From Candidatus Nitrospira neomarina (GTDB taxonomy: Bacteria > Nitrospirota > Nitrospiria > Nitrospirales > UBA8639), in the NCBI RefSeq assembly GCF_032051675.1, contig NZ_CP116968.1:3100001-3164000 (forward strand): 64,000 nucleotides of DNA. The letters are read 5' to 3'. A program made the position numbers and the translations under genes. Positions 1 through 64,000 of this stretch are shown here, piece after piece. Numbering within the stretch: the first letter of the stretch is position 1; the number at the start of each line of letters is the position of its first letter. The notes below the pieces were generated by a model. The model had not been told where the DNA came from and ran no database searches. It saw only the letters and a list, made by a program, of their open reading frames with translations.

Positions 1-835
1 CTTCTTGAAGGCGATCGCGCATCTTGGCCATACGAACAGACTCCGTAGACATCTCCTGCTCACCTAGTTCGCAGGCTTTCCCAAATCCGACAATGAGCGG
101 CACAGGCAAGGTTCCCGAACGCATACCCCGCTCATGGCCCCCACCATACATCATCGCCTCCAACCTCACTCTTGGCGCCTTACGTCGGACATATAGGGCC
201 CCTACGCCTTTGGGACCATAAATCTTATGGGCGGTAAAGGACATCAGGTCAATTCCCATTTCCTGAACATTCACAGGGATTTTTCCCACCCCTTGTGTCG
301 CGTCACAGTGGAAAAGGACACCTTTTTCTTTAGCAACTTTTCCGATGGCCGCCACAGGATTGATCGTCCCGATCTCATTGTTGGCCATCATAATCGAAAT
401 TAAAATCGTCTGGTCGGTAATGGCATTGCGTACGTCATCAGGGCTCACCATGCCGGCTTTATCAACGGGGAGGAAAGTGACCTTAATCCCCTTCTTTTCC
501 AAATATTTCGCCGTATCAATCACCGCCCGGTGTTCCGTCGAACTTGTAATGATATGATTGCCTTTTTCCCGGTACATCTCCACCACGCCCTGCAAGGCCA
601 GGTTATCCGATTCCGTTGCCCCACTGGTAAAAATAAGTTCTTTGGCATCGGCGTGGATTAGATGTGCAATCTGCTTTCTGGCCAATTCCACGGCCTCTTC
701 AGCTTCCCAACCGAAACTATGATTCCGGCTGGCCGCATTCCCGAATTTCTCAGTGAAGAAGGGGAGCATCATTTCAAGCACCCGAGGATCGCAGGGGGTC
801 GTTGAATGATTATCCAAATATATAGGCAACTTCAT
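1..835 (-). CDS. iscS: Cysteine desulfurase IscS/NifS family, C-terminus cut by window edge
   Basis: PLP-dependent cysteine desulfurase that takes sulfur from L-cysteine for Fe-S cluster and thio-cofactor assembly in the cytoplasm. The reverse strand reads [20 protein letters not shown] at the N-terminus, the typical opening of the family. It is followed by the ATES segment, the HCDATQ motif and the [12 protein letters not shown] motif, whose lysine binds PLP. About 278 codons are present; the end, with the active-site cysteine loop, lies outside the window. The start ATG (833-835) overlaps the stop of iscR in an ATGA arrangement, so the two genes are probably translationally coupled. IscS and NifS cannot be separated on sequence alone, but the iscR neighbour favours IscS. 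Confidence 0.93.
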
Positions 836-1317
836 AATTGAACTCCTTTTGTTTTACGAGATTCCACAATGATTAAGGGTGGCTCGGCCATCATATCTTC
901 AATAGACATGCTACTAAGTAAATGAAAAATGCTTTCTTGGACGCGCAACAGAGGCGTCCGGATATTACAATGTTCAATTTGCTCACAAGAGGCGTGTTCA
1001 TCTTTTTCATGGTAGCAATCCGCAATACCCAGTGGGCCTTCAATAGCTTCCAGCACCTGCGCGATGGAAATCTCCCGTGGCTCACGGGCCAAGAGATAGC
1101 CTCCCTTTGGTCCGTTTTGGCTTTCCACCATGTCATATTTAGCCAGGGTTTGAAGCACTTTAGCTAATAACTCCAGAGGAATATGATGTTCCTCAGCAAT
1201 TTCTTTGGTATTGACGACCCTGTTCGGATTAAAAGGACTGGTTTCTCCAGATCGGACCATGGCCATATACTGGAGAGCCATCAGGGCGTAGTCTGCTTTT
1301 TTCGAAAGCTTCATCAT
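832..1317 (-). CDS. iscR: Rrf2-family transcriptional regulator, IscR-like
   Basis: A 161-residue winged-helix regulator. The N-terminus ([19 protein letters not shown]) and the helix-turn-helix around residues 25-55 (STKEIAE-like, [15 protein letters not shown]) are typical of Rrf2 proteins. Three cysteines near residues 101-117 (ADC, ASC, EHC) could hold an Fe-S cluster as in IscR. The spacing is C-x9-C-x5-C rather than the C-x5-C-x5-C of E. coli IscR, so the ligand loop is longer. It directly precedes and overlaps iscS, and a ferredoxin gene diverges from it, so the 204 bp between them is probably where it acts. The role as Fe-S sensor and repressor is inferred from the family. Confidence 0.88.
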
Positions 1318-1521
1318 AATTAAGTAATACTATTTATTGTGTTTTTCTTGACATAATGCCGACTTATATGATCGTATTTAACATATCATTGACCTCTTGA
1401 ATCAGTCAAGACTAAAATGGTCGGAGATCTATTTAGTCGGAATTAGCAAGTACAAAAATAATCAACCATGAACTATTTTTGAAAATTTATTTTCAACACA
1501 TTGATTTGTAAGGAGATTTAA
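1318..1521. promoter_or_regulatory. Divergent promoter region between iscR-iscS and ferredoxin gene
   Basis: AT-rich 204 bp gap between divergent Fe-S genes. On the reverse strand TTGACT (near 1400-1405) followed 18 bp later by TATGTT is a plausible sigma-70 promoter for iscR. A purine-rich ribosome site (AAGGAGA, about 1510-1516) precedes the ferredoxin start. IscR autoregulation from here is expected from the family, but I could not identify a convincing IscR operator by eye. Confidence 0.45.
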
Positions 1522-1935
1522 ATGGGAGGCAGCAATCCATATATTGAGAAAAGCGAAACTGCAGTCGCTAAAAAACCATTCAAACTCACCTTTATCACAC
1601 CTGAAAAGCCCATTGAAATTGAGGTTGACCCGGAAAAGTTCCCCTATGGGGAGACTGGATTGCCTGGGAGCGTCCTCGATATCGCGTTGGGAAATGGGAT
1701 AGATGTGGAACATGCGTGCGGCGGAGTCTGTGCCTGCTCAACCTGTCATATCATTGTGAAGCAGGGGCTGGACACCTGCAACGAGGCCACGGATGACGAA
1801 AATGACCAATTAGATGAAGCTCCCGGGCTTACCCTGCAATCAAGACTGGGGTGCCAGTGCGTCCCGAATGGGGAAAAGGACCTCATCATTGAAATCCCGG
1901 CATGGAATAAAAATCTTGTCAAAGAAAGCCACTAA
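1522..1935 (+). CDS. fdx: [2Fe-2S] ferredoxin, adrenodoxin/Isc type
   Basis: A 137-residue soluble electron carrier. The fold is the adrenodoxin/Isc ferredoxin: a beta-rich N-terminal half (FKLTFITPEKPIEIEV), then the cluster loop HACGGVCACSTCH, which gives C-x5-C-x2-C, and the last ligand in the segment LGCQC. Additional cysteines lie next to ligands, inside the loop and after the fourth cysteine. An N-terminal extension of about 20 residues precedes the domain. The start is supported by AAGGAGA about 6 nt upstream. It diverges from iscR-iscS, and Isc ferredoxins supply electrons for cluster assembly on scaffold proteins, so that role fits. No iscU or hscAB is seen beside it. Confidence 0.9.
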   Translation: MGGSNPYIEKSETAVAKKPFKLTFITPEKPIEIEVDPEKFPYGETGLPGSVLDIALGNGIDVEHACGGVCACSTCHIIVKQGLDTCNEATDDENDQLDEAPGLTLQSRLGCQCVPNGEKDLIIEIPAWNKNLVKESH

Positions 1936-2144
1936 GGAAACACGGTTGTTTATACGAGACACGGGATGAGAAGGATGTCCTCTTGCACTCTCCCCACATT
2001 TTCCCGTCCGAACTTCTTGGAACAATGAGGTCCACACTTAAATAGGGCCCATTACCAGACTCATCGTGGATCAAATAAGTCCCTAGCAATTATTGACTTC
2101 TTCCTGTATAAAAAACCCATACAGCGGACAACCTCTTCTAATGA

Positions 2145-3962
2145 ATGCCACTCATGGCAGCGAGGAATACGTTGTTTGGTTCAAAGCCCCTCTTCAATGC
2201 ATCCGTCAACCGGATCATCCGGGTGGCTGATATTGGAAAAGGACTTCCTGTTTTCCTCATCCTATCCCTACAATTTTTGCCGGGAGTAGGACAATATAAT
2301 CAACTCTTCGCGCAGGTCCAGCCAGGCTTTGATCCCACCGGACGGTTCGGCCAACCCCCGCCTCTAGAGGAGAAAACCGAGCCTCTGCTCCCAAAGCCTG
2401 CCCCTGATATCACACTGCCTCCAGTGGAAACCATTCCTGAAATGAAAGGGGCCCCTCCTCAGATTCGGGTTATGGTCCGGAAAATTCAAGTTGAGGGGAG
2501 CACCGTCTTTTCAGCGGAGGAACTAGCTAAAGTCACAGCCCCTTACGAAAACAGTGAGTTGTCCACCAATGATCTTGAGGAACTGCGCCGGGCCTTAACT
2601 TTGCTCTATGTCAATAAAGGATATGTAAACTCCGGAGCGGTGATCCCCGACCAGACACTACAGGATGGAGTCGTCACCATTCAGATTATTGAGGGAAAAC
2701 TGACGGACATCCAAATCGAAGGCACCAAATATTTTCTACCCTTTTATTTTGAAGACCGGATTGCCCTGAGCAGCGGACCACCGCTCAACATCAATCCGTT
2801 GAAAGAAAAACTCCAACTCCTCCTCCAAGACCCTCGTACGGAACGATTGAACACGGAGCTGAAACCAGGTCTGAAACCAGGCGAAGGGGTCCTCCATGTG
2901 CAAGTCGAGGAAGCTTCCCCCTTCAATGCGTGGGTAGAATTCAACAACTTTCAATCACCAACAGTTGGCGAGTCTCGGGGTCTCGGAAATATCGCTGTGC
3001 AGAACCCGTTCGGATTGGGGGATGCCTTTCGCTTTACCTATGGCCAATCCAAGGGGTTGCGGCCTCTCATCGAAGCCAACTACATCATCCCGCTCACGGC
3101 ACGGGATACCACCCTGGAACTGAATTTCCGGTTCAATGACTTTAACGTCGTCACAAAACCATTCGATGATCTGGACATCAGGACCAAGTCCCAAATATAC
3201 AAAATCGCTTTGCGTCAACCCGTCTATCGTACACTCAATGACGAAATTGCCCTTTCCCTCATCGGAGAACACCTGGAAAATCAAAGTTTCCTTGGCGGAA
3301 CGGGATTTTCCTTCCAGCCTGGGGCTACCAACAACGGCAAAGCTATCGTGTCAGCCCTCCGGTTCGGGCAGGAATGGATTCACCGGGAATCCAATCAGGT
3401 CCTCGCGGTTCGATCTCGATTCAGTGTGGGATTAGACGTACTGAATGCCACAAACAATAAACAAAACTCTGATGATCCGGATGGGGAATTTTTTGTCTGG
3501 TTAGGCCAGGCCCAATATGTCCGACGCCTAGATCCTCTCGGCATCGAATTTCTCGGTGGACTGACCTTGCAGATTGCCAACGACAGCTTATTCGCACTGG
3601 AACAATTTGCCGTCGGCGGCCGGTACAGCGTCCGGGGATACTGGGAAAATTTTCTGGTGCGGGATAATGCGTTTCTGTTTAACGTAGAGTCACGAATCCC
3701 GATGTTTCCCAGCTTTTTTGGTCCAAAGGTGGCGGTGGCACTGGCTCCCTTCATAGATGTGGGACGGTCATGGGAAGCCAAACGCAATACACCCGATCCG
3801 CAGACCCTGGCCAGTATTGGCGCAGGAATCCGGTTTTCCTTCTTCAATCGGGCACATGCCAGTCTATATTGGGGGCAACAGTTGAATCACGTGGAGGATC
3901 CTCCTGGTGGAGGCGTTCAGGATCAGGGAGTGCATTGGGAATTTGTCCTGGATATATTGTAG
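2145..3962 (+). CDS. TpsB outer-membrane transporter (ShlB/FhaC/HecB family)
   Basis: A 605-residue Omp85-superfamily pore that exports TpsA exoproteins across the outer membrane. A hydrophobic segment around residues 33-50 acts as signal sequence. A proline-rich linker (about 60-105) is followed by two POTRA domains (about 107-182, IRVMVRKIQVEG onward, and about 183-257). The rest is a 16-strand-type barrel. The conserved loop-6 motif VRGY is present near residue 493 (GGRYSVRGYWEN). The chain ends in an aromatic/hydrophobic beta-signal-like tail. Its expected substrates are the three TpsA genes at 11008-20013, which is far for a TPS pair (normally adjacent). An ATG at 2154 is an alternative start; no strong ribosome site is seen. 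Confidence 0.93.
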   Translation: MPLMAARNTLFGSKPLFNASVNRIIRVADIGKGLPVFLILSLQFLPGVGQYNQLFAQVQPGFDPTGRFGQPPPLEEKTEPLLPKPAPDITLPPVETIPEMKGAPPQIRVMVRKIQVEGSTVFSAEELAKVTAPYENSELSTNDLEELRRALTLLYVNKGYVNSGAVIPDQTLQDGVVTIQIIEGKLTDIQIEGTKYFLPFYFEDRIALSSGPPLNINPLKEKLQLLLQDPRTERLNTELKPGLKPGEGVLHVQVEEASPFNAWVEFNNFQSPTVGESRGLGNIAVQNPFGLGDAFRFTYGQSKGLRPLIEANYIIPLTARDTTLELNFRFNDFNVVTKPFDDLDIRTKSQIYKIALRQPVYRTLNDEIALSLIGEHLENQSFLGGTGFSFQPGATNNGKAIVSALRFGQEWIHRESNQVLAVRSRFSVGLDVLNATNNKQNSDDPDGEFFVWLGQAQYVRRLDPLGIEFLGGLTLQIANDSLFALEQFAVGGRYSVRGYWENFLVRDNAFLFNVESRIPMFPSFFGPKVAVALAPFIDVGRSWEAKRNTPDPQTLASIGAGIRFSFFNRAHASLYWGQQLNHVEDPPGGGVQDQGVHWEFVLDIL

Positions 3963-3989
3963 CCCTTCTGAATAGAAAGGTGTTCACTA

Positions 3990-4152
3990 GGAGTCTGTCG
4001 GACTTAGGGGATCGAAAGCGAAAAAGCGGCTGAGCGAGGCCAGATTTTGACGGTTTTGCAGGCCCATAGTGGGACTATGGGCCAAGAAAGCGGTGAAATA
4101 TGGACCGCTGAGACACTTTTGCAGCCGATTCTTCCTAATTCCGACAGGCTCC
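3990..4152. repeat. MITE copy 1 (163 bp, TIRs, TA-flanked)
   Basis: Begins GGAGTCTGTCGGACTT and ends in the near-exact inverted copy (AATTCCGACAGGCTCC), flanked on both sides by TA. An internal palindrome (CCCATAGTGGGACTATGGG) is shared with copies at 10708-10870 and 34988-35153. It has no coding capacity. The TA flanks suggest mobilisation by a TA-targeting (IS630/mariner-like) transposase, which is inference. Confidence 0.85.
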
Positions 4153-4224
4153 TAGGCAGCCGTTTGTTCTCGGAAAAACACAGGCTTTTTCGTTCATGGA
4201 AAGAACGCGATAGATAAAACGCCT

Positions 4225-5019
4225 TCAGCGGAAAGAAGTGATGACAGGGGACGCAAGTTGAATGCGTTGCAAATAAGGCGGCCGCTTCAAATATTCAGTT
4301 GCTCGATCCGAATCCTTTCCGGCGACAAGACGTAATCGCGCCAGACACCCTCGTTGAAAACGGTTCACAGACAGGATAGAAAAAATCCGTTCCGCGCGAA
4401 GGTTATCTTCCTGACATCGTTCACTCCCGCTCTGACAGGAAAAAGGAGTCTGTCCAAAATTCACCGGATGAATTCGCCCGGAGGGAATCCCCAACTGCAC
4501 CAGGAACCCGGCAAGGGATCTCAGATGATAGTCGGCCCGGGCGAGGTTATAGGCAGACGGGCCTCGCGAATCACAATGTCCTTCAATTCGTAATCCCCAC
4601 CGGTCTTCCTGTTTCAGGAGCGCGACTGTTTGGTGGAGAAAATCTTCGACACCGCCATGAATGGAAGACCGGACATCATCAAAATACACGTCGGCAAATA
4701 CAGGGTCCTGGTACATGTCTTCAACCGAGAGCCTCACCCCCCGGCCTTTCCCCAAAAACGGCGCCGGCAAAGAGACCCTCAATGCATCATGAATTTCTTC
4801 GTCTACGTCTACCTGAAAACTCAATAAGGGAGGAGCAATGTCCAAGGTATTCGCGAGAGATTCCTGAACAGACCATATCGTTCCCAACAGGAGGGACCAT
4901 GCGAGTAAAAACCTTTGGAATTTATTCAGATGGAGGAGAAACATGGCAGCATGAACGAACGAGGACCGGTTTGATAACTCATCGAGAAAACGCCTCAGGG
5001 TTGGTCTAGTTTTGGCCAC
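4225..5019 (-). CDS. OmpA-like exported protein
   Basis: A 264-residue protein with a C-terminal OmpA/peptidoglycan-association-like domain (about residues 105-225): VYFDDVRSS opening, then LRIEGHCDSRGPSAYNLARA (the conserved G-D-x-R/G-x-x-x-N-x-x-L-x-x-R region) and the RIHPVNFGQ strand. A hydrophobic stretch FLLAWSLLLGTIW ending near SLA is a signal peptide. The GTG start at 5019 has AAGGGG just upstream, while an internal ATG at 4944 gives a more typical short signal-peptide n-region, so the start is uncertain. It lies between the TpsB gene and the DUF928 gene. OmpA-like domains bind peptidoglycan, so it probably anchors or braces the envelope near the secretion pore. Confidence 0.75.
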   Translation of the reverse strand: MAKTRPTLRRFLDELSNRSSFVHAAMFLLHLNKFQRFLLAWSLLLGTIWSVQESLANTLDIAPPLLSFQVDVDEEIHDALRVSLPAPFLGKGRGVRLSVEDMYQDPVFADVYFDDVRSSIHGGVEDFLHQTVALLKQEDRWGLRIEGHCDSRGPSAYNLARADYHLRSLAGFLVQLGIPSGRIHPVNFGQTPFSCQSGSERCQEDNLRAERIFSILSVNRFQRGCLARLRLVAGKDSDRATEYLKRPPYLQRIQLASPVITSFR

Positions 5020-5202
5020 ACCCCTTTTGAGTCAGTATCGGCCCGACAGGATGAAACTTAATTCGGATGAGAGAGACGAACGATCGCCATTCGTGCCTGC
5101 TTCAACATGGAAAATCCGCAGCTAAAATGAGGCGTGAGGTCTAGCCTGAGGAGTGCGTGAACTGTTGTCGGATAACAGTCCAGCGGGAGATAACGGACAG
5201 AC

Positions 5203-5242
5203 ATAAAAAAACCTGCCCCCGCCACAACGGCGGGGACAGGTT
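5203..5242 (-). terminator. Rho-independent terminator of the DUF928 gene
   Basis: On the reverse strand a strong GC-rich hairpin (CCTGTCCCCGCC, loop, GGCGGGGGCAGG) runs directly into seven Ts. It lies about 190 bp after the stop codon of the DUF928 gene. The remaining sequence between 5020 and 5428 shows no gene I can support. Confidence 0.8.
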
Positions 5243-5428
5243 CCATAACTGCGGGTACGATGAAAGGGGGAAAGAGAACCTGCCCCCCTAGGACAGAAAG
5301 CGCAGGCTCAAAAACACACGGGCATCACGGACTGGGGGAAATTTCTGGTCCTGTCAACACCCGCCCAGACAAGACCCTCGTGGACTTGCCCATTAACACC
5401 TCCAATTCCCATTTTCAAACAGCCGCAG

Positions 5429-6271
5429 TCATAATCCATGTTGGCGATCCACTTGCGCCGGCGTATCCAAATCAACCTCTTCAAGCAAGGACGCCCGTAC
5501 ATGATGCATCTCGGCATCTGAAGGATCAGACTGAATGTTGGTGGAAATCACGCCTATCGCGTCATACCAAAATCCGGCTTGCCCCCATAATCTCGTCGCT
5601 TCAACCGGATTGGCGTTCCTTAATTCCTCGGTCAGCGAGGCCGGAACATCACCCACTTCAATCATTCCTCCGCCGATAATATCTGCCGATCGATGCTCGG
5701 GATCAGAGACCAGAGACACAAACCATTGATAGGTTTTCCCCTTCTCCAGTTTCAGATCGTAATCAGCCAACTGAATAATGTGAATCCCGGATTCAGCGGG
5801 AGAGGAAAGCCGCTTCTCAATAATCGGTGTCACCCCTGATTCATCAATAAGGGTAAATTCTAAAGGGTAGGTTGTCGGCTTTGATAAATACCACACCAAT
5901 CGTGGCTGCACCTCACTCGTCAATCCTATGTGATCTGGAGCCAAGGCCAACAGTAACGGAAGATCTGTCATAGGACCCCTGGTACCTCCACCAACCCGTC
6001 CTCCCGGAGCCCCTCGTTGTGGAGGTTGGTACAACGCTTCCTTCCGGGATGAAGCCGTCTGCTTGTCATCGGATGCTTGAACAACCTGCCGATCCACAGA
6101 AGGGAGTGTCTCCTCCAGAAACCCTGGTTCAATGGCTATAGACGCGACATCCTTCATATGGGTGCGGTTAACCTGGTCGGTGAATTCCGCTCCTCCCATG
6201 GCCTGAACACTCAGACCAAGGGTCACGCCTATGACAGCCACCCACCTGCATCGTGTCATCATCTGGCTCAT
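5429..6271 (-). CDS. DUF928 domain exported protein
   Basis: A 280-residue exported protein of the DUF928 family, which in cyanobacteria occurs near CHAT, CHASE2 and haemagglutinin-domain genes; its biochemical function is unknown. An N-terminal signal peptide (MTRCRWVAVIGVTLGLSVQA) is followed by a linker and by the family hallmark YQPPQRGAPGGRVGGGTRG near residue 85. Next come the strands LLLALAPDHIGLT and PRLVWYLSKP and a C-terminal part with ANPVEATRLWGQAGFWYDA. The start at 6271 is chosen because GAGGAGG lies 6-12 nt upstream; an open frame extends 25 codons further without a better signal. It diverges from the CHAT gene, so the two share a 450 bp regulatory gap. A hairpin terminator follows it. 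Confidence 0.82.
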   Translation of the reverse strand: MSQMMTRCRWVAVIGVTLGLSVQAMGGAEFTDQVNRTHMKDVASIAIEPGFLEETLPSVDRQVVQASDDKQTASSRKEALYQPPQRGAPGGRVGGGTRGPMTDLPLLLALAPDHIGLTSEVQPRLVWYLSKPTTYPLEFTLIDESGVTPIIEKRLSSPAESGIHIIQLADYDLKLEKGKTYQWFVSLVSDPEHRSADIIGGGMIEVGDVPASLTEELRNANPVEATRLWGQAGFWYDAIGVISTNIQSDPSDAEMHHVRASLLEEVDLDTPAQVDRQHGL

Positions 6272-6721
6272 GATGGTCCTCCTCTCTTCGTCCGGACCGA
6301 TCTGCCGGTACGTTTTCACGTAAGACGATCTCAGATCTGCTGCCACTTATGAATACAGCTACATAAGGCAAGCTTCGTTCCACAAGGCGAATTTTCTTCA
6401 CTCGGAGACAATCGTTTGGAACCCCGTGCTATTCCAAAAGATTTCATGAATACCCTCTCTCACATGGTCTTTGCGTCTAAGTTGTTTGGATATCCCACCT
6501 GTCTACCTGGTGTATTGTGTGTCTACTTTGAGAACAATTTCAAGAGAAGGGTTCATCCTCAGAAGCTGAAGAGGCTGACGATAGATCTTCATAGTCAAAA
6601 TCCCTTTCCTCCTCCAAATTCACAACCAGATCCACGAGAACCCTCAAAGCCGCCCCGAATCGGAAACCCTTGCTTTGACCTTATTGACGGCAATTCCTAA
6701 AATGGGATTGTGAAGGAATAG
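6272..6721. promoter_or_regulatory. Divergent promoter gap between DUF928 and CHAT genes
   Basis: A 450 bp gap between divergently read genes. It contains the DUF928 ribosome site (about 6277-6283) and the CHAT ribosome site (AAGGAA, about 6713-6718). No coding sequence is convincing, and I found no clear operator palindrome. Confidence 0.4.
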
Positions 6722-9070
6722 ATGACTTCAAAGAAGAGGTCGGCAATGTCCCGAACTTGCGGGTTTCCCAACTTTTCGCGTTGTGGTCTTGGAGTTTGGT
6801 TCTTTCTCCTGGGAGTCGGCGGGATAGGGATGACGAGTACCGTTGCGGCTGAACTGTCCTCTCAAGATTTGATGGCGGAGGGAAGCCGGCAGTATCAGCA
6901 GGGCCAGTTGGAACAGGCGGCCCGGTCCTGGACTCAAGCCGCCCAGATCTATGAAAAATCCGGAGATCATTCCAATCACATTCAATCGCTCATTTATCTC
7001 TCGAGAGCCCTGCTCGATATGGGCCAATACCAACGGGCGCAACAACTCCTTCGCACAGCCGTTCAATCAGCCCAGGAGACCACCCAGCCCCGCCTGATGG
7101 CCCAGGCACTCAGCCAATTGGGAACCTTGCATCTCAGTGTGGGAGAGGTGGATTCGGCACTCGAGATCCTGCAACAGGGGCTGAAGGTCTCCAGGGAAAT
7201 CGAAGATCGACCTCTCATGGCTGCCATCCTCAATGATCTGGGCAATGCCCATGCGGTTCGCCGGAACGACACAGAAGCTCTTGCGGCGTATACAGAATCC
7301 AGCATTCTTGCTGATTCACTGGATTTGCGACCTCTCTCCATTCGAGCCATGATCAATGCTGCCCTGGTGGAAATCAGGCAGCAGTCCGCACAAAATGGGA
7401 AAACCCACCTGCAACAGGCATTGGAAAAAACACGAACACTTCCGGACTCACATGACAAAATTCAAAACCTGCTCACCATCGGAATGGGATTGAGGGACCT
7501 TAGCCACCAAATCACAGAGGAGCATGCCACGGTATTCACGCAAGCCGCTGAGTCGTTTCGCGAAGCCATAGGCAGCGCGAATAAAATTGGGGACTGGAAA
7601 AATGAATCCTATGGGTGGGGATTTTTAGGAGAATTGTATGAAGAAGGGGCACGCCATGAAGAAGCTCTCCAACTCACTCAATTGGCGATTCGGACGAGTC
7701 AACAAGGCCAGGCCCCGGAAGCTCTCTATCGCTGGGAATGGAACATGGGCCGTCACCTCAAAAATCTGGGTCGGACGGACGAGGCCATTTCAGCCTACCA
7801 GCGAGCCATCGATACGCTCCAACCCATTCGTCAGCAACTGTCTGTCGGGCTCCCCCAGAACCCGGCATCGTTTCGAGAATCGCTGGGAGCGTTATTTTTT
7901 GAAACCGCGTCCCTGCTGCTCCAGCAAGCTGACGAAGCGACAGACGCCTCAAGAAAAGAAGGACTCCTGTTCCACACCCGGGATACCATTGAAGCATTCA
8001 AGGCCGCAGAGCTCCAGGATTACTTCAAAGATGATTGCGTGGAAGCGAACAGGGGAAGAATTCAAGCCATCGATAAAGTATCCGACACCACAGCGATTAT
8101 TTATCCCATACTCTTCCCTGACCGGATGGCCCTGCTGATAAGCCTTGGAGGAACGATGAAAAAAATCACCGTTCCGGTCCAAGAACGTGACCTGACAGAA
8201 AAAATTCACCTGTTCCGGACCTTATTGGAAAAACGGACCACCCATCAATATCTACCTCATGCGCAGGCCCTGTATGACCTCCTTATCCGGCCGCTTGAAC
8301 CGTATCTGAGTGAATTCGGGATCCAAACGCTCGTCTTCGTCCCGGATGGACCATTGCGAACCATTCCCATGGGGCCTCTCCATGACGGAGAAAAATTCCT
8401 CATTCAAAAATATGCCATCGCGACGACTCCGGGACTGACGCTTACCGATGCCCATCCCCTGGATCGGGAGCAGGTCAATCTGTTGTCGATTGGACTGTCC
8501 GAAGGCGTGCAAGGATTTTCACCCCTCCCTAATACCCAACAGGAGGTGAGGGAACTTCAAGACCTCTTTGGCGGGAAAACTCTCTTAAACGAAGAATTCC
8601 GCATTCCCAATCTTGAACAGGACATGAAAGAGGAAAACTTTACGATTATTCATATAGCCTCACATGGAAAATTTGCAAAGGAGCCGAAAAATTCTTTCAT
8701 CCTAACGTATGACAAAAAACTGAGCATGGATCATCTCAGAGAACTCATCGGGTTATTTCAATTCCGCAAGGTCCCCCTGGATCTCTTAACATTGAGCGCC
8801 TGTGAAACGGCAGCCGGAGACGATCAGTCCGCTCTAGGCCTGGCCGGAGTGGCCGTGAAAGCGGGGGCGCGAAGCGCCTTGGCCACCTTATGGTTTATCA
8901 ATGACCAGGCATCCTCAATCCTGATCAATGAATTTTACGTCCGGCTCAAAGAATCATCGCTCTCCAAAGCCCAGGCCCTTCGTGAAGCTCAAGTATCTCT
9001 ACTCGACCATCCCATCTATCGGCACCCCAGTTATTGGGCACCGTTCCTCCTGATCAACAACTGGCTTTAA
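6722..9070 (+). CDS. Exported TPR-CHAT (caspase-like) protein
   Basis: A 782-residue protein. An N-terminal hydrophobic stretch (FFLLGVGGIGMTSTVAA, about residues 28-44) looks like a signal peptide, so the protein probably acts outside the cytoplasm. Residues about 47-410 are TPR repeats (GSRQYQQGQLEQAARSW, LGNAHAVRRNDTEALAAY and others). The C-terminal CHAT domain (about 500-782) carries the caspase-like dyad: His648 in IHIASHGKF and Cys694 in LSACETAAG. Further family motifs are GLAGVAVKAGARSALATLW and a YWAPF end. CHAT proteins are cysteine peptidases, as with the CRISPR-linked TPR-CHAT and separase relatives. A natural guess is processing of the TpsA exoproteins encoded downstream, but the substrate is unknown. 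A ribosome site AAGGAA lies a few nt upstream of the start. Confidence 0.9.
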   Translation: MTSKKRSAMSRTCGFPNFSRCGLGVWFFLLGVGGIGMTSTVAAELSSQDLMAEGSRQYQQGQLEQAARSWTQAAQIYEKSGDHSNHIQSLIYLSRALLDMGQYQRAQQLLRTAVQSAQETTQPRLMAQALSQLGTLHLSVGEVDSALEILQQGLKVSREIEDRPLMAAILNDLGNAHAVRRNDTEALAAYTESSILADSLDLRPLSIRAMINAALVEIRQQSAQNGKTHLQQALEKTRTLPDSHDKIQNLLTIGMGLRDLSHQITEEHATVFTQAAESFREAIGSANKIGDWKNESYGWGFLGELYEEGARHEEALQLTQLAIRTSQQGQAPEALYRWEWNMGRHLKNLGRTDEAISAYQRAIDTLQPIRQQLSVGLPQNPASFRESLGALFFETASLLLQQADEATDASRKEGLLFHTRDTIEAFKAAELQDYFKDDCVEANRGRIQAIDKVSDTTAIIYPILFPDRMALLISLGGTMKKITVPVQERDLTEKIHLFRTLLEKRTTHQYLPHAQALYDLLIRPLEPYLSEFGIQTLVFVPDGPLRTIPMGPLHDGEKFLIQKYAIATTPGLTLTDAHPLDREQVNLLSIGLSEGVQGFSPLPNTQQEVRELQDLFGGKTLLNEEFRIPNLEQDMKEENFTIIHIASHGKFAKEPKNSFILTYDKKLSMDHLRELIGLFQFRKVPLDLLTLSACETAAGDDQSALGLAGVAVKAGARSALATLWFINDQASSILINEFYVRLKESSLSKAQALREAQVSLLDHPIYRHPSYWAPFLLINNWL

Positions 9071-9379
9071 TCGTTTATCTCCCAGACTGATCCCGAGTTG
9101 GGCAAGGCGTTTTTTGGCCTTGCGTCGAAAGCCGCCTTTCTCAAAAATCAGGCCGTCACGTCCAGCCCGCATTTGCCTGATCCTGCTTCTACCCGTCCGA
9201 TAAAACGATCTATCTTCCGCTCCTGTTCGTTTTAAGGCCTTGATCCCCTTCCCGGTCACCTCGGCCGGTTCTCACTTACCGCTCAGGCTTAATTACTGAT
9301 TTATGCCGCTTCAAGAAGGTCAGTCGTTGACACGGTGACAACGACGTGACCACTTAGACAAACACAAATAAAAAAACAA

Positions 9380-9404
9380 ACCCACCATTTTGGTGGATTT
9401 TTAA
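9380..9404 (+). terminator. Possible terminator after the CHAT gene
   Basis: Hairpin CCACCA-ttt-TGGTGG (9382-9396) followed by ATTTTTAA. It is short and lies 310 bp beyond the CHAT stop codon, so assignment is tentative. The rest of 9071-9553 shows no supported gene. Confidence 0.4.
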
Positions 9405-9553
9405 CTCGCAAGTTATTAATTTTAAAGATGAAATTCTCACCACAATGAAATTATCTCCAAACGGCACCATGGTTGCTTTGATTAAGAAGTAACAACATAA
9501 ATTAAACGGAAACACTGAGGAGACTTTCATCTCAGTTGGAAGAGGTTTCTATC

Positions 9554-9661
9554 ATGCAACTTTACGAGCTTTACCAAAACATCGTCATCGGAACATCGAT
9601 AACATGTGTAATCGGTCTGGCGGTTGCATGGGTGTTTTTCCTATCAAATCGAGGCAAATAA
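9554..9661 (+). CDS. 35-residue single-span membrane peptide, copy 1
   Basis: A tiny open frame reading MQLYELYQNIVIGTSITCVI and then a hydrophobic span (GLAVAWVFFL) with a short polar tail (SNRGK). Support for being a gene comes from a second copy at 10489-10596 with the same length and about 80% identical residues. The changes are mostly conservative, and the upstream context GGTTTCTATC directly before ATG is the same in both. One membrane helix with a short cytosolic or periplasmic tail is predicted. Small single-span subunits of respiratory oxidases look similar in general plan, but no specific family is recognised. It lies between the CHAT gene and the tpsA genes. Confidence 0.6.
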   Translation: MQLYELYQNIVIGTSITCVIGLAVAWVFFLSNRGK

Positions 9662-9783
9662 CAAGAAAAAACCTCGATTTCACCATTCCGCCATTCAGCG
9701 TCCAAGCCATAATCCGTTAAGCCGTCATTAAATTGGCATGCTGAGTACAACGAAGAATGAGAATGTTGAATAAAACCAATTTC

Positions 9784-10061
9784 CAAGGGCATATTGCCTC
9801 ACAGGCAGGTTGCATACAAGGGCATATTGCCCCACAGGCTCGTTGCATAAAAGAGGCCTCGAGGCGGTTCAAAAAAGCATGCCCTGAGTCTTCCCGAAGG
9901 GTTCGTCCAGTCCTGCCTTGAGTCATGCCGAAGGGAAGGCCGCAAATTGCCTGCCGTGTCCCGAAGAGCACAACTTTTGTTTTGCCCGCAGAGCGTACTT
10001 CTAGTACGTGAGCACGGAAAAATGGCGAGAACACCGCTGGCGGCTTTTTTCAACAGACCCC
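9784..10061 (+). repeat. Dispersed repeat, copy A, with a 33-bp tandem pair at its start
   Basis: Starts with two tandem 33-bp units (9784-9816 and 9817-9849, CAAGGGCATATTGCC...TTGCATA). A region follows that contains AGGCCTCGAGGCGGTTCAAA, TTCGTCCAG, GTACTTCTAGTACGTGAGCA and the end CGCTGGCGGCTTTTTTCAAC. The same elements occur in inverted orientation at 23056-23220, so this is a dispersed repeat rather than a gene. Copy A carries an internal insertion of short degenerate units (CCTGAGTCTTCCCGAAGGG and a variant). Confidence 0.75.
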
Positions 10062-10488
10062 ATCAGGATTCATCTGTTCAGAATAATAAGCGCTGTAGGG
10101 TGTAGAACCCTAAATTCTTATGATCCCTATCATCTCCGTTCTCCTCGTCATCCCCGTCGGCCTGTGGGTGGAGCCAACCGTACGTTGAAGTGCTCCTGAC
10201 ACAAACGTTTCGCACCTTTCGCGACACACTCTTTCCCTTCGCTCAATCAGAGAGAAACGAAAATTGACAGGATGACAACCTTGTGTTCAGGGAGACAAAC
10301 AGGATTGAACGCCGAATTCGCGGTTGGCATGGCTATTTCGTTCATAAACATATGGATTCATTCATGATAATCCTACAGCATAGCTCTCTCGCCAAAACGG
10401 CATCACGGTTGCTTTAAAGAGAAGTAACCAGAACGATCACCAGATATTCAATAAGGCACTTCCCTCTATCGGTCATAAGGTTTCTATC

Positions 10489-10596
10489 ATGCAAATCTAT
10501 GAACTTTATCAAATTATCACCCTCGGAACCTCGATAAGCTGCGTAATCGGACTGGCAGTAGCATGGGTGTTTTTTCTGTCGAATCGGAACGAATGA
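10489..10596 (+). CDS. 35-residue single-span membrane peptide, copy 2
   Basis: Paralogue of the peptide at 9554-9661. It opens MQIYELYQIITLGTSISCVI, continues through the identical span GLAVAWVFFLSNR and ends in NE. Length, start context (GGTTTCTATC before ATG) and the conserved upstream block (GGTTGCTTT and then AGAAGTAAC) all match copy 1. Drift at synonymous sites with retention of the reading frame argues for coding. One transmembrane helix; no function is recognised. Confidence 0.6.
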   Translation: MQIYELYQIITLGTSISCVIGLAVAWVFFLSNRNE

Positions 10597-10707
10597 CAGT
10601 GTTCTGCATGATACCTTTCTCCTCTTTCCCCCTTCCCTCTTCGTCATCTCTGCGGGTCCTTAGCAAAATCCATCTGACCCGAAACCAAGAGATTCCGGCA
10701 ATAACTA

Positions 10708-10870
10708 GGAGTCTGTCGGACTTTGGGAATCGATAGCGAAAATGTGGCTGAGCGAGGGCAGATTTTGACGATTTTGCCGGCCCATAGTGGGACTATGGGC
10801 CAAGGAAGCGGCGAAATATGGACCGCTTAGGCACTTTTGCAGCCGATTCATCCGAAGTCCGACAGGCTCC
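10708..10870. repeat. MITE copy 2 (163 bp)
   Basis: Same element as 3990-4152: terminal inverted repeats starting GGAGTCTGTCGGACTT, internal CATAGTGGGACTATGGG palindrome, TA on both flanks (10706-10707 and 10871-10872). It sits between the second small peptide gene and the 3' end of the tpsA gene cluster. Confidence 0.85.
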
Positions 10871-11007
10871 TACCGGACATGACAAGTTTTAGAAATCTGA
10901 CTGTGAAATACATCCCCAGGCAGGACGATGTCGGGAAATTCTTTAGAAAATAATTCAGACGAGAGAAGTTAAACAGGAGGGTATATTCTAAAGTCCCACA
11001 ATAGAAT

Positions 11008-14000
11008 TCAAGGACAGGCAGAAGCCATCCCATCACCTTGCCCGAACAGCACAGGAGGAGAATAAGCCGCCAACTGGATAGGAGGAGTCTGGTCGATATC
11101 GGAAACACCGGAGGGCGTGTCGGCCTGACCCAATACACTCCCAGAGAATAACCTCACTTGGGGGAGAAATGGACTGGCCAAAAAGGTCCCAGGCGTGGGT
11201 GCCACACTGTCGGATTTGGAATCCACAAAGGTACTAAAGTGGCCGCCTTCCCCCGCCACACAGCGGGCAGCATAAAGTGTCGCCACGTTCACCGGCTGAT
11301 CGGGCAGAGGCACGATCGTCCCACTCAGCACCTGAATGGGTGACTCAATATTCACCGTGCCACTGACTCCCCTTTCAGAGGTGACCTCCAGGGTACTCTG
11401 CGCATCCACTAACACACCCTTGCTCGCAATTAACGTAATATTGCCACCCTGACCGTCCACCGCCTTAGCCAGAATATGGCTGTTCTGAAGAATGATGAAA
11501 TCCGGATCTAACTCGATATTACCCGCCACGGTTGTGGCATTCCCCTTAACCGTGCTTTCAATGGTGCTGTCGACCAGGTGAATCGTGTCGTTGGCGATCA
11601 GTTTGATATTGCCGCCGGAGGCTTGAGCCGCATCGGCGGAAACATGCGTTTTTCGCACCTGCACGATCCGGCCTGCCTCGATCAAAACTTTTCCGGCATT
11701 GGCAGAGCCGGTGCTTTGCACCGAGACTTCGGTATTGGTCAAACGGGTGCTTTGATTTGCCCGGATGATGATATCACCGCCTCTTCGCGTACCAGTGGTT
11801 TCTGCGATAAGCCGTCCGCCGGTCTTGGTGATGCTTTGACCAAGCAACGTCAGATTGGCAAGCCCTTGGTCAGTTGGGTGACCCTGGGGCACGTCATTCG
11901 CTGAAGCGGAAATCGTGGTATTGGTCAGAATGAGGGGATTCGCTCCAGTGGTGCCAATCAAAATTTCCCCACCAGCTCCCGTCCCGGAGGCGGATGTGCT
12001 CACAAAACTACTTTCCATTGTGACTTCGGAGGGAAGAGTTCCCGCACCACCCATGCCCCGTGTGATAATGCTGCCTGCACGACCCGCCCCGGTGCTTGAA
12101 GTACTAATACTGGTACCACCATCAGCTAGCAGTTTTCCTACCGCGAGGAGGACATTCCCGGCATTTCCGTCAGCAGTGTTTTCGGCATTGATGATGGTTT
12201 GATCTCTCAACAAAAGGTCAGGGGTGTGAATGTGAATATTCCCGCCGGACCCGGTACCTTCTGACCCACTGAGAATTTCTGGAGGGTACAGCTCAACCGT
12301 AATGGTCGCGCCATCGGTAATGGTCGTGCCATCCGGGAATTTGACTAAGTCAGGAAATGGATTTCCTTCCGACCAAACCCGTTTTTCACCCTCAGCATAT
12401 AAGGGGGGTGGACCTGTGGACACAAACAGCTTCCCAATACCGGATACGTTCACACGATCACTCCCGATCACAACAACATCCCCGGCTTTCCCAGGCCCAA
12501 AAGACCGGGTACGAATGAGAGACCCCTCGATGATGTTGACTACAGGTCCTTCCAAATGAACCTGCCCTCCATCTCCGGCATTCACATCGGTTCCTCGTGT
12601 TTCAGCGAGAATCTGTCCAATTCGAGAAACGGTGATGGACTCTGAGGCCCTGAGCGTAATTGACCCGCCTTGTCCGGGTCCGATAGTACTGGTGTTGACC
12701 TGTCCGCCTTGGATGATGTTAATTGTCGGGGCCTCGATGAGGATATTTCCACCATCGGCGGCGTCTGTCTGCGTTCCTAACGCATCCGCAAGAATAAGAG
12801 CAGCGTTCTCCACCAAAACGGAATTGGTGGCCGAGATTGTCAGATCACCGGCGGTTCCAGGTCCAAAGGTTTGCGTATCAACCCGGCCAATGGAAAACAG
12901 ATCAATTTCTGGACGACTCGTGACGATGACGTCCTCACCCTTGATCGTAAGCCTGCCAGCCTGTCCTGTCCCGATGGCTCGGTTAAAGATTCCCCCACCT
13001 TGGACATTCACCAGTGGGGCTTCCACCAGGACATCCCCATTCTGCCCGGACCCGGAGCCTCCCTCTGTCCCCGCGCCTAACTGCGTATAGCTACCCTCCA
13101 CCGTGACAGATTCCGAGGCCATTACCGTCACATCGCCGCCATTACCAGACCCAAAGGTGGACGACCCCAAGATCATTGGTCCCGACTCATTTCCCTTCAT
13201 GAATACGTTCCTCGCCTTGATCAGGACAGCACCCGCATTCCCGGATCCCTCGGATCTGGTGCCGACAAATGACTCGCCGAAAGACCCGCCCAAAAAGACC
13301 GCGTCCTCGGAGACTTGCACATCCAATCCAATCGGTGCCGCAGGCGCATTCAATGCGTTTGCGTCCACCCTTCCCCCTGCCACCATCAGATTGCCTCCAC
13401 GAATATAGATCGTGCCGGCAGGATCCCCACCGGCCTCAACCTGAGACCCCGGTTCCACCACGATACCCCCGAGCGTGGGAAACAGCGACTGCCCCACACC
13501 ATCAAAAAGTTCCACGCTGCCGGAGCCGGTTATCGGTGCCTCGCCTGAAGAAGCCACACTCGCGATGGCAATTTTTCCTCCCGGGGCCTTGAGGCTACCC
13601 CTGATCGTCATGTCTCCCCCCACAAGCGAAAGCGTTTGTCCCTCTGCCACAGACAGGGTACCTCTATCAACTAAAATCGAGGCAGGGTTCGATTCTAAAA
13701 ATCCAAATGCGGCAATAGGGGCAATCGTCAGTAGCACATCCTGCGCACTTGGCATGGCGGTGAATTGCACGCCGTCGGCAAGCCGCAAATAATCGGCCGT
13801 GGTGAAGTGAGTACCCCCGCCCACATTCAAGGAGGCATTGGGACCAAACACAATCCCAGCCGGATTCATGAGGAAGAGGTTTGCGTTTCCAAAGCCTTCG
13901 GTTTGAATGGTCCCAAAAATGTTCGAGGGGTTGCCACCGGTCACGCGGCTCAGGATGTTCGTGGTCGGAAGCGCCGAATCGTTCAGAAAGTTGGCAGTGT

Positions 14001-14229
14001 TATTTGTTGGGACCCCGAACTCCCCGAAGCTGTGGAAGAGATTAGCCCCGCCACCTGGTCTCGTCCCGCCGATGATATTGTGCTGCACCGCCCCGTCAGG
14101 AAGATTCATCGGCGCACTCACCTGCGTATTAAGCCCTGAGGATGTAATAGGTGGGGGAGTTTGAGCATAGGCCACTCCCCCGGGAAGTGCGAGACAAAGC
14201 CCGAGTGGAATCGAGCGCCAAATCTTCAT
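11008..14229 (-). CDS. TpsA-type filamentous haemagglutinin exoprotein (third in cluster)
   Basis: A 1073-residue secreted protein. Signal peptide: MKIWRSIPLGLCLALPGGVAYA. Then comes the TPS (haemagglutination-activity) domain, roughly residues 30-250, with TGGTRPGGGANLFHSFGEF, FLNDSALPTTNILSRVTGG and the NPAGI version of the NPNGI motif (LFLMNPAGIVFG). A long glycine-rich parallel beta-helix follows (repeats such as GSGNGGDVTV). The C-terminal about 180 residues are almost identical to those of the two upstream paralogues and contain RCVAGEGGHFSTF; the chain ends in ACP. TpsA proteins are exported by a TpsB pore, here the one at 2145-3962, and act as adhesins or contact factors. AGGCAGGA lies just before the ATG, 9 nt after the stop of the preceding gene, so it is in an operon. 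Confidence 0.92.
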   Translation of the reverse strand: MKIWRSIPLGLCLALPGGVAYAQTPPPITSSGLNTQVSAPMNLPDGAVQHNIIGGTRPGGGANLFHSFGEFGVPTNNTANFLNDSALPTTNILSRVTGGNPSNIFGTIQTEGFGNANLFLMNPAGIVFGPNASLNVGGGTHFTTADYLRLADGVQFTAMPSAQDVLLTIAPIAAFGFLESNPASILVDRGTLSVAEGQTLSLVGGDMTIRGSLKAPGGKIAIASVASSGEAPITGSGSVELFDGVGQSLFPTLGGIVVEPGSQVEAGGDPAGTIYIRGGNLMVAGGRVDANALNAPAAPIGLDVQVSEDAVFLGGSFGESFVGTRSEGSGNAGAVLIKARNVFMKGNESGPMILGSSTFGSGNGGDVTVMASESVTVEGSYTQLGAGTEGGSGSGQNGDVLVEAPLVNVQGGGIFNRAIGTGQAGRLTIKGEDVIVTSRPEIDLFSIGRVDTQTFGPGTAGDLTISATNSVLVENAALILADALGTQTDAADGGNILIEAPTINIIQGGQVNTSTIGPGQGGSITLRASESITVSRIGQILAETRGTDVNAGDGGQVHLEGPVVNIIEGSLIRTRSFGPGKAGDVVVIGSDRVNVSGIGKLFVSTGPPPLYAEGEKRVWSEGNPFPDLVKFPDGTTITDGATITVELYPPEILSGSEGTGSGGNIHIHTPDLLLRDQTIINAENTADGNAGNVLLAVGKLLADGGTSISTSSTGAGRAGSIITRGMGGAGTLPSEVTMESSFVSTSASGTGAGGEILIGTTGANPLILTNTTISASANDVPQGHPTDQGLANLTLLGQSITKTGGRLIAETTGTRRGGDIIIRANQSTRLTNTEVSVQSTGSANAGKVLIEAGRIVQVRKTHVSADAAQASGGNIKLIANDTIHLVDSTIESTVKGNATTVAGNIELDPDFIILQNSHILAKAVDGQGGNITLIASKGVLVDAQSTLEVTSERGVSGTVNIESPIQVLSGTIVPLPDQPVNVATLYAARCVAGEGGHFSTFVDSKSDSVAPTPGTFLASPFLPQVRLFSGSVLGQADTPSGVSDIDQTPPIQLAAYSPPVLFGQGDGMASACP

Positions 14230-14238
14230 GTCCTGCCT

Positions 14239-17229
14239 TTATGGACAGGGAACAGGTTGGCCTGAAGCCTGCGCGAACAACACCGGCGGCGTATACGCCG
14301 CTAAATGAATCGCCGCCTCGTGACCGGATAGATTCATTTCAGAAGTAACTGCCTGCTTGTTAGGCCCCATCGCGTGCTGTGACGGATCCGTAATCGGCAG
14401 TACCGGGCTGGCTAAGAATGTGCCGGGGGTGGGTGCCACACTATCGGACTTGGAATCCACAAAGGTACTAAAGTGGCCGCCCTCCCCCGCCACGCAGCTG
14501 GACGCATAGAGCGTGGCCACGTTCACCGGCTGATCGGGCAGCGGCACGATCGTCCCACTCAGCACCTGAATGGGTGACTCAATATTGACCGTGCCACTGA
14601 CTCCCCTTTCAGAGGTGACCTCCAGTGTACTCTGCGCATCCACTAACACACCCTTGATCGCAATTAACGTAATATTGCCACCCTGCCCGTCCACCGCCTT
14701 AGCCAGAATATGGCTGTTCTGAAGAATGATGAAATCCGGATCTAACCCGATATTACCCGCCACGGTCTTGGCATCCCCTTTGACCGTGCTTTCAATGGTA
14801 CTGTCAACCAATTGAATCCTGTCATTGGCGGTGAGCTTGATCTCGCCGCCTGAAGCTTGGGTCGCCTCTGTGGTCACGATGGCCTTGTCGATCAGAATCG
14901 TGTCATGGCCGGTCATTGTGATATTTCCAGCAATGCCCGGACCGTCGCTACTCGCCGAGACCGTCGCCCCGTCACTGAGAATGAAGTTCTGCCCAGCGGT
15001 CAAGGCGATCGCCCCGCCGGCCCCGGAGCCGGGCTCCGTCCCCGTGGTCCGGCTGAACACGCCGCCCGAGGTGCCATCATCCAAGGTGCCGGCAATGGAA
15101 ATGTTGTTGGTCGCATTCACGGTAATGATTCCACCCACCCCATTGTTTGTTGTCCCAGTATTAATGGCTGCCCCATCATTCACGTTCAGCGAGCCGGTCG
15201 TCATCGAGATATTCCCGGCATTACCACAAGGTCCGGTGCAGAATTCGCTACCAACCGTGCGGGCAAAGACTCCACTGGAAAGGCTAGTGCCTAAACCAAA
15301 CAATTGGTCTGAAAGCACCGGAATTGTCCTTTGCCCTGTAAGAAAGATGGAATCGGTTACGGCAATAGTGACATCACCACCTCTTCCACTGCTTTGAGTC
15401 GTGCTATCGATTCGTGCCCCACCTGATATTTCAAGCTTTGCAGTCTCAATGGTAATAGTTCCTGACAGACCTTGATCGCCTAATCCGGCATTTCCCTGGG
15501 AATTGGTGAAAAGGCCGGATGGACGATTTTCCGTTCCCAATGCCAAAGAATCATCTGAAAACAGCACATGATCACTTGCCGTTATATGAATATCCCCCGC
15601 ATTTCCATCCCCAACCGTTTGACTTCGAACGGCACTCCCATTCTGCAACTCCACAATATTTGCGTTGATTGTGACACCCGGCCACGAAATACCAGCCCCT
15701 CGGCCACCCACAGTCTCTAGTTCAATTTGAGAATTATCCGCGATCAGCCTGTCGGCGGTGATCGTCAGAACCCCGCCACCTCCAAACTCTTGAAGAGAGA
15801 GCTGACTAAAATTCTCTAATTGAATATTACGGGCGGAAATAGTGAGATCCCCCGCTTTCCCTTCAAAAAACCCATCTGAGGCGATAAGGGAACGCGTCAT
15901 TTGAAGCGTATCGGCAATAATCGTCACATCACCGCCAGACCCAAGAGCAAAATCAAGTTGACGAGCAATGAAGTCGCCGGAATTAATGGAAGTGTTCTCT
16001 AACTGAATATTCCCTGCAGCAATCGATATGGCACCGCCATGACCACCACCATCCCCTCTGGTCCCGGTATCAATAAAGAACATTTGTCCAGTCGGGTTCC
16101 CGGTAACATTCAGCTCTCCTGGGGTCGTGATGCTAACCTGACCGCCTGTTCCGCTACCGGACGTATGGGTATCAATAAGAGAAAAAAATAAATCTAATGA
16201 ACTTGACGTGGCGTCAAGATTATTGGACGAAATCTTCACTTCGCCCGCATCGCCAGCACCGGTGGCTTGAGCAGTCAGGGCAGGAAGACCCAAAGTATCG
16301 GCGATGGACATATCGCCTGTGACCTGGATGTCAATGGCCGTGGTAGCCCCATTTTGATTTTCGGTGTCGGCTGAGATCCTGGCATCGGTCATTACCAGCC
16401 GACCACCACGAATAATGACCGTGCCAGCGGCATCGCCAAACACATTCAGCGTCGCGCCTTCCGATAAGGTAACACTCCCCATCATGGTGAACGACTGGCC
16501 ATTGATGTTTGGGAAGCTTGCATAAGTGCCGGCCAATACCTCGCCCGGTGAGGCCACACTAGCTAGGGCAATCTGCCCTCCCGGTGCATTGAGCCCGCTG
16601 CCGATCGTGAGGTCACCCCCGACGAGCGAAAGCATTTGTCCGTCTAATACCGATAACGTACTCCCTTCAACCGAAATAGGAGCAGGATTCGATTCAAGAA
16701 ATCCAAACGCGGCGACTGGAGCTACACTCAACAGCGCATCCTGTGCACCGGGAAGAGCGGTGAATTGGACCCCGTCGCTCAGTTTCAAATAATCGGCTGT
16801 AGTGAAATGGGTGGCGCCACCAACATTCAGGGAGGCATTCGACCCAAACACAATCCCAGCCGGGTTCATGAGGAAGAGGTTTGTGTTCCCAAAACCCTCG
16901 GTTTGAATGGTTCCAAAAATATTCGAGGGATGACCACCGGTCACGCGGCTCAAGATGTTCGTGGTCGGAAGCGCCGCATCGTTCAGAAAGTTGGCAATAT
17001 TGTCCGTCGGAACGCCAAACTCCCCGAAGCTATGGAACAGGTTGTCTCCGCCCCCTGGCCTCGTTCCGCCGGTGATATTGTGCTGAACCGCTCCTCCTGG
17101 AAGGCTCACCGGCGCACTGACCTGGGTATTAAGTCCCGATGAGGTGATGGGTGGGGGAGCCTGAGCATAGGCCACTCCCCCGGGAAGTGCGAGACAAAGC
17201 CCGAGTGGAATCGAGCGCCAAATCTTCAT
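14239..17229 (-). CDS. TpsA-type filamentous haemagglutinin exoprotein (second in cluster)
   Basis: A 996-residue paralogue of the flanking genes. The signal peptide and its ribosome site are the same as in the third gene at the DNA level. The TPS domain (TGGTRPGGGDNLFHSFGEF, SRVTGGHPSNIFGTIQTEG, LMNPAGIVFG) is followed by a beta-helix whose middle part differs strongly from the neighbours. The C-terminal block (LDPDFIILQNSHILAKAVDG, CVAGEGGHFSTF) is nearly identical to them, and the chain ends in PVPCP. The variable middle between constant ends suggests exchange or homogenisation of the ends, with a variable display region. It is co-transcribed with its neighbours (9 nt gaps). Surface location and the TpsB route are inferred from the family. 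Confidence 0.92.
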   Translation of the reverse strand: MKIWRSIPLGLCLALPGGVAYAQAPPPITSSGLNTQVSAPVSLPGGAVQHNITGGTRPGGGDNLFHSFGEFGVPTDNIANFLNDAALPTTNILSRVTGGHPSNIFGTIQTEGFGNTNLFLMNPAGIVFGSNASLNVGGATHFTTADYLKLSDGVQFTALPGAQDALLSVAPVAAFGFLESNPAPISVEGSTLSVLDGQMLSLVGGDLTIGSGLNAPGGQIALASVASPGEVLAGTYASFPNINGQSFTMMGSVTLSEGATLNVFGDAAGTVIIRGGRLVMTDARISADTENQNGATTAIDIQVTGDMSIADTLGLPALTAQATGAGDAGEVKISSNNLDATSSSLDLFFSLIDTHTSGSGTGGQVSITTPGELNVTGNPTGQMFFIDTGTRGDGGGHGGAISIAAGNIQLENTSINSGDFIARQLDFALGSGGDVTIIADTLQMTRSLIASDGFFEGKAGDLTISARNIQLENFSQLSLQEFGGGGVLTITADRLIADNSQIELETVGGRGAGISWPGVTINANIVELQNGSAVRSQTVGDGNAGDIHITASDHVLFSDDSLALGTENRPSGLFTNSQGNAGLGDQGLSGTITIETAKLEISGGARIDSTTQSSGRGGDVTIAVTDSIFLTGQRTIPVLSDQLFGLGTSLSSGVFARTVGSEFCTGPCGNAGNISMTTGSLNVNDGAAINTGTTNNGVGGIITVNATNNISIAGTLDDGTSGGVFSRTTGTEPGSGAGGAIALTAGQNFILSDGATVSASSDGPGIAGNITMTGHDTILIDKAIVTTEATQASGGEIKLTANDRIQLVDSTIESTVKGDAKTVAGNIGLDPDFIILQNSHILAKAVDGQGGNITLIAIKGVLVDAQSTLEVTSERGVSGTVNIESPIQVLSGTIVPLPDQPVNVATLYASSCVAGEGGHFSTFVDSKSDSVAPTPGTFLASPVLPITDPSQHAMGPNKQAVTSEMNLSGHEAAIHLAAYTPPVLFAQASGQPVPCP

Positions 17230-17238
17230 GTCCTGCCT

Positions 17239-20013
17239 TTATGGACAGGGAACAGGTTGGCTTGTAGCCTGCGCGAACAACACGGGCGGCGTATACGCCG
17301 TTAAATGAATCGGCGCCTCGTGACCGGATAGACTCACTTCCGAAGTAGGTGTTCGGTTGTCATGCCCCATCGCGTGCTGTGACGCATCCGTGACCGGCAG
17401 GACCGGGCTGGCTAAGAATGTCCCGGGCGTGGGCGCCACACTATCGGATTTGGAATCCACAAAGGTACTAAAGTGGCCCCCTTCTCCCGCCACACAGCGG
17501 GACGCATACAGCGTGGCCACGTTCACCGGCTGATCGGGCAGAGGCGCGATCGTCCCACTCAGCACCTGAATGGGTGACTCAATCGTGACCGAGCCGCTGA
17601 TGCCCGTTTGCGAAGAGGCATCCAGAGTACTCTGCGCATCCAATAAGACCGCCTTGCTCGCAACCAGGTTGATATTGCCCCCCTTCCCCGCCACGGCCTT
17701 GGCCAGGATTTGGCTGTTTTGGAGAATGATGAAATCCGGATCTAACGTGACATCGCCTCCGGCCGTATTCTCATCCCCTTGTACCGAGCTGGAAATGGTG
17801 CTGTCGACCAGTTGAATCATCTCGTTAGCAGTGAACTTGATATTGCCGCCTGAAGCTTGAGCCGCTTCCGCGGTGACGGTGGACTTATCCATCAGGATCG
17901 TGTCAGCAGCAGTGAGTTGAATGGTTCCTGCATTCCCAGTAGAAGTACTTTCTGTCCTAATTGAGGATTCTCCTGAAAGATTGATGTTTTTTGCCAATAC
18001 GGTGATATCTCCAGCATTTCCAGATCCTTCTGCCGTGGCAAGAAGTTGGCCCTTGGTATTCAACTCTAAATTCCCATTTAAACTAAGGGTAATGTTTCCC
18101 GCCCTTTCAGAACCAATCGATGCGCTCCTAATTACACCGTTATCCGATATAAAAAGATTGTTCCCAGAGATATCCACATTCCCTCCTAATTCCGCAACAG
18201 ATCGAGTTCGTATGCCCGTAAACTCAGGAGAACTCAGAGGGTCGACAGCGTTTCGGAAACCCTGAATTGTGATGTCGTGGGCTTCCACTTTCAGATCACC
18301 AGCCGCACCGCAAGGTCCTGGACAATTGACATCAACCAGAGACCCAATAAAAGAACCACTACTGATATCCAAGTTTTCCGATAATATAACAGTGGTTTTG
18401 CCTGAATTGCCCGCTCCAAAAGTTCCTGTTTGAATGGTGGATCCATTGGTCAATTTCAGGTTTTTGGCTTCAACTGTGATATTTCCGCCGTTTTCACTCC
18501 CCACGATTGGTGCCGATATCGCAGCCCCATTATCAAGGGAGATATTCCCGGCTACAACAATATCCAAGTTCCCCCCCTGGCCAGCTCCCACTGGAGTTGC
18601 TGAGATAAAAGAAGGAAAGGGATCTCTTCCTATAATTTCCAATCCATTGGTGTGCAGACGAATGTTCCCCGTATTTGCATCTGAGAAGGCCACACTCCAC
18701 ATTCCTACTATTTCACCGTCAATCAAGGTCTTATTCGCATTCACTTCAATATCCCCTGCATTTCCCACTCCTCCAAATGCAAAAGACCTAATTCCCGAAA
18801 AAGTGTCAAAGGGGCCGAGTTGAGGGTCAAACCTGCCACCCAAAATTTCCAGGCTGCCCCCGACATTGAGAATGATATCACCCCCATTGGTTGATCCACC
18901 AAACACATCAGCCTGTATTAACGATATATTTTTTACGATCATGTCTTCCGTCACTTGGATATTAATTCCTCCTTTGGACGTAGAGGGAGCATTCGAAATT
19001 TGACCATCGGGTAACCCTAACGTATTGGCCGAGATACCTGCATTATCTAGGGTTAATTGTCCACCCCGGATAATCACTTGCCCACCCACTGCACCGTCCA
19101 CCTTGACCGAGGCATTGTCAGATAGGCCTATGGGACCAAGTTGTGTCGCATTTACTTGGATGTCGGCCCCATCACCCAGTGTAACTGTGCCAGGAGAGGC
19201 TATACTGACAAGATTAATTTGTCCGTCCGGGCTGTTGAGGTTTCCTCCAGAAATTTCGATATTTCCTCCTACCAGCGATAAGGTTTCTCCTGCTTCCACC
19301 GACAACGTGCTGCGGTCAACCATTAAAGAAGCCGGGTTGGATTCAAGAAATCCGAATGCTGCAACCGGCGCAATACTCAGCAGCGCATCCTGTGCACCGG
19401 GAAGAGCGGTGAATTGCACCCCGTCGCTGAGTTGTAAATAATCGGCGGTGGTGAAATGGGTGGCCCCGCCCACATTCAAAGTAGAATCCTTCCCGAATAC
19501 GATTCCTGCGGGATTCATGAGGAATAAGTTGGCATTCCCAAAACCTTGAGTCTGAATCGTCCCGAGAATGTTCGAAGGATTGCCACCCGTCACACGGCTC
19601 AGGATATTGGAGGTCGGTAGCGCCGAATCATTCAGAAAATTTGCAACTCCGGTTGTCCCAACATCAAACTGACCAAAAGAATGGAACAGATTGGAACCAT
19701 TATCAGGACGGGTCCCACCAGTAATGTTGCACACATTGCACCCAGCAGGTACATTGGTTCCCATCGACCCATCAGGTGTGATATTGGTGACTACCTGCCC
19801 AAAAGTTGAACTATAGAAAAGCTCCAAAAGGAAGACACTACTCAAGACTAACACAAAAACCGGTCTGGAATGGCCTAAGGGAAAAAACGAGTTTACTTGT
19901 GGAAGAGAATATAAAGGTTGGGGGGGTGTTTTATCTTGAGGATAAGGAAATACTCGGCCCAACCAGCCGGCGTTCAGAAATACATCTCTAAAGGACCACG
20001 CTCGCATTTCCAT
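17239..20013 (-). CDS. TpsA-type filamentous haemagglutinin exoprotein (first in cluster)
   Basis: A 924-residue exoprotein, the promoter-proximal gene of the three. Its N-terminus is unlike the other two: about 45 polar residues precede the hydrophobic core (VFVLVLSSVFLLELFYSSTF), so this is either an extended signal peptide or a start placed too far upstream. The TPS domain contains CNVCNITGGTRPDNGSNLFH, with a CxxC pair absent from the paralogues, and LFLMNPAGIVFG. The beta-helix and the common C-terminal block (SRCVAGEGGHFSTF) follow, and the chain ends PVPCP. A CRP-like palindrome lies 72-91 bp upstream of the start, in the only place where a promoter for the cluster fits. Confidence 0.9.
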   Translation of the reverse strand: MEMRAWSFRDVFLNAGWLGRVFPYPQDKTPPQPLYSLPQVNSFFPLGHSRPVFVLVLSSVFLLELFYSSTFGQVVTNITPDGSMGTNVPAGCNVCNITGGTRPDNGSNLFHSFGQFDVGTTGVANFLNDSALPTSNILSRVTGGNPSNILGTIQTQGFGNANLFLMNPAGIVFGKDSTLNVGGATHFTTADYLQLSDGVQFTALPGAQDALLSIAPVAAFGFLESNPASLMVDRSTLSVEAGETLSLVGGNIEISGGNLNSPDGQINLVSIASPGTVTLGDGADIQVNATQLGPIGLSDNASVKVDGAVGGQVIIRGGQLTLDNAGISANTLGLPDGQISNAPSTSKGGINIQVTEDMIVKNISLIQADVFGGSTNGGDIILNVGGSLEILGGRFDPQLGPFDTFSGIRSFAFGGVGNAGDIEVNANKTLIDGEIVGMWSVAFSDANTGNIRLHTNGLEIIGRDPFPSFISATPVGAGQGGNLDIVVAGNISLDNGAAISAPIVGSENGGNITVEAKNLKLTNGSTIQTGTFGAGNSGKTTVILSENLDISSGSFIGSLVDVNCPGPCGAAGDLKVEAHDITIQGFRNAVDPLSSPEFTGIRTRSVAELGGNVDISGNNLFISDNGVIRSASIGSERAGNITLSLNGNLELNTKGQLLATAEGSGNAGDITVLAKNINLSGESSIRTESTSTGNAGTIQLTAADTILMDKSTVTAEAAQASGGNIKFTANEMIQLVDSTISSSVQGDENTAGGDVTLDPDFIILQNSQILAKAVAGKGGNINLVASKAVLLDAQSTLDASSQTGISGSVTIESPIQVLSGTIAPLPDQPVNVATLYASRCVAGEGGHFSTFVDSKSDSVAPTPGTFLASPVLPVTDASQHAMGHDNRTPTSEVSLSGHEAPIHLTAYTPPVLFAQATSQPVPCP

Positions 20014-20084
20014 TTTGCTTACCCCACAATACTATCCCTTATATTCAGAAAATATTCTGGAATCGTCTAAACATAATTTTTCCC

Positions 20085-20104
20085 TTTGTGGCATATACCA
20101 CAAA
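20085..20104. promoter_or_regulatory. Palindromic operator-like site upstream of the tpsA operon
   Basis: TTTGTGG-CATATA-CCACAAA is a perfect 20-bp palindrome. Its core TGTGG-N6-CCACA has the geometry of a CRP site (TGTGA-N6-TCACA) with one change per half. It is centred about 80 bp upstream of the first tpsA start. A CRP-type regulator is encoded at 36233-36901, but binding here is inference. A transcript hairpin is the alternative, but no T-run follows on the strand of the genes. Confidence 0.5.
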
Positions 20105-20107
20105 AGG

Positions 20108-20491
20108 TTAGCTAGCTTTTTTCATAGTCGTTGTTCCATCGTTTGATATCTGAATTTCCACAGCGTCACCCACCTCTATTGTTCCCTCAACAACCACTGG
20201 AGGTACTGTAACATTATTAAATTCCTCCCCACTTTGTAACCGATAAAAAGTGAATGGAGGAACCTCTTTCTTGTCAACCACTTTCCCCCCAGAAAATTTT
20301 CCAGGGCACACAGTATATGGCCACCCACAGCCAGCTTCCGGGCCATCGACTTTGGGTTTTTGGTAGGGATAAACAACTTCCCCGCCTGTTCGCACCTCAA
20401 TGGAAATAAATGGGTGCCCACAACTAACCAAAAATAGCGAGAAAAATATGAACACCACACCTAGCTTCAGCATTTCTGATAACTTCAGCAT
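20108..20491 (-). CDS. Small putative lipoprotein
   Basis: A 127-residue exported protein of unrecognised family. The N-terminus has a lysine-flanked hydrophobic stretch (LGVVFIFFSLFLVSC) with a lipobox LVSC, so it is probably lipid-anchored at the outer or inner membrane. The mature part contains a Pro/Gly-rich segment (WPYTVCPGKFSGGK) and a beta-rich end (VEVGD-like, VEIQISNDGTTTM). The ATG at 20491 is chosen because AGGAGGT lies 6 nt upstream; an in-frame TTG six codons earlier would overlap that ribosome site. It is the last gene of an AT-rich co-directional trio. Confidence 0.7.
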   Translation of the reverse strand: MLKLSEMLKLGVVFIFFSLFLVSCGHPFISIEVRTGGEVVYPYQKPKVDGPEAGCGWPYTVCPGKFSGGKVVDKKEVPPFTFYRLQSGEEFNNVTVPPVVVEGTIEVGDAVEIQISNDGTTTMKKAS

Positions 20492-20610
20492 TCCTGACCT
20501 CCTTGGCAATTGAGTTATGCCTTATAAAGTCATTGGTGAGTAAAAAAGTTATATTAGTGAACCATTTTCGATATAGTTCCTTACATTCATTACTACTCAT
20601 GGACCAGGCT

Positions 20611-21648
20611 TCACTGTAATTTCTCGCTCTTGTTCCCTACCCATTTAGCTTTACACTCATCACTTGTATCCTGATCCTTTTTTTGTTCAAAGTAACACTC
20701 TATTCCCACTCTTGCGATAATATTGTGAGCACTCAATATTTCCAACATGAAAGCTCGAAATGATGTTCCGACCTTGGCTTCGGCTAGAAGGCTTTCCAAA
20801 TAGGACTTCACATCTGGACCTTTCCTCCCATTCTCTAAATGAAGCACTCCCTTGCTTCCCGAGAATGCCAAACCTTGAATGGCGGCACGTCTTAAACGCC
20901 TAAGCCATATCGTTTGGTCATCCCTCGGCAAGTCCTTCAAAAGCTTTGTAGAAAAGGCAACACTTTTGGGGGTGACTGATTCCGCCACACCATCTCCGTC
21001 GGTAAGTGATTGTCTTGGTGTTTGACTATCAGAACCATCAGACTTTTCAAGTCCCTCACTTGCCTGGTTGACCAATTCTCCTAAGACACTTTTTATTAAT
21101 TCGCCAGATTCCTTGTCATTTGCTCCCCCTGTATCTTGACCGTTCAAATTCAACATTTGGTCTCGAATATTAGCCCAGACCCCCAGGGCTCGAACTGCAT
21201 CGGTCTTGACCCGCAAATCAGATTCTTGGCTTCCTTGTTCCAGGAATTCCCTTAACCCAGACAAAGCTTCAGGAGTGGCCAGAACACCCAGAACAGTGAC
21301 AATGTTTGAGCACAGACGCTCGTCGATATTTTTTCCTTTACAACCATCCCTTAATAATTTTCTAAGTTCAGGAATCGCAGTCTGATCCTGTGCATAGGTT
21401 TGTATATTCTTAAAATATTCAACCGTGAGAGGGGAAGGAAAAGGTTGCCGTACAAAGTCTTGTATAGGAATAGGAGAGGGTCCCACACCGAACTTCTTGT
21501 CCATAAAAAATTGGGAACTACTTTCAAGCGCTATAAGTTGACTCTCACCATTTTTACCTTGAATCTCGCCTGCCATTCCTAAGTCTGAAAATTGAACAAC
21601 TACAAAAAAAACCACACAAATTATCCATCTCATTCCCAAGCCCATCAT
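20611..21648 (-). CDS. Exported alpha-helical (HEAT-like) protein
   Basis: A 345-residue protein. It opens MMGLGMRWIICVVFFVVVQF, a signal peptide. The mature part is mostly alpha-helical with HEAT-like pairs: IPELRKLLRDG; NIVTVLGVLATPEALSGLRE; RVKTDAVRALGVWAN; LRRLRRAAIQGLAFSGSKG. A polar, Asp/Ser-rich linker (about residues 190-230) interrupts it. The start at 21648 is supported by GGAGGA 7 nt upstream. No catalytic motif is visible, so a scaffold role in the periplasm is the most that can be said. It sits between a small lipoprotein and a metzincin-like lipoprotein on the same strand, in DNA of lower GC than the surroundings. Confidence 0.65.
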   Translation of the reverse strand: MMGLGMRWIICVVFFVVVQFSDLGMAGEIQGKNGESQLIALESSSQFFMDKKFGVGPSPIPIQDFVRQPFPSPLTVEYFKNIQTYAQDQTAIPELRKLLRDGCKGKNIDERLCSNIVTVLGVLATPEALSGLREFLEQGSQESDLRVKTDAVRALGVWANIRDQMLNLNGQDTGGANDKESGELIKSVLGELVNQASEGLEKSDGSDSQTPRQSLTDGDGVAESVTPKSVAFSTKLLKDLPRDDQTIWLRRLRRAAIQGLAFSGSKGVLHLENGRKGPDVKSYLESLLAEAKVGTSFRAFMLEILSAHNIIARVGIECYFEQKKDQDTSDECKAKWVGNKSEKLQ

Positions 21649-21733
21649 GCATTCCTCCATTTCACAGGAGTCCAACAAAAATATTGCGCCATTAGATAAG
21701 AAAATAAAATTGGCTGTATTTCAGAGGTAGAAC

Positions 21734-22504
21734 TCATTTTCTTCTCAAGTTCTGACATTCACATTCATTGAGGCTTGTATTTTCTGAATGAATTGATGGG
21801 TACATCACCCCTTTTTCCAAGTCATCGAAACCGCGGTGTCCAAGATTTTTATTATGTCCAAATTCGTGGAGCCACAAGACCCCTTCCAACTCTGGACAGT
21901 CCTTGCAGTACTTTGCAACGGCCACTGAATGGCCCTTAAGGTTGGAACAGCCTAGGATAAGGGCTGTACCAGTTTTCTCGCACCAAGTGATTTCCTCTAC
22001 GACTTTGACCCCTTGAGGATCTAGTGCATTCAAAATTTGAAAATCAAACTCGCTGCAGATCTCCCCAAAGACAAAACAATCGTTCGAATTCGATTGCGAT
22101 AATGCTATTGGATCCATTTTAAAATCAGCAATTTTATCTTCTATGGTTCCCCCTATAGTTTCTTGCACCGAGGCTTCCCGCTTTAATGTAATCCGACAAG
22201 GAAAGTCACTTCCCTGACCCTCACGAGCGGCTTTCGTTGCTTCCTCAAGAATTTCATCTGATTCTTTTGGAGTTAAATCTACATCGGAATGTTTTGTAAC
22301 TTTGAGGAAATGAATTACTTCGGATTGTTGCGCAAACGACGGAACTTGGCAGGATTCTACAGGTGGAATTTTCTTTGGAGGTAATCCCGAAATACCTGGT
22401 CCTTGCCCAGAAGTCTCAACCTTTACTCTGACACAACCAATTACCATTAAAACTATCGCGCCCATAAGGAGTAAATTGGACCCATATACCTTTATGAATT
22501 TCAT
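21734..22504 (-). CDS. Metzincin-like zinc metallopeptidase lipoprotein
   Basis: A 256-residue protein. The N-terminus has a hydrophobic core with lipobox VIGC (MKFIKVYGSNLLLMGAIVLM then VIGC), so a membrane-anchored lipoprotein is predicted. The C-terminal part carries the zinc motif LHEFGHNKNLGHR (HExxHxxxxxH) and, about 15 residues on, GVMYPSIH, which fits the metzincin Met-turn. The glycine normally at position 8 of the zinc motif is Asn. Several cysteines (CxxC in KDCPEL-type context and CECQ near the end) may form disulfides. The start is chosen on GGGAGAG upstream of the ATG at 22504. Reading it as a peptidase rests on the motifs, and the substrate is unknown. Confidence 0.72.
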   Translation of the reverse strand: MKFIKVYGSNLLLMGAIVLMVIGCVRVKVETSGQGPGISGLPPKKIPPVESCQVPSFAQQSEVIHFLKVTKHSDVDLTPKESDEILEEATKAAREGQGSDFPCRITLKREASVQETIGGTIEDKIADFKMDPIALSQSNSNDCFVFGEICSEFDFQILNALDPQGVKVVEEITWCEKTGTALILGCSNLKGHSVAVAKYCKDCPELEGVLWLHEFGHNKNLGHRGFDDLEKGVMYPSIHSENTSLNECECQNLRRK

Positions 22505-22743
22505 AGACTCTCCCTTTAACCTCTCAGGTCTTGTGAATTCATAATTTTTCTGCTGTTTTTTATTTTTCATAAACCATGCCCCTAAATTCGCAACCCTACA
22601 TACCATTTCCCTCGGAACATGGATAACCCAAAAAACTGACCTGCAATTAATACATGGAATGAAGATAAGGAAAAGGGATAATGTTTTGATAAAGCCAAGG
22701 CCGGGACTAGCAATACCGTTATAACAAAATAAAAAAGATCAGT

Positions 22744-22941
22744 TCATAGTATTGCAGTTGTCAGAGAACCAATGCTTTCCCTCTTCCAACCATTCCATTT
22801 TGAGATTGTGCCTTTCTTTTTTTCTCCTACATGCTGTGCGGAAATGTTATGTAACCAAATAATTATTGCAATAAAGGCAATTGCAATGCCGTATTCAGCG
22901 ACAGCTTCCAGCACTCTCACCTCACCTCGACTAAGTTCCAT
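22744..22941 (-). CDS. Small putative membrane protein
   Basis: About 65 residues from the ATG at 22941, with one hydrophobic span (YGIAIAFIAIIIWLHNI) and a basic C-terminus. The open frame continues upstream to 23094, but that part runs through a 16-bp inverted repeat and the dispersed repeat copy B, so it is unlikely to be coding. No clear ribosome site supports 22941. No family is recognised, and the call is tentative. Confidence 0.35.
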   Translation of the reverse strand: MELSRGEVRVLEAVAEYGIAIAFIAIIIWLHNISAQHVGEKKKGTISKWNGWKRESIGSLTTAIL

Positions 22942-23013
22942 ATTTTCATAAGCGTTTTCTCGAAGGTCGAAAGGATAAGAGATCGGGTCCTGTTCTTGTT
23001 CAGCGGAGGATGC

Positions 23014-23050
23014 GTATCCAATCAGATACGAGTTGTATCTGATTGGATAC
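23014..23050. repeat. Perfect 16-bp inverted repeat
   Basis: GTATCCAATCAGATAC, a 5-nt spacer, then GTATCTGATTGGATAC. The arms are perfectly complementary. It directly adjoins dispersed repeat copy B and precedes the small membrane-protein frame. It could be a hairpin in RNA, an operator or the footprint of a mobile element. No T-run follows, so a terminator is unlikely. Confidence 0.7.
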
Positions 23051-23055
23051 ATAAT

Positions 23056-23220
23056 GGGGCGGTTGAAAAAAGCCGCCAGCGGCGTTCTCGCCATTTTTCC
23101 GTGCTCACGTACTGGAAGTACGCTCTGCGCGCAAAAATGACTGCGGCCTTGCTGGACGAACTTTTTTGAACCGCCCCGAGGCCTCTAATAGGCACCGTGC
23201 CTGTAGGTGAATATGCCTTT
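23056..23220 (-). repeat. Dispersed repeat, copy B (inverted relative to copy A)
   Basis: The reverse complement shares with copy A (9784-10061) the blocks AGGCCTC, GGCGGTTCAAAAAAG, TTCGTCCAG, GCGTACTTCCAGTACGTGAG, CACGGAAAAATGGCGAGAAC and CGCTGGCGGCTTTTTTCAAC. The element has inverted ends (GGCGGTT...AACCGCC). The stretch from here to 23515 holds no gene I can support. Confidence 0.75.
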
Positions 23221-23515
23221 AGAAATTATTATTATTCAACACTCCCATAATGCGTTTGATTCAGTGAGAGAGAATGTTTTTGAGTGTTCCAATTGCGCAA
23301 AATCCGACAAGGAACATCCCTCCCGGATTTTCTCTTGGCCTCATTTCCAAGGAAACGGAACTAAAACTTAAGCCCCTTACCCCTTGAATGGGGACTAACC
23401 TTTTAGACAAAGAAATGGGCTATCGTTTTTTATGTGCTTTTAGTGAAAGAGAGAGGAGTTCCCTTTGTGGGGCTGGGTGGGATCTTAGAGACCCCGTCGA
23501 AGTGCAATTCGATGA

Positions 23516-25081
23516 TCAGGGGGATTCGTAGACTTCATCACGCAAGTGGTTGACCTGAATGTTATGACGTTTGATTTTTTTGATGAGTCCCTGCCGGCTT
23601 AAGCCTAACCGTTTGGCCGTTTGGACCTGATTGAACCGGCAGGCCAACAAGGTCTCTTTGATCATGCGTTGCTCCAATTCATCGACGGCTTGATGGAGAC
23701 TCCGGCCTTTCATATCTATGGTGCCTCCGGTCGTTTGGACAGGGCATCGGATACCTTCTTCGAGCGCGTCCTCCTGTATCGTCGTGCCACGAACCATGAC
23801 CATTAATCGTTTGATTTCATTTTCTAACTGCCGGATATTTCCCGGCCAGGAATATTCCATGAATCGCTCCATAGCCTTGGCAGACAGTTTTTTCCTGGGT
23901 CGATCCATCTGCGAGCTATAGAGGTCCAGAAAATAATTGACGAGCAGGGGGATATCCGCCGGGATCTCCCGTAAAGCCGGCGTATGCACATGGACAACTT
24001 TGAGACGGTAGTAGAGATCGTCTCGAAACGTGCCGGCTTTAATAGCGGCTTCTAAATTTTTATTGGTGGCCGCAATGATTCTGATATCGAGGGGAACGGA
24101 CTCTCGCTTCCCCACCGGCTCAACGGCTCGCTCCTGCAGCACCCGTAAGACTTTGGCCTGGGCGCTTACGCCCAGATCTCCAATTTCATCCAAAAACAGC
24201 GTGCCCTTATTCGCCTGTTCAAATTTGCCGATTCTGGCCTCTACGTCCGTCGCCGTGCCTTTGCTGATGCCGAACAATTCACTTTCGATTAACGTCTCGG
24301 GGAGGGCGGCACAATTGATCGCGACAAACGGTTGACGGGCTCGCGGGCTATTGTAATGAATGGCTTTGGCCACCAATTCCTTTCCGGTTCCGTTTTCTCC
24401 GGTAATAAGCACATCCACTGAACTATCCCGGACCTGATCGATGATTCTGATCAGTCGCTGCATGGGCAGACTGTTTCCCATAAGCTTTTTCGTGGAGTAC
24501 TGTCCTTCGACCTCTTTCCACAAATGCGCGTTTTCCTGTTGCAACCGTTCGCGTTCCCGCCGCAATTGTTCCATCACATGGAATTTCTGAAGAGGGATAG
24601 CGATGCTATCAACCAACGTCTGAGCCGCCATTTCATCCTGGGCGGTAAAGTCCTTGCCCTTTTTATTCACGGCTTCAAAGACGCCGATGATGTCTCCGGT
24701 TCTGTCCCGAACCGGCAGCGCCAACAGGGTCTGCGTTTGCCGCTTCATTTGGGCGTCGATGCCGGAAAAAAATCTTGAGTCCGATTGCACATCTTTGACA
24801 TTGATCAACTCTCCCGTCGCCACACAGGCGCCCGCAATTCCTAAGCGCGCATCCAGGCGCAATACCCGCCCGCCCACAGGGAGGGGAAACCACAGCTCAC
24901 ATTCCTTCCGATCCAGAAGAAACACACTGATCCCCTCCGCCTGCAGGACCTGGCGTGATTCTTTTTCAATGAGTTGTAATAAGGTTTGTAATTCCTGCTC
25001 CTGGTTGATCTGAAGCAGAAATGTTTCAGGAAGGTCTATTCTCTTGTGAGGGATTGCTTCTTTTCCGGATCGACTCGCCAT
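23516..25081 (-). CDS. GAF / AAA+ / Fis-type regulator (NtrC-like) lacking the GAFTGA motif
   Basis: A 521-residue cytoplasmic regulator. A GAF sensor domain (about residues 20-170) is followed by a coiled linker and an AAA+ domain (about 195-435) with Walker A GENGTGKE, Walker B GTLFLDEIGDL and an arginine-finger region (RDDLYYRL). A C-terminal Fis-type HTH follows (AKRLGLSRQGLIKKIKR). In NtrC-family activators loop 1 carries GAFTGA, which touches sigma-54. Here the position after ESELFG reads ISKGTATDVEARIG, so the motif is replaced by GTATDV. It may therefore not remodel sigma-54 in the usual way. No receiver domain is present. The GAF domain resembles those of the two neighbouring GAF kinases, so a common ligand is possible. 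Start at 25081; an upstream extension exists. Confidence 0.88.
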   Translation of the reverse strand: MASRSGKEAIPHKRIDLPETFLLQINQEQELQTLLQLIEKESRQVLQAEGISVFLLDRKECELWFPLPVGGRVLRLDARLGIAGACVATGELINVKDVQSDSRFFSGIDAQMKRQTQTLLALPVRDRTGDIIGVFEAVNKKGKDFTAQDEMAAQTLVDSIAIPLQKFHVMEQLRRERERLQQENAHLWKEVEGQYSTKKLMGNSLPMQRLIRIIDQVRDSSVDVLITGENGTGKELVAKAIHYNSPRARQPFVAINCAALPETLIESELFGISKGTATDVEARIGKFEQANKGTLFLDEIGDLGVSAQAKVLRVLQERAVEPVGKRESVPLDIRIIAATNKNLEAAIKAGTFRDDLYYRLKVVHVHTPALREIPADIPLLVNYFLDLYSSQMDRPRKKLSAKAMERFMEYSWPGNIRQLENEIKRLMVMVRGTTIQEDALEEGIRCPVQTTGGTIDMKGRSLHQAVDELEQRMIKETLLACRFNQVQTAKRLGLSRQGLIKKIKRHNIQVNHLRDEVYESP

Positions 25082-25253
25082 GGCGGTGTTCCTGAAAATT
25101 CCGTTGACCCCACACCGCTGGACAGCAGGGAGCGTCAACTGTACACATTATGACCAGGTGTGAATGGAGAAGGCAACTACCCGCTCCGCGCGCCCTTTCT
25201 GTGTTCACCTGAGGAGGCTATCCTCTGGCCATCCAAAATCCCGGGCCCATGCC

Positions 25254-27224
25254 CTAGCCTCTGGCTTGTTCGATGGAGGTCACCGAACATGGTTCCGGAC
25301 TTCCCGTCTTCGTGAACAGCCGGTAAATGGAAATGCGGTTGGCTTTCCCCCTTAGCGTGATCACGCCGACCTCTTTGAGTCTCCATGGATGGTCCCCGAG
25401 GTATTGCTTGGTCGTCTCTCCAATCAGGATCCGGCAGACTTCATCTTTAGGCCAGGTCTCCAACGAGTCTTTTTGGAAACTTTCCAACCGAGAGGCAACA
25501 TTCACGGAATCTCCAATGGTCGTAAATTTCAACCGTTGTTCACTGCCCAGACTTCCGACGACCACCGGCCCCGTTTGAATGCCTATCCGCATCCGCACCT
25601 CCGGCAACCCCTGCTGCTGCCATTGAGTATTGAGGTGTCGCATTTCCTGTTCCAGAGCCACGGCACAACTGACTGCATTGTTGACATCCTCCCGCTTGTC
25701 GGCTTCCGTTTGTCCCAGCCGGAATACCCCGAAATCCGCTTTAATCATGTCTCCATGATAATCATCAACCATCCCACCATGGTTGGTGATGATTTTCACC
25801 ATGCGCTCCATGTAGGTATTGAGCCAGTCAAGTACCGTGTCGGGTTCCATGTTTTCTGCCACCGTCGTGAACCCTTCCAGATCCGTAAACAACGTCGTCA
25901 CCACCAGTTTTTGTGGGCGTAACCGGCCCTTTTCCAAAAATTGTTCCCGCTTCTCCCAAACAGCCTGGGCCACTTCTGAAGAGACATGCCGGGAAAAAAG
26001 CGACATCAGGAGCGCCCGGTCCTGCTTTTCCCGGTTCGAAAGCCAGGCTGTCACCACCATGGCATTGACCACCAATCCAATGACCGGCGGGATAAACGGG
26101 ATCCACGTCCCATACATCATCCCGTTCACCACCACTCCGCTTAGCAGCAGCATCCCCATGAGCACAGCCAGAGAGAAACGCCAGGCACCTCGAACCCACA
26201 CGCCGATGAATCCGCCCCCCAGCACCCATAGCCCGATCCAGGCTGTTTCCAGATTATCCGGAAATGTCGCAATGGGGGCCTGGCCCTCTCCCTTCGCTAA
26301 GCGGAGCAGTTGGTGCACCATATATCCATGCAATTCAAGTCCGGGAATTGGGGGACACACGGCGAGTGTTCCGCATTGTGAGGTATAAAAATAATCTTTG
26401 ACGCCTTGGGCAATAACCCCCACAAGCACAATGTGGTCCTGAAGCAGTTCCGGATTGAACGTTCCTTCCAGTATGGCTCCAAAGGAAATGGTCGGAAAGA
26501 CGTTCTTCCCCCGTTCAAGATCCAACAGATATTGATACCCCTGGGCATCGGCTTCCACATACCCCCCATCGTGCGCTTCGAAAGGGCGAATAACCGTTTT
26601 TCCAAGTTGCAACCAATTAGAATTCTCAACGGCCGGCTTGGGTACGATCTTCTCCTGCTGTAAATATTGGAGGGCCAGCAGCAAAGAAAATGACCGATAG
26701 AAATTGGTCCCATCATCCAGGAATAAGAGACCACGGCGAACGATCCCGTCGGAATCGACGACCACATCGTTAAACCCCACACGATCCGTGCCTTGCAACA
26801 TGGCCGGACCGGGAATACCCCCCTTCTCAATTTTTCCGAATTTCATGACCATCAGGATTTCCGGATGCGCCCCAAGTACCCGGTCCAATTCCTGTCGACC
26901 GGGCGGCACGTCCAAGTCCCGATAGATATCCACTCCGATCGCTCGAGGGTGATGTGCCGTCATGACGTCCAAGGCTCGCGCAAGGACTTCATCCGTTACC
27001 GGCCAACGCCCTAATGTTCGAATATCCTGGTCCGCCATCGACACCAGCGTAATCGGGGGGATCGGCCGTGTGTCGGTCGGACGAAGACGCATTGACCAAT
27101 CGTAGGCATCCAGTTCCGCGCTTTCCAGAAAGCCTTCCCACCGAAGACCCATCACACCCAGAAAAACCAGGAGGGTCATGATCCAGATTTGAAAGGCGGG
27201 AGAACGAAGAGGGGAATGGCCCAC
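25254..27224 (-). CDS. CHASE2-domain class III adenylate/guanylate cyclase (intact catalytic site)
   Basis: A 656-residue inner-membrane cyclase. A first TM helix (about 10-28) is followed by an extracytoplasmic CHASE2 sensor (about 30-310), with PITLVSMADQDIRTLGRWP and AIGVDIYRD. Three TM helices (about 325-400) and a cytoplasmic class III cyclase domain (about 435-610) come next. Both metal-binding aspartates are present (TLFTDLEGFT and DDYHGDMIKADF), as are IGDSVNVASRLE residues for base and transition-state binding. The lysine that selects adenine in many adenylate cyclases is Asp here, so the product (cAMP or cGMP) is uncertain. The GTG at 27224 is preferred because AAGGAG lies 6 nt upstream. 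It is paired with the GAF kinase upstream; the same pair recurs at 29039-32953. Confidence 0.9.
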   Translation of the reverse strand: MGHSPLRSPAFQIWIMTLLVFLGVMGLRWEGFLESAELDAYDWSMRLRPTDTRPIPPITLVSMADQDIRTLGRWPVTDEVLARALDVMTAHHPRAIGVDIYRDLDVPPGRQELDRVLGAHPEILMVMKFGKIEKGGIPGPAMLQGTDRVGFNDVVVDSDGIVRRGLLFLDDGTNFYRSFSLLLALQYLQQEKIVPKPAVENSNWLQLGKTVIRPFEAHDGGYVEADAQGYQYLLDLERGKNVFPTISFGAILEGTFNPELLQDHIVLVGVIAQGVKDYFYTSQCGTLAVCPPIPGLELHGYMVHQLLRLAKGEGQAPIATFPDNLETAWIGLWVLGGGFIGVWVRGAWRFSLAVLMGMLLLSGVVVNGMMYGTWIPFIPPVIGLVVNAMVVTAWLSNREKQDRALLMSLFSRHVSSEVAQAVWEKREQFLEKGRLRPQKLVVTTLFTDLEGFTTVAENMEPDTVLDWLNTYMERMVKIITNHGGMVDDYHGDMIKADFGVFRLGQTEADKREDVNNAVSCAVALEQEMRHLNTQWQQQGLPEVRMRIGIQTGPVVVGSLGSEQRLKFTTIGDSVNVASRLESFQKDSLETWPKDEVCRILIGETTKQYLGDHPWRLKEVGVITLRGKANRISIYRLFTKTGSPEPCSVTSIEQARG

Positions 27225-27381
27225 AGAGATCTCCTTCACAGCTCAGGCACGATATGAATGAACCGGAAAACGGGGAGATATCTGCTATATTTTGTTGGTC
27301 ACCACGAGCCAGTCCATGCTGAAGATGGTGCCATGAACAGGAAGAACATGGTTCACGCCTCGTACCCGTTTTCCAAAAGGT

Positions 27382-28662
27382 TTAAGAAGACACCTGATCC
27401 GAAGAAAACGTGGTCGGCACTTCCATGGGCAAATGAATGTGAAAAACGGTGCCTCTATCCACTTCACTCTCAACCGCAATGACTCCGGAATGCGCCTCGA
27501 TGACATCCTTGACAATTTTTGTTCCCAACCCCGTCCCACCCTGCTTCCGGCTTATCGCCCTGGCCGTGAATAACGTATCTCGAATTTCGGCGGGCATGCC
27601 ACGCCCGGTATCAATCACGGACACGTGAACCGTCTTTCCCATAGCCTCCATTTGTCCCGTTATCGTGATAGACCCGCCCTTGGGAACTTCGGAGATGGCG
27701 TTATTAACAAGGTTATAGAAGGCATTAAACAGCCGGGATTCATCGGCTTGCATCACCGGCAAGTCCAAAATTCCTTCATGAGCCAGAGAAATCCCTTTTT
27801 CTTGAGCGGTCAGCTTCAAGGTATCAAACACCGAAGCCACCACATGGTGAAGCTTACACGGGGCAAAGCGTGGAGGGCTCGTCAAACCCTTTACGCAATC
27901 GGCAATTTCTTTCACGCGCTCTTGAATCCGCTTAGCGTTATTGCCCACCATCCCAATGACTTCCAGGCATAATTCATAGCTCGCCCGGCCTTTGTCAGGA
28001 TCAAACGCCGGAAGATCGGCGAAGACGTCATTTATCTCATCCCTTAGGAGTGACGTCCCACACATGACCGGCATCAGCATATTTTTTACGTCATGCCCAA
28101 TGTCTCCCAGGATTCGGGCCACTTCCGCTAATTTGGCTTCCTGAAATAATCGCGCCTGCTCGATGGCCAGTGCCGTGAAAGCCCCGATGATCATTAAGAT
28201 GGCCACGTCGTCCTGATTTAACCTGTCCTCCCGCTTGTTCATCACCTCCAGGACTCCAATCGGATGGCCTTCCCATCGGTTCAGAGGAATGGCAATCAGG
28301 TCCCTGGTGTGGAATCCGCTCAGGTGATCGATTTTCTCGAAGTGACGCTGATCCTCCTTCACATCCTTAATCACCACAGGGTCTCCCGTGGCAAAAACCG
28401 AACCCGCAATGCCTTGCGTCCAGGGAAATGCCGTTCCGGGCTTGAGTGGCTGGTCACCAATTGAATGGTAGAACACCAATTCCTCCGTTTCCGGATTGGC
28501 CAACAACACGGAACCGGCTCGGCAGTTCACAACCTCCAAAGCTATCTTTAATCCCTGTTCCACCACATCTTCCACGCTGAGATGCTGAAAAAGCGCCTGG
28601 CTTATTCTCCGGGCGGCTTCAAGTTCCCGCTCTTTGCGATCCAATTGGTTCGAGGGATTCAT
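27382..28662 (-). CDS. GAF-domain sensor histidine kinase (copy 1)
   Basis: A 426-residue soluble kinase. A GAF domain (about residues 25-175: AGSVLLANPETEELVFYHSI, WTQGIAGSVFATGDPVVI, DLIAIPLNRW, IGVLEVMNKRE) is followed by a dimerisation/phosphoacceptor helix with His in LGDIGHDVKNMLMP. An HATPase_c domain follows, with the N box (FYNLVNNAISEVPKG), the G1 box (DTGRGMP) and the G2 box (GGTGLGTKIVKDVIEAHSG). No membrane span is present. It is paralogous to 31583-32953 and precedes a CHASE2 cyclase. No response regulator lies nearby, so its partner is unknown. CGGAG lies before the ATG. Confidence 0.9.
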   Translation of the reverse strand: MNPSNQLDRKERELEAARRISQALFQHLSVEDVVEQGLKIALEVVNCRAGSVLLANPETEELVFYHSIGDQPLKPGTAFPWTQGIAGSVFATGDPVVIKDVKEDQRHFEKIDHLSGFHTRDLIAIPLNRWEGHPIGVLEVMNKREDRLNQDDVAILMIIGAFTALAIEQARLFQEAKLAEVARILGDIGHDVKNMLMPVMCGTSLLRDEINDVFADLPAFDPDKGRASYELCLEVIGMVGNNAKRIQERVKEIADCVKGLTSPPRFAPCKLHHVVASVFDTLKLTAQEKGISLAHEGILDLPVMQADESRLFNAFYNLVNNAISEVPKGGSITITGQMEAMGKTVHVSVIDTGRGMPAEIRDTLFTARAISRKQGGTGLGTKIVKDVIEAHSGVIAVESEVDRGTVFHIHLPMEVPTTFSSDQVSS

Positions 28663-29038
28663 GTCTGGCTCCGAAATGATGTCAAGGTTGACCCAATTTT
28701 CACCATTAACCGAATCACATTTTGAGGGTTATTCGAAAAGGGTAACAAAATTTGAATAAAAAAGCTTATTGGGCCTTAAAGGAATCACATAAGAGGACGC
28801 GGTGTGTACCTGGCTTCAGTCGAACCTTCCCGGACTGGGTCCTGCACTCGCGGAGTCCGAATGAATACGAGTAAGGAATGCAGGCTCTTATCGTTGCCCC
28901 TTGAAACAGATTGGTGCTGGATCAGTTTGCGTCTGGATAGGATCCCGGATGACGTCAATTTTACCGATTTTGCGAAAAGCCTAAATAGGAGAGTTTTGAA
29001 ATACTTCTTACAATTCAGCATACCCAAAAATAAAGACA
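28663..29038. other. Intergenic gap between the two cyclase/kinase modules
   Basis: 376 bp without a gene I can support. Two overlapping frames on opposite strands (about 28785-29112) lack recognisable motifs or ribosome sites, and one runs into the end of the downstream cyclase gene. Part of this gap probably carries the promoter of the kinase gene ending at 27382. Confidence 0.4.
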
Positions 29039-31399
29039 TCAGATGCCCTGATTTTCAAGGGGATTTCCGGCCCCAGGGAAACGATTCGATCTGGAAAGGT
29101 CATCATCGTTGACACGAAGCGCATCCCAGGATAGGCCAGGGCTATAGTTCTCTAGTGTCACCACTTTATCCCATGGTTCAGAAGGTGGATTTTTGCGGTA
29201 CTGTTTACAGAGTTGAAGATAAAACTCCGAAGGTCCATCTCCCTCGACATGGTCAAGATACTGAGAAAACCATTCTCGTGCGACATTCCAATCCTGCATT
29301 CTAAATGCCCCGAGACCTTTGGCGAAGATCCGACTCGTGATCATTTGGTTTGGGTCAGCCTCCTCCAGGCGACTGATGAGTTCGTGGAGGACAAACGGCG
29401 GCTCATGGCCTTTTAGCTTAAATTGTCCAAGCTCTCTCAAGAGAAAGGGTGCTTCGAGTCCATGGACGACATCGCCCGTCGCGATGATGGTCGTTCCCAT
29501 ATACTTATTCAACCCTTCCACCCGGAAAGCCATATTCACAACCTCTCCGGCCGGACGGTACTCAGCATGATCGACCGCCCTCTCCGTACCGATGGTGACT
29601 TGCCCGCAATGCAACCCGATCCTTGTGTGAAGACTGTATGGCCCTACCTCTCGGTTATACCGATCAACCGATTTTGCAATATCCAAGGCTGCGAAACACG
29701 CTTGCTTTCTCAGCCCCGGCTGATCCAGGGTCGCTTTCCAGATCGCAAGAAACGAATGTCCTCTCAGATCGACGATGAGCCCACCGTGGTGGCGGACAGG
29801 CGTAAAGAGCGCGTTAAAGTATTTCCCGAGCAACACACGCAGTTCTTGAGGGTTCAGTTTTTCCGATAGGGTCGTGTAATCCGCGGCATCGGTAAACAGA
29901 CAGGTTCCATAGACGACATGAGGGCCACCCTTGAGATTGCCGAGATTCCGGGACAGCGCATCCACCACATCATTGGGCAGGTAGTCCCCAAAAACCTTGC
30001 GCATGTTCTTCCGCTCCTTTTCGGTCTTATAATAATTCCACAAGACCGCACTCCCGAGGGCCAATGGACCCTGCACGAACAACGGAATCACGAGGGGAGA
30101 CCACATAAAGGCGTTCTGAAATGCATAGGCGGCCCCCCCGAGATACATGAGACTTAAGACCAGGACTGTGCCGGCTGCCATGACCGTTGAAACCATCCGG
30201 CAAACTACCCCCACAAGCAGGCCCCAAGACAGGAGAATCAACACTTTGGCACGCAGGTTCATGGGTGTGACGGAAGAGTCCTCCAGCATGTTGGCAAGAG
30301 CGGTGGCGGCTATTTCCACCCCGCCAATAAAGACCCCATTCCCCTGGAACAACCCCGTGTAAAAACTTTCCTTTTTTCCCTCCGGCAAAATGTCGGAATG
30401 CCCCACAAAGACGACTTTGTCTTTGAGATTCCCTCGGGCACCCCTCGTAGCGTCGGGCCGGGAATCCATAACCTGATAATACGGAATGGTGAAAATGGTC
30501 TGTGAAGGTCCATAAAAATTGAGATAACGGCTGTGCTCGCCTCCGTAAACCTTGATCAGCGCCTTGAGCAGCTTGGAGTTCTTCGCAATGGTTGGTCCGG
30601 ATCCCGCATATCTGAGAGCCTTGAGCATATCTTCCGTCAAACGCGGATCGCTCTGAAAGAGTTCTCTGATATTCCGCACCAACTCCACCAGCCCTTTGCG
30701 TGTTCGTGCCGACTCAAAATCCTTGGGAAGGTGGCCGGTTAAGTTAGGGCGGACCTGCTCAAGGAGTTCAATAAACTGTTGGTAGAGGGGTGAAAAAAAC
30801 AATTGGAGTGCCAGAATGGGAAAGATTGGCGTTTCGCCAGCTCCTTGGTGAACCGTCCAATCCTGGTATACCTTAGCCGGGATTCTTGAAAGCACAAACG
30901 GTCCGGTTCCGGCGGCCGCTTCTTTAAAGGCTGCAAATGGCTTGGAGATTTTCACGATGCTATCGGCGTCAGGCCGGGCCTCGCCCATCATACTCATGGG
31001 AACGTCCCCGGCAATCACGGTATCCGCCAACACGACATTCCCTGCTCGTTGAATAGCTTGTACAAAATATCCATCCTCCTCCGGCGATCGGGCTTCCAGA
31101 AAATTCACGTCAAAGATTATGACTCTGGCTCCGGCTTGCACCAGCCGCTCCGTTAACCGTGCATAAAGAGTGCGAGGCCATTCATCGGGATTGTCCGGGA
31201 CGTTGAAGTGCGCTGAAGAGTCATGATCAAGACGAATGACCGCGACGTCAGTCGGTGGCGGCCTGATGCCTCGCAATTGAAACAAGAGGCCCAATCCCAC
31301 ATCTTCTTCAAGACTGCGAGAAAGCGGGACAACACTGAGGACAACTCCAACGATACCAATGAGCAGACCAAACAAACCGGCCTTTATGAGTTTGGCCAC
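29039..31399 (-). CDS. CHASE2-domain cyclase homologue with altered metal site
   Basis: A 786-residue inner-membrane protein. TM helix (about 7-25), CHASE2 sensor (about 30-385, VAVIRLDHDSS and VIIFDVNFLEA), three TM helices (about 390-455), and a cytoplasmic class III cyclase-type domain (about 495-690). The first metal aspartate is present (LFTDAADYT). The second, normally in a GD pair, is His (VDLRGHSFLAIW), and the adenine-side Asp is Glu (PAGEVVNMAFR). These changes predict weak or no cyclase activity, so it may act as a sensor or regulator of the neighbouring cyclase. A C-terminal extension (about 690-786) follows. The GTG start has GAGAGG upstream. It is paired with the GAF kinase at 31583-32953. 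Confidence 0.87.
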   Translation of the reverse strand: MAKLIKAGLFGLLIGIVGVVLSVVPLSRSLEEDVGLGLLFQLRGIRPPPTDVAVIRLDHDSSAHFNVPDNPDEWPRTLYARLTERLVQAGARVIIFDVNFLEARSPEEDGYFVQAIQRAGNVVLADTVIAGDVPMSMMGEARPDADSIVKISKPFAAFKEAAAGTGPFVLSRIPAKVYQDWTVHQGAGETPIFPILALQLFFSPLYQQFIELLEQVRPNLTGHLPKDFESARTRKGLVELVRNIRELFQSDPRLTEDMLKALRYAGSGPTIAKNSKLLKALIKVYGGEHSRYLNFYGPSQTIFTIPYYQVMDSRPDATRGARGNLKDKVVFVGHSDILPEGKKESFYTGLFQGNGVFIGGVEIAATALANMLEDSSVTPMNLRAKVLILLSWGLLVGVVCRMVSTVMAAGTVLVLSLMYLGGAAYAFQNAFMWSPLVIPLFVQGPLALGSAVLWNYYKTEKERKNMRKVFGDYLPNDVVDALSRNLGNLKGGPHVVYGTCLFTDAADYTTLSEKLNPQELRVLLGKYFNALFTPVRHHGGLIVDLRGHSFLAIWKATLDQPGLRKQACFAALDIAKSVDRYNREVGPYSLHTRIGLHCGQVTIGTERAVDHAEYRPAGEVVNMAFRVEGLNKYMGTTIIATGDVVHGLEAPFLLRELGQFKLKGHEPPFVLHELISRLEEADPNQMITSRIFAKGLGAFRMQDWNVAREWFSQYLDHVEGDGPSEFYLQLCKQYRKNPPSEPWDKVVTLENYSPGLSWDALRVNDDDLSRSNRFPGAGNPLENQGI

Positions 31400-31582
31400 G
31401 AATGCCTCTCATCTGATTCCGGGAATTTCATTCCTGAAGAAACCACCAGAACCGTCAGTACCCACTGCTCCATGTGGGGATTTCCGAACGACCTATCTCA
31501 TCAGCTTCATCCTCGTCGTCCCCTGAGAAGCCCACACCGAGCAACCCTCCTCAAAATAGAAGACCAGCCGTCGGGACAATTT

Positions 31583-32953
31583 TCACAATCTCGGTGGAGG
31601 AGGGTGAACAGGAAGATGCAGATAAAACGTGGTGCCCACACCCAGCTCACTTTCTACACCAATACGTCCTCCATGGGCATCCACCACATCTTTGACAATT
31701 TTGGTCCCCAGCCCCGTCCCTTCCTGCTTGGTGGTGATAGCCTCGGAGTGAAAAAGGCGATCCCGCACTTCGGGGCACATGCCACGGCCATTGTCCGAAA
31801 CAGTGACGAGAATCCCCTCTCCCGGATTAACCTCCTCTCCAGAAACCGAGATCAGGCCTCCTCCGGGAATCTCCGGAATGGCATTGCTGATGAGATTGTA
31901 AAAAGCGGTAAAGAGACGGTGTTCATCAGCTTCAATGACAGGGAGTGTGTCCAGATTGTCGGTTTCAAGAAGGACCGCGTGCTCCGCCGCATAGGTTTTT
32001 AGGGTTGCGAACACGGCCCTCACTACAGTGGAAATCTGGCAGGGGGCAAAATGGGGTGGACTCGTGACACCTTTGACTGCATCGGCAATTTCCCGCACGC
32101 GCCGTTGTATCCGCCTGGCATTGTTCACAATCATCCTGGTGAGTTCCTGACAGTTGGCATAACTCGTCTCAGCCCCTTTCATCTTGACGTCGATCCAATG
32201 AGAAAAACGTTCGTCCAATTCTTCCTCCAGTAATTGGGCCCCCGATAACACCGGCATCAACATATTCTTAATGTCATGACTGACATCACCCAACATTCGC
32301 ACGATGCCGGCGAGCTTCGCTTCCCGATACAGACGGGATTGCTCAATCGAGTTCGCGGCAAGGGCGGATACAATTGTCAGGATAGCCAGGTCTTCTTCAT
32401 CAAGAAGCGATTCGCGTTTATTCAGGACTTCCAACACACCGATAGGCTTTCCTTCCCATCGCTTTAAGGGCAGAGCGATCATATCCCGTGTGACGTGTTC
32501 GGTTAACACATCGATGGCTTCATAATGACGTTGATCCCGTTTGACATCCGGAATCACGATCGGCTGTCCCGAATGAAACACGGCCCCGGCAATCCCCTTG
32601 TCCCAAGGAATCGCGGTTCCTGCTTCCACCGGGCTGGCTCCAATGGAATGCCGGAACACGAGTTCCTCAGAATCCTGGCTGGCGAGAAGAATGGATCCGC
32701 TCTCCGCTCCAACAACCTCCAGAGCAGTGGTGAGTGTTTGTTCAACCAGCTCATCGGTGTGAAGATTCTGGAAAAGTACTTCCGTCATGCGGCTGGCCGC
32801 TTCCAACTCCCGATTGCGCTGTATCAATCGTCGGTCTTCTATCCGGCGAGGTTTTTTACGCCGGTCCGGAACCGACATCTGAAACGAGGAGGATTTGCAT
32901 TCTAATTCCACAGATGTTTCTCCCATGAGGTTGCGTGAGCCATCCCATCCCAT
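31583..32953 (-). CDS. GAF-domain sensor histidine kinase (copy 2)
   Basis: A 456-residue paralogue of the kinase at 27382-28662 with the same order: a short basic N-terminal segment (RRKKPRRIEDRRL), the GAF domain (about 55-205; SGSILLASQDSEELVFRHSI, WDKGIAGAVFHSGQPIVI), and the phosphoacceptor His in LGDVSHDIKNMLMPVLSGAQ. The ATPase domain has FYNLISNAIPEIPGG, DNGRGMCPEV and GTGLGTKIVKDVVDAHGG. It is soluble. An internal ATG (ten codons in) is an alternative start. It is the upstream member of a kinase plus CHASE2-cyclase pair. Phosphotransfer partners are not visible in the window. Confidence 0.9.
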   Translation of the reverse strand: MGWDGSRNLMGETSVELECKSSSFQMSVPDRRKKPRRIEDRRLIQRNRELEAASRMTEVLFQNLHTDELVEQTLTTALEVVGAESGSILLASQDSEELVFRHSIGASPVEAGTAIPWDKGIAGAVFHSGQPIVIPDVKRDQRHYEAIDVLTEHVTRDMIALPLKRWEGKPIGVLEVLNKRESLLDEEDLAILTIVSALAANSIEQSRLYREAKLAGIVRMLGDVSHDIKNMLMPVLSGAQLLEEELDERFSHWIDVKMKGAETSYANCQELTRMIVNNARRIQRRVREIADAVKGVTSPPHFAPCQISTVVRAVFATLKTYAAEHAVLLETDNLDTLPVIEADEHRLFTAFYNLISNAIPEIPGGGLISVSGEEVNPGEGILVTVSDNGRGMCPEVRDRLFHSEAITTKQEGTGLGTKIVKDVVDAHGGRIGVESELGVGTTFYLHLPVHPPPPRL

Positions 32954-33217
32954 ACAGACTACCTACATGATTCATAATCTTTCATACAGCCGGTCAATGC
33001 TGGTTTGTTTTCAAGTTGAAAACCATTGCCTCTCACCCCTTTGGCCTTCTTTTTCCTTTAACGACGGATGAATGGAAAAGCACTTTGATCACCGCAACGA
33101 AATTTTCAAGATTACGCATCTCCAAAGCATACAGCCATGAACAAAGAACATTGGGGTACCGGCTATTCCTCTTGGCTCCCTTCTTCAGCATCACTCACCG
33201 GATTGGACGACATATGG

Positions 33218-33352
33218 TTACACCAGCGCTTTTCCTTTTGCTGAAACGACCGTTTCCCGTCCGGTTAGAGAAAACGTTCTCTTATCCTTGGCGACCACAC
33301 CCTTCCCATCAAGGATGGTGATTGCCATTTGAGTGTTTTCGATTAGAGTCAA
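33218..33352 (-). pseudogene. Out-of-frame 3' remnant of the FecR-domain gene
   Basis: Directly after the stop of the FecR-like frame, another reading frame gives LTLIENTQMAITILDGKGVV and ends TVVSAKGKALV. In intact FecR-domain proteins of CHASE2-linked clusters a similar segment (T-x-V-x-V-L-x-G-x-V, ending in A-x-x-GKAPV) follows the part encoded upstream. The two frames together therefore look like one gene broken by a deletion and frameshift. The match is by eye only. Confidence 0.45.
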
Positions 33353-33744
33353 GCCTTCCCTAACGCGCGAATTCCACGGGTAAAAACATCGGTGGCACTT
33401 TCGATGAGGAAGACCGGAACTGTCTTTCCTTTTTGAAGTCCTCCCAGAGTGATGGTGGTGTTTTGATCCAACCGTAGTACCGCTCGATTGGCGAGGGCGA
33501 TATCCGCCCGGCTCCTATCACCTACCCGAATGCGATCCCCGGCACAGAAGAAATCGTCGAGGCTCACCGGCTGCCACTGCTCAACATTCACGCGGCGCAC
33601 CTCCACTTTGCCCTGAACGGACACGACAGTCGCCACAATCGGATTGCATTCCGGACCCCATGTGACCGGCGTGGTGAGCCCGACAGCCACGAAGCTGATG
33701 CACAGTAGCCAGGGGGCATAGACAGGGACCGCGTTCATGGTCAT
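33349..33744 (-). pseudogene. FecR-domain exported protein, truncated
   Basis: A 131-residue frame. A signal peptide (YAPWLLCISFVAVGLTTPVTW) is followed by a FecR-type beta domain with VVSVQGKVEVRR, FCAGDRIRVGDRSRADIAL and LRLDQNTTITLGG, the conserved pattern of this family. FecR-domain proteins linked to CHASE2 usually continue with a second half, often with TPRs. Here the frame stops after VFTRGIRALGKA, and related sequence continues in a different frame (33218-33352). It is probably an inactivated member of the cluster, although a short domain-only protein remains possible. The start has GGTGAAAT directly before the ATG. Confidence 0.65.
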
Positions 33745-33964
33745 ATTTCACCCATGTTTAGTGTATGGAGAAAGTGCGTTCTGTGTGCTCGTCTTTCGAT
33801 GTTTTGGCGAGCGGGAACCGGGAAATTTTGAGAATATCCATACAGTATTTCACTCCTCTTCTGCAGATTTTCTAGCAATGATCCCGGGGCTTGAATTCGG
33901 AGGCTTTGACAACACGAGGCGTCGAATGACGCGAGGGGAGAAAGCGTACGAAGGTTAGAGTACG

Positions 33965-34162
33965 TTACGGGTTCATGGTCCTGCCATTTGGATCTCCTTC
34001 TTTTTTTCTGACATTTCGTGCCGCCAAATCTTTGGTCTCAACACCGCGCCCTTTGTGGTTTTTGACATATTCTACTTCATCCACCCATTGTTCCCATGCT
34101 TTAAGAATACCTTTAAAGAGACGGATGATCTGTCGGTTAAAGATGACGGTTTCTTGTTGCAT
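33965..34162 (-). CDS. Small hypothetical protein
   Basis: A 65-residue charged protein starting MQQETVIFNRQIIRLFKGIL and ending in a basic tail. The ATG at 34162 has AAGGA about 10 nt upstream. A GTG seven codons earlier also keeps the frame open. No family is recognised. A CRP-like site lies about 335 bp upstream (34496-34511), and the rest of 33745-34987 has no other gene I can support. Confidence 0.4.
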   Translation of the reverse strand: MQQETVIFNRQIIRLFKGILKAWEQWVDEVEYVKNHKGRGVETKDLAARNVRKKEGDPNGRTMNP

Positions 34163-34495
34163 GGGCCAGGTTCCTTCACTCACATTTCTGCACGACGGGT
34201 GATCGAATCGTTCCTATGGCTCAACGACTTGATGAACCCTGTTTCTGAGGCTAGTGAGGAAGAGGGAATATTCGTGTTCCACACCTTCTACCACCTCAGA
34301 ATCCGACTCCTTTCGTCACGATTTTCTTGACGAAAGTAAGGAGCCAAACCCAGAGGCGGGTTCATTAGAAAGAGACGATTGCGTGTTTAGAAACACGAGC
34401 CGCAGCTGCTCGAGTCCACGTATGTCCCGACCCCCTAGAATCCCTTCTCATGGTTTGAGAGACCGTGACAGGGAAATAATTGGGGTTCATATTTT

Positions 34496-34511
34496 TGTGA
34501 TTTTGATCACG
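34496..34511. promoter_or_regulatory. CRP-like site
   Basis: TGTGA-TTTTGA-TCACG matches 9 of 10 positions of the CRP consensus TGTGA-N6-TCACA. It lies in a gene-poor stretch. The nearest gene reading away is the small frame at 33965-34162. Assignment to a promoter is uncertain. Confidence 0.45.
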
Positions 34512-34839
34512 TTAATTGTCATTATTGAGGCAACTTCAATACCATCCTTATGGTGGGTGCCCTTACGGATTTTCTTGAAGATAACCAATTGGCTGTAAAC
34601 GAATATTTCCGTTTCCAAACATTTCAACTATTGTTACGCCAGATCAGGCACCACGGAAGGGTATCCATTTGGATACATAATTTATCTATTTAGATACATG
34701 TCTTGGTTGAAGGCTGTTGGCCCAAGGTCAATCATTTCTGTCTAGGTATTGTCTTTTGGTCCGAATTTTCCATAGCCCCTCTCAAAATATTCAGATCAGG
34801 ACCGTTGGGTTACGATTCTTTTTCTGAGAGAGAAAACGA

Positions 34840-34875
34840 ACAATCCCAATGATCCAACACAGGCATTGGGATTGT
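34840..34875. repeat. 12-bp inverted repeat
   Basis: ACAATCCCAATG, a 12-nt spacer, then CATTGGGATTGT, perfectly complementary. Neither side has a clear T-run, so the role (operator or hairpin) is open. Confidence 0.5.
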
Positions 34876-34987
34876 TGGAGGCGTGGTCGGTTTGACTTAG
34901 GAAGGACCAACCAACGTCAATCGATTGTCTGAGAGGCGGGAAAGGAACGGGAAGAAGAGAAGAGCTAAAAGCAAAAGGGTATTGCCA

Positions 34988-35153
34988 GGAGTCTGTCGGA
35001 CTTTGGGAGCCGATAGGGAAAATGTGGCAAAGCGAGGCAGATGTTGACGATTTTGCCGGCTCATAGTGGGGTGAGACTAAGGGCCAGGGAGGCGGCGATA
35101 TATGGGCCGTCTAGGCACTTTTGCAGCGGATTCATCTAACTCCGACAGGCTCC
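34988..35153. repeat. MITE copy 3 (166 bp), abutting the phosphodiesterase gene
   Basis: Third copy of the element at 3990-4152, more diverged internally (a few extra bases in the central palindrome). The right end TCCGACAGGCTCC is followed by TA, while the left flank is CA. Its last base and the flanking TA form the TAG stop codon of the phosphodiesterase gene on the reverse strand. Confidence 0.82.
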
Positions 35154-35944
35154 TAGAAATTCACTTCCTGGCCTTCTGTCAATATCGTGACGTGAGGGAT
35201 ATCCAGATGGCGTATTTCATCAATGATTTGATCTCGTACGGTAGGCTTCATATGGTAGACGTATAAGGGCAGATCAGGTTTCCCGATTTTTCGGTATTCG
35301 TGGGCTAAAAGAGTTGGCGTGAGATGTTTACTTCGAGAAGCCATATCTTTCATTGAATCGGGAAAGGATACTTCAATAAAGACTCCTTTTAAATTTGGTA
35401 TTCGGGCCGCCTCTTGCCAGAGGGTTTCCGTCACATAGGTATCTCCACTATAAATCCAGGCCACCTCGTCATCCTGAATAATAAACCCTGCGGTTTCGAC
35501 GGTATGGTTAACGGGAATGGGGGTTACTCTCACCCTTCCAGGCAAGCGCCATTCGCGTTTGGGCTCCAATTCCTCGCCACGTAGCATGGCATATTGAGAT
35601 TTTGGAAGATGGAAGAAATTCGGAAATACCAAATCGTTAAAGACATGCTTCTGAAGTCCAACTAAAACCGAGGGTAAACTTGCTACCACGATTTGATGAT
35701 CCACCCGCCCCGACATATTATCGACAAGTGGGGGAATGCCCTTTACGTGATCTAAATGCAAGTGGGAAAGGAGGATATGTGTGATCCGTTTTTGCTCATC
35801 TAACGTGAGTCCTGATGCTAATGTTCCAGCATCAACCATCAATTCTTCATTAACCAAAAACCCCACGCTCCGACAAATATGCGGACTGGTCGGTCCATTC
35901 ACGAGCAGATCAGATCCATGGGCCCCCAATACCCGGATGTTCAC
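35153..35944 (-). CDS. Class II 3',5'-cyclic-nucleotide phosphodiesterase (metallo-beta-lactamase fold)
   Basis: About 263 residues, cytoplasmic. The zinc motif HLHLDHVKG sits near residue 62 and PVNHTVETAGFII near 150. YSGDTYVTETLW supplies the bridging Asp. The segment FIEVSFPDSMKDMASRSKHL then LTPTLLAHE is characteristic of class II (CpdP/PDE1-type) cyclic-nucleotide phosphodiesterases, which hydrolyse cAMP to AMP. The GTG at 35944 is preferred because AAGGGA lies about 6 nt upstream; an in-frame TTG lies eight codons before. Two perfect CRP sites lie about 190-230 bp upstream, between this gene and the CRP-type regulator, so feedback control by cAMP is likely. The stop codon is formed by a MITE end, so the original C-terminus may have differed. 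Confidence 0.85.
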   Translation of the reverse strand: MNIRVLGAHGSDLLVNGPTSPHICRSVGFLVNEELMVDAGTLASGLTLDEQKRITHILLSHLHLDHVKGIPPLVDNMSGRVDHQIVVASLPSVLVGLQKHVFNDLVFPNFFHLPKSQYAMLRGEELEPKREWRLPGRVRVTPIPVNHTVETAGFIIQDDEVAWIYSGDTYVTETLWQEAARIPNLKGVFIEVSFPDSMKDMASRSKHLTPTLLAHEYRKIGKPDLPLYVYHMKPTVRDQIIDEIRHLDIPHVTILTEGQEVNF

Positions 35945-36133
35945 AAAAAATCCCTTGCATGAGAGCAATGATCCATTCGCGTGCCTTCCTAGTGCGCCAT
36001 ATTCAAAAAAAAAGGCAGGGATGAGCGACCAATTTCAAGTCGTGGAATCCTAGGGGGTACCCACCTCTTCGATGGAAAGACAATCCGAGGATGTTTTCTA
36101 TTTTTTAATTTATCCCATTCCAGGCCTCCTGTC

Positions 36134-36149
36134 TGTGACATTCATCACA
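36134..36149. promoter_or_regulatory. CRP consensus site 1
   Basis: TGTGA-CATTCA-TCACA is a perfect match to TGTGA-N6-TCACA. It lies in the 288 bp between the crp-like gene and the phosphodiesterase gene (both on the reverse strand), upstream of the latter. Its centre is 23 bp from that of site 2, about two helical turns. Confidence 0.72.
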
Positions 36150-36156
36150 TTCTTGG

Positions 36157-36172
36157 TGTGATTCTCCTCACA
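36157..36172. promoter_or_regulatory. CRP consensus site 2
   Basis: TGTGA-TTCTCC-TCACA is a second perfect match, 8 bp after site 1. Two perfect sites in tandem are very unlikely by chance. The local regulator carries the R-E-x-x-x-R recognition pattern that reads TGTGA in E. coli CRP. Confidence 0.72.
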
Positions 36173-36232
36173 CTTCTTCAACGCCCTATTTTTTTTAAAT
36201 CATCAATAGCACCCAACCAAATTTGTTGGGCT

Positions 36233-36901
36233 TTATTCCCATAATCTATTGATATAGATCGTGTTTCGGGTAACCGTCAGACTTCCGTTTTCCTTGAGAG
36301 CCTTAAGGGTCCGACTCAAGGTTTCCCTGGAGCATCCTACCATGTTGGCTAATTCCTGGAAGGATGGGCGATTGGATATCACGAGTTGCCCATGAGTCTG
36401 AATTCCATCCTGAAACTCTGCTAAATCAAGAAGACAGCGACCCACACGCCCATACATATCAAACATCACGAGACTGCGAACTTGTTCGCTGACTTTTCGC
36501 AATCGTTGAGAAAGATTCCTGAGAATTTTCATGGAAATGTCTGGATGGTTTGTTAACAGTTTCTTCAATTCCTTTTGTCCCAATAAAAAAAATTCACTCG
36601 GCTCCGCTGTTATCACCGATGCAGATCGTGGAGCCGATTCAAGAATGGCCATCTCACCGAAAAAGTTCCCTGGACCTAAGTGCGAGAGGATAAATTCCTG
36701 CCCGTTTTTCCCGGTTAACAGCACCTTAACTTTGCCTGACAAAATAATGAACAACATTTCGCCTGAATCGCCTTCTTGAAATATCATATTTTTGTCAGGG
36801 AACTTTCGGCGACTCCCAGAATCGGCCAGCAGATTGAGTTCCTGATCCGCTAATTCGGAAAAGAGTGGGACATTTTTAATCGCTTGTTTGTACATCACCA
36901 T
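36233..36901 (-). CDS. CRP/FNR-family regulator of the cAMP-binding type
   Basis: A 222-residue transcription factor. The cyclic-nucleotide-binding beta-roll (about residues 10-115) has the phosphate-binding cassette FFGEMAILESAPRSASVI, with the Glu, Arg and Ser that contact cAMP in E. coli CRP. The C-helix SQRLRKVSEQV keeps the Ser at the second adenine-contact position (Thr to Val at the first). The winged HTH has SFQELANMVGCSRETLSRTL, whose R-E-T-x-x-R recognition helix matches the CRP class that binds TGTGA. FNR-type N-terminal cysteines are absent. Its probable targets are the two perfect sites just downstream and perhaps the palindrome before the tpsA operon. Its ligand could come from the CHASE2 cyclases. 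Confidence 0.88.
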   Translation of the reverse strand: MVMYKQAIKNVPLFSELADQELNLLADSGSRRKFPDKNMIFQEGDSGEMLFIILSGKVKVLLTGKNGQEFILSHLGPGNFFGEMAILESAPRSASVITAEPSEFFLLGQKELKKLLTNHPDISMKILRNLSQRLRKVSEQVRSLVMFDMYGRVGRCLLDLAEFQDGIQTHGQLVISNRPSFQELANMVGCSRETLSRTLKALKENGSLTVTRNTIYINRLWE

Positions 36902-37623
36902 GACAGGAAATTTCCTGGGGAGTCAGTCTTCCCTTGGACTGAGCAGGCATTAGCTCTTCTTGGAAAAAGCACAATAATTCCGACATCAGCCCATTTTAAG
37001 TTTTCAAACGGAGCCATCATGCAAAAAAATTTTAATAAAGACAACACCCTTGTGCCTGGCAACCACTACCCACTTAGCCTCTCCATGGATACATGCTTGC
37101 TCGATCAAACTGGTGACCATCACCGGGACCATCGTCAGGATGGCCCAATCTTCCTCATGATTTCAACGCATTCCTTCTCATGGCTCCTGAGTCTAAAGAT
37201 GAGACACCATCAACAAACACCTCCTCGAAGAGTCAAATAATCCCGAAACGTGTCCCAGCATGTCATGCATGGGCCTCCTGGTTCATCAGCGCCGCCAAGA
37301 ACCCGTATCCTTGAACCTATTGGATTAGGTTTCGAACAATTCCAGGTTTCCCCTTCCAGATTCATCGCTATTGATATATTTGCGTCCTTTAGCTAGCCTA
37401 AAAAACCCGGATGAGTTGTTTGTTCATTCAATCATCTTGAAAACGATAATTTCCGTATTTTGGAATGTATGACCTCACTGAAGAATTGATAGAGGAAAAC
37501 GACTATTCTCACTGCAATAGTTTTTGTATTCGATGTAACCAGAGCCATGCCCATGAGTAGATTGGATGTTTCAGCACATAACAGTATTGATTAGCTTTAT
37601 TCATAACGTCTTCATTAATCGTT
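36902..37623. other. Gene-poor gap upstream of the CRP-type regulator
   Basis: 722 bp, AT-rich. A 73-codon frame starting at the ATG at 37019 has no recognisable motif or ribosome site and is not called. The promoter of the regulator should lie near 36905-37000. I see no CRP site here that would indicate autoregulation. Confidence 0.4.
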
Positions 37624-38349
37624 ATGGTACATCCCCAGGACAGACCATCAACGACTTCAGGCTCTAGGCATACAAGGGTAGATAGTGCCATCATTCCAGC
37701 AGGGTCAGTTTCCAATCAACCCCGCGAGCCCGTGACTGCACGGGGCAATTCCGCAAAACCTCAATCGGATTTAATTCGAAAAGCCCACTCCGTCCTCCAA
37801 GACGAACTCGAATCCCGTACAAGTCTGGGAACGGAAGTCCTACCAATAGATTCCCTCCCTGTCTTGCAGAATCTCGAAACCACGGTGGAGCCATTACGCC
37901 AACAGCCAGAGACGTTGGTCGACGCTTTGCTCGATGTGCCAAAACATCGGCCAGAGTCCTTGGCCCACATGGCATCCCGATTCTCCAAGCTTGAGGGGCT
38001 CCAGCCTGAAGATAATTTCCAACCAATAGTTCTGCTCAAGATTTCCTTACCACTCAGTCCAGGGCAAACCGGTCACATAGATTTCACCCTGATCAATGAC
38101 GACCCCACAGAAACAGCCGAGCATACCCTGTATACGACGAATCTTGTTGGCATGTCCGGGCACAGAATTCCTGAGACATACATAGCCGTACTTCCGAATC
38201 CGGTACGAATCCCTCCTGGAGAATCCGTAGACGGGCGCATTCAGATTCAAGTCCCCACCGGCACTCCCCCAGGGAGCTATGGCGGATTGCTACAGACGGA
38301 AGACATCACCCGGCTCCAAGCCGTGATCCGCCTTTCTGTTTGTTCCTAG
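37624..38349 (+). CDS. Hypothetical protein with C-terminal beta-sandwich-like part
   Basis: A 241-residue frame of no recognised family. The N-terminal half is polar and Pro/Ser-rich (low complexity, probably disordered) and then helical (VLQDELESRTSLGTE). The C-terminal about 100 residues alternate like beta strands (IVLLKISLPLSPGQTGHIDF, AVLPNPVRIPPGESVDGRIQ, TGTPPGSYGGLLQTED), recalling Ig-like domains of surface or viral-type proteins. It has no signal peptide. No strong ribosome site precedes the ATG, so the start could be further in. It stands 236 bp before the cyclase-AAA gene, in the same direction. Confidence 0.6.
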   Translation: MVHPQDRPSTTSGSRHTRVDSAIIPAGSVSNQPREPVTARGNSAKPQSDLIRKAHSVLQDELESRTSLGTEVLPIDSLPVLQNLETTVEPLRQQPETLVDALLDVPKHRPESLAHMASRFSKLEGLQPEDNFQPIVLLKISLPLSPGQTGHIDFTLINDDPTETAEHTLYTTNLVGMSGHRIPETYIAVLPNPVRIPPGESVDGRIQIQVPTGTPPGSYGGLLQTEDITRLQAVIRLSVCS

Positions 38350-38584
38350 GGAAGATTCAGGCTCTGGACAGGATTGCGGTGAACCAGGATTCTCAACCCA
38401 CGTGCATGAACCAGTGCGTGGCGAAAAGGAAAAATGGAACTTGACGGTAGCGACAGCGGTATTTCAAATCGCTAGAGCCGGGTGAAACGAAGGCTCCGGA
38501 AAGTATGTGTCAGTGCATAAGGAAAGCCAGCGGCCAAGAATGCCGCGGGCGATCTTCTTCAGAATCTGTTCAGAGGGCCTAGAA

Positions 38585-41500
38585 ATGACGTTCGAAGAGA
38601 TCCTGGATGCGACAATGCGTTTGCTTGAGAGTCGAAAGCGCATAACGTATGGGGCCCTCAAAAGACAATTCAGTCTCGATGATGAGTTTCTCGAGGACTT
38701 GAAGGCCGAACTCATCAAAGCTCGACGCGTCGCCGTTGATGAAGGCGGGGAAGTGCTGGTGTGGACCGGGAGGGATGACACAACGCCCAGCCCAATCACA
38801 GAACGGGGAAACATACCTAATCCTTCGCGAGAAGGTCAGGTCACCCACCAGGTTCGACCCTCTGCTCAGGCTGAAAGGCGCCAACTCACAGTGATGTTCT
38901 GTGATCTGGTGGGTTCAACGGCTCTGTCTGAACGGCTTGACCCCGAAGACCTGCGCGAAGTCATAGAAGCCTACCAGGAAACCTGTGACCACGTCATTCA
39001 AGGCTTTGAAGGAACAATCATGCAATTCCAGGGCGATGGGATTCTGGTGTACTTCGGGCATCCCATAGCGCACGAGGATGATGCACAACGGGGAATCCTC
39101 GCCGCTCTCGGAATCTTGAATGAGCTCCCGAATTTAAACAACCGCCTCTGGCAGGTTTGCGATGTTGAGCTGAGCTTGCGGGTTGGAATCCACACCGGCC
39201 TCGTTGTGGTGGGAGAAATGGGAAAAGCCGGGTGGCTGCAGACGATGGCCCTTGGGGAAACGCCCAACGTGGCGTCCCGCATCCAAAACCTGGCGGCCCC
39301 CAACACCATTGTGATTAGCGAGGCGACGCTGAAATTGGTCAAGGGCTTCTTCACCATCCACGCCCTTGGTGACTATCCCATCAAAGGGATTTCCCAACCC
39401 ATAAACCTCTGGCGCGTGCTGGGGAAAAGTGGCGTGAAAAGTCGTTTCGAGGCCGCGGGTAGCGGACTGACCCCTCTGGTGGGGCGGGAGAACGAGATTG
39501 AAGGGCTTCTCAAAGGGTGGGAGCGAGTTAAGGATGCCATTGGCCAGGTCGTCCTGGTGAAGGGAGAGGCCGGAATCGGCAAAACACGATTGGTGGAGGA
39601 GTTGAAAGACCGACTCAGGCACGAGAATCCCATGCGTCAGGAGTACCGGTGCTCCCCCTTCTACCAAAACACCGCCCTCTATCCAGTCACCAATCTATTG
39701 GGACAGTGGCTCCACCTCGAACAGGAAGATGCCGCGGATGCCAAACTTCGCAAACTGGAGAGAGCCCTCAATGGCCCTAAAAACGACCATCCCAAAGCGG
39801 AAGCCGTGGCGCTTCTGGCCAATCTTCTCTCGGTGCCACTGGACAAGAGATATCTCCCCCTAAATTTGACCCCCGAAACTCAGAGGCAGAGGACTCTCGA
39901 GGTCCTGCGGGATTTGCTCTTGGAGACCTCGCCTGGCCGACCAGGGCTCTTCCTCGTAGAAGACTTGCACTGGGTCGACCCCACGACGCTCGATTGGCTG
40001 ACCATGGTGATCAACCACGCCGCCACAGCAGGCGTGCTGGTCATCCTCACCTTTCGCCCTGATTTTGAGCCGCCGTGGGCCGACCAACCCAACGTGGAGA
40101 AAATCTCGCTGAATCGGTTGAACGGCATACAGGTCGGGGCCGTGGTCCAGGGAGTGACAGGCGGCAAGCCGTTGCCTCGGGAGATTACGGAGCAGGTCGT
40201 CAGCCGGACCGACGGCGTGCCGCTGTTCGTGGAGGAACTCACCAAATCATTACTGGAATCAGGACTACTCCGCCAGGGGGAACATGAATATGAGCTCGTA
40301 GGATCACTGCCTTCAATGACGATCCCGGCCACCCTTCAAGACTCGTTAATGGCCCGGTTAGACAGACTCGCGACCGCGAAACCGGTGGCCCAGCTGGGCG
40401 CGACCCTGGGCCGAGAGTTCAGCTATGAGCTCCTTCACGCAGTGTCCCCGCTCGGGGAGACCACGTTGCAGCATGAGCTGACACGACTGGAAGAAGCCGA
40501 ACTCGTGTATCGGCAGGGTCTGCTCCCTCAGGCCACATACATGTTCAAGCACGCCTTGATCCAGGAAGTCGCGTACGAGTCGTTATTGAAAAGCGCGAGA
40601 CGAGAAGTCCACCATCACATCGCCGAGGTCCTGGAAAATCGGTTTCCATCCACGGCCGAGTCCGAACCCGAGCTTTTAGCCCATCACTATACCAAGGCGG
40701 CGCGCCCTGACCGGGCGATTCCGTACTGGCAGCAGGCGGGGCAACGGGCCCTGAAACGTTCCGCCAACCCGGAAGCCATTTCGCATCTGACACAGGGCCT
40801 GACGCTCCTCCAAACACTACCCGAAGGCCCCGAGCGCGACCAGAAGGAGTTAGCGATGCAACTCGGCCTCAGCCCGGCCTACATGATCACGAAAGGATGG
40901 GGAGCGGTGGAAGTCGAACAATGCTCCAAACGGGCCCAAGTTCTAAGCCAAAAGTTAGGAGACGGCCAGAGTCTCTATGCGTCGACATGGGGTTTGTGCT
41001 TTAACTATTTCTTGCGTGGACAGTTAAATGATTCCTTGAAAACGGCGGAAGAGGTTTTCCGGATGGCGTATGCAACCGATAACCCCGTTTTGCACGTAGG
41101 GGCGCATCATGCGGTCGGCTACTCCTACCAATATCGGGGAGATTTCACAAAATCGCGGGAGCATGCGGAGAAGGGTATAGCCCTGTTTAACCTTGATCAG
41201 GAGCGAGCCATTGTCGATTTGTTTCAGTTGTCTTCTACGGTGCCATTGCACTCATTCTTAGGCGGCGGCAAATGGATGCTGGGCTATCCGGAACAGGGCT
41301 TGGCGCATATCGGACAGGCAGTAGCCCTCGCTCAGACGCTCCAACATCCCCCTAGTATCGCCTTCGCCTATGGCACTGGATGCTTTGCCTACCATTCCGC
41401 CCGTGACTTTGAGTGGGTGGAGCATGCATCAGCCAAAGTGCTGGAGCTGGCCGAAAAGGAGGTGTTTCAACTGTGGGATACGATCGCCCTGACATACCAC

Positions 41501-42073
41501 GGCTGGGCGATAGGAATGAAGGGCCGTATCAAGGATGGGATTGAGGAGATCGAAAAGGGCTTGGAAAAGTTTCGACTCACCGGCACTCGGGTTATGCTGC
41601 CTGACGTCATGACAATGCTTGGAGAGCTTCTGTGGCAGGCGGGCCGAATTGAAGAGGCGCTCGCGGCGCTGGACGAAGGAATCCGCGAGGCCACCCACTC
41701 AGACCGAAACGAGCATTTCATGGAACCTGAGCTCTATCGCCTCAAGGCAGAGATTTTCAAACAATGTGCCGAAGTTGAGGATCACCCGGAGAATGCCGCT
41801 CAATTGTTTAAAGATGCCGAAGACTCTTTCCAAGATGCGTTGGATCTCACACGTAAGCAGAGAGCTCGCATGCTGGAGATTCGCGCGGCAGTGGGGTTAG
41901 GTCGACTATGGCAACGACAGGGGAAACCGCAGGAGGCCCTCCAGATCCTCGAGCAGCTCTACAACTCATTCACCGAGGGATTTGACACGGAGGATCTCCG
42001 GGAAGCGCACATATTAATCGAGGAGTTGAGAGAATCGCCATGTCACTCGAGGATTAAAGTTCAGGCCGATTAA
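38585..42073 (+). CDS. Class III cyclase - AAA ATPase - TPR protein, copy 1
   Basis: 1162 residues, soluble. A short N-terminal winged-helix-like module (about 1-62, MTFEEILDATMRLLESRKRI) is followed by a class III cyclase domain (about 95-285). Both metal aspartates are present (VMFCDLVGSTALSERL and MQFQGDGILVYF), as is the LGETPNVASRIQ motif. Next is an AAA16/NACHT-like ATPase (about 300-600) with Walker A GEAGIGKTR and Walker B FLVEDLHWVD. The C-terminal half is TPR-like helices (SKRAQVLSQKLGD, GRIEEALAALDEG). The start is taken by alignment with the tandem paralogue at 42249; an open frame extends 26 codons upstream. Proteins of this design are signal-dependent cyclase/STAND regulators of mostly unknown input. 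Confidence 0.9.
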   Translation: MTFEEILDATMRLLESRKRITYGALKRQFSLDDEFLEDLKAELIKARRVAVDEGGEVLVWTGRDDTTPSPITERGNIPNPSREGQVTHQVRPSAQAERRQLTVMFCDLVGSTALSERLDPEDLREVIEAYQETCDHVIQGFEGTIMQFQGDGILVYFGHPIAHEDDAQRGILAALGILNELPNLNNRLWQVCDVELSLRVGIHTGLVVVGEMGKAGWLQTMALGETPNVASRIQNLAAPNTIVISEATLKLVKGFFTIHALGDYPIKGISQPINLWRVLGKSGVKSRFEAAGSGLTPLVGRENEIEGLLKGWERVKDAIGQVVLVKGEAGIGKTRLVEELKDRLRHENPMRQEYRCSPFYQNTALYPVTNLLGQWLHLEQEDAADAKLRKLERALNGPKNDHPKAEAVALLANLLSVPLDKRYLPLNLTPETQRQRTLEVLRDLLLETSPGRPGLFLVEDLHWVDPTTLDWLTMVINHAATAGVLVILTFRPDFEPPWADQPNVEKISLNRLNGIQVGAVVQGVTGGKPLPREITEQVVSRTDGVPLFVEELTKSLLESGLLRQGEHEYELVGSLPSMTIPATLQDSLMARLDRLATAKPVAQLGATLGREFSYELLHAVSPLGETTLQHELTRLEEAELVYRQGLLPQATYMFKHALIQEVAYESLLKSARREVHHHIAEVLENRFPSTAESEPELLAHHYTKAARPDRAIPYWQQAGQRALKRSANPEAISHLTQGLTLLQTLPEGPERDQKELAMQLGLSPAYMITKGWGAVEVEQCSKRAQVLSQKLGDGQSLYASTWGLCFNYFLRGQLNDSLKTAEEVFRMAYATDNPVLHVGAHHAVGYSYQYRGDFTKSREHAEKGIALFNLDQERAIVDLFQLSSTVPLHSFLGGGKWMLGYPEQGLAHIGQAVALAQTLQHPPSIAFAYGTGCFAYHSARDFEWVEHASAKVLELAEKEVFQLWDTIALTYHGWAIGMKGRIKDGIEEIEKGLEKFRLTGTRVMLPDVMTMLGELLWQAGRIEEALAALDEGIREATHSDRNEHFMEPELYRLKAEIFKQCAEVEDHPENAAQLFKDAEDSFQDALDLTRKQRARMLEIRAAVGLGRLWQRQGKPQEALQILEQLYNSFTEGFDTEDLREAHILIEELRESPCHSRIKVQAD

Positions 42074-42135
42074 ACTAAGATGGACTGCGAGAGCCTGTCG
42101 AGTCAACGGACCTTCGGGGAGAAGAGGAGAGGGTG

Positions 42136-42246
42136 ATGCGTCCCAACCACGAGGGGCTCACACTAAGGTATGACACAGAAGACACCCTCGCGCCTGAGGG
42201 TGCACGGGGTATTTCCGCGAAACCTTATTTTGTTCAGAAGGCCTAG
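42136..42246 (+). pseudogene. 36-codon remnant of the DUF3237-protein gene
   Basis: Between the two cyclase-AAA-TPR genes a short frame reads MRPNHEGLTLRYDTEDTLAP and then EG, matching the first 22 residues of the gene at 45797 (MRYNHEGLTLWYGTEDTPAP then EG). After that it diverges and stops. The preceding ribosome region is also alike in both places. It marks the junction of a tandem duplication in which the second gene of the first unit was lost. Confidence 0.8.
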
Positions 42247-42248
42247 AT

Positions 42249-45200
42249 ATGACGTTCGAAGAGATCCTGGACGCGACAATGCGATTGCTTGAGAGCCGCA
42301 AGCGCATAACGTATGGGGCCCTCAAGAGACAATTCAGTCTCGATGATGAGTTTCTCGAGGACTTGAAGGCCGAACTCATCAAAGCTCAACGCGTCGCCGT
42401 CGATGAGGGCGGGGAAGTGCTGGTGTGGACCGGGAGGGATGACGCAACGCCTAGCCCAATCACAGAACAGGGAAGCGTGCCGAGTACTTCGCGAGAAGGT
42501 CAGGTCGCCCGCCAGGTTCGGCCTTCTACTCAGGCTGAACGGCGCCAACTCACCGTGATGTTCTGTGATCTGGTGGGCTCAACGGCTCTGTCTGAACGGC
42601 TTGACCCAGAAGACCTGCGCGATGTCATTGGGGCATACCAGGAGACCTGTGACCAGGCCATCCACCAATTCGATGGAACAATCATGCAATTCCAGGGTGA
42701 TGGGATTCTGGTGTACTTCGGGCATCCTGTAGCCCACGAGGATGATGCGCAAAGGGGAGTCCTCGCCGCTCTCGAGATCTTGGCTGAGCTCCCGAAATTG
42801 AACAACCGCCTACAGCAGCTTTGCGATGTTGAGCTGAGCATGCGGATTGGGATCCACACCGGCCTCGTCGTGGTGGGAGAGATGGGAAGATCCGGGTGGC
42901 TGCAGACGGTGGCCCTGGGGGAAACTCTCAACGTGGCTTCCCGAATCCAAAGCCTGACTGACCCCAACACCATTGTGATTAGCGAGGCCACGCTGAAATT
43001 GGTCAAGGGTTTCTTCAACGTCCAAGCCCTTGGTGAACATACCATGAAAGGGATTTCCCAACCCATAAACCTCTGGCGCGTGCTGGGGAAAAGTGGCGTG
43101 CAAAGTCGTTTCGAGGCTGCCGGTAGACGACTGGCCCCTCTGGTGGGACGTGAGAACGAGGTTGAATGTCTTCGCAAAAAATGGGGGAGCGTCAGGGAGG
43201 GCATTGGCCAGGTTGTCATATTGGAGGGAGAGCCGGGAATCGGCAAAACGCGATTGGTGGAGGAGGTGAAAGAGCATCTCAAGCATGACAATCCCACCAT
43301 TCAGGAGTACCGCTGCTCCCCCTTCTACCAACACACTGCCCTCTATCCGGTTATCAATCTATTGGGACAGTGGCTCCCTCTCGGACAGGAAGATTCGGCA
43401 GAGGACAAACTCCGCAAACTGGAGGGTGTCCTCAATGCTCTCAACCATTACCCTTCCAAAGCGGAAGGCGTAGCTCTTCTGGCCAGTCTGTTGGCGGTGC
43501 CGCTGGACAATAAATATGTACCACTCACGTTCACACCTGAAACTCAAAGACAGAAGACTCTCGAGCTTCTGCGGGATTTATTATTGGAGACATCACCCGG
43601 CCGCCCGGTGCTATTCATCGTCGAAGACTTGCACTGGGTCGACCCCACGACGCTCGATTGGCTGACCATGGTGGTGGACCAAGCACCCAAAACAAGCGTT
43701 CTGGTCATGCTCACCTCTCGCCCTGGTTTTGAGCCGCCATGGTCAGACCAAGCAAACGTAGGGAAAATTTCCCTGAAGCGATTGGGCGGAATAGATATTG
43801 GGACAGTGGTCAAGGGAGTGACAGGCGGCAAAATGTTGCCTCCGGAAATTACCGAGCTGGTCGTCAGCCGGACCGACGGCGTGCCGCTATTCGTGGAAGA
43901 ACTCACCAAATCCTTATTGGAATCAGGGCTGCTCCGCCAACGGAACAATGAATATGAGCTCGTAGGATCACTGCCTTTAATGGCGATCCCTGCCACACTT
44001 CAAGACTCGCTAATGGCTCGTTTGGACAAACTCTCGACCGCAAAACCGGTCGCGCAGTTGGGAGCGACCCTGGGTCGGGAATTCAGTTATGAGCTCCTTC
44101 ACGCGGTGTCCCCGCTCGAGGAGACCACATTGCAGAATGCGCTGACACAACTGGAGGAAGCCGAACTTTTGTATCGGCAGGGTCTGCTCACCCAGGCAAA
44201 ATTCACGTTCAAGCACGCATTGATTCAGGAAGCCGCGTACGAGTCGTTATTGAAGAGTACGCGGCGAGAGTTTCATCATCACATCGCTGAAGTACTGGAA
44301 AATCAGTTTCCTTCCACAGCCGAGTCCGAACCGGAGCTCATAGGCTATCACTACACCCAAACGGCACACCCGGAACGGGCTATTCCGTACTGGCAGAAAG
44401 CGGGGCAACGGGCGCTCAAACGGTCTGCAAACCCGGAAGCCATTTCGCACCTGACAAAGGGGCTAACACTACTCCAAACACTGCCCGAAGACCCCGAGCG
44501 CGACAAGAAGGAGTTAATGATGCAGGTTGGCCTCAGCCCGGCCTACATGATTACAAAAGGATGGGGCGCGGTGGAGGTCGAACAATGCTCCAAACGTGCC
44601 CAAGCGCTAAGCCAAAAATTAGGAGACGGCCAGAGTCTCTATGCGGCGACATGGGGCTTGTGCTTCAACTACTTCATGCGTGGGCAATTAAATGTTTCCT
44701 TGAAAACCGGGGAAGAGGTGTGCCAGATGGCATATGCAACTGCCCTCCCCATCCTGAAAGTAGGGGCGCATCATGCGATCGGATACTCTCACCACTATCG
44801 CGGAGAATTTACTGAGTCACGGAAACATGCGGAGATGGGAATAGCCCTATTCAACTTTGAGCAGGAGAGATCGATCATCAGCCTGTTTCAGTTGTCTTCT
44901 ACAGTGGCCTTGCACGAGTTCTGTGGCAGCAGCAAGTGGATGCTTGGTCTGCCGGAATCAGGTCTGAAACATGTCCAAGAAGCTATAGATCTCGCGGAGA
45001 AACTCGAACATCCGCCCAGCATTGCCTTTGCTTACGGTATCGGCTGCTTTGCCTACCATCCGGCCCGGGACTTCGATTGGGTAGAGAATGCTTCAGACAA
45101 AGTACTGGAGCTTGCCAAAAAGGAGGTATTTCAACTGTGGGATATCATCGCCCTGATGTACCACGGTTGGGCGATAGCCATGAAGGGCCGCCTTGAGGAA

Positions 45201-45707
45201 GGGCTTAACGAGATCGAAAGGGGGCTTGAAAAATTTCGACTCACCGGCAATCGGATTATCCTGCCTGACGTTATGACGATGCTTGGAGAGGTTCTGTGGC
45301 ACGCGGGCCGAATCGAAGAGGCCCTCGCGGCGCTGGATGAAGGAATCCACGAGGCTACCCATCCCGACCGAAATCAGCATTTCATGGAATCTGAGCTCTA
45401 CCGTCTCAAGGCAGAGATTTTTAAACAATGTGCCGAAATTGAGGAGAACCCAAAGAACGCAGCTAAATTGTTTAACGATGCCCAAGATTCTTTCCAAGAT
45501 GCATTGGATCTTACACGTAAGCAAAAAGCCCGCATGCTGGAGATCCGAGCGGCAGTTGGTTTAGGCCGGCTGTGGCAAAAGCAGGGAAAACAGCAAAAGG
45601 CTCTCCAGATTCTCGAGAATCTCTATAACTCGTTTACCGAGGGATTGGACACGGAGGATCTCCGTGAAGCGCACATATTGATTGAGGAGTTGAGAGAATC
45701 GTCATAA
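42249..45707 (+). CDS. Class III cyclase - AAA ATPase - TPR protein, copy 2
   Basis: 1152 residues, closely similar to copy 1 over the whole length and almost identical in the first 70 residues. The cyclase domain keeps both metal aspartates (MFCDLVGST, MQFQGDGILVYF) and has LGETLNVASRIQ. The ATPase has Walker A GEPGIGKTR and Walker B FIVEDLHWVD. TPR-like helices follow to the end (GRIEEALAALDEG, GRLWQKQGKQQKALQIL). Divergence is concentrated in the TPR half, as expected if the two copies sense different partners. It is followed after 89 bp by the DUF3237 gene, which also followed copy 1 before being truncated, so the cyclase and DUF3237 proteins are a natural pair. Confidence 0.9.
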   Translation: MTFEEILDATMRLLESRKRITYGALKRQFSLDDEFLEDLKAELIKAQRVAVDEGGEVLVWTGRDDATPSPITEQGSVPSTSREGQVARQVRPSTQAERRQLTVMFCDLVGSTALSERLDPEDLRDVIGAYQETCDQAIHQFDGTIMQFQGDGILVYFGHPVAHEDDAQRGVLAALEILAELPKLNNRLQQLCDVELSMRIGIHTGLVVVGEMGRSGWLQTVALGETLNVASRIQSLTDPNTIVISEATLKLVKGFFNVQALGEHTMKGISQPINLWRVLGKSGVQSRFEAAGRRLAPLVGRENEVECLRKKWGSVREGIGQVVILEGEPGIGKTRLVEEVKEHLKHDNPTIQEYRCSPFYQHTALYPVINLLGQWLPLGQEDSAEDKLRKLEGVLNALNHYPSKAEGVALLASLLAVPLDNKYVPLTFTPETQRQKTLELLRDLLLETSPGRPVLFIVEDLHWVDPTTLDWLTMVVDQAPKTSVLVMLTSRPGFEPPWSDQANVGKISLKRLGGIDIGTVVKGVTGGKMLPPEITELVVSRTDGVPLFVEELTKSLLESGLLRQRNNEYELVGSLPLMAIPATLQDSLMARLDKLSTAKPVAQLGATLGREFSYELLHAVSPLEETTLQNALTQLEEAELLYRQGLLTQAKFTFKHALIQEAAYESLLKSTRREFHHHIAEVLENQFPSTAESEPELIGYHYTQTAHPERAIPYWQKAGQRALKRSANPEAISHLTKGLTLLQTLPEDPERDKKELMMQVGLSPAYMITKGWGAVEVEQCSKRAQALSQKLGDGQSLYAATWGLCFNYFMRGQLNVSLKTGEEVCQMAYATALPILKVGAHHAIGYSHHYRGEFTESRKHAEMGIALFNFEQERSIISLFQLSSTVALHEFCGSSKWMLGLPESGLKHVQEAIDLAEKLEHPPSIAFAYGIGCFAYHPARDFDWVENASDKVLELAKKEVFQLWDIIALMYHGWAIAMKGRLEEGLNEIERGLEKFRLTGNRIILPDVMTMLGEVLWHAGRIEEALAALDEGIHEATHPDRNQHFMESELYRLKAEIFKQCAEIEENPKNAAKLFNDAQDSFQDALDLTRKQKARMLEIRAAVGLGRLWQKQGKQQKALQILENLYNSFTEGLDTEDLREAHILIEELRESS

Positions 45708-45796
45708 CACCTGGCAATTACAGTGTAGGCCGATTACGCAAGAGGGACTGTGAGCCTTTCGAGTCAACAGACCCTTAGCCGAGAAGGGGAATGATG

Positions 45797-46672
45797 ATGC
45801 GTTACAACCACGAAGGGCTCACACTGTGGTATGGCACAGAGGACACGCCGGCACCCGAAGGGGTTGTGGAATCAGGCGACAACCTCAGTGTCATTGCAGC
45901 TGTCTCTCCGGCAAACCCAAGCAATACGGTCAGTGTCTTGTATCGTGTCGAGGAAAGTTTCGAGCGCACCGTCCGTGCGTCCTTGTTACGAAATGAACAT
46001 GGTGCAGGACGACAGTACTTCAAAGCAGCTTTTCCAAGACTCCCTCCTGGGTCGAAGGTCGAATATACCGTTATCGGCGAAAATAGTGGACGGCGGGTTC
46101 CGAACCCGTGCGCGATGACCGGTCTGACCCGTCAATTTGAAGTCCGAAGTGCCTTCGCTTCAACCTCTACCCCCGACGAAGCATCCCAACCAAATCTGGC
46201 TGAACGTCGTTTACCGTTTAGCATCGAATATCTTTCCCATTTTACGATTCATCTTGGCGGTAGCCCTCCTGAGATTATCGGAGAAACTCCGGAAGGGATT
46301 AAGGTCAATTGGTACATAAGCAGCGGTGAATTTACCGGACCAAAACTTAATGGAAAGATTAATCAGGAAGGCGGTGACTGGATGACTATTCGTCAGGACG
46401 GCGTCGGGCTCATGGATGTCCGTGCCACGCTGGAGACCAGCGATGGAGCATTGATCTTCATACACTACCCAGGCTACTTCGAATTGGGTGAGAAGGGATA
46501 CGAAAATTTTTTGAAGAAGAAGTGGCCACCCACACCACCCACAAGGACAACCCCTTGGATGATTACCTCTCACCCTAAGTACCTGTGGGTCAACCGATTA
46601 CAATGCATTGGAATCGGTCGGGTCATCATGAAAGAACCAATTTATGAATATGACCTGTACGGATTGATTTAG
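45797..46672 (+). CDS. DUF3237 protein with an added N-terminal beta domain
   Basis: About 291 residues. The C-terminal half (about 140-290) is a DUF3237 (UPF0311) domain: GGSPPEIIGETPEGIKVNWY, GEFTGPKLNGKI, GGDWMTIRQDGVGLMDVRA, FIHYPGYFELGEKGYENF, SHPKYLWVNRLQCIGIGRV. Members are small barrel proteins of unknown function. The N-terminal about 120 residues are beta-rich (SVLYRVEESFERTVRAS, PPGSKVEYTVIGENSG), like an Ig/carbohydrate-binding module fused in front; DUF3237 proteins are usually only about 150 residues. The third of three consecutive ATGs (45797) is chosen because AAGGGG lies 6-7 nt upstream and because it matches the start of the remnant at 42136. It stands just before the encapsulin-like gene. 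Confidence 0.82.
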   Translation: MRYNHEGLTLWYGTEDTPAPEGVVESGDNLSVIAAVSPANPSNTVSVLYRVEESFERTVRASLLRNEHGAGRQYFKAAFPRLPPGSKVEYTVIGENSGRRVPNPCAMTGLTRQFEVRSAFASTSTPDEASQPNLAERRLPFSIEYLSHFTIHLGGSPPEIIGETPEGIKVNWYISSGEFTGPKLNGKINQEGGDWMTIRQDGVGLMDVRATLETSDGALIFIHYPGYFELGEKGYENFLKKKWPPTPPTRTTPWMITSHPKYLWVNRLQCIGIGRVIMKEPIYEYDLYGLI

Positions 46673-46808
46673 AACTTGAAGGGCAAGTTTCGAAACCAGA
46701 CCATGGATACGAGTTCAGATTTCCGGAATAACTTTAATAGGCCAACTAGAACCATCGTCTTAATTTTATTTGTGCCCTTATTCATTATTCATGAGAGGTG
46801 AAGAAGCT

Positions 46809-47732
46809 ATGGAACAGGAAAATTTCCCTGGTCAATGGACGGAAGACCAATGGAGCCTCGTACAGCAGACAGTTCGGGATGAAGCAACCAGGGTACGCGT
46901 GGCCGCATCATTTTTGCCACGCAATGGCCCTTTGGGTTCAGATACTGATTCCGTGCCAACACAGGACTTTTTTGATAACCAGGCTAATCCCCTGCCCCTA
47001 CCAAATGGCCCCCTTAACCGCCTGGCAGTTGACGACCGAACAACACGACCGCTCACAACCATCTCCGTAAATGTTCAGATCAGAAACTCGCAAATGGCCC
47101 AACCGGACCTTTCCAGCGCTCTCAGTATGTTTCGGCGCGCCGCGAATATTATCGGACGGATCGAGGACGGTCTGATTTTTCAAGGTCAAAACTCAGTGAA
47201 CCCTTTTGATAATGGGCAATTCCCAAACCTACCCAATGTTTTCCAAGTTTCGGGCGGAGCGATATGGAGGGGACTCATTGACGCTGCAACCCGTCAAGGG
47301 TCAGGACAGCAGCCGATTGATAGTTTACGTGATCGGAATGGCACACTTGCGTATTCTCCAGATGCATTCGTGAGGGACATTACGCGGGGGATATCAACAC
47401 TAGAAGGAGGAGGATACCTAGCACCATTCGCCCTCGTTTTAGGCAACGAACTCTTTGAATTGGCCCATACGCCAACTGATTCGCTTGTGATGCCTGCCGA
47501 TCGAATCAAGCCAATTCTCAACGGTCCGTTGTTGCGTTCCAGCACGATACGACCTCTATACGGAGTTTTAATGTCCACGGCTGGTGATCCTGTTGATCTG
47601 GTATTGGCCAGCGATATCTCGGTTAAACCTGTCCAGGTTACGATGGAACCACGGTACGTGTACCGCGTGTCCCAGCGTTTTACCCTTCGCATTAAGCAAC
47701 CAAGAGCCCTTTTGGCTTTTGGGCCAGAATAG
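46809..47732 (+). CDS. Encapsulin-like shell protein (HK97 fold, linocin M18 family)
   Basis: 307 residues. Features recognised from family 1 encapsulins are an N-terminal helix with WTEDQWSLVQQTVRDEATRV leading to FLPRNGPLGSD (compare the I-T-x-x-A-W...GPLGW opening), and the backbone-helix signature FRRAANIIGRIEDGLIFQG (compare A-A-x-x-L-A-x-x-E-D-x-x-I-F-x-G). Others are GGGYLAPFALVLGNELFEL, RIKPILNGPLLRSSTIRP, GDPVDLVLASDISV and a closing LRIKQPRALLAF. About 40 residues longer than typical family 1 shells, with extra sequence near residues 45-65 and 115-160. No cyclic-nucleotide domain is inserted, unlike family 2B. The start follows GAGGTGAAGAAGCT. No DyP peroxidase, ferritin-like or desulfurase cargo gene is adjacent; the downstream genes are isoprenoid enzymes. 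Confidence 0.75.
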   Translation: MEQENFPGQWTEDQWSLVQQTVRDEATRVRVAASFLPRNGPLGSDTDSVPTQDFFDNQANPLPLPNGPLNRLAVDDRTTRPLTTISVNVQIRNSQMAQPDLSSALSMFRRAANIIGRIEDGLIFQGQNSVNPFDNGQFPNLPNVFQVSGGAIWRGLIDAATRQGSGQQPIDSLRDRNGTLAYSPDAFVRDITRGISTLEGGGYLAPFALVLGNELFELAHTPTDSLVMPADRIKPILNGPLLRSSTIRPLYGVLMSTAGDPVDLVLASDISVKPVQVTMEPRYVYRVSQRFTLRIKQPRALLAFGPE

Positions 47733-47843
47733 AATTGCCGTTTGACTCTAAAAAGGGGATGGGGAAATGGCAGAAAAAAGCACCTGCCAAACAAAAAGAA
47801 ATCATCAGCCCAAAGAAACCCCTCAAGCAAGGGAGGAAGCAAA

Positions 47844-48212
47844 ATGCCTGACCCAACTCAATCGACACAGAAACCCATTTTGAAACCTGTGCCTGACACA
47901 AAGAATGAGGGCCCTTTCCGCTACTGCCAGCGTAATAAGGGTAAGCTGGTCGTTAAAATAAGAAACCATGGAGGAGATATGCCTGGGGATCATAAAATCA
48001 AAGTAAAGATAGACTATAGACAATATGGGCAGGAAGTAGGAGAGGATTTGGAGGGACTGAAAAGCGGAGCTGAAACTAAACAACTAGAATTCAATCTCCC
48101 CAAGGAGGCCTTCGATCCAGACTGTGAGTTCGATATCAATATTTATATTGGAGAAACTTTGCACCGTACAACCGGTGGAATATGCGCTGGGGAAATTCAC
48201 TGCTCCCAATAA
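47844..48212 (+). CDS. Small CARDB-like beta-sandwich protein
   Basis: A 122-residue protein. A short Pro/Gln/Lys-rich N-terminal segment (about 30 residues, MPDPTQSTQKPILKPVPDTK) precedes one beta-sandwich domain: FRYCQRNKGKLVVKIRNHGG, MPGDHKIKVKIDY, LKSGAETKQLEFNLP, DCEFDINIYIG. The pattern (strand with V-x-N-x-G, then a G-linked strand pair, then P-x-x-C-x-F) is that of CARDB-like adhesion domains. It has no signal peptide. GGGAGGAAG lies 6 nt before the ATG. It lies 111 bp after the shell gene and is probably co-transcribed. A disordered tail on a small partner is reminiscent of encapsulin cargo design, but no known targeting peptide is recognised. Confidence 0.65.
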   Translation: MPDPTQSTQKPILKPVPDTKNEGPFRYCQRNKGKLVVKIRNHGGDMPGDHKIKVKIDYRQYGQEVGEDLEGLKSGAETKQLEFNLPKEAFDPDCEFDINIYIGETLHRTTGGICAGEIHCSQ

Positions 48213-48458
48213 TTGTAGCGGCCTTAAAATAATGGCCAATATCAAAGTCACAGAAAGCTGAAAGCAGGCCTTTTCCAGGGCGGACTGAGGGCCTCCTTGG
48301 TTTGGAAAAGCCGTTTGTACGGTACATCTTGTTAGTGAATACCCACAGCTGATGAAGTTCGAATGGTAAGGGAAAAGTGGAATCATGAGTCAAACATATC
48401 TAAGGCCTATAAAAAAACTAAACGTCAGGACTGGTTGGAAAAGTTTTCAGGTATTTAA

Positions 48459-50540
48459 ATGAGTAGGGAAATGGGCAAAAAAGTCATAATTCTCGGTGGG
48501 GGTATCGGCGGCATGAGTGCGGCCCATGAGCTGGCTGAACGAGGATTTGAAGTCGAAGTCTATGAACGACAGGAGATCCCCGGGGGAAAGGCTCGCAGCA
48601 TTCCCGTACTTGAATCCATTGATGACCGTGGGAGCCAGGGCACTCACGGGCCTGCCATTGCGAAATGGCGGCGGATGAGAGGGCATGAGTTGGGACCCAA
48701 CGAAAAAACTCCCTGGCTTCCGGGCGAGCACGGCTTTCGGTTTTTCCCAGGTTTTTACAAACACATCGTGGATACCATGGACCGGATTCCTTACGGAGAG
48801 GGAAAAGTTTCTGACAATCTGGTCAAAACCACTCAATTGTTGCTGGCCAGGGAAGGGGCAGACGAAATGGTTCTTCCCTCCCGATTTCCACAGACGCCCC
48901 AGGATATAAAATCCTCCATTAATGCTGTCCTCAAGGTGTTATCTGATGAAATTGGCGTTTCGCTGCAAGAGATGCAGCTTTTTGGAGGGCGGGTCTGGCA
49001 GATCGCGACCTCCTCCCACGAACGCCGGCTGGACGAATATGAAAAAATCGGATGGTGGGATTTTATTCAAGCCTCGCAAGGTTCCGAAGACTATAAAAAA
49101 TTCTTCGGGCACGGAATCACTCGCTCTCTCGTCGCCTCTCAAGCTAACCTTGCCAATACACGCACAATCGGGAACATCTTTCTTCAACTGGTCTTTGACA
49201 TTATTGACCCGACCATCCCAACCAGCGATCGTTTACTTAACGGACCGACGAACGCGGTATGGATTCGTCCATGGTTGAACTATTTAGAACGACGCGGTGT
49301 GAAATACCACCTGGATTGTACGGTACAGTCCATCGATTATTCCCACGGACACGTGCAGAGTATTACGGTGGAAAAGGGGGGGACAAAAACAACCGTGGCG
49401 GGCGATTATTTTGTAGCGGCACTCCCTGTTGAACGGATAGCGCCCTTAATCAACCTGAGGCTTCAAGAAGCCGACCCGCGCCTGAGCCATCTATCTGAGT
49501 TGGCAAAAAATGTTGCCTGGATGAACGGCATCCAGTTTTACATCACGCACCCGTTGCCCATTGCCCACGGCCATGTCATCTTTGTTGACACACCCTGGGC
49601 TCTCACTTCAATTTCCCAAGGCCAGTTCTGGCCTGACTTTGACTTGGCCAAATTCAGCGACGGTGATACACGGGATATTCTCTCGGTCGATATCTCCGAC
49701 TGGGAAACCGAAGGGGTGCTCTATGGGAAAAAGGCCAGCGACTGCACCCGTGACGAAATCGCCATGGAGACCTGGGAGCAACTCAAGCGCAGCCTTAACG
49801 ATATGCATGGAAGGATGGTCCTACGGGATGAAGATTTGGACCATTGGTTTTTGGATCCGGATATCCGTCGCGATCCCGAGGAAAGGAAGTTACAGGAAAA
49901 CGTCGAACCCCTTCTCGTGAATCTTAAAGATACGTGGCGTCTGAGGCCGGATGCCGTGACTGCCATTCCCAATTTATTCCTTGCGGCAGACTATGTGCGA
50001 ACTCATACCGACCTGGCCACGATGGAGGCGGCCAATGAGGCTGCCCGGAGATCGGTCAATGGCATTCTGAATCACAGTGGGTCCGGGGCCACCCGCTGTC
50101 GCGTATGGGCGCTTCATGAGCCTGAGATTCTCCTACCCTGGCGTGAATATGACCGGGCCCGGTGGGAACAGCACCTGCCCTGGGAAGACCCATTAGCCCT
50201 CATCAGTATCGCGAAACCAATTCTCGAGGTATTTGAAAAGACCGGTGCCCTATCCAGCATTGACACTCGTTCGTTCCAGCGTTTATCTGAAAAATTTGAA
50301 GTCGTCAACAGCTTGCCAGGGCTTACAAACGACAACCAAACGTCCCCAATAGAAAATCTGCTGGAGGTGACAAAGCCCGTTCACTCGATCGTCGAGGAGG
50401 TCAGGGAAATGATCCCCTCTGATGGGGGACTGACAGAATTAGGTCCAAGCTCTGGAGCACAGGACAAAGGAATGAAGGGGTGGGAAGGTGAAAGGAAGCC
50501 ACGGCAACCTGGCCGACTGCGAATCATACAAAAACAGTAG
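48459..50540 (+). CDS. FAD-dependent amine-oxidase/phytoene-desaturase-like enzyme
   Basis: 693 residues. The N-terminal dinucleotide-binding motif VIILGGGIGGMSAAHELAER is followed by an acidic strand end (VEVYERQEIPGGKA), the pattern of CrtI/HpnE-type flavoenzymes. WLPGEHGFRFFPGFYKHIVD is a conserved substrate-side motif of this subfamily. The FAD C-terminal motif is LFLAADYVRTHTDLATMEAA then NEAARRSVNGIL. About 130 extra residues follow the flavin domain. Family members desaturate or dehydroxylate polyisoprenoids (phytoene, hydroxysqualene), and the prenyl synthase 25 bp downstream fits such a substrate. The precise reaction cannot be told. An ATG four codons in has AGGGAA upstream and is an alternative start. 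Confidence 0.82.
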   Translation: MSREMGKKVIILGGGIGGMSAAHELAERGFEVEVYERQEIPGGKARSIPVLESIDDRGSQGTHGPAIAKWRRMRGHELGPNEKTPWLPGEHGFRFFPGFYKHIVDTMDRIPYGEGKVSDNLVKTTQLLLAREGADEMVLPSRFPQTPQDIKSSINAVLKVLSDEIGVSLQEMQLFGGRVWQIATSSHERRLDEYEKIGWWDFIQASQGSEDYKKFFGHGITRSLVASQANLANTRTIGNIFLQLVFDIIDPTIPTSDRLLNGPTNAVWIRPWLNYLERRGVKYHLDCTVQSIDYSHGHVQSITVEKGGTKTTVAGDYFVAALPVERIAPLINLRLQEADPRLSHLSELAKNVAWMNGIQFYITHPLPIAHGHVIFVDTPWALTSISQGQFWPDFDLAKFSDGDTRDILSVDISDWETEGVLYGKKASDCTRDEIAMETWEQLKRSLNDMHGRMVLRDEDLDHWFLDPDIRRDPEERKLQENVEPLLVNLKDTWRLRPDAVTAIPNLFLAADYVRTHTDLATMEAANEAARRSVNGILNHSGSGATRCRVWALHEPEILLPWREYDRARWEQHLPWEDPLALISIAKPILEVFEKTGALSSIDTRSFQRLSEKFEVVNSLPGLTNDNQTSPIENLLEVTKPVHSIVEEVREMIPSDGGLTELGPSSGAQDKGMKGWEGERKPRQPGRLRIIQKQ

Positions 50541-50565
50541 GAAATCCCGATAGGATTATCGAGCA

Positions 50566-51603
50566 ATGGATTCTCAAGATTACAACACATTTCTTGAACG
50601 GTTGGGTGACTACCGCCGCCGGACACTGGAAGCTCTGCAACGATCTCTCCCCGACAAAGAGCCACGTCGTTATCTCTACGCCCCGGTGCGGGAGTATCTG
50701 GAACGTTCTGGAAAAGGGCTCCGCCCTGCTCTCTGTCTTGCCACCTGTCGAGCCTTTGGTGGCCGCATCGAGGATGCCCTTGACTCGGCAGCCGCGATTG
50801 AAATGCTCCATAACGCCTTTCTCGTTCACGACGACATCGAAGACGGGAGTGATTTTCGACGCACGCATCGGACCCTGCATACGCAATATGGAGTTCCCAT
50901 CGCCGTCAATACCGGCGACGCGATGCAAGCGCTCGGCATGGGTATCCTGAGAAAAAACTACTCTACGCTGGGCCCCAAGCTGTCATGGCAGATTTTTGAA
51001 GAGTTCTACGCCATGCTGATGGAGTCGTTTGAAGGACAAGCGATTGAGCTGGGGTGGATACGAGACAATCGATGCGATATTTCCGATGAAGACTATCTCC
51101 GCATGACCTTGAAGAAAACCTGCTGGTACAGTTTTATCCATCCCTGCCGAATTGGCGCACTCATTGCCCGTCCTGAAGACAAGAATCTTGACCGGTTCAA
51201 CGCGTTTGGTCATTACCTTGGCTCGGCATTCCAGATTCAGGACGATGTGTTGAATCTGATAGGGAGTCGTCAGAAATACGGTAAAGAAATCGCCGGAGAT
51301 CTGTACGAAGGAAAGCGGACGCTCATGCTTTCTCACTTGTTTGAGAAAGGCTCTCCTGAGGAGACCGCGAAACTGAAATCCTTTCTAGCCAGGTCGCGCA
51401 ATGGCAAATATGCCGATCAAATTGACTGGGTAAGGGAGTTGATGAACACACATGGGAGCATTGAATACGCACGATCCAGTGCACGCGAACTCCGTGATGC
51501 AGCCGAACAAGCCTTTTTTGACGCGTATCACGATGCGCCGGAAAGCGAGGACAAAGCCTTCATTCAGCAAAGTCTCCATTACATGATTGAGCGATCCTCC
51601 TAA
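50566..51603 (+). CDS. Polyprenyl (geranylgeranyl/farnesyl) diphosphate synthase
   Basis: 345-residue trans-isoprenyl diphosphate synthase that condenses isopentenyl diphosphate onto allylic primers. The first aspartate-rich motif is FLVHDDIEDGSDFRR, with DDxxD and the following two arginines. The second aspartate-rich region is QIQDDVLNLIG. GKGLRPALCLATCRAFGG provides the K-x-x-R-P motif, and the chain-length region before the first motif is EMLHNAFL. Chain length cannot be read with certainty; short-chain (C15-C20) is likely. It begins 25 bp after the flavoenzyme gene without a clear ribosome site, suggesting coupled translation, and forms a unit with the FadL-like and IDI genes. Confidence 0.92.
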   Translation: MDSQDYNTFLERLGDYRRRTLEALQRSLPDKEPRRYLYAPVREYLERSGKGLRPALCLATCRAFGGRIEDALDSAAAIEMLHNAFLVHDDIEDGSDFRRTHRTLHTQYGVPIAVNTGDAMQALGMGILRKNYSTLGPKLSWQIFEEFYAMLMESFEGQAIELGWIRDNRCDISDEDYLRMTLKKTCWYSFIHPCRIGALIARPEDKNLDRFNAFGHYLGSAFQIQDDVLNLIGSRQKYGKEIAGDLYEGKRTLMLSHLFEKGSPEETAKLKSFLARSRNGKYADQIDWVRELMNTHGSIEYARSSARELRDAAEQAFFDAYHDAPESEDKAFIQQSLHYMIERSS

Positions 51604-51664
51604 TCTCCCTTTTCCCTGGAGAAACGGCTCTTGAGGCCGAGGAACCGCAAAGAAAGGAGCCCAG

Positions 51665-53029
51665 GTGAAAGACCTTTCATTAAACCCTAAAAGAATGGTC
51701 TCCCACGCCGGCTTTTTGATAAGCGCCCTCTTTTTGGCGACGCAAGGTGTCGCGTATGGTGAGGGATATCGACTGCCATACCAGGGCGCCGCAGCGGCTG
51801 GTCAAGGGGAGGCCTTTATCGCCCAGGCTGACGATGCGTCTGCCTTATATTACAATCCCGCAGGTCTTACTCAATTAAGAGGCGTTCAGGTCCAATTCGG
51901 CGCAAATTTCATTACCGGGAAATTCGAATATACCAGTCCAACGGGCCAAAAAGTCGATGGTGATCTCCGGCAATCTGTGGTCATGCCGCCCCCAAGCCAA
52001 TTTTATTTGACCGCAAACCTTAAAGACCTGGGCTTCACGGCCCTCGGGCCTCTCATAGTGGGAATCGGTTTGAACTCCCCATTTGGGCTCGGCTCAAAAT
52101 GGCCCGATGACGCCCCGTTTTCCAACATCGTAACGGAAGCCACTGTCCCCCTTCTGGATATCAAACCTACTCTGGCTTATAAGATTCATGACATGGTTTC
52201 TCTAGGAGCCGGGATGGATATTTATACATTTGCGAAGTTCATTGGTGAAGGTCAGGCTGAACTGAAAACCCAATCGACCGAAATCAATGGAACCGACACG
52301 GCCGTCGGATTCAATGTAAGTGCACTTTTAACCCCCTTGCGAAATAGCGCAGGGGACCCTCTCGTGAATTTCGGATTGGTTTACAGACACCAGGCAACGC
52401 TTCATCTGAAGGGAGACTTTCTCGTGAACGGTAAAAAGGTGGACGATGCCGAGACGACGCTCCCACTCCCATGGGTTTTGAGTGCCGGGCTCGCCGTATG
52501 GCCGATTCGGGACGCGGCTCGAGCCTGGAAAGTAGAAGTCGACGTGGATTATGTCGGATGGAGCCAATTTAAAAGTTTAGATATCCGTCTTTCCAACGCG
52601 CCAAACATTTCGCAACCCACGGATTGGGAGAACACGTTCACATTTAGCGCCGGCACCGAATACAAATGGCTCAAGCTCGCCTCACTCCCCCATTGGGAGA
52701 TTGCCCTCCGGGGAGGTTATCAACGGTCTAATTCAGCAAACCCAGCTCGCACGTTCACCCCTGCCATTCCTGATTCCAATTGGAACATCTTTGCGACCGG
52801 GCTCGGATTGAAATGCAAACGGGGATCGCACTTCCTGGGGTTCATCAGTTGCGGGGATCCTAATCCTGACTCAGGCTACCTGGAAGCCATTGTTTTGGAT
52901 CTAGCGTTTCAATGGGCTCTCTGGGAGACCCGCACCATCAATGGGAACGAAATTAGCCCTACCATCAATGGTAAGTACAAAACGAAAGACTGGTATATCG
53001 GATCGTTCAGTATTGGTCTGATTTTTTAA
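51665..53029 (+). CDS. FadL/OmpP1/TodX-family outer-membrane channel
   Basis: A 454-residue outer-membrane barrel for hydrophobic compounds. A signal peptide (about residues 13-31, GFLISALFLATQGVAYGEG) is followed by the family N-terminus YRLPYQGAAAAGQGEAFIAQ and ADDASALYYNPAGLTQLRGV, the hatch/NPAG motif. IGLNSPFGLGSKWP and a beta-barrel to the end (WYIGSFSIGLIF, aromatic C-terminus) complete the pattern. It starts with GTG at 51665, with AAAGGAG 6-7 nt upstream. FadL proteins carry long-chain fatty acids or hydrocarbons across the outer membrane. Placed among isoprenoid genes, it may import or export a lipid or terpenoid, which is inference. Confidence 0.9.
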   Translation: MKDLSLNPKRMVSHAGFLISALFLATQGVAYGEGYRLPYQGAAAAGQGEAFIAQADDASALYYNPAGLTQLRGVQVQFGANFITGKFEYTSPTGQKVDGDLRQSVVMPPPSQFYLTANLKDLGFTALGPLIVGIGLNSPFGLGSKWPDDAPFSNIVTEATVPLLDIKPTLAYKIHDMVSLGAGMDIYTFAKFIGEGQAELKTQSTEINGTDTAVGFNVSALLTPLRNSAGDPLVNFGLVYRHQATLHLKGDFLVNGKKVDDAETTLPLPWVLSAGLAVWPIRDAARAWKVEVDVDYVGWSQFKSLDIRLSNAPNISQPTDWENTFTFSAGTEYKWLKLASLPHWEIALRGGYQRSNSANPARTFTPAIPDSNWNIFATGLGLKCKRGSHFLGFISCGDPNPDSGYLEAIVLDLAFQWALWETRTINGNEISPTINGKYKTKDWYIGSFSIGLIF

Positions 53030-53213
53030 TGACTTATACACATTCTGCACACCACCAGTATATGGAATTGGTTCGCGTTGACTAAGGCTACATTCTTCCA
53101 AAAAGTACTCGGTGTAAATTTATCTGTATCGTTGTGGAATGCCTTGCAATTGTCTAAGCTCAGGAGGAGATTCGACATCAAACTCATTTGAAAATGGAAA
53201 TGACGGATACCAC

Positions 53214-53798
53214 ATGAACGTCAAGGAAGTTGAACCGAAGCACATGACATTTTCCCAACCAGACATGTTGATACTTGTCGATAAAAACGATGAAGTCATC
53301 GGCTTTCAGGAGAAAGAGGCCTGTCATGATGGCGACGGCCAATTGCACCGTGCCTTCTCCGTGTTCCTCTTTGACCAAACTGGAAGGCTTCTTCTGCAAA
53401 AGCGCAGCACCCACAAGCGTCTTTGGGGGGATTTCTGGTCAAACAGCTGCTGTAGCCATCCGCGCCCGCATGAGAACACCCGCGACGCGGCCGAAAAACG
53501 TGTTCGTGAAGAGTTGGGCGTCGATTCGTGCCTGCACTTTCTCTTCAAGTTCGAATATCGTGCTCGCTACGATGGAGGTGGTTCAGAGCACGAACTTTGC
53601 TATGTGTACGCCGGTCTCTTAGCCGGAGAGCCGAAGGTAAATGAGTTCGAGATAGGGGCTTGGCGGATGATCTGCGCACAGTCGCTCGACCGAGAGCTCG
53701 ATGAAAAGCCGGGTGACTTTACTCCATGGCTCAAGTCGGAATGGCCGCGCCTGCGAGAGAGTCACTGGGACGCTGTAAAAGGTCTCTTGTCCCTATAA
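53214..53798 (+). CDS. idi: Isopentenyl-diphosphate delta-isomerase, type I
   Basis: About 194 residues. Interconverts isopentenyl and dimethylallyl diphosphate, supplying the primer for the prenyl synthase upstream. It is a Nudix-fold enzyme. LHRAFSVFLFDQTGRLLLQK carries the metal His. WSNSCCSHPRPHE contains the catalytic cysteine, with an additional adjacent Cys, and the metal-binding His. RVREELGV is the Nudix-type helix, and EHELCYVYAG carries the catalytic Glu. It ends in the tryptophan-containing FTPWLKSEW. The ATG at 53214 is chosen over an upstream ATG (53139) because the extra 25 residues are low-complexity; a later ATG at 53244 is also possible. Confidence 0.9.
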   Translation: MNVKEVEPKHMTFSQPDMLILVDKNDEVIGFQEKEACHDGDGQLHRAFSVFLFDQTGRLLLQKRSTHKRLWGDFWSNSCCSHPRPHENTRDAAEKRVREELGVDSCLHFLFKFEYRARYDGGGSEHELCYVYAGLLAGEPKVNEFEIGAWRMICAQSLDRELDEKPGDFTPWLKSEWPRLRESHWDAVKGLLSL

Positions 53799-53867
53799 AA
53801 TGGCTAACAATAGCAACGATCAAGGAAGCTTTTAAGATACCCATTAACTTTGGGCTTGTTTCATTTC

Positions 53868-54075
53868 TCAGTTTTGGCCAGTTTTTGATGAAATTTGATG
53901 GCGGCGTTTGGCTTGGGTCCAACAGTTTTCGATGACATTAACCTTATAGTGTGGATCTGCAAAAATTTTGGGTTAATACGACAGTGCTTGAATTTTGAGT
54001 CATTCAACACATTGTCGCTACGCAAGTCGTTGGAAAAGACAATGCTAACCAGTACGAGTATTTCCGATATATTCT
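53868..54075 (-). pseudogene. Degraded transposase C-terminal tail (IS1595/ISXO2-like)
   Basis: Joining two reverse-strand frames gives FKHCRINPKF, a frame change, then DPHYKVNVIENCWTQAKRRH and a stop at 53868-53870. The I-N-P-x-F and the V-x-V-I-E-x-x-W-x-x-x-K-R pattern resembles the end of IS1595/ISXO2-type DDE transposases, with the catalytic Glu before Trp. No inverted repeats were found. The 53799-54415 gap holds nothing else I can support. Confidence 0.35.
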
Positions 54076-54415
54076 GCAAATTCGGCTTTTGGCATCGAGA
54101 ATTCTTATGATGTAGATCCGTCTCCCCTTTGAGAATAAAAATGACTTGCCATTCGACTGTGGAAGATCGCCTTTATTCTGCACTACGGATCCACTGAAAC
54201 AGAAGGCGAAGCTGAGGTTTTCACCACACAAAGAGCGCAACGGGAGGACTTATAAGCGCAGATATTAGAATGATGTAGGGAAATGGCCCTGCAGAGAAAA
54301 TCTCAATCTTTTGTGCCATTCCCTCTGTTCATCCAAAATTAGTACCGGATCCGATTCTTTACCGATCTTTCTAAACGCCACTAAATGCAAACCCCATATG
54401 TCTTGTTAGAGAAGG

Positions 54416-54730
54416 ATGGTTATGCAAGGCGAAATGCAATTCCCAAAGGACTTTTGGCGCCTCACTCTTCCACGGAAGTTTGATAGGGTAGCTCAAAAAG
54501 AATTCGAGGCTAGAATCCAACAGATCCTATCGGGTGGCTATACTAAGTTAGCGCTGGATCTCAATTTTGTGGCGTTGATTAGTAATTCTGGATTAGGCCA
54601 AATTGCTATGACCTGTTTAGATCTCAAAGCAAAGGGTATTCAGGTGAGCTTCATTGGGATTTCACCAAAAATCAAAGGTATGCTGGACCGACATGGACTC
54701 TCAGATCTTCTTGCCGCTGCACAAATCTAG
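54416..54730 (+). CDS. STAS-domain protein (anti-sigma-factor-antagonist type)
   Basis: A 104-residue single STAS domain. LALDLNFVALISNSGLGQIA matches the L-D-L-x-x-V-x-x-I-x-S-x-G-L segment, with the Ser that SpoIIAA-type proteins phosphorylate. VSFIGISPKIKGMLDRHGLS is the closing strand-helix pair. Such proteins bind and neutralise anti-sigma kinases or act in partner-switching cascades. No kinase or phosphatase partner gene lies nearby. It may start at 54416 or two codons later (54422); GAGAAGG lies upstream of both. It stands alone between two gene-poor gaps (617 bp before, 321 bp after). Confidence 0.82.
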   Translation: MVMQGEMQFPKDFWRLTLPRKFDRVAQKEFEARIQQILSGGYTKLALDLNFVALISNSGLGQIAMTCLDLKAKGIQVSFIGISPKIKGMLDRHGLSDLLAAAQI

Positions 54731-55051
54731 GAGAGTATTTCCTTCTTCGGAGGTAGCAATATTGCCATTCTGTTTGATCCCTTTCGGTCAAATCTGGAAA
54801 CCGCCTCATGTAGACCAATGGAATTTTCACTGATTCACAGACTCATGCAATGGATTAATAGCCAAGCTTGTATAGGCGGCAAATGCCCTGGTGGGGATGA
54901 CGTGCTGCCCCCGGCACAACTGATCGGATTCCGGGTTAGTTAGGACTGGTCAGCAATGAAAGGTTTTTATCCTGAAGGGAGTGCAAAGCAAATCGTCTAC
55001 ATGGTCAGACGCGATAACAACGGGCGGTCAAAACATGGAGCCCATAAAATT

Positions 55052-55127
55052 TGGCTCCTCGGGCAGGACTCGAACCTGCGACCATTCGGTTAACAGCCGA
55101 ACGCTCTACCAACTGAGCTACCGAGGA
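55052..55127 (-). tRNA. tRNA-Asn (anticodon GTT)
   Basis: The reverse strand folds as a complete 76-nt cloverleaf: acceptor TCCTCGG/CCGAGGA, D-arm TAGCTCAGTTGGTAGAGC, anticodon loop CTGTTAA (anticodon GTT, plus-strand positions 55092-55094), T-arm GGTTCGAGTCC, and a genomically encoded CCA end. Confidence 0.96.
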
Positions 55128-55230
55128 ACGAATATTTGTTAAGTGCGAATGTTCTCTTCTAAAAGGTGATCATAACGGGAGTGGCGAATTTCTTCAAGAA
55201 GCGATGAAATTTTTTCAATATTTTTATGGC

Positions 55231-55494
55231 CTAAAACTGAAAATCGGCAGAATCCTCTTCACCCTCATCGGCCTCTGACGCACCCCCATCAGATAACTTC
55301 ACGTAGTGGCGGGCCCAGGATAAATAGATATTGGCACTATCCTTCATCGCATCGCTACCCTTGATAAGTTTACCGACAATTTCCTGATCTCCCCCACTGA
55401 TTTCAATCTCTCGTGCTTTGGTTTCCAATGCATGATGAAAATTTTCCATCTGTTCGGTTAACGTCTGCACATGTTGATTTAAATCGGTACTCAT
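55231..55494 (-). CDS. Small acidic helical protein
   Basis: An 87-residue cytoplasmic protein of no recognised family. It opens MSTDLNQHVQTLTEQMENFH, is heptad-like and probably forms a coiled coil up to about residue 70. It ends in an acidic tail (SEADEGEEDSADFQF). It lies between tRNA-Asn and the oxidoreductase operon on the same strand. The terminator at 55553-55605 separates it from the operon, so it has its own promoter. Codon use is like that of the neighbours, which supports a real gene. Confidence 0.6.
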   Translation of the reverse strand: MSTDLNQHVQTLTEQMENFHHALETKAREIEISGGDQEIVGKLIKGSDAMKDSANIYLSWARHYVKLSDGGASEADEGEEDSADFQF

Positions 55495-55552
55495 TTTATC
55501 TTACCCCTACATCCTGTGCATCCATTAATGGATGACGGTTCGTCAAACAAAT

Positions 55553-55605
55553 AAAAAAGCCCTACGACCAATCACAAGAAGGAGATCGTAGGGCTTTTCG
55601 TCTTT
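55553..55605 (-). terminator. Rho-independent terminator of the oxidoreductase operon
   Basis: On the reverse strand, AAAAGCCCTACGA, a loop, then TCGTAGGGCTTTTTTAT form a strong stem with a T-run directly after the last gene of the operon (stop at 55611). The A-run on the other side makes it bidirectional in appearance. Confidence 0.88.
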
Positions 55606-55610
55606 TAGAG

Positions 55611-55889
55611 TTACCCCTGATAGGCTTGACCCAACTCCGCGGCTTCTCCAGCCTTTTCCATTAAGGTCCCATCTGAATTCACGGCGACCATTTCAATGGC
55701 TTCATGTTTAGCGGCGTCACATACAACTTTACACAGCTCACAACCCTTGCACCGCTCGATATGCACCTCGGCTATCATTTTGTCTGAATTGAGATCCAAA
55801 CAATTAGCTTCCGGGCAATACATGATGCAGAGCCGACAGCCTTTTTTCGCCACACACTTTTCTTCCGTCACTAGGGCAACATTATACAT
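55611..55889 (-). CDS. porD: 2-oxoacid:ferredoxin oxidoreductase, delta (ferredoxin) subunit
   Basis: A 92-residue protein with two [4Fe-4S] motifs: CVAKKGCRLCIMYCP (spacing lengthened after the first Cys) and CKGCELCKVVC. It is the small electron-transfer subunit of the complex and carries electrons from the TPP site to external ferredoxin. It is the last gene of a five-gene operon, 34 bp after the gamma gene. Cysteine spacing in the first motif (C-x5-C-x2-C-x3-C) is unusual but the second is canonical. The acidic, alanine-rich tail is not part of the fold. Confidence 0.87.
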   Translation of the reverse strand: MYNVALVTEEKCVAKKGCRLCIMYCPEANCLDLNSDKMIAEVHIERCKGCELCKVVCDAAKHEAIEMVAVNSDGTLMEKAGEAAELGQAYQG

Positions 55890-55923
55890 CTATCTCTTTC
55901 CTTCGATGATGAGGTTCTGGGTA

Positions 55924-56628
55924 TTACGCAGCAGCGGCTTCTCCAACCATCAACTCCACGTTGTTTTTCTCTGCCCATTCTGCAGCAATTTCATAAGATC
56001 TAGCCACCGTATCCAGATTCTTTTTTAACAACATTTCTTTCTTCGCAAACTTCTTTTTAATGGCTTCGTCCAGTGTTGCCGTACCACCGGAAGCCACAAA
56101 CTTCTTACCAAACCGTTCTTGTAAGGCCAAGTCCAAGCCATTCATGGATACGCACTTCGTGATTCCGGCTACCGAACCAATCATGGTCATGTTTGTGGCC
56201 AATTCAGTCCCTGCAACTTCCAAAGCAATATTCGTCCCTGGGATGTTAAAAACCGACACATTGAGATCTTTGAGTCGCTTCACATCTTCGTCTGACAAAA
56301 GGGGCATGTCGGTATTAATGATTACGAGCCCACCCTCTTTAATCCCTGAATAAAATGGCATCGTGTAACTCTTACCCATCGTAATGACTTGAGGGTGAAA
56401 TACTTGAATCACATCAGGGAACACAAGTTCCCCCCGATCGTAAATTTTCCTCAGTCCTATTCGACAGTAACTCTCGGCTGGCGCCATGCGTTTTTCCGCT
56501 CCAAAGAATGGGTTTGAAATAGCAAACTTACCATCTTTGGATGCCGCCATGGCCATAACATGGGCCGCAGTCACGGCACCCTGCCCTCCCAGACCTGACA
56601 TTCGGATATTGATTCGACGTATAATCAT
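55924..56628 (-). CDS. porG: 2-oxoacid:ferredoxin oxidoreductase, gamma subunit
   Basis: A 234-residue gamma (catalytic-domain III) subunit. INIRMSGLGGQGAVTAAHVM is the conserved G-x-G-G-Q-G opening of the family. Further motifs are NPFFGAEKRMAPAESYCRI, VFPDVIQVFHPQVITMG, and TNMTMIGSVAGI in the segment that contacts the alpha subunit. A lysine-rich helical C-terminus follows (KKKFAKKEMLLKKNLD). It lies 29 bp after the beta gene and 34 bp before the delta gene. Together with alpha, beta and delta it should form a complex that either oxidises a 2-oxoacid or, in the reductive TCA cycle, carboxylates an acyl-CoA using reduced ferredoxin. Confidence 0.88.
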   Translation of the reverse strand: MIIRRINIRMSGLGGQGAVTAAHVMAMAASKDGKFAISNPFFGAEKRMAPAESYCRIGLRKIYDRGELVFPDVIQVFHPQVITMGKSYTMPFYSGIKEGGLVIINTDMPLLSDEDVKRLKDLNVSVFNIPGTNIALEVAGTELATNMTMIGSVAGITKCVSMNGLDLALQERFGKKFVASGGTATLDEAIKKKFAKKEMLLKKNLDTVARSYEIAAEWAEKNNVELMVGEAAAA

Positions 56629-56657
56629 GGAATAGCTCCTCTCACATGTCTCTCCGT

Positions 56658-57566
56658 TTATGCCGTTTGGCCGGCGAGTTGCTTTTTGGCTTCAGCTTTT
56701 CGTTCTTTTTCCTTCGCAGCCAATTCGGCCAATAATTCCTTAGCCGGTTCGCTTACATACTCTTTATAAGCAAACCGTTCGGTTGGCTTTTCAGAATCAC
56801 GCATTTCCTGTAAGCCTTCCATGCTGTTTTTCCCGATTTCCAGGATACATGGCGTATACAATTGGAGATAGGTCGGTCCAATTTCCCGCGCAATATGCAC
56901 AGCGTTTTTAATCACTTTTTCAATGAGATTTGGTTTGCTGACCGTGCAATTCACTACATAGTGGCAGCCGGACTCTCTGGCAATTTCTGGAAGTCGAACT
57001 TTTTCAAAGGTTTTGCCTACCGGGGCCATCTTGGCAACAAAACCCTTTTGCATAAGCCCACTCTCTTGACCACCTGTATTGGCATACAACTCGTTATCGA
57101 AACAAATGGTGGTAAATTTTTCTTGGCGGAACCAGGCCTGCAAGGTCATGTCTAAGCCAATATCTACCGTAGCCCCGTCTCCTGCTAACACCACGACGTC
57201 TTTATGACGATCAGGAAAACGAACCGTTAACGCCCGCTTTAACCCTGATGCAATAGCATTCTGATTGCCGAACAATGAATGAATATTGTGGACCGCCACA
57301 TGTGGAAATACCAAACTGGTACATCCCGTTGAGCCTACCATGACAGTATCCTCTGGATTAGGCAAAGACGCGAGGATATAGCGAAATGCCATGGACTCCG
57401 GACATCCGGCGCAAAGAGAGTGCTCTTCAATGAGTTCCTTTGCGTTACCGATATCTTTCCACCCTCGTTGTTCATTCCCGTACGTCGCCCGTTTGACCAA
57501 ATCCTGGTACTCGGCGGGCATGATGTCAAACAACTCCTCTGCGATTTTTATGCGTTCTTTACTCAT
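56658..57566 (-). CDS. porB: 2-oxoacid:ferredoxin oxidoreductase, beta (TPP-binding) subunit
   Basis: 302 residues. CAGCPESMAFRYIL and VGSTGCTSL provide the conserved cysteines. The TPP/Mg motif is GDGATVDIGLDMTLQAWF, ending at NELYANTGGQESG. NTGGQ at this place is usual in pyruvate-type enzymes, whereas 2-oxoglutarate-type beta subunits more often have a shorter chain and xMTGGQ. GPTYLQLYTPC follows, as in PorB. The lysine-rich tail is probably disordered. It is coupled to the alpha gene upstream (67 bp). Pyruvate is therefore the favoured substrate, but this needs more than motif reading. Confidence 0.9.
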   Translation of the reverse strand: MSKERIKIAEELFDIMPAEYQDLVKRATYGNEQRGWKDIGNAKELIEEHSLCAGCPESMAFRYILASLPNPEDTVMVGSTGCTSLVFPHVAVHNIHSLFGNQNAIASGLKRALTVRFPDRHKDVVVLAGDGATVDIGLDMTLQAWFRQEKFTTICFDNELYANTGGQESGLMQKGFVAKMAPVGKTFEKVRLPEIARESGCHYVVNCTVSKPNLIEKVIKNAVHIAREIGPTYLQLYTPCILEIGKNSMEGLQEMRDSEKPTERFAYKEYVSEPAKELLAELAAKEKERKAEAKKQLAGQTA

Positions 57567-57633
57567 GAGTTTCTCCTTATAGTCGTGATCTGCTTGAATG
57601 CCATACTTTCACAAGATGCTTACCGTTGTTGCA

Positions 57634-58845
57634 TCAACCCCCACGCCCAGCCAACGAAGGTGCCTTGACTCCTAATACAGTTTTAATTTCCGCGGCGATG
57701 ATTTCAGGCGGCATGGTCATTCCCCCACACACGTGGGGACCCGCATGAATCCGTTCATTATTGGGAACCGTTGCGCTCACTTCACGGGCTAACCATCCAG
57801 TGACATTAAATTCAGGAACAATAATGTGCTTGGCATGCTTGGTGGCCTCCCTGATCTCCTCTCCAGGCCATGGCCGCAAGGTTTTAACCTTCACCAAACC
57901 GACCCTAATCCCTTCCTCTTCCAATATCGCGATGGCTTCGCGGCTTTGCGAAACCGCGGTCCCAGAGGCCACCACAATCACATCAGCATCGGTATTTTCG
58001 GTGTCAATTAATCCATCCATCCAACGGATGGTGTGCTTCCTCGACCGCTCAACAGCGGCCCATACCTCCTGCTGCCAGCTTGCATGGGTGGCATAACTAA
58101 TATAGTTACTTTTCATGACAAAAGGATCTCGCATCATGCGAACAGGAGGACATTCCATATCCATACAGGGAACCGGTGACCGATAGGGATCGTACGGTGG
58201 CAAGCACATGTCGACGGGAGTTAGATCTACCATATCTTTCGTATGGGTCACAAAAAAGCCATCGCAGCACAAGGCCAGTGGCAAATGGACATCAGGTTCT
58301 TCCGATACCATGTAGCCCTTGAGGATCCAGTCATAAAAATCTTGGGCGGTTTCCGCATGCCACACCAGCATGCCCGTTTGCATTAAATATGAAATTTCTA
58401 AAGTATCAGGCTGAATGGAGAGGGGAGAGTTGATACCCCGACAGGTCACAATCATCTGAATAGGTAACCGTGCTCCAGCCCACATGGGGAAGTTTTCCAT
58501 AGCACGCATGGTGCCTGGCCCGGCCGTGGTGGTAAATACTCTGGCGCCACCAAAAGCGGCTCCCGCGCATTGCGACATAACGGCAAATTCGCTTTCCCCT
58601 CGGAAGTAATCACCAATATAACCTTCGGCAAAGAGCTCCCCGCACAATGCAGCAGCTTCACTTTGAGGGGTAATGGGATATGCGACCATTATGTCACAGG
58701 AGGCTCGCCGTACGGCCTCTTTTATGACTTCACTTCCGGTAAAGAAAGACGGTGTTCTTGGCGCCTCATTCATCATGTGCCAAGGATCGGTATACACCTG
58801 TTCTTTTTTGTTTTTTTGTCCTATGAAAGAAGCTTGAGCGGCCAT
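57634..58845 (-). CDS. porA: 2-oxoacid:ferredoxin oxidoreductase, alpha subunit
   Basis: 403 residues. Domain I: VIKEAVRRASCDIMVAYPITPQSE, carrying the YPITP motif, then RGESEFAVMSQCAGAAFGGA and FTTTAGPGTMRAMENFPMWA. Domain II: DVIVVASGTAVSQSREAIAI then VGLVKVKTLRPWPGEEIREA and IIVPEFNVTGWLAREV. Length and motifs fit the alpha subunit of the multi-subunit pyruvate/2-oxoglutarate enzymes. An N-terminal extension (about 28 residues) precedes the domain. It is the second gene of the operon after the 208-residue subunit at 58986. In Nitrospira and Hydrogenobacter such five-gene operons serve CO2 fixation by the reductive TCA cycle. Confidence 0.9.
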   Translation of the reverse strand: MAAQASFIGQKNKKEQVYTDPWHMMNEAPRTPSFFTGSEVIKEAVRRASCDIMVAYPITPQSEAAALCGELFAEGYIGDYFRGESEFAVMSQCAGAAFGGARVFTTTAGPGTMRAMENFPMWAGARLPIQMIVTCRGINSPLSIQPDTLEISYLMQTGMLVWHAETAQDFYDWILKGYMVSEEPDVHLPLALCCDGFFVTHTKDMVDLTPVDMCLPPYDPYRSPVPCMDMECPPVRMMRDPFVMKSNYISYATHASWQQEVWAAVERSRKHTIRWMDGLIDTENTDADVIVVASGTAVSQSREAIAILEEEGIRVGLVKVKTLRPWPGEEIREATKHAKHIIVPEFNVTGWLAREVSATVPNNERIHAGPHVCGGMTMPPEIIAAEIKTVLGVKAPSLAGRGG

Positions 58846-58985
58846 GATTTTGACCTCCTTTGTCTGCTTCAGGGTGGAAGACTTCCGATTGTCTTAAACG
58901 ATAATATGAGAATTCATAGATGAAAGTTTCTCAGAACCGTCATTCATCTCTGATTTCTTTCATGTATGATGAAAACCCAGAACAA

Positions 58986-59612
58986 TTACACCAAATCTTT
59001 CGCTGGAGGGGCGACTGATCCCTTTAATTTCTTCACCCAATCCGCCAATCTGATTATCTTATCGGCTGTTGCATCACGAACGGATACCATCGCATCTTCA
59101 TGACCAGCCTGAGCACACATGGCAATCGTGTAGCAATTCGTCCCACCACGAATGATCTTGAGAGAAAGATTGGCCTGATGGCAATGAACGCCCACAAACA
59201 TGCAGGCATCAATTTTATTATGCCAGATAGTCAAATTTGGGTGATTTGGATTTATTTCGATTTCAGGATTAATTTTAGGATATTTCGGTCTATAGTCCGG
59301 CATGGGAATCAGCATGGCATTTTGACAAGAGGAATCCACGCATTCTTTGATGGTTTCATACAAATGACGGATTGCTTTGGCCTTCTTGGCGGCCTTGTCA
59401 TTCCATGCCCACAGGACCAATGGTCCAGGAAAGATCGTGGGCACTTTTGCCGAAAGAAACTGCCTGGCCGCCTCCTCCAACGCTTCCTCTTCGGAAACTA
59501 TGCTACCATGAATATGTCCTTGCCCTGGATCGGGAAGCCTGATCCCCATTGAGGCCGCAGAAGGTGGCAAAAAATGTTCGGGGCCTGGCATTACCCTATA
59601 AGAAGTTGTCAT
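58986..59612 (-). CDS. 2-oxoacid:ferredoxin oxidoreductase, fifth (epsilon-type) subunit
   Basis: A 208-residue first gene of the operon. No cofactor motif is evident. Features are a Pro/Gly-rich N-terminus (MPGPEHFLPPSAASMGIRLP), PTIFPGPLVLWAWNDKAAKK, MLIPMPDYRPKYP, and NLTIWHNKIDACMFVGVHCH then QANLSLKIIRGGTNCYTIAM. The latter part resembles a degenerate domain III-like region of an alpha/gamma chain. Fifth subunits of this size are known in the five-subunit enzymes of Hydrogenobacter and Nitrospira, where their role is not defined. GAGGGT lies before the ATG. The 140 bp to the alpha gene is the largest spacing in the operon. Confidence 0.78.
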   Translation of the reverse strand: MTTSYRVMPGPEHFLPPSAASMGIRLPDPGQGHIHGSIVSEEEALEEAARQFLSAKVPTIFPGPLVLWAWNDKAAKKAKAIRHLYETIKECVDSSCQNAMLIPMPDYRPKYPKINPEIEINPNHPNLTIWHNKIDACMFVGVHCHQANLSLKIIRGGTNCYTIAMCAQAGHEDAMVSVRDATADKIIRLADWVKKLKGSVAPPAKDLV

Positions 59613-59663
59613 CGTACCCTCATGTCTCCATTAAAAAAATTTGACAAATACTATCCGCTCCAC

Positions 59664-59680
59664 CTTCTTACTGTAAGAAG
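59664..59680. promoter_or_regulatory. Palindrome upstream of the oxidoreductase operon
   Basis: CTTCTTA-CTG-TAAGAAG, 52-68 bp upstream of the first gene of the operon. TAAGAAGGC recurs about 125 bp further upstream (near 59801-59811). It could be an operator. The rest of 59613-59972 shows no gene I can support. Confidence 0.4.
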
Positions 59681-59972
59681 GCAATAAAAAAATCTCAAGA
59701 TCGAAAAAGACCCACCTGTCCAAAATATTGGACTTTTTGAGAATATATTTATGAGTCTTTTGCCCTATGAATCAAAATTTTCCTAAATAACCTAGGTTAG
59801 TATAAGAAGGCGCTATAAATATTGTCAATTTGAATATTGTTGATATCAGACGCAAAAATCGATTTCTTAAGGTGAGAGCCCTCATGGCTGTCCACCTTTT
59901 CATTGGTTTGAAAAAGAAAAGACCTAGTAGGAAAAACGAGGAGAGAGAACACCGACGGAAGGCAAATATAGT

Positions 59973-60452
59973 CTATCTGGCTCTGACTTTCAATATGGCA
60001 TACCGCCATCTCGCTTCTCCAGTTATTTTTGGAATCGTGGGAAAAGGCATGGTCAGAGAGAAATCTCTCGCCTGGTTCGGAGGAATTTCCAAAGAGATCT
60101 CTGCGGCCTCTTGCCCAACAATCTCACATTCTGTCATATGGCAGTCCTCAATCGTAGCCTGGATAGTTACTGCTATTATGGTAAAGATTTGAGCTGAATT
60201 TTCAAGCCTCCCGGTCAGCACAAAGGACCGGGAGTTCAGTCCGGGTCGAACCTCCATGTGAGAAAGTTCGGCCTGGCTGGGAGAAATCCGCTGAAATTCC
60301 AACTCCCGTTCCTGAGTATCCTGCCAAATAATGAAGCCGATAGCTCCAAACAGGACAATCAGGATCATCCCCAGAACGCGACGCAATTTTGGCAAATACG
60401 TCGCCATGAAAATCATGATTAATATCAACAGAATAATGGCAATAGGCAGCAT
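59973..60452 (-). CDS. Conserved-looking membrane protein with an extracytoplasmic beta domain
   Basis: 159 residues. Two hydrophobic segments lie at the N-terminus (MLPIAIILLILIMIFMA and LGMILIVLFGAIGFIIW, about residues 1-17 and 27-43). A beta-rich domain follows (SFVLTGRLENSAQIFTIIAV, QAAEISLEIPPNQARDFSLT), similar in outline to FxLyD/DUF-type folds where V-x-G-x-V-x-N-x-S is followed by amphipathic strands. Two cysteines (DCHMTECEI) may pair. No function is recognised. It diverges from cysQ (103 bp apart). The ribosome site is weak. Confidence 0.65.
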   Translation of the reverse strand: MLPIAIILLILIMIFMATYLPKLRRVLGMILIVLFGAIGFIIWQDTQERELEFQRISPSQAELSHMEVRPGLNSRSFVLTGRLENSAQIFTIIAVTIQATIEDCHMTECEIVGQEAAEISLEIPPNQARDFSLTMPFPTIPKITGEARWRYAILKVRAR

Positions 60453-60555
60453 AAATTTTTCAGGCAGTGGGTGGGGGGAAAATTCTCCTTCCTCTCTACT
60501 CCTCTCCTCTTATACTATCGGTTTCCTGAATCCCCTTCTTTCACCGGAGAAAGCA

Positions 60556-61380
60556 ATGCCAGATTTTTCTCATGAAATTGAAATCGCTTCTCACCTGGCC
60601 CGGAAGGCAGGGCAGGTAATCATGAACATCTATAAAAATGATTTTGCGGTCATGTACAAAGGCATTGACGAACCCGTCACCAAGGCCGATCAACAAGCCA
60701 ATGCCCTTATCGTAGATGAATTACACACCCATTTCCCACAGGATTCCATCGTGGCGGAGGAAAGCCCCCTCCCCTCCAAATCTCTGACGACGGGCCGAGT
60801 CTGGTACATAGACCCCCTGGATGGAACGAAAGAGTTTATTGCACGCAACGGGGAGTTTTCTATCATGATCGGACTGACCATTGATGCTCGCAGCAAAATT
60901 GGCGTTGTTTACTGGCCCACGCGTGACCACCTCTATGCCGGCCTGACGGATCAGACGGCTTGGATGGAACACAATGGGGTCCGCCAAAAACTCACAGCTC
61001 TTGCATCCCGACGTCAAACCAGCCTCTCGCTAGTCACTTCTCGATCCCATCGATCCCCAATGCTCTCTATCATTCAACAATCATTGCCCATTCATAATGA
61101 ACAACAGTTGGGAAGCGTGGGACTGAAAATTGGCCAGATTGCCCAAGGAAACGCTGACCTCTACATTGAACCGAGCCCGTATACCAAGGCATGGGATGCC
61201 TGTGCGCCTGAAGCCATTTTGCGAGGAGCCGGCGGGTGTTTTACCGATATCCACGGGAAACCTATCCAATATGGACTCAATAATTTTCGCAATCTTCATG
61301 GGTTGGTCGGAAGTACTCCAGATATTCATCAACATGTCATTCAAGTCTTGACGGGTCGATGTTCCTCGTGTGAAGGTTGA
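60556..61380 (+). CDS. cysQ: 3'(2'),5'-bisphosphate nucleotidase, CysQ family
   Basis: 274-residue inositol-monophosphatase-fold phosphatase that dephosphorylates 3'-phosphoadenosine 5'-phosphate to AMP in sulfur metabolism. Metal-site motifs are EPVTKADQQAN, AEESP, and WYIDPLDGTKEFIARNGEFS, the D-P-x-D-G-T signature. YTKAWDACAPEAILRGAGG is the second metal motif (W-D-x-x-x), followed by DIHGKP. The ATG at 60556 is chosen because GGAGA lies about 6 nt upstream and the family N-terminus (HEIEIASHLARKAGQVIM) follows at once; the open frame extends 75 codons upstream without support and overlaps the divergent membrane-protein gene. Confidence 0.9.
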   Translation: MPDFSHEIEIASHLARKAGQVIMNIYKNDFAVMYKGIDEPVTKADQQANALIVDELHTHFPQDSIVAEESPLPSKSLTTGRVWYIDPLDGTKEFIARNGEFSIMIGLTIDARSKIGVVYWPTRDHLYAGLTDQTAWMEHNGVRQKLTALASRRQTSLSLVTSRSHRSPMLSIIQQSLPIHNEQQLGSVGLKIGQIAQGNADLYIEPSPYTKAWDACAPEAILRGAGGCFTDIHGKPIQYGLNNFRNLHGLVGSTPDIHQHVIQVLTGRCSSCEG

Positions 61381-61459
61381 CACCTTTTTCCGGCAATTCT
61401 TAGAATTCGTTCCTTAATACTTTCTCAGCGCCTTTGGCCACTATCACTCTCACACAATC

Positions 61460-62776
61460 ATGAGAACAGACCTTGTTATTATCGGAGGCGGCCTGGCCGG
61501 ATCGGAAGCGGCTTGGCAGGCGGCCAACTCTGGCGCCAGAGTAACCCTATATGAAATGCGGCCTAAGGAAGAAACAGCCGCACATAAGACCGAACACCTG
61601 GCCGAGATTGTCTGCTCAAACTCTTTGGGATCGAATGATCCTCTCAGCGCTCCTGGAATGTTGAAAGAGGAAATGCGGCAATTGCACTCCTTGATCATCC
61701 GAATTGCCGACGAGGTGCGGATCCCGGCAGGAACGGCATTAGCGGTGGATAGAGACCAATTTGCCTGCAAGGTGACCCGAGCATTGGCCGAACACCCGAA
61801 TATCAAAATTCTTCGAGAAGAGATCCATGAAATTCCCGAGGATGCGCTGTGCATAATTGCCACCGGCCCCCTAACCTCACCCAAATTGTCTGAGGCAATC
61901 ATCCAGTTCACCCAATCGAAAAACCTGTTTTTCTTCGACGCCATCTCACCGATCGTGGATGCGGATTCACTCAACACAGACCGGACGTTTATGGCATCAC
62001 GGTATGAAAAAGGATCGGCGGATTACGTGAATTGTCCTATGGACGAAGAAACCTATAACGCCTTCTATAACGCATTGATCGAAGCTGAACGCGTCCAGCC
62101 AAAGTCTTTCGAGAAGGTGCCGTATTTTGAAGGATGTCTCCCGATTGAGGTCATGGCCGACCGTGGTCGCCAGACCTTATTGTTTGGCCCCCTCAAGCCT
62201 GTGGGATTAATTGATCCCAAAACCGGCCAACGGCCCTATGCTGTGTTACAATTACGTCCAGAAAACGCTCATGGCTCCTGTTATAATCTGGTAGGGTTTC
62301 AAACCAAACTCACCTATCCGGAACAACGCCGAATCTTCAGAATGATCCCTGGTTTAGAGCAGGCTGAATTTTTACGATGTGGAAGCATCCATCGAAATAC
62401 CTATATCAATGCACCAATCCTTTTACAAAACACCTTGCAGGTGAAAAAACAGCCACGCATCTTTTTTGCCGGACAATTGGTTGGAGTAGAAGGTTATGTG
62501 GAGGCTGCCGCCAGTGGAGGGATAGCCGGAATTAATGCCGCTCGCATCCTATCAGGGCGTGATCCGATCACCCCACCGCCCTCTACGGCTCATGGAGCAC
62601 TGCTTCATTACATTACGACTTGTGAGCCAAAGTACTTTCAACCGATTAACTCAAACTTTGGGCTATACCCGCCACTTGATACACCGGTGCGAGACAAACA
62701 GAAAAAACGACAACTCATCCAAGAACGGGCCACTACCCATTTCAAAGCATGGATGACGCAATCCGAGCTTTCGTAA
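61460..62776 (+). CDS. trmFO: Folate/FAD-dependent tRNA (uracil-54-C5)-methyltransferase TrmFO
   Basis: 438 residues. Methylates U54 of tRNA (ribothymidine in the T-loop) using methylenetetrahydrofolate and FADH2. The N-terminal FAD motif is VIIGGGLAGSEAAWQAANSG, followed by YEMRPKEETAAHKTEHLAEI and VCSNSLGSND, a highly conserved TrmFO block. Next are FFFDAISPIVDADSLN, YVNCPMDEETYNAFYNAL, and FEGCLPIEVMADRGRQTLLF, which contains the substrate-side cysteine. It ends at FAGQLVGVEGYVEAAASGGI. Length and order match the family closely. It overlaps the xerC gene by 28 bp, so the two are co-expressed. Confidence 0.96.
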   Translation: MRTDLVIIGGGLAGSEAAWQAANSGARVTLYEMRPKEETAAHKTEHLAEIVCSNSLGSNDPLSAPGMLKEEMRQLHSLIIRIADEVRIPAGTALAVDRDQFACKVTRALAEHPNIKILREEIHEIPEDALCIIATGPLTSPKLSEAIIQFTQSKNLFFFDAISPIVDADSLNTDRTFMASRYEKGSADYVNCPMDEETYNAFYNALIEAERVQPKSFEKVPYFEGCLPIEVMADRGRQTLLFGPLKPVGLIDPKTGQRPYAVLQLRPENAHGSCYNLVGFQTKLTYPEQRRIFRMIPGLEQAEFLRCGSIHRNTYINAPILLQNTLQVKKQPRIFFAGQLVGVEGYVEAAASGGIAGINAARILSGRDPITPPPSTAHGALLHYITTCEPKYFQPINSNFGLYPPLDTPVRDKQKKRQLIQERATTHFKAWMTQSELS

Positions 62777-63723
62777 TGTACCTTCAATTGGAACGGGGAG
62801 TTTCGCCTGAAACACGCCGCAGTTACCAGTCCGACCTCAAACAATTCATGGCGCACATTCGAAACTCCCTTTCCGGGAACGATCTTTCAGAGCCTGGCGT
62901 TATCGACTCACTCCATATTCGATCCTATCTCAAGAGCCTCAGCGATCAAGGGTTAAAAAAAGCCTCACTGGCCAGAAAACTGGCATGTCTCAAAAGCTTT
63001 TTTCGTTTTTTAGTTGAAGACGGACGGATTTCGCGTAATCCGGCCTCCACGGTTCGTTCGCCTCGACAAGGGACGCGTCTTCCCACCGTCCTCACCAAAG
63101 ACGAAGCCAACACCCTTTTAGACTCGTCAGCATCCCAGCAATGGATTGTGTTGAGAAACCACGCCATTCTAGAAACCTTGTATGCAAGCGGGGCTCGGGT
63201 ATCAGAATTAGTCGGGTTAAATTGGGCGGATGTGGATCTAGAAACCCGATCGATCCGACTGCGGGGAAAAGGGAAAAAAGAGCGGATGGTGCCTATTGGC
63301 ACAGTGGCTGCTGATGCCATCTTGGAATATCAACGTCATCCGCCCCACAAGAACAAGATTTTACAAACCGGAACAACGGCCCCACGGGTGCCCTACTCAG
63401 GATCGCAACCTCTTTTCCTCAATGCTCGAGGAGGACGGTTGACCGCTCGAAGCGTGGAACGCATGATGAAGCAAGAGACCGAACACCGCTTCACTAAGAC
63501 GGTCACTCCCCATACTCTGCGCCATTCCTTTGCCACCCACCTCCTCGATGAAGGAGCGGACCTGCGGGCCATCCAGGAACTCTTGGGCCATGCCTCGCTC
63601 GCCACAACCCAAAAATACACCCATGTGGCCACTGATCAACTCATGGCCGTTTATGACCGGGCACACCCCCGATCCGGCTCTTCTCACTCCATACCCCCAG
63701 AAGGAGACCCTCTCAAACGATGA
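62749..63723 (+). CDS. xerC: Tyrosine recombinase XerC
   Basis: 324-residue site-specific recombinase that resolves chromosome dimers with XerD at dif. The N-terminal SAM-like core-binding domain ([20 protein letters not shown]) precedes the catalytic domain, with Arg in [16 protein letters not shown], Lys in [15 protein letters not shown], the H-x-x-R box in [19 protein letters not shown], and the final His plus Tyr nucleophile in [16 protein letters not shown]. The ATG at 62749 keeps the complete first helix; an ATG at 62776 overlapping the trmFO stop (TAATG) is an alternative. Being next to hslV matches the codV-clpQY/xerC-hslVU order of many bacteria, so XerC is preferred to XerD. Confidence 0.92.
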
Positions 63724-64000
63724 AGATTCGATCCACGACGATTCTGTGCGTACGCAAGGGGCCTACAGTGGCCATGGGCTGTGACGGCCAAGTCACCGTC
63801 GGCAGCACCATTATGAAGAGTAACGCCAAAAAACTCCGGAAGATGCATCAAGACAAGGTGCTGACTGGCTTTGCCGGGGCCACCGCAGATGCGTTTACCT
63901 TATTTGAAAAATTTGACGCCAAGCTGGAAGAGTATCGAGGGAATTTGACCCGAGCTGCCGTTGAACTGGCGAAGGATTGGCGAACCGATCGGGTCCTTCG
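63720..64000 (+). CDS. hslV: ATP-dependent protease subunit HslV, 3' part outside the window
   Basis: The first about 93 codons of the proteolytic subunit of the HslUV (ClpQY) complex. [20 protein letters not shown] and [18 protein letters not shown] are followed by [20 protein letters not shown] and [16 protein letters not shown], the standard HslV sequence. The catalytic N-terminal Thr should be one of the two at residues 6-7 (RSTTI), implying removal of about five residues, more than the single Met removed in E. coli. The start overlaps the xerC stop (ATGA), so the genes are translationally coupled. hslU probably follows beyond the window. Confidence 0.95.

Follow-up and report, generated by a model that had tools for sequence, protein, structure and literature searches.

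A CRP-type regulator and tandem CRP boxes beside a class II-like phosphodiesterase gene in Candidatus Nitrospira neomarina: a candidate feedback loop

The locus in this report lies in Candidatus Nitrospira neomarina, whose genome is a single contig of 4,796,525 bases. The window, meaning the whole stretch of 64,000 nucleotides that was analyzed, covers positions 3100001 to 3164000 of it, and all positions below count from its first base unless another locus is named. Cultured marine nitrite oxidizers have been described in the Nitrospirales, two of them with closed genomes, with sizes of 4 to 4.8 Mb (PMC10579370). The features that matter here are as follows.

23516 to 25138, minus strand: GAF-AAA-Fis (NtrC-like) sigma-54 activator, kept with the phosphodiesterase (PDE) gene in relatives (Pfam, synteny)
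25254 to 27239, minus strand: CHASE2 cyclase 1, with both metal Asp, Thr, Asn and Arg, and Asp in place of the purine-selecting Lys (Pfam, alignment)
27382 to 28662, minus strand: HK1, GAF-histidine-kinase-like, beside the PDE and cyclase 1 in relatives (Pfam, synteny)
29039 to 31399, minus strand: CHASE2 cyclase 2, with its second metal Asp replaced by His (Pfam, alignment)
35153 to 35944, minus strand: class II-like metallo-beta-lactamase-fold PDE, 263 aa, with an SHLHLDH motif (Pfam, alignment, PDB match)
36107 to 36135, minus strand: predicted promoter, with a -35-like CAGACA (36130-36135), a 17-base spacer and a -10-like TAAATT (36107-36112) (positional scan, 8 loci)
36134 to 36149, minus strand: proximal CRP box TGTGATGAATGTCACA, centered about -41.5 from the predicted start site; core present in every one of the 11 loci that have an intact adjacent crp
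36157 to 36172, minus strand: distal CRP box TGTGAGGAGAATCACA, centered about -64.5 from the predicted start site (sequence scan)
36233 to 36901, minus strand: CRP-type regulator, 222 aa, with cNMP_binding and Crp helix-turn-helix domains (Pfam; 11 intact orthologs aligned)

The regulator has a GE...RSA cassette in its cNMP-binding domain and an R-E-T-x-x-R motif in its Crp helix-turn-helix (Pfam, alignment). E83 and the R92-S93-A94 cassette are invariant in all 11 intact orthologs, as are R192, E193 and R197 of the recognition helix, and T194 is present in all except one. An R-E-T-x-x-R recognition helix corresponds to TGTGA/TCACA, as in E. coli CRP, in which a Thr-Ser pair of the C-helix, including the Ser position, contacts the cAMP base. 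The window protein has Val-Ser there, and the second position is S in 6 orthologs, N in 2, T in 1 and D in 2. The RSA, the C-helix Ser and the R-E-T-x-x-R motif that the earlier note describes are all present in the window protein, but the Ser is found in only 6 of the 11 intact orthologs. The best NCBIfam family is PRK11753, at 144.7 bits with a cut-off of 266, which is below the level of an E. coli-type equivalog. The genome has four cNMP-binding-domain matches. Three CRP/FNR-type proteins were read, the fourth match (a 695-aa frame) being left out of the comparison, and the combination of RSA and R-E-T-x-x-R was found in the window CRP alone; the other two, as translated, are without RSA and have a different recognition helix. 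In G019 and G009 crp is broken by stops and deletions (L188, 16938-17533, and L203, 1779-2245), and the PDE gene stays open in both, a case of repeated regulator loss.

The PDE open reading frame spans 35153-35968, with a GTG at 35944 the more likely start, from which relatives also align. It scores 54.5 bits against Lactamase_B_2 and 47.2 bits against PDEase_II (cut-off, 23.7), its best PDB sequence match is PDE1, and no second PDEase_II protein was found in the genome. SHLHLDH is invariant in 18 of 18 aligned rows. The proposed class II assignment is thus borne out by the PDEase_II cut-off and the HXHLDH motif, with catalysis putative. The structure predicted for the PDE, which has a mean pLDDT of 68.6 and low values near the loops of the active site, is similar to YhfI, PhnP, Apyc1 and RNase Z. 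We rejected ribonuclease Z as an identity, the NCBIfam RNase_Z score being 42.3 bits against a cut-off of 292.95; three other loci in the genome score better on that model, the best at 114.2 bits. A named collection holds relatives of the PDE at 52% identity or more in at least 17 loci, the other 57 of the 74 matches listed being short or of low identity, and the close relatives among the matches listed are from Nitrospirales or other Nitrospirota.

Between the PDE gene and a FecR-like gene (33745-35152) there is a long leader with stretches conserved in eight relatives, e.g., TGGTATTGAAGTTGCCT, and with a small open reading frame of about 65 aa (beginning MQQETVIFNRQIIR) that is open in 4 of the 6 genomes where it was found. 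A leader RNA or a small gene may lie here. The FecR-like frame itself (33349-33744) ends early compared to G001, G018, G007 and G019, where the frame continues, and the gene may be truncated in the window genome.

Both CHASE2 proteins match Pfam CHASE2 and Guanylate_cyc. The two metal Asp, the Thr, and the transition-state Asn and Arg of cyclase 1 are kept in all 14 orthologous rows (a distant G012 row was dropped), and all 14 have Asp at the purine-selecting position, where the aligned residue is Lys in CyaB and Glu in 2W01. The adenine-selecting Lys of class III adenylate cyclases is thus absent; guanylate cyclases are usually marked by Glu at this position (PMC4886424). In cyclase 2 the place of the second metal Asp is taken by His in the window and by Asn in G001, the other rows having Asp; the first metal Asp is Glu in G001, and the purine-selecting position aligns with Asp. 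This protein is probably catalytically inactive. Two CHASE2 cyclase-type proteins are present as previously described, therefore, but one is without a metal Asp and the other without the adenine-selecting Lys. Four of the five class III cyclase domains of the genome lie in the window, those at 38879-39394 and 42543-43058 being additional to the two of the earlier note, and the purine-selecting residues of the five are D, D, Q, Q and R (columns read by eye; the fifth is a fragment). Since none is Lys, the sequence singles out neither cAMP nor cGMP. Two adjacent, closely similar cyclase-AAA-TPR proteins occupy 38507-45707, by their look a tandem duplication, and have Gln at that position; in G007 one copy lies across crp, on its other side.

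We compared the locus across a genus set of 20 genomes, 17 of which have the PDE (genomes and loci are given by our own G and L designations). The PDE and cyclase 1 genes share one neighborhood across relatives, including those that have no crp. The order is PDE, HK1, cyclase 1, NtrC-like in a crp-less copy in G017; PDE, cyclase 1, NtrC-like in G010 and L122; and PDE, HK1, NtrC-like in G012. In G015 the PDE and HK1 are followed by a cyclase 1 gene cut at the contig end. In G013 and in the crp-linked copy of G017, the crp-PDE pair faces cyclase 1-HK1. A strict module is weakened by G005 (93% complete), in which crp and the PDE gene are intact and no class III cyclase hit was obtained, and by G011, G006 and G009, in which the only class III cyclase hit is a cyclase 2-like one. 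The co-location of synthesis, sensing and breakdown thus survives as synteny of the PDE and cyclase 1, and is reduced by the probable inactivity of cyclase 2 and the lack of a class III cyclase hit in G005.

As the earlier note had reported, two perfect TGTGA-N6-TCACA sites lie upstream of the PDE gene, at 36134-36149 and 36157-36172; they are spaced 23 bp apart in the crp-PDE intergenic region. Five perfect boxes occur in the genome, and two of them are these. As a pair the two boxes are unusual. The tandem core pattern GTGA-N6-TCAC-N9-GTGA-N6-TCAC occurs once in the window genome and in 10 of the 48 family genomes scanned, one each, and the reversed pattern, used as a control, in 0 of 48. 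Six of the 10 genomes are in the genus, and in all six the pattern is in front of the PDE gene. Outside the genus the pattern does not mark PDE genes: within 1.5 kb of its four hits in other genera, no PDE-like open reading frame was recognized by eye. In those four genomes (L102-L105, 1501-1537 each) the only tandem pair is near response-regulator-like frames, again by eye, and is perhaps a target of another CRP-type regulator.

The presence of a box follows the presence of crp. The co-occurrence set was made up of 18 usable PDE loci of the genus plus L122 and L128 from the named collection, whose flanks were searched for crp over about 7 kb only; L032 to L035, broken further PDE copies in G010 and G013, are omitted from the count. 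Next to the PDE, crp is intact in 11 loci, broken in 3 (G006, G009 and G019) and absent from 6 (G010, G012, G015, one G017 copy, L122 and L128); the frameshift in G006 may be an error, because its contig has low coverage. All 11 loci with an intact crp and all 3 with a broken one have the core GTGA-N6-TCAC within 450 bases upstream of the PDE; none of the 6 crp-less loci has it. G017 carries both kinds of locus, and its crp-linked copy has the box and its crp-less copy has none. Fisher's test for 11 of 11 versus 0 of 6 gives 8e-5, for loci that are related by descent. The PDE tree holds three supported independent pairs that all go in the same direction, and these are not significant by themselves, since p is 0.25 at that number.

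The distal box is less conserved across loci than the proximal one. Both boxes have full cores in 5 of the 11 intact loci (G000, G018, G008, G007 and G016); the distal box is degraded in G001 and G005, and the proximal box stands alone in G004, G011, G013 and the G017 copy. The proximal box is still kept in G009 and G019, where crp is broken, and also in G006. Among five close-clade genomes with intact crp, 1 of 100 cells departs from the majority at the 20 contact positions of both boxes, compared to 152 of 1,120 cells in flanking intergenic columns of the close clade (p = 2.4e-5, from cells that are not independent). The corresponding count for the three genomes with broken crp is 4 of 60 (p = 0.066 versus intact, with the same dependence among cells), a difference that is only suggestive.

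A promoter could be placed relative to the proximal box. For 8 of the 11 intact loci, with G001, G018 and G008 omitted as near copies of G000, we added up the matches to TTGACA-N17-TATAAT at each of 67 offsets from the center of this box. The best offset, at which the first -10 base is 29.5 bp away from the box center, had a mean of 7.75 of 12 matches, against 3.40 (sd, 0.97) for all 67 offsets; the -10 hexamer of G016 and G011 lies a single base farther along. The start site of the PDE transcript is accordingly predicted near 36100. An ordinary promoter scan of the PDE upstream region found nothing, which is compatible with an activator-dependent promoter. A scan of the minus strand found no terminator-like site between crp and the PDE gene, and read-through from crp into the PDE is therefore possible.

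The tie between box and crp (11 of 11 versus 0 of 6), the conservation of the contacts and the fixed promoter geometry all support one part of the feedback claimed earlier, namely, that CRP acts on the PDE gene, and we consider it likely that the window CRP regulates its neighbor. At class II promoters activated by CRP, the CRP site is centered at -41.5. The spacing of the proximal box from the predicted start site agrees with this geometry, so activation, and hence negative feedback, is the likeliest sign and the best single reading. The same binding could have the opposite sign, with CRP covering the -35 region and repressing the PDE to give positive feedback and a switch-like circuit. The proximal box does overlap the -35-like hexamer, and some relatives have a fairly good version of that hexamer (CTGACA, G016 and G011); however, the window hexamers CAGACA and TAAATT each match the consensus at 4 of 6 positions only, the ordinary scan found no promoter, as expected of an activator-dependent one, and the spacing is that of class II activation. 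Repression is accordingly unlikely.

The reading that we favor, with a probability of about 0.62, is that nucleotide-bound CRP activates the PDE gene through the two boxes and that the PDE destroys the nucleotide, closing a negative feedback loop. A cyclic nucleotide, cAMP or cGMP, would switch on the regulator, which would then bind the two adjacent boxes before the neighboring PDE gene, and the proximal dimer, at about -41.5, would recruit RNA polymerase to a weak promoter by class II activation. A rise in the nucleotide would thus yield more of the enzyme that destroys it, and the loop would limit itself. The main source of the nucleotide would likely be cyclase 1, which shares its neighborhood with the PDE, HK1 and the NtrC-like activator; cyclase 2 is probably inactive. 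The boxes, the tie to crp, the promoter geometry and the synteny come from comparison of genomes; the ligand, the substrate, the sign and the start site are what we infer around them.

CRP might control the PDE while the enzyme acts on something else, such as 2',3'-cyclic nucleotides, RNA ends or another phosphodiester, in which case no ligand feedback would result. There is a precedent in Sinorhizobium meliloti, where a CHASE2 cyclase (CyaD1), the regulator Clr, a FecR-domain gene and a PDE gene (SpdA) share one locus (PMC4222275, PMC5498481, PMC13001267), and SpdA cleaves 2',3'-cNMPs and not 3',5'-cAMP (PMC4222275). The best structural matches of the PDE model are likewise mixed. On the other side, the PDE passes the class II cut-off and has PDE1 as its best PDB sequence match, and its gene lies next to that of cyclase 1 even in relatives without crp, and we judge a different substrate to be less likely still than repression.

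The regulon appears to be small. Perfect boxes outside the PDE promoter, counted by eye, number 31 in the 11 genomes with intact crp (among which G017, with both kinds of PDE copy, was placed), 8 in the 3 with broken crp and 20 in the 6 without PDE-adjacent crp or without the PDE. They are no commoner in genomes with crp, and a large CRP regulon was rejected; the regulator may therefore be nearly private to the PDE. The suggested genome scan for TGTGA-N6-TCACA thus returned the pair at the PDE gene with no excess elsewhere that is tied to crp. Of the other three perfect boxes of the genome, one is within an open reading frame, one overlaps the first codons of a frame, and one separates two genes at their 3' ends. 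The perfect box in that last kind of position, TGTGATGGGTCTCACA (L207, about 4164; genome position 3388163), is identical in G000, G001, G007, G008 and G012, of which G012 has no crp ortholog, and is conserved for some other reason. A third box near the locus (34496-34511, one mismatch) was considered as a CRP site serving the FecR-HK2-cyclase 2 genes and rejected, because leader stretches are equally conserved and G018, G008, G007 and G009 depart from it. There is no good sign in these sequences that the regulator controls the cyclase genes.

That the boxes arose by chance or belong to another regulator is highly improbable: the window has four boxes with no more than one mismatch, a count reached by 15 of 100 shuffles and so not unusual, and perfect boxes occur also in genomes without crp, but conservation, co-occurrence with crp and fixed geometry argue against chance, and the different recognition helices of both other translated CRP/FNR-type proteins against another regulator.

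Feedback loops between CRP and a PDE, and loci that combine CHASE2, CRP and PDE genes, are already known, from Vfr-cpdA and from Sinorhizobium, and the present locus would be another variant in a new lineage. In Pseudomonas aeruginosa the CRP homolog Vfr directly activates the cAMP phosphodiesterase gene cpdA (PMC13001225). The two systems share a CRP-type regulator with a site at a cyclic-nucleotide PDE gene and negative feedback, here as proposed; CpdA, however, is a class III PDE (PMC4222275), whereas the Nitrospirota enzyme has a class II-like metallo-beta-lactamase fold, and here crp adjoins the PDE gene, a CHASE2 cyclase is in the neighborhood and the host is one of the Nitrospirota. The Sinorhizobium locus is similar in gene content, with CHASE2 cyclase, CRP-type regulator, PDE and FecR-domain genes together in both, and differs in that SpdA, a class III enzyme, acts on 2',3'-cNMPs and does not depend on Clr (PMC4222275, PMC5498481, PMC13001267), and in that the Clr box is TGTT-N8-AACA rather than the TGTGA-N6-TCACA found at the PDE gene in the Nitrospira window. 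A Clr-independent enzyme with another substrate makes co-location alone a poor guide to function; the Nitrospirales case carries added weight through the promoter geometry and the way in which the box goes with crp. The class II and atypical class II enzymes PDE1, CpdP and Rv1339 have in common with the window PDE the metallo-beta-lactamase fold and the [T/S]HXHXDH / HXHLDH motif (PMC9293780), and it matches both PF02112 and PF12706; compared to them it forms a Nitrospirota subfamily of putative activity. Searches of the open-licence literature returned nothing in which Nitrospira or Nitrospirota is brought together with terms for CRP, CHASE2 or cyclic-nucleotide phosphodiesterases.

More tentatively, and on balance doubtful as a whole, there could be a nearly private loop in these Nitrospirales, possibly marine nitrite oxidizers, with the PDE as the only conserved target of CRP in the genus and with a supply from a CHASE2 cyclase that has Asp for Lys and may make cGMP. 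If so, it would be a self-resetting or insulating module and not a global catabolite regulator. The locus raises the question of which purine nucleotide CHASE2 cyclases produce when they carry Asp for Lys. If the loop is real, it would provide a compact, testable receptor-enzyme pair in mostly uncultured bacteria, with the relatives that lost crp, the boxes or both as natural controls.

Follow-up and report, generated by a model that had tools for sequence, protein, structure and literature searches.

The window analyzed here, a 64,000-nucleotide stretch of Candidatus Nitrospira neomarina DNA, contains a gene whose sequence marks it as a divergent family-1-type encapsulin, and this gene lies in a module with a flavoenzyme and a prenyl diphosphate synthase. 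The linkage between the shell and the isoprenoid genes is real and is conserved across two phyla. On balance, we think it likely that the module encodes a family-1-like encapsulin nanocompartment with a dedicated flavoenzyme cargo, which would be tethered by its tail and would receive isoprenoid substrate from the adjoining synthase. The flavoenzyme is the probable cargo because its shell-linked homologues end in a conserved octamer with the anatomy of a targeting peptide, and it probably acts on a product of the neighbouring prenyl diphosphate synthase.

Organization of the locus

The genes that a first-pass annotation had named, from the shell through the small CARDB-like protein, the flavoenzyme, the prenyl synthase and the FadL-type channel to isopentenyl-diphosphate isomerase (IDI), are all present where it had placed them, on the + strand (Table 1). 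The module had been taken to span 46809-53798; the genes in that interval do belong to it, but the start is too late, as the DUF3237 gene and the second cyclase-ATPase gene are part of the shell module as well. This cyclase-ATPase is conserved in three other genomes of the genus (G302, G299, and G313) and in both of the Ruegeria megaplasmids discussed below, where the single cyclase-ATPase gene is 32-33% identical to the tandem copies of the window. Solved-structure relatives of the DUF3237 protein are UPF0311 proteins. The Ig/NEW-like protein has an orthologue upstream of the cyclase in G302 (88% identical) and weakly matches (E 2e-4) a small gene adjoining the Ruegeria prenyl synthase, and the STAS-domain protein is 91% identical in G313 and has a partial match in G302.

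The module occupies a variable site that extends from the CRP gene to the tRNA-Asn. This site is empty in G191, where the homologue of the CRP/FNR-type regulator directly adjoins the tRNA-Asn, and it holds a different, shell-less isoprenoid cluster in G253. Homology to four shell-less relatives starts at about 55048-55052, at the tRNA-Asn. An integrative element with tRNA repeats was considered and rejected, as the window contains no tRNA repeat of at least 14 nt.

Table 1. Features of the encapsulin module and of the variable site around it
Feature	Position	Strand	Basis or remark
CRP/FNR-type regulator	36233..36901	-	PF00027 cNMP_binding + Crp HTH; left edge of variable site, outside module
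Ig/NEW-like protein, unknown function	37624..38349	+	Opens unidirectional gene run
Class III nucleotide cyclase + AAA_16 ATPase + TPR, copy 1 of tandem pair	38507..42073	+	Pfam
Class III nucleotide cyclase + AAA_16 + TPR, copy 2	42249..45707	+	Pfam; directly upstream of shell block
Protein with C-terminal DUF3237 and conserved N-terminal half	45791..46672	+	PF11578 8e-29
Encapsulin shell protein, family-1-like, 307 aa	46809..47732	+	PF04454 2e-21, NF041155 2e-22, EncA profile 2e-20
Small CARDB-like protein	47742..48212	+	CARDB above cut-off in G302 orthologue
FAD-dependent amine-oxidase/phytoene-desaturase superfamily enzyme, proposed cargo, 693 residues	48459..50540	+	PF01593 9e-17, Rossmann motif
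Flavoenzyme C-terminal linker, about residues 576-685	50184..50513	+	Absent from shell-less homologues
Proposed cargo-targeting peptide RLRIIQKQ	50514..50537	+	Conserved exact C-terminus of flavoenzyme
Short-chain prenyl diphosphate synthase (IdsA/GGPP type)	50566..51603	+	PF00348 5e-62
FadL-type outer-membrane channel	51665..53029	+	PF03349 1e-37 (FadL/Toluene_X)
Type 1 isopentenyl-diphosphate isomerase (IDI)	53139..53798	+	PRK03759 + TIGR02150, both above cut-off
STAS-domain protein	54416..54730	+	PF01740 1e-9; closes unidirectional run
tRNA-Asn	55052..55127	-	ARAGORN; right edge of variable site

A divergent family-1-like shell protein

The shell protein matches PF04454 (Linocin_M18) with 76.7 bits (E 2.2e-21, cut-off 24.3). 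Against NF041155, the NCBIfam model of family 1 encapsulins, it reaches 79.8 bits (E 2.1e-22), which is under the curated cut-off of 100; the shells of G299, G302, and Ruegeria score 82.9, 92.2, and 105.7 bits on the same model. A profile of four shell sequences matches structures of Myxococcus xanthus EncA (E 2e-20) and covers the N-terminal helix region and the C-terminal half. The N-terminal helix region aligns with EncA from residue 13 and is, at the level of sequence, well conserved in all six shells; in known shells, it forms the groove for the targeting peptide (PMC6668986, PMC11202242). The fold assignment is based on sequence profiles because AlphaFold2, run on two-sequence alignments only, gave an unusable model (pLDDT 31, with 33 for the flavoenzyme). 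These profile matches agree with the first-pass call of an encapsulin-type HK97 shell protein. PF04454 is the sole domain found in the shell, so that a cyclic-nucleotide-binding insertion of the 2B type is lacking, as the first-pass annotation had noted. A phage major capsid protein was rejected as an identity for this gene: there is no PHROG match, a phage collection gave no match, and the neighbours are metabolic and signalling genes. Scans of viral contigs with the two- and four-sequence shell alignments and with the flavoenzyme found no relatives. The shell protein may assemble into an icosahedral particle.

A flavoenzyme with a candidate targeting peptide

The flavoenzyme belongs to the Amino_oxidase superfamily and scores far under the cut-offs of all named families. 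HpnE, the curated model that fits best, gives 75.5 bits where 283 are required, and the others score lower. The earlier description of the enzyme as phytoene-desaturase-like is sound at the level of the superfamily but does not extend to phytoene desaturase proper or HpnE, both of which were rejected on the curated cut-off. Both squalene/phytoene synthase genes that this genome carries lie far from the module.

Eight shell-less homologues from plasmids of haloarchaea, Streptomyces, and Nocardia are 544-565 aa long and stop at the equivalent of about residue 575-590 of the window protein, whereas the shell-linked flavoenzymes carry a C-terminal extension of ~90-130 aa. No encapsulin is annotated near these eight, the Nocardia record carrying no annotation. 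The linker within the extension aligns poorly between lineages, is enriched in P/G/S/E/K/D/Q/N/T, and is probably disordered. It is followed by R-[LIV]-x-I-x-Q-K-x, the very last residues of the protein at every locus where its end is intact (RLRIIQKQ in the window, and RLRIVQKP, RIRIVQKP, and RVIITQKG elsewhere). Four of the eight terminal residues are identical across three divergent lineages, which none of 200,000 shuffles equalled; the last 110 residues of the flavoenzyme hold one further match of that strength, which is the octamer motif shifted by one. The flavoenzyme is the sole match to the strict tail pattern in its own genome, and no second protein with the octamer tail was found in four genomes, with a pattern strict enough to miss even the orthologous tails of relatives.

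Published encapsulin peptides include the native Thermotoga maritima sequence NTGGDLGIRK and the consensus DGSLGIGSLKG (PMC7925596). The octamer resembles them in its hydrophobic-x-hydrophobic arrangement and in a basic residue near the end; it lacks the canonical GSL core (LGIGSLK type; PMC7925596), but known native peptides vary and this core is not strictly defining. The conserved octamer is probably a tag that docks the enzyme inside the shell, and it lends strong support to the first-pass suggestion of the flavoenzyme as a possible new cargo.

In the proposed mechanism, the 693-residue flavoenzyme would be enclosed and held at the shell interior by its linker and then its targeting octapeptide, which would dock in the groove between the N-terminal helix and the P-domain of the shell. 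The synthase, which in Nitrospirota would be fed by the co-located IDI, would provide an allylic prenyl diphosphate, and the allylic prenyl chain or a derivative of it would be the likely source of the flavoenzyme substrate. The shell would then shield the cytosol from the reactive flavin reaction and from a greasy substrate or product. The adjoining cyclase may exert control over this system, and cAMP may have a role in it.

Conservation across two phyla

Gene order is kept in G302, G299, and G313, on partial contigs. The megaplasmids of Ruegeria sp. THAF33 and AD91A (Alphaproteobacteria) carry the cyclase-ATPase, shell, DUF3237, flavoenzyme, and prenyl synthase genes together, with identities to the window of 44% for the shell and 54% for both the flavoenzyme and the prenyl synthase; the synthase is 90% identical in G302. 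Homologues of the shell do co-occur with isoprenoid enzymes, a check that the first-pass annotation had proposed, in the genus and in Ruegeria. The known loci number six and fall into two clades, the two Ruegeria being close relatives, and of the four Nitrospirota loci, three lie in fragmented genomes of 83-88% completeness, two of these loci being divided between contigs. The distribution outside Nitrospirota rests on a plasmid collection because the scan of genome contigs gave one locus.

Within the genus, shells are patchy (4 of 21 genomes), and a close IDI orthologue is found in shell-bearing genomes only. The FadL-type channel occurs at Nitrospirota loci only and is linked in G302, G313, and G253. 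The small CARDB-like gene is likewise limited to Nitrospirota loci and evolves fast, with 52-37% identity within the genus; its domain name stands for the G302 orthologue (54.5 bits) but not for the window protein itself (15.0 bits against a cut-off of 22.7). The prenyl synthase, the FadL channel, and IDI, the last of these above the equivalog cut-off, were confirmed as first named. A Kitasatospora prenyl synthase is 50% identical to that of the window, and no shell is annotated nearby.

Comparison with known encapsulin systems

The closest known systems include family 1 encapsulins of the T=3/T=4 branch, namely M. xanthus EncA and the Q. thermotolerans IMEF shell. Like members of this branch, the window shell has the N-terminal helix region and no inserted domain, and its profile match extends over both halves; a further likeness is the targeting peptide proposed for the C-terminus of the cargo. 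Unlike these systems, the window has a tag of the form [LIV]-x-I...QK instead of GSL, a shell gene upstream of the proposed cargo gene, a new class of proposed cargo, and a shell under the NCBIfam family 1 cut-off. Family 1 cargo in a large survey comprised peroxidases, ferritin-like proteins, haemerythrins, and cytochrome/NIR-HAO systems, along with 90 unassigned systems (PMC8346489). The other encapsulin found in Nitrospirota, in G169, differs from that of the window in having an adjoining DyP-like gene, whose product ends in DGSLGIGSLKKEAGYE (canonical tag DGSLGIGSLKK), so that a cargo of the usual kind can be recognised, together with its tag, where there is one.

Family 2B encapsulins also have isoprenoid genes in their operons, and IDI is reported to be enriched in 2B terpene-cyclase operons (PMC8346489, PMC12407261). 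Unlike family 2B, the window has no cyclic-nucleotide-binding-like E-loop insertion, no terpene cyclase, and no long N-terminal extension on the synthase; its shell fits the family 1 profile, and a cyclase gene is present instead of the insertion. Membership of family 2B was rejected, as shell insertion and synthase extension are both missing. The earlier parallel between 2B and the neighbouring cyclic-nucleotide genes holds only in part: the insertion is absent here and, in 2B shells, reportedly does not bind cyclic nucleotides (PMC12407261), but a neighbouring cyclase gene is conserved in the two phyla.

On Streptomyces plasmids, a homologous flavoenzyme (41% identical) adjoins a prenyl synthase, as in the window, but this pair has no encapsulin and no C-terminal extension, and an MpaB/DUF2236 oxygenase gene is nearby. 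Prenyl synthases are not adjacent to the haloarchaeal flavoenzymes. In the open-access literature, we found no paper that connects DUF3237 with encapsulins or that places a prenyl synthase and a flavoenzyme with a family 1 shell, and no published description of an isoprenoid flavoenzyme as encapsulin cargo.

Alternative explanations

It is conceivable, if unlikely, that the shell holds another partner, either the small CARDB-like or the DUF3237 protein, and that the flavoenzyme tail tags a different interaction. The DUF3237 gene adjoins the shell in all six loci. The CARDB-like gene is directly downstream of the shell in four, and the two change together, as DNA identity between the window and G299 falls from ~95% to 40-77% across these two genes only. 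However, the CARDB-like gene is absent from Ruegeria, and no counterpart of the conserved terminal tag of the flavoenzyme was seen in either protein. Less likely still is a shell that encloses the prenyl synthase or stores prenyl intermediates, as in family 2B. The synthase is kept in both phyla, and its top NCBIfam model is the family 2 encapsulin cargo polyprenyl transferase NF041169 (E 1e-57), but the score of 196 bits is far under the cut-off of 450 and nearly ties with IdsA at 194 bits. The prenyl transferases of family 2B are reported to have 50-100 disordered N-terminal residues (PMC8346489), whereas the window synthase has its domain from residue 36 and has neither a long N-terminal extension nor a C-terminal tag. 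The first-pass idea of a container for free prenyl intermediates is not supported.

Alternatively, the shell and isoprenoid genes may be mere neighbours without joint function, which the varying content of the site and the patchy presence of shells would favor. We regard this as improbable, as the association recurs in another phylum and the tested genes evolve under purifying selection, with dN/dS of 0.11-0.5 (about 0.2-0.3 for the shell gene). An ordinary family 1 encapsulin with a classical cargo encoded elsewhere in the genome is very improbable. Out-of-operon cargo has been proposed for some family 1 systems, such as BfrB in M. tuberculosis (PMC8346489), but DyP, Flp/ferritin-like, IMEF, haemerythrin, and Bfr genes are absent among the module genes of every locus, in line with what the first-pass annotation had said of the shell neighbours, and it is the flavoenzyme alone that bears the strict tail pattern in its genome.

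Implications

The tail-tethered flavoenzyme, our preferred cargo, would be of a class new to family-1-like encapsulins. The conserved combination of shell, tagged flavoenzyme, and neighbouring prenyl synthase also brings a new candidate targeting peptide. A broader reading is offered tentatively: these shells may make up an encapsulin lineage of their own that has spread between phyla and houses an isoprenoid redox enzyme by means of a distinct class of targeting peptide, and a dedicated cyclase-ATPase switch may adjust the shell output. Encapsulins that handle isoprenoids would then have a second origin, independent of family 2B. If true, the enclosure of isoprenoid enzymes would seem to have arisen at least twice.

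Locus layout and identity of the shell

The host genome is a single contig of 4.8 Mb, 98% complete, and the shell gene lies in a long run whose substantial genes all point in the same direction. Alignment places its start, 46809, in agreement with the starts of its relatives, and upstream lies a purine-rich ribosome-binding site, GAGAGGTGAAGAAGCT. The cyclase-ATPase gene is duplicated in tandem here and is single in G302, another shell-bearing genome of the genus, and in Ruegeria.

Features of the window and of the corresponding site in the shell-less relative G253
Feature	Position	Strand	Remarks
FhaC/ShlB-like gene	2145-3962		Likeness by eye; accompanies the exoprotein-like paralogues
Exoprotein-like genes	11008-20013		Three large tandem paralogues; by-eye likeness to filamentous-haemagglutinin-type exoproteins
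CRP-type regulator	36233-36901	minus	Bounds the run on one side
Same-direction run	37624-54730		First part: Ig-like protein, two cyclase-AAA-TPR proteins, DUF3237 protein, shell; second part: small CARDB-like protein, flavoenzyme, prenyl diphosphate synthase, FadL channel, IDI, STAS protein
Cyclase-ATPase tandem duplicate	38507-45707		
Encapsulin shell	46809-47732		
Flavoenzyme	48459-50540		693 residues
Prenyl synthase	50566-51603		
tRNA-Asn	55052-55127	minus	Bounds the run on the other side
G253 cluster (L073/L074)	C1 about 528300-548000		IspH-like, IDI, FadL, geranylgeranyl-reductase-like (GGR-like), prenyl synthase, cyclase-ATPase; also a different 748-aa amine-oxidase-type enzyme; ADC-like, 820 aa

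The first-pass annotation proposed an encapsulin-type shell without an inserted cyclic-nucleotide domain, and both points hold. The protein matches Linocin_M18 (E 2e-21) and the family 1 encapsulin model (E 2e-22, under that model's strict cut-off), and a four-sequence profile (the window shell, the shell closest to it and a pair from Ruegeria) matches the structures of Myxococcus xanthus EncA (E 2e-20) over two stretches, one in the N-terminal helix region and one across the C-terminal half. The shell gave no phage family matches. A domain scan found no domain other than encapsulin, so the insertion of family 2B, whose members accompany terpene enzymes, is absent. Judged by sequence, the window shell is an encapsulin, its fold being a prediction on the same basis. 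A plasmid of Nitrosospira sp. NRS527 (L029 9977-10900) also has a gene that distantly resembles encapsulins, with 25% identity to the shell of the window; the genes flanking it are annotated as encoding SpvB/TcaC N-terminal and neuraminidase-like domain proteins.

Conserved linkage at a variable site

The shell is present in 4 of 21 genomes of the genus, and the gene order of the window is kept on contigs of the other three, G313 (L002), G299 and G302. Conservation reaches through FadL and IDI in G302 and G313, where the linkage is divided among contigs, while the G299 contig stops within the flavoenzyme. A profile search of 396 sampled genomes of the phylum returned the organism's own genome, a weak match in G169, another Nitrospirota genome, and nothing else. 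The megaplasmids of Ruegeria sp. THAF33 and AD91A carry, in order, cyclase-ATPase (~32% identical to the window), encapsulin (~44%), DUF3237 (~30%), FAD oxidoreductase (~54% to the flavoenzyme) and polyprenyl synthetase (~54%) genes. At such distances, chance recurrence of five adjacent genes is not credible. The proposed linkage of shell homologues to isoprenoid genes is thereby extended to three same-genus genomes and two Ruegeria megaplasmids by neighbourhood comparison. A DUF3237 gene, whose product resembles solved UPF0311 proteins, adjoins the shell in all six loci (6/6).

In G191, a shell-less relative, the CRP homologue and tRNA-Asn are adjacent and the site is empty. G253 has a different isoprenoid cluster there, with no shell, and a short piece of a second IDI next to the tRNA. 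The CRP/tRNA-Asn site thus swaps isoprenoid clusters, some with a compartment and some lacking one.

Values of dN/dS, from simple pairwise counts that are unreliable near synonymous saturation (e.g., the G299 and G302 shells), were 0.11-0.16 for DUF3237, flavoenzyme and prenyl synthase, ~0.2-0.3 for the shell and 0.5 for the small protein, and the genes tested are under purifying selection. DNA identity between the window and G299 is ~83-98% up to 46650 and ~81-98% from 48450 on. Between these points (G299; L052), over the shell and small gene only, it is 40-77%, recovering sharply on both flanks. The shell and small protein appear to have been exchanged, or to be diverging, as a block, with the putative cargo remaining in place.

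A candidate targeting tail on the flavoenzyme

The suggestion that the flavoenzyme is a new cargo is favoured by a conserved terminal octamer and by a C-terminal tail that, on present comparisons, is specific to shell-linked enzymes. Plasmid-borne homologues with 41-46% identity come from haloarchaea, Streptomyces and Nocardia; they span 544-565 residues and end near residue 575-590 of the window enzyme. For seven of them, inspection of the adjoining 3-7 kb showed no annotated encapsulin; the eighth, from Nocardia, lies on a record without annotation. Shell-linked flavoenzymes run ~90-130 residues beyond their shell-less homologues. The tail aligns poorly between lineages, and in the window enzyme P, G, S and polar or charged residues make up 63% of it vs 49% of the core. 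The last eight residues are RLRIIQKQ in the window, RLRIVQKP in G313, RIRIVQKP in G302 and RVIITQKG in both Ruegeria, with R, I, Q and K at -8, -5, -3 and -2 identical in three divergent lineages. Shuffling the terminal 110 residues reached this identity in 0 of 200,000 trials, and only one further placement fits in that stretch, the motif itself offset by a single residue.

Known encapsulin targeting peptides are C-terminal and preceded by a flexible linker, and that of T. maritima, NTGGDLGIRK, binds via two hydrophobic residues one residue apart and a near-terminal basic residue (PMC7925596). The flavoenzyme octamers match this plan in sequence (L-R-I...K or V-I-I...K), but lack the GSL core common among known targeting peptides. 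As a control, G169 provides the other encapsulin locus that was detected in the phylum; a gene there, called DyP-like from its sequence, ends DGSLGIGSLKKEAGYE. The DyP-type encapsulin of G169 (L064 7306-8111) reads in two overlapping frames, a pattern suggestive of a frameshift or an error in assembly.

Relation to known systems and proposed function

A parallel with family 2B had been drawn from the neighboring cyclic-nucleotide genes. It does not carry over directly because the 2B insertion is absent from the window shell and is itself reported as not binding cyclic nucleotides (PMC12407261). A cyclase-ATPase adjoins the shell block in both phyla, and therefore regulation of the module by this protein is a fair hypothesis. 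Outside its supplement, in which 90 systems are left unassigned, a 2021 survey names no isoprenoid cargo among family 1 (PMC8346489), and the main text of a 2019 survey names no cargo for the Nitrospiraceae encapsulin that it mentions. Public records already annotate individual Ruegeria shells as family 1; what appears to be new is the module together with its tag.

The flavoenzyme matched no named family, the nearest models, HpnE and zeta-carotene desaturase, both falling far under cut-off. A C30/C40 substrate is possible because the genome has two squalene/phytoene synthase genes elsewhere, though these are not linked to the locus. On Streptomyces plasmids (L031 4124-9563, L039 118-5746), members of the flavoenzyme family lie convergent with a prenyl synthase, shell-less and near MpaB/DUF2236 oxygenase genes. 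This pairing supports a shared pathway, one present both with a compartment and without. Most likely, the prenyl synthase would supply a short-chain prenyl diphosphate, assisted in Nitrospirota by IDI, and the tail would dock the flavoenzyme within the shell. The encapsulated enzyme would then catalyse a redox step on a compound derived from the prenyl diphosphate, and the shell would shield the cytosol from reactive flavin chemistry or from a hydrophobic product.
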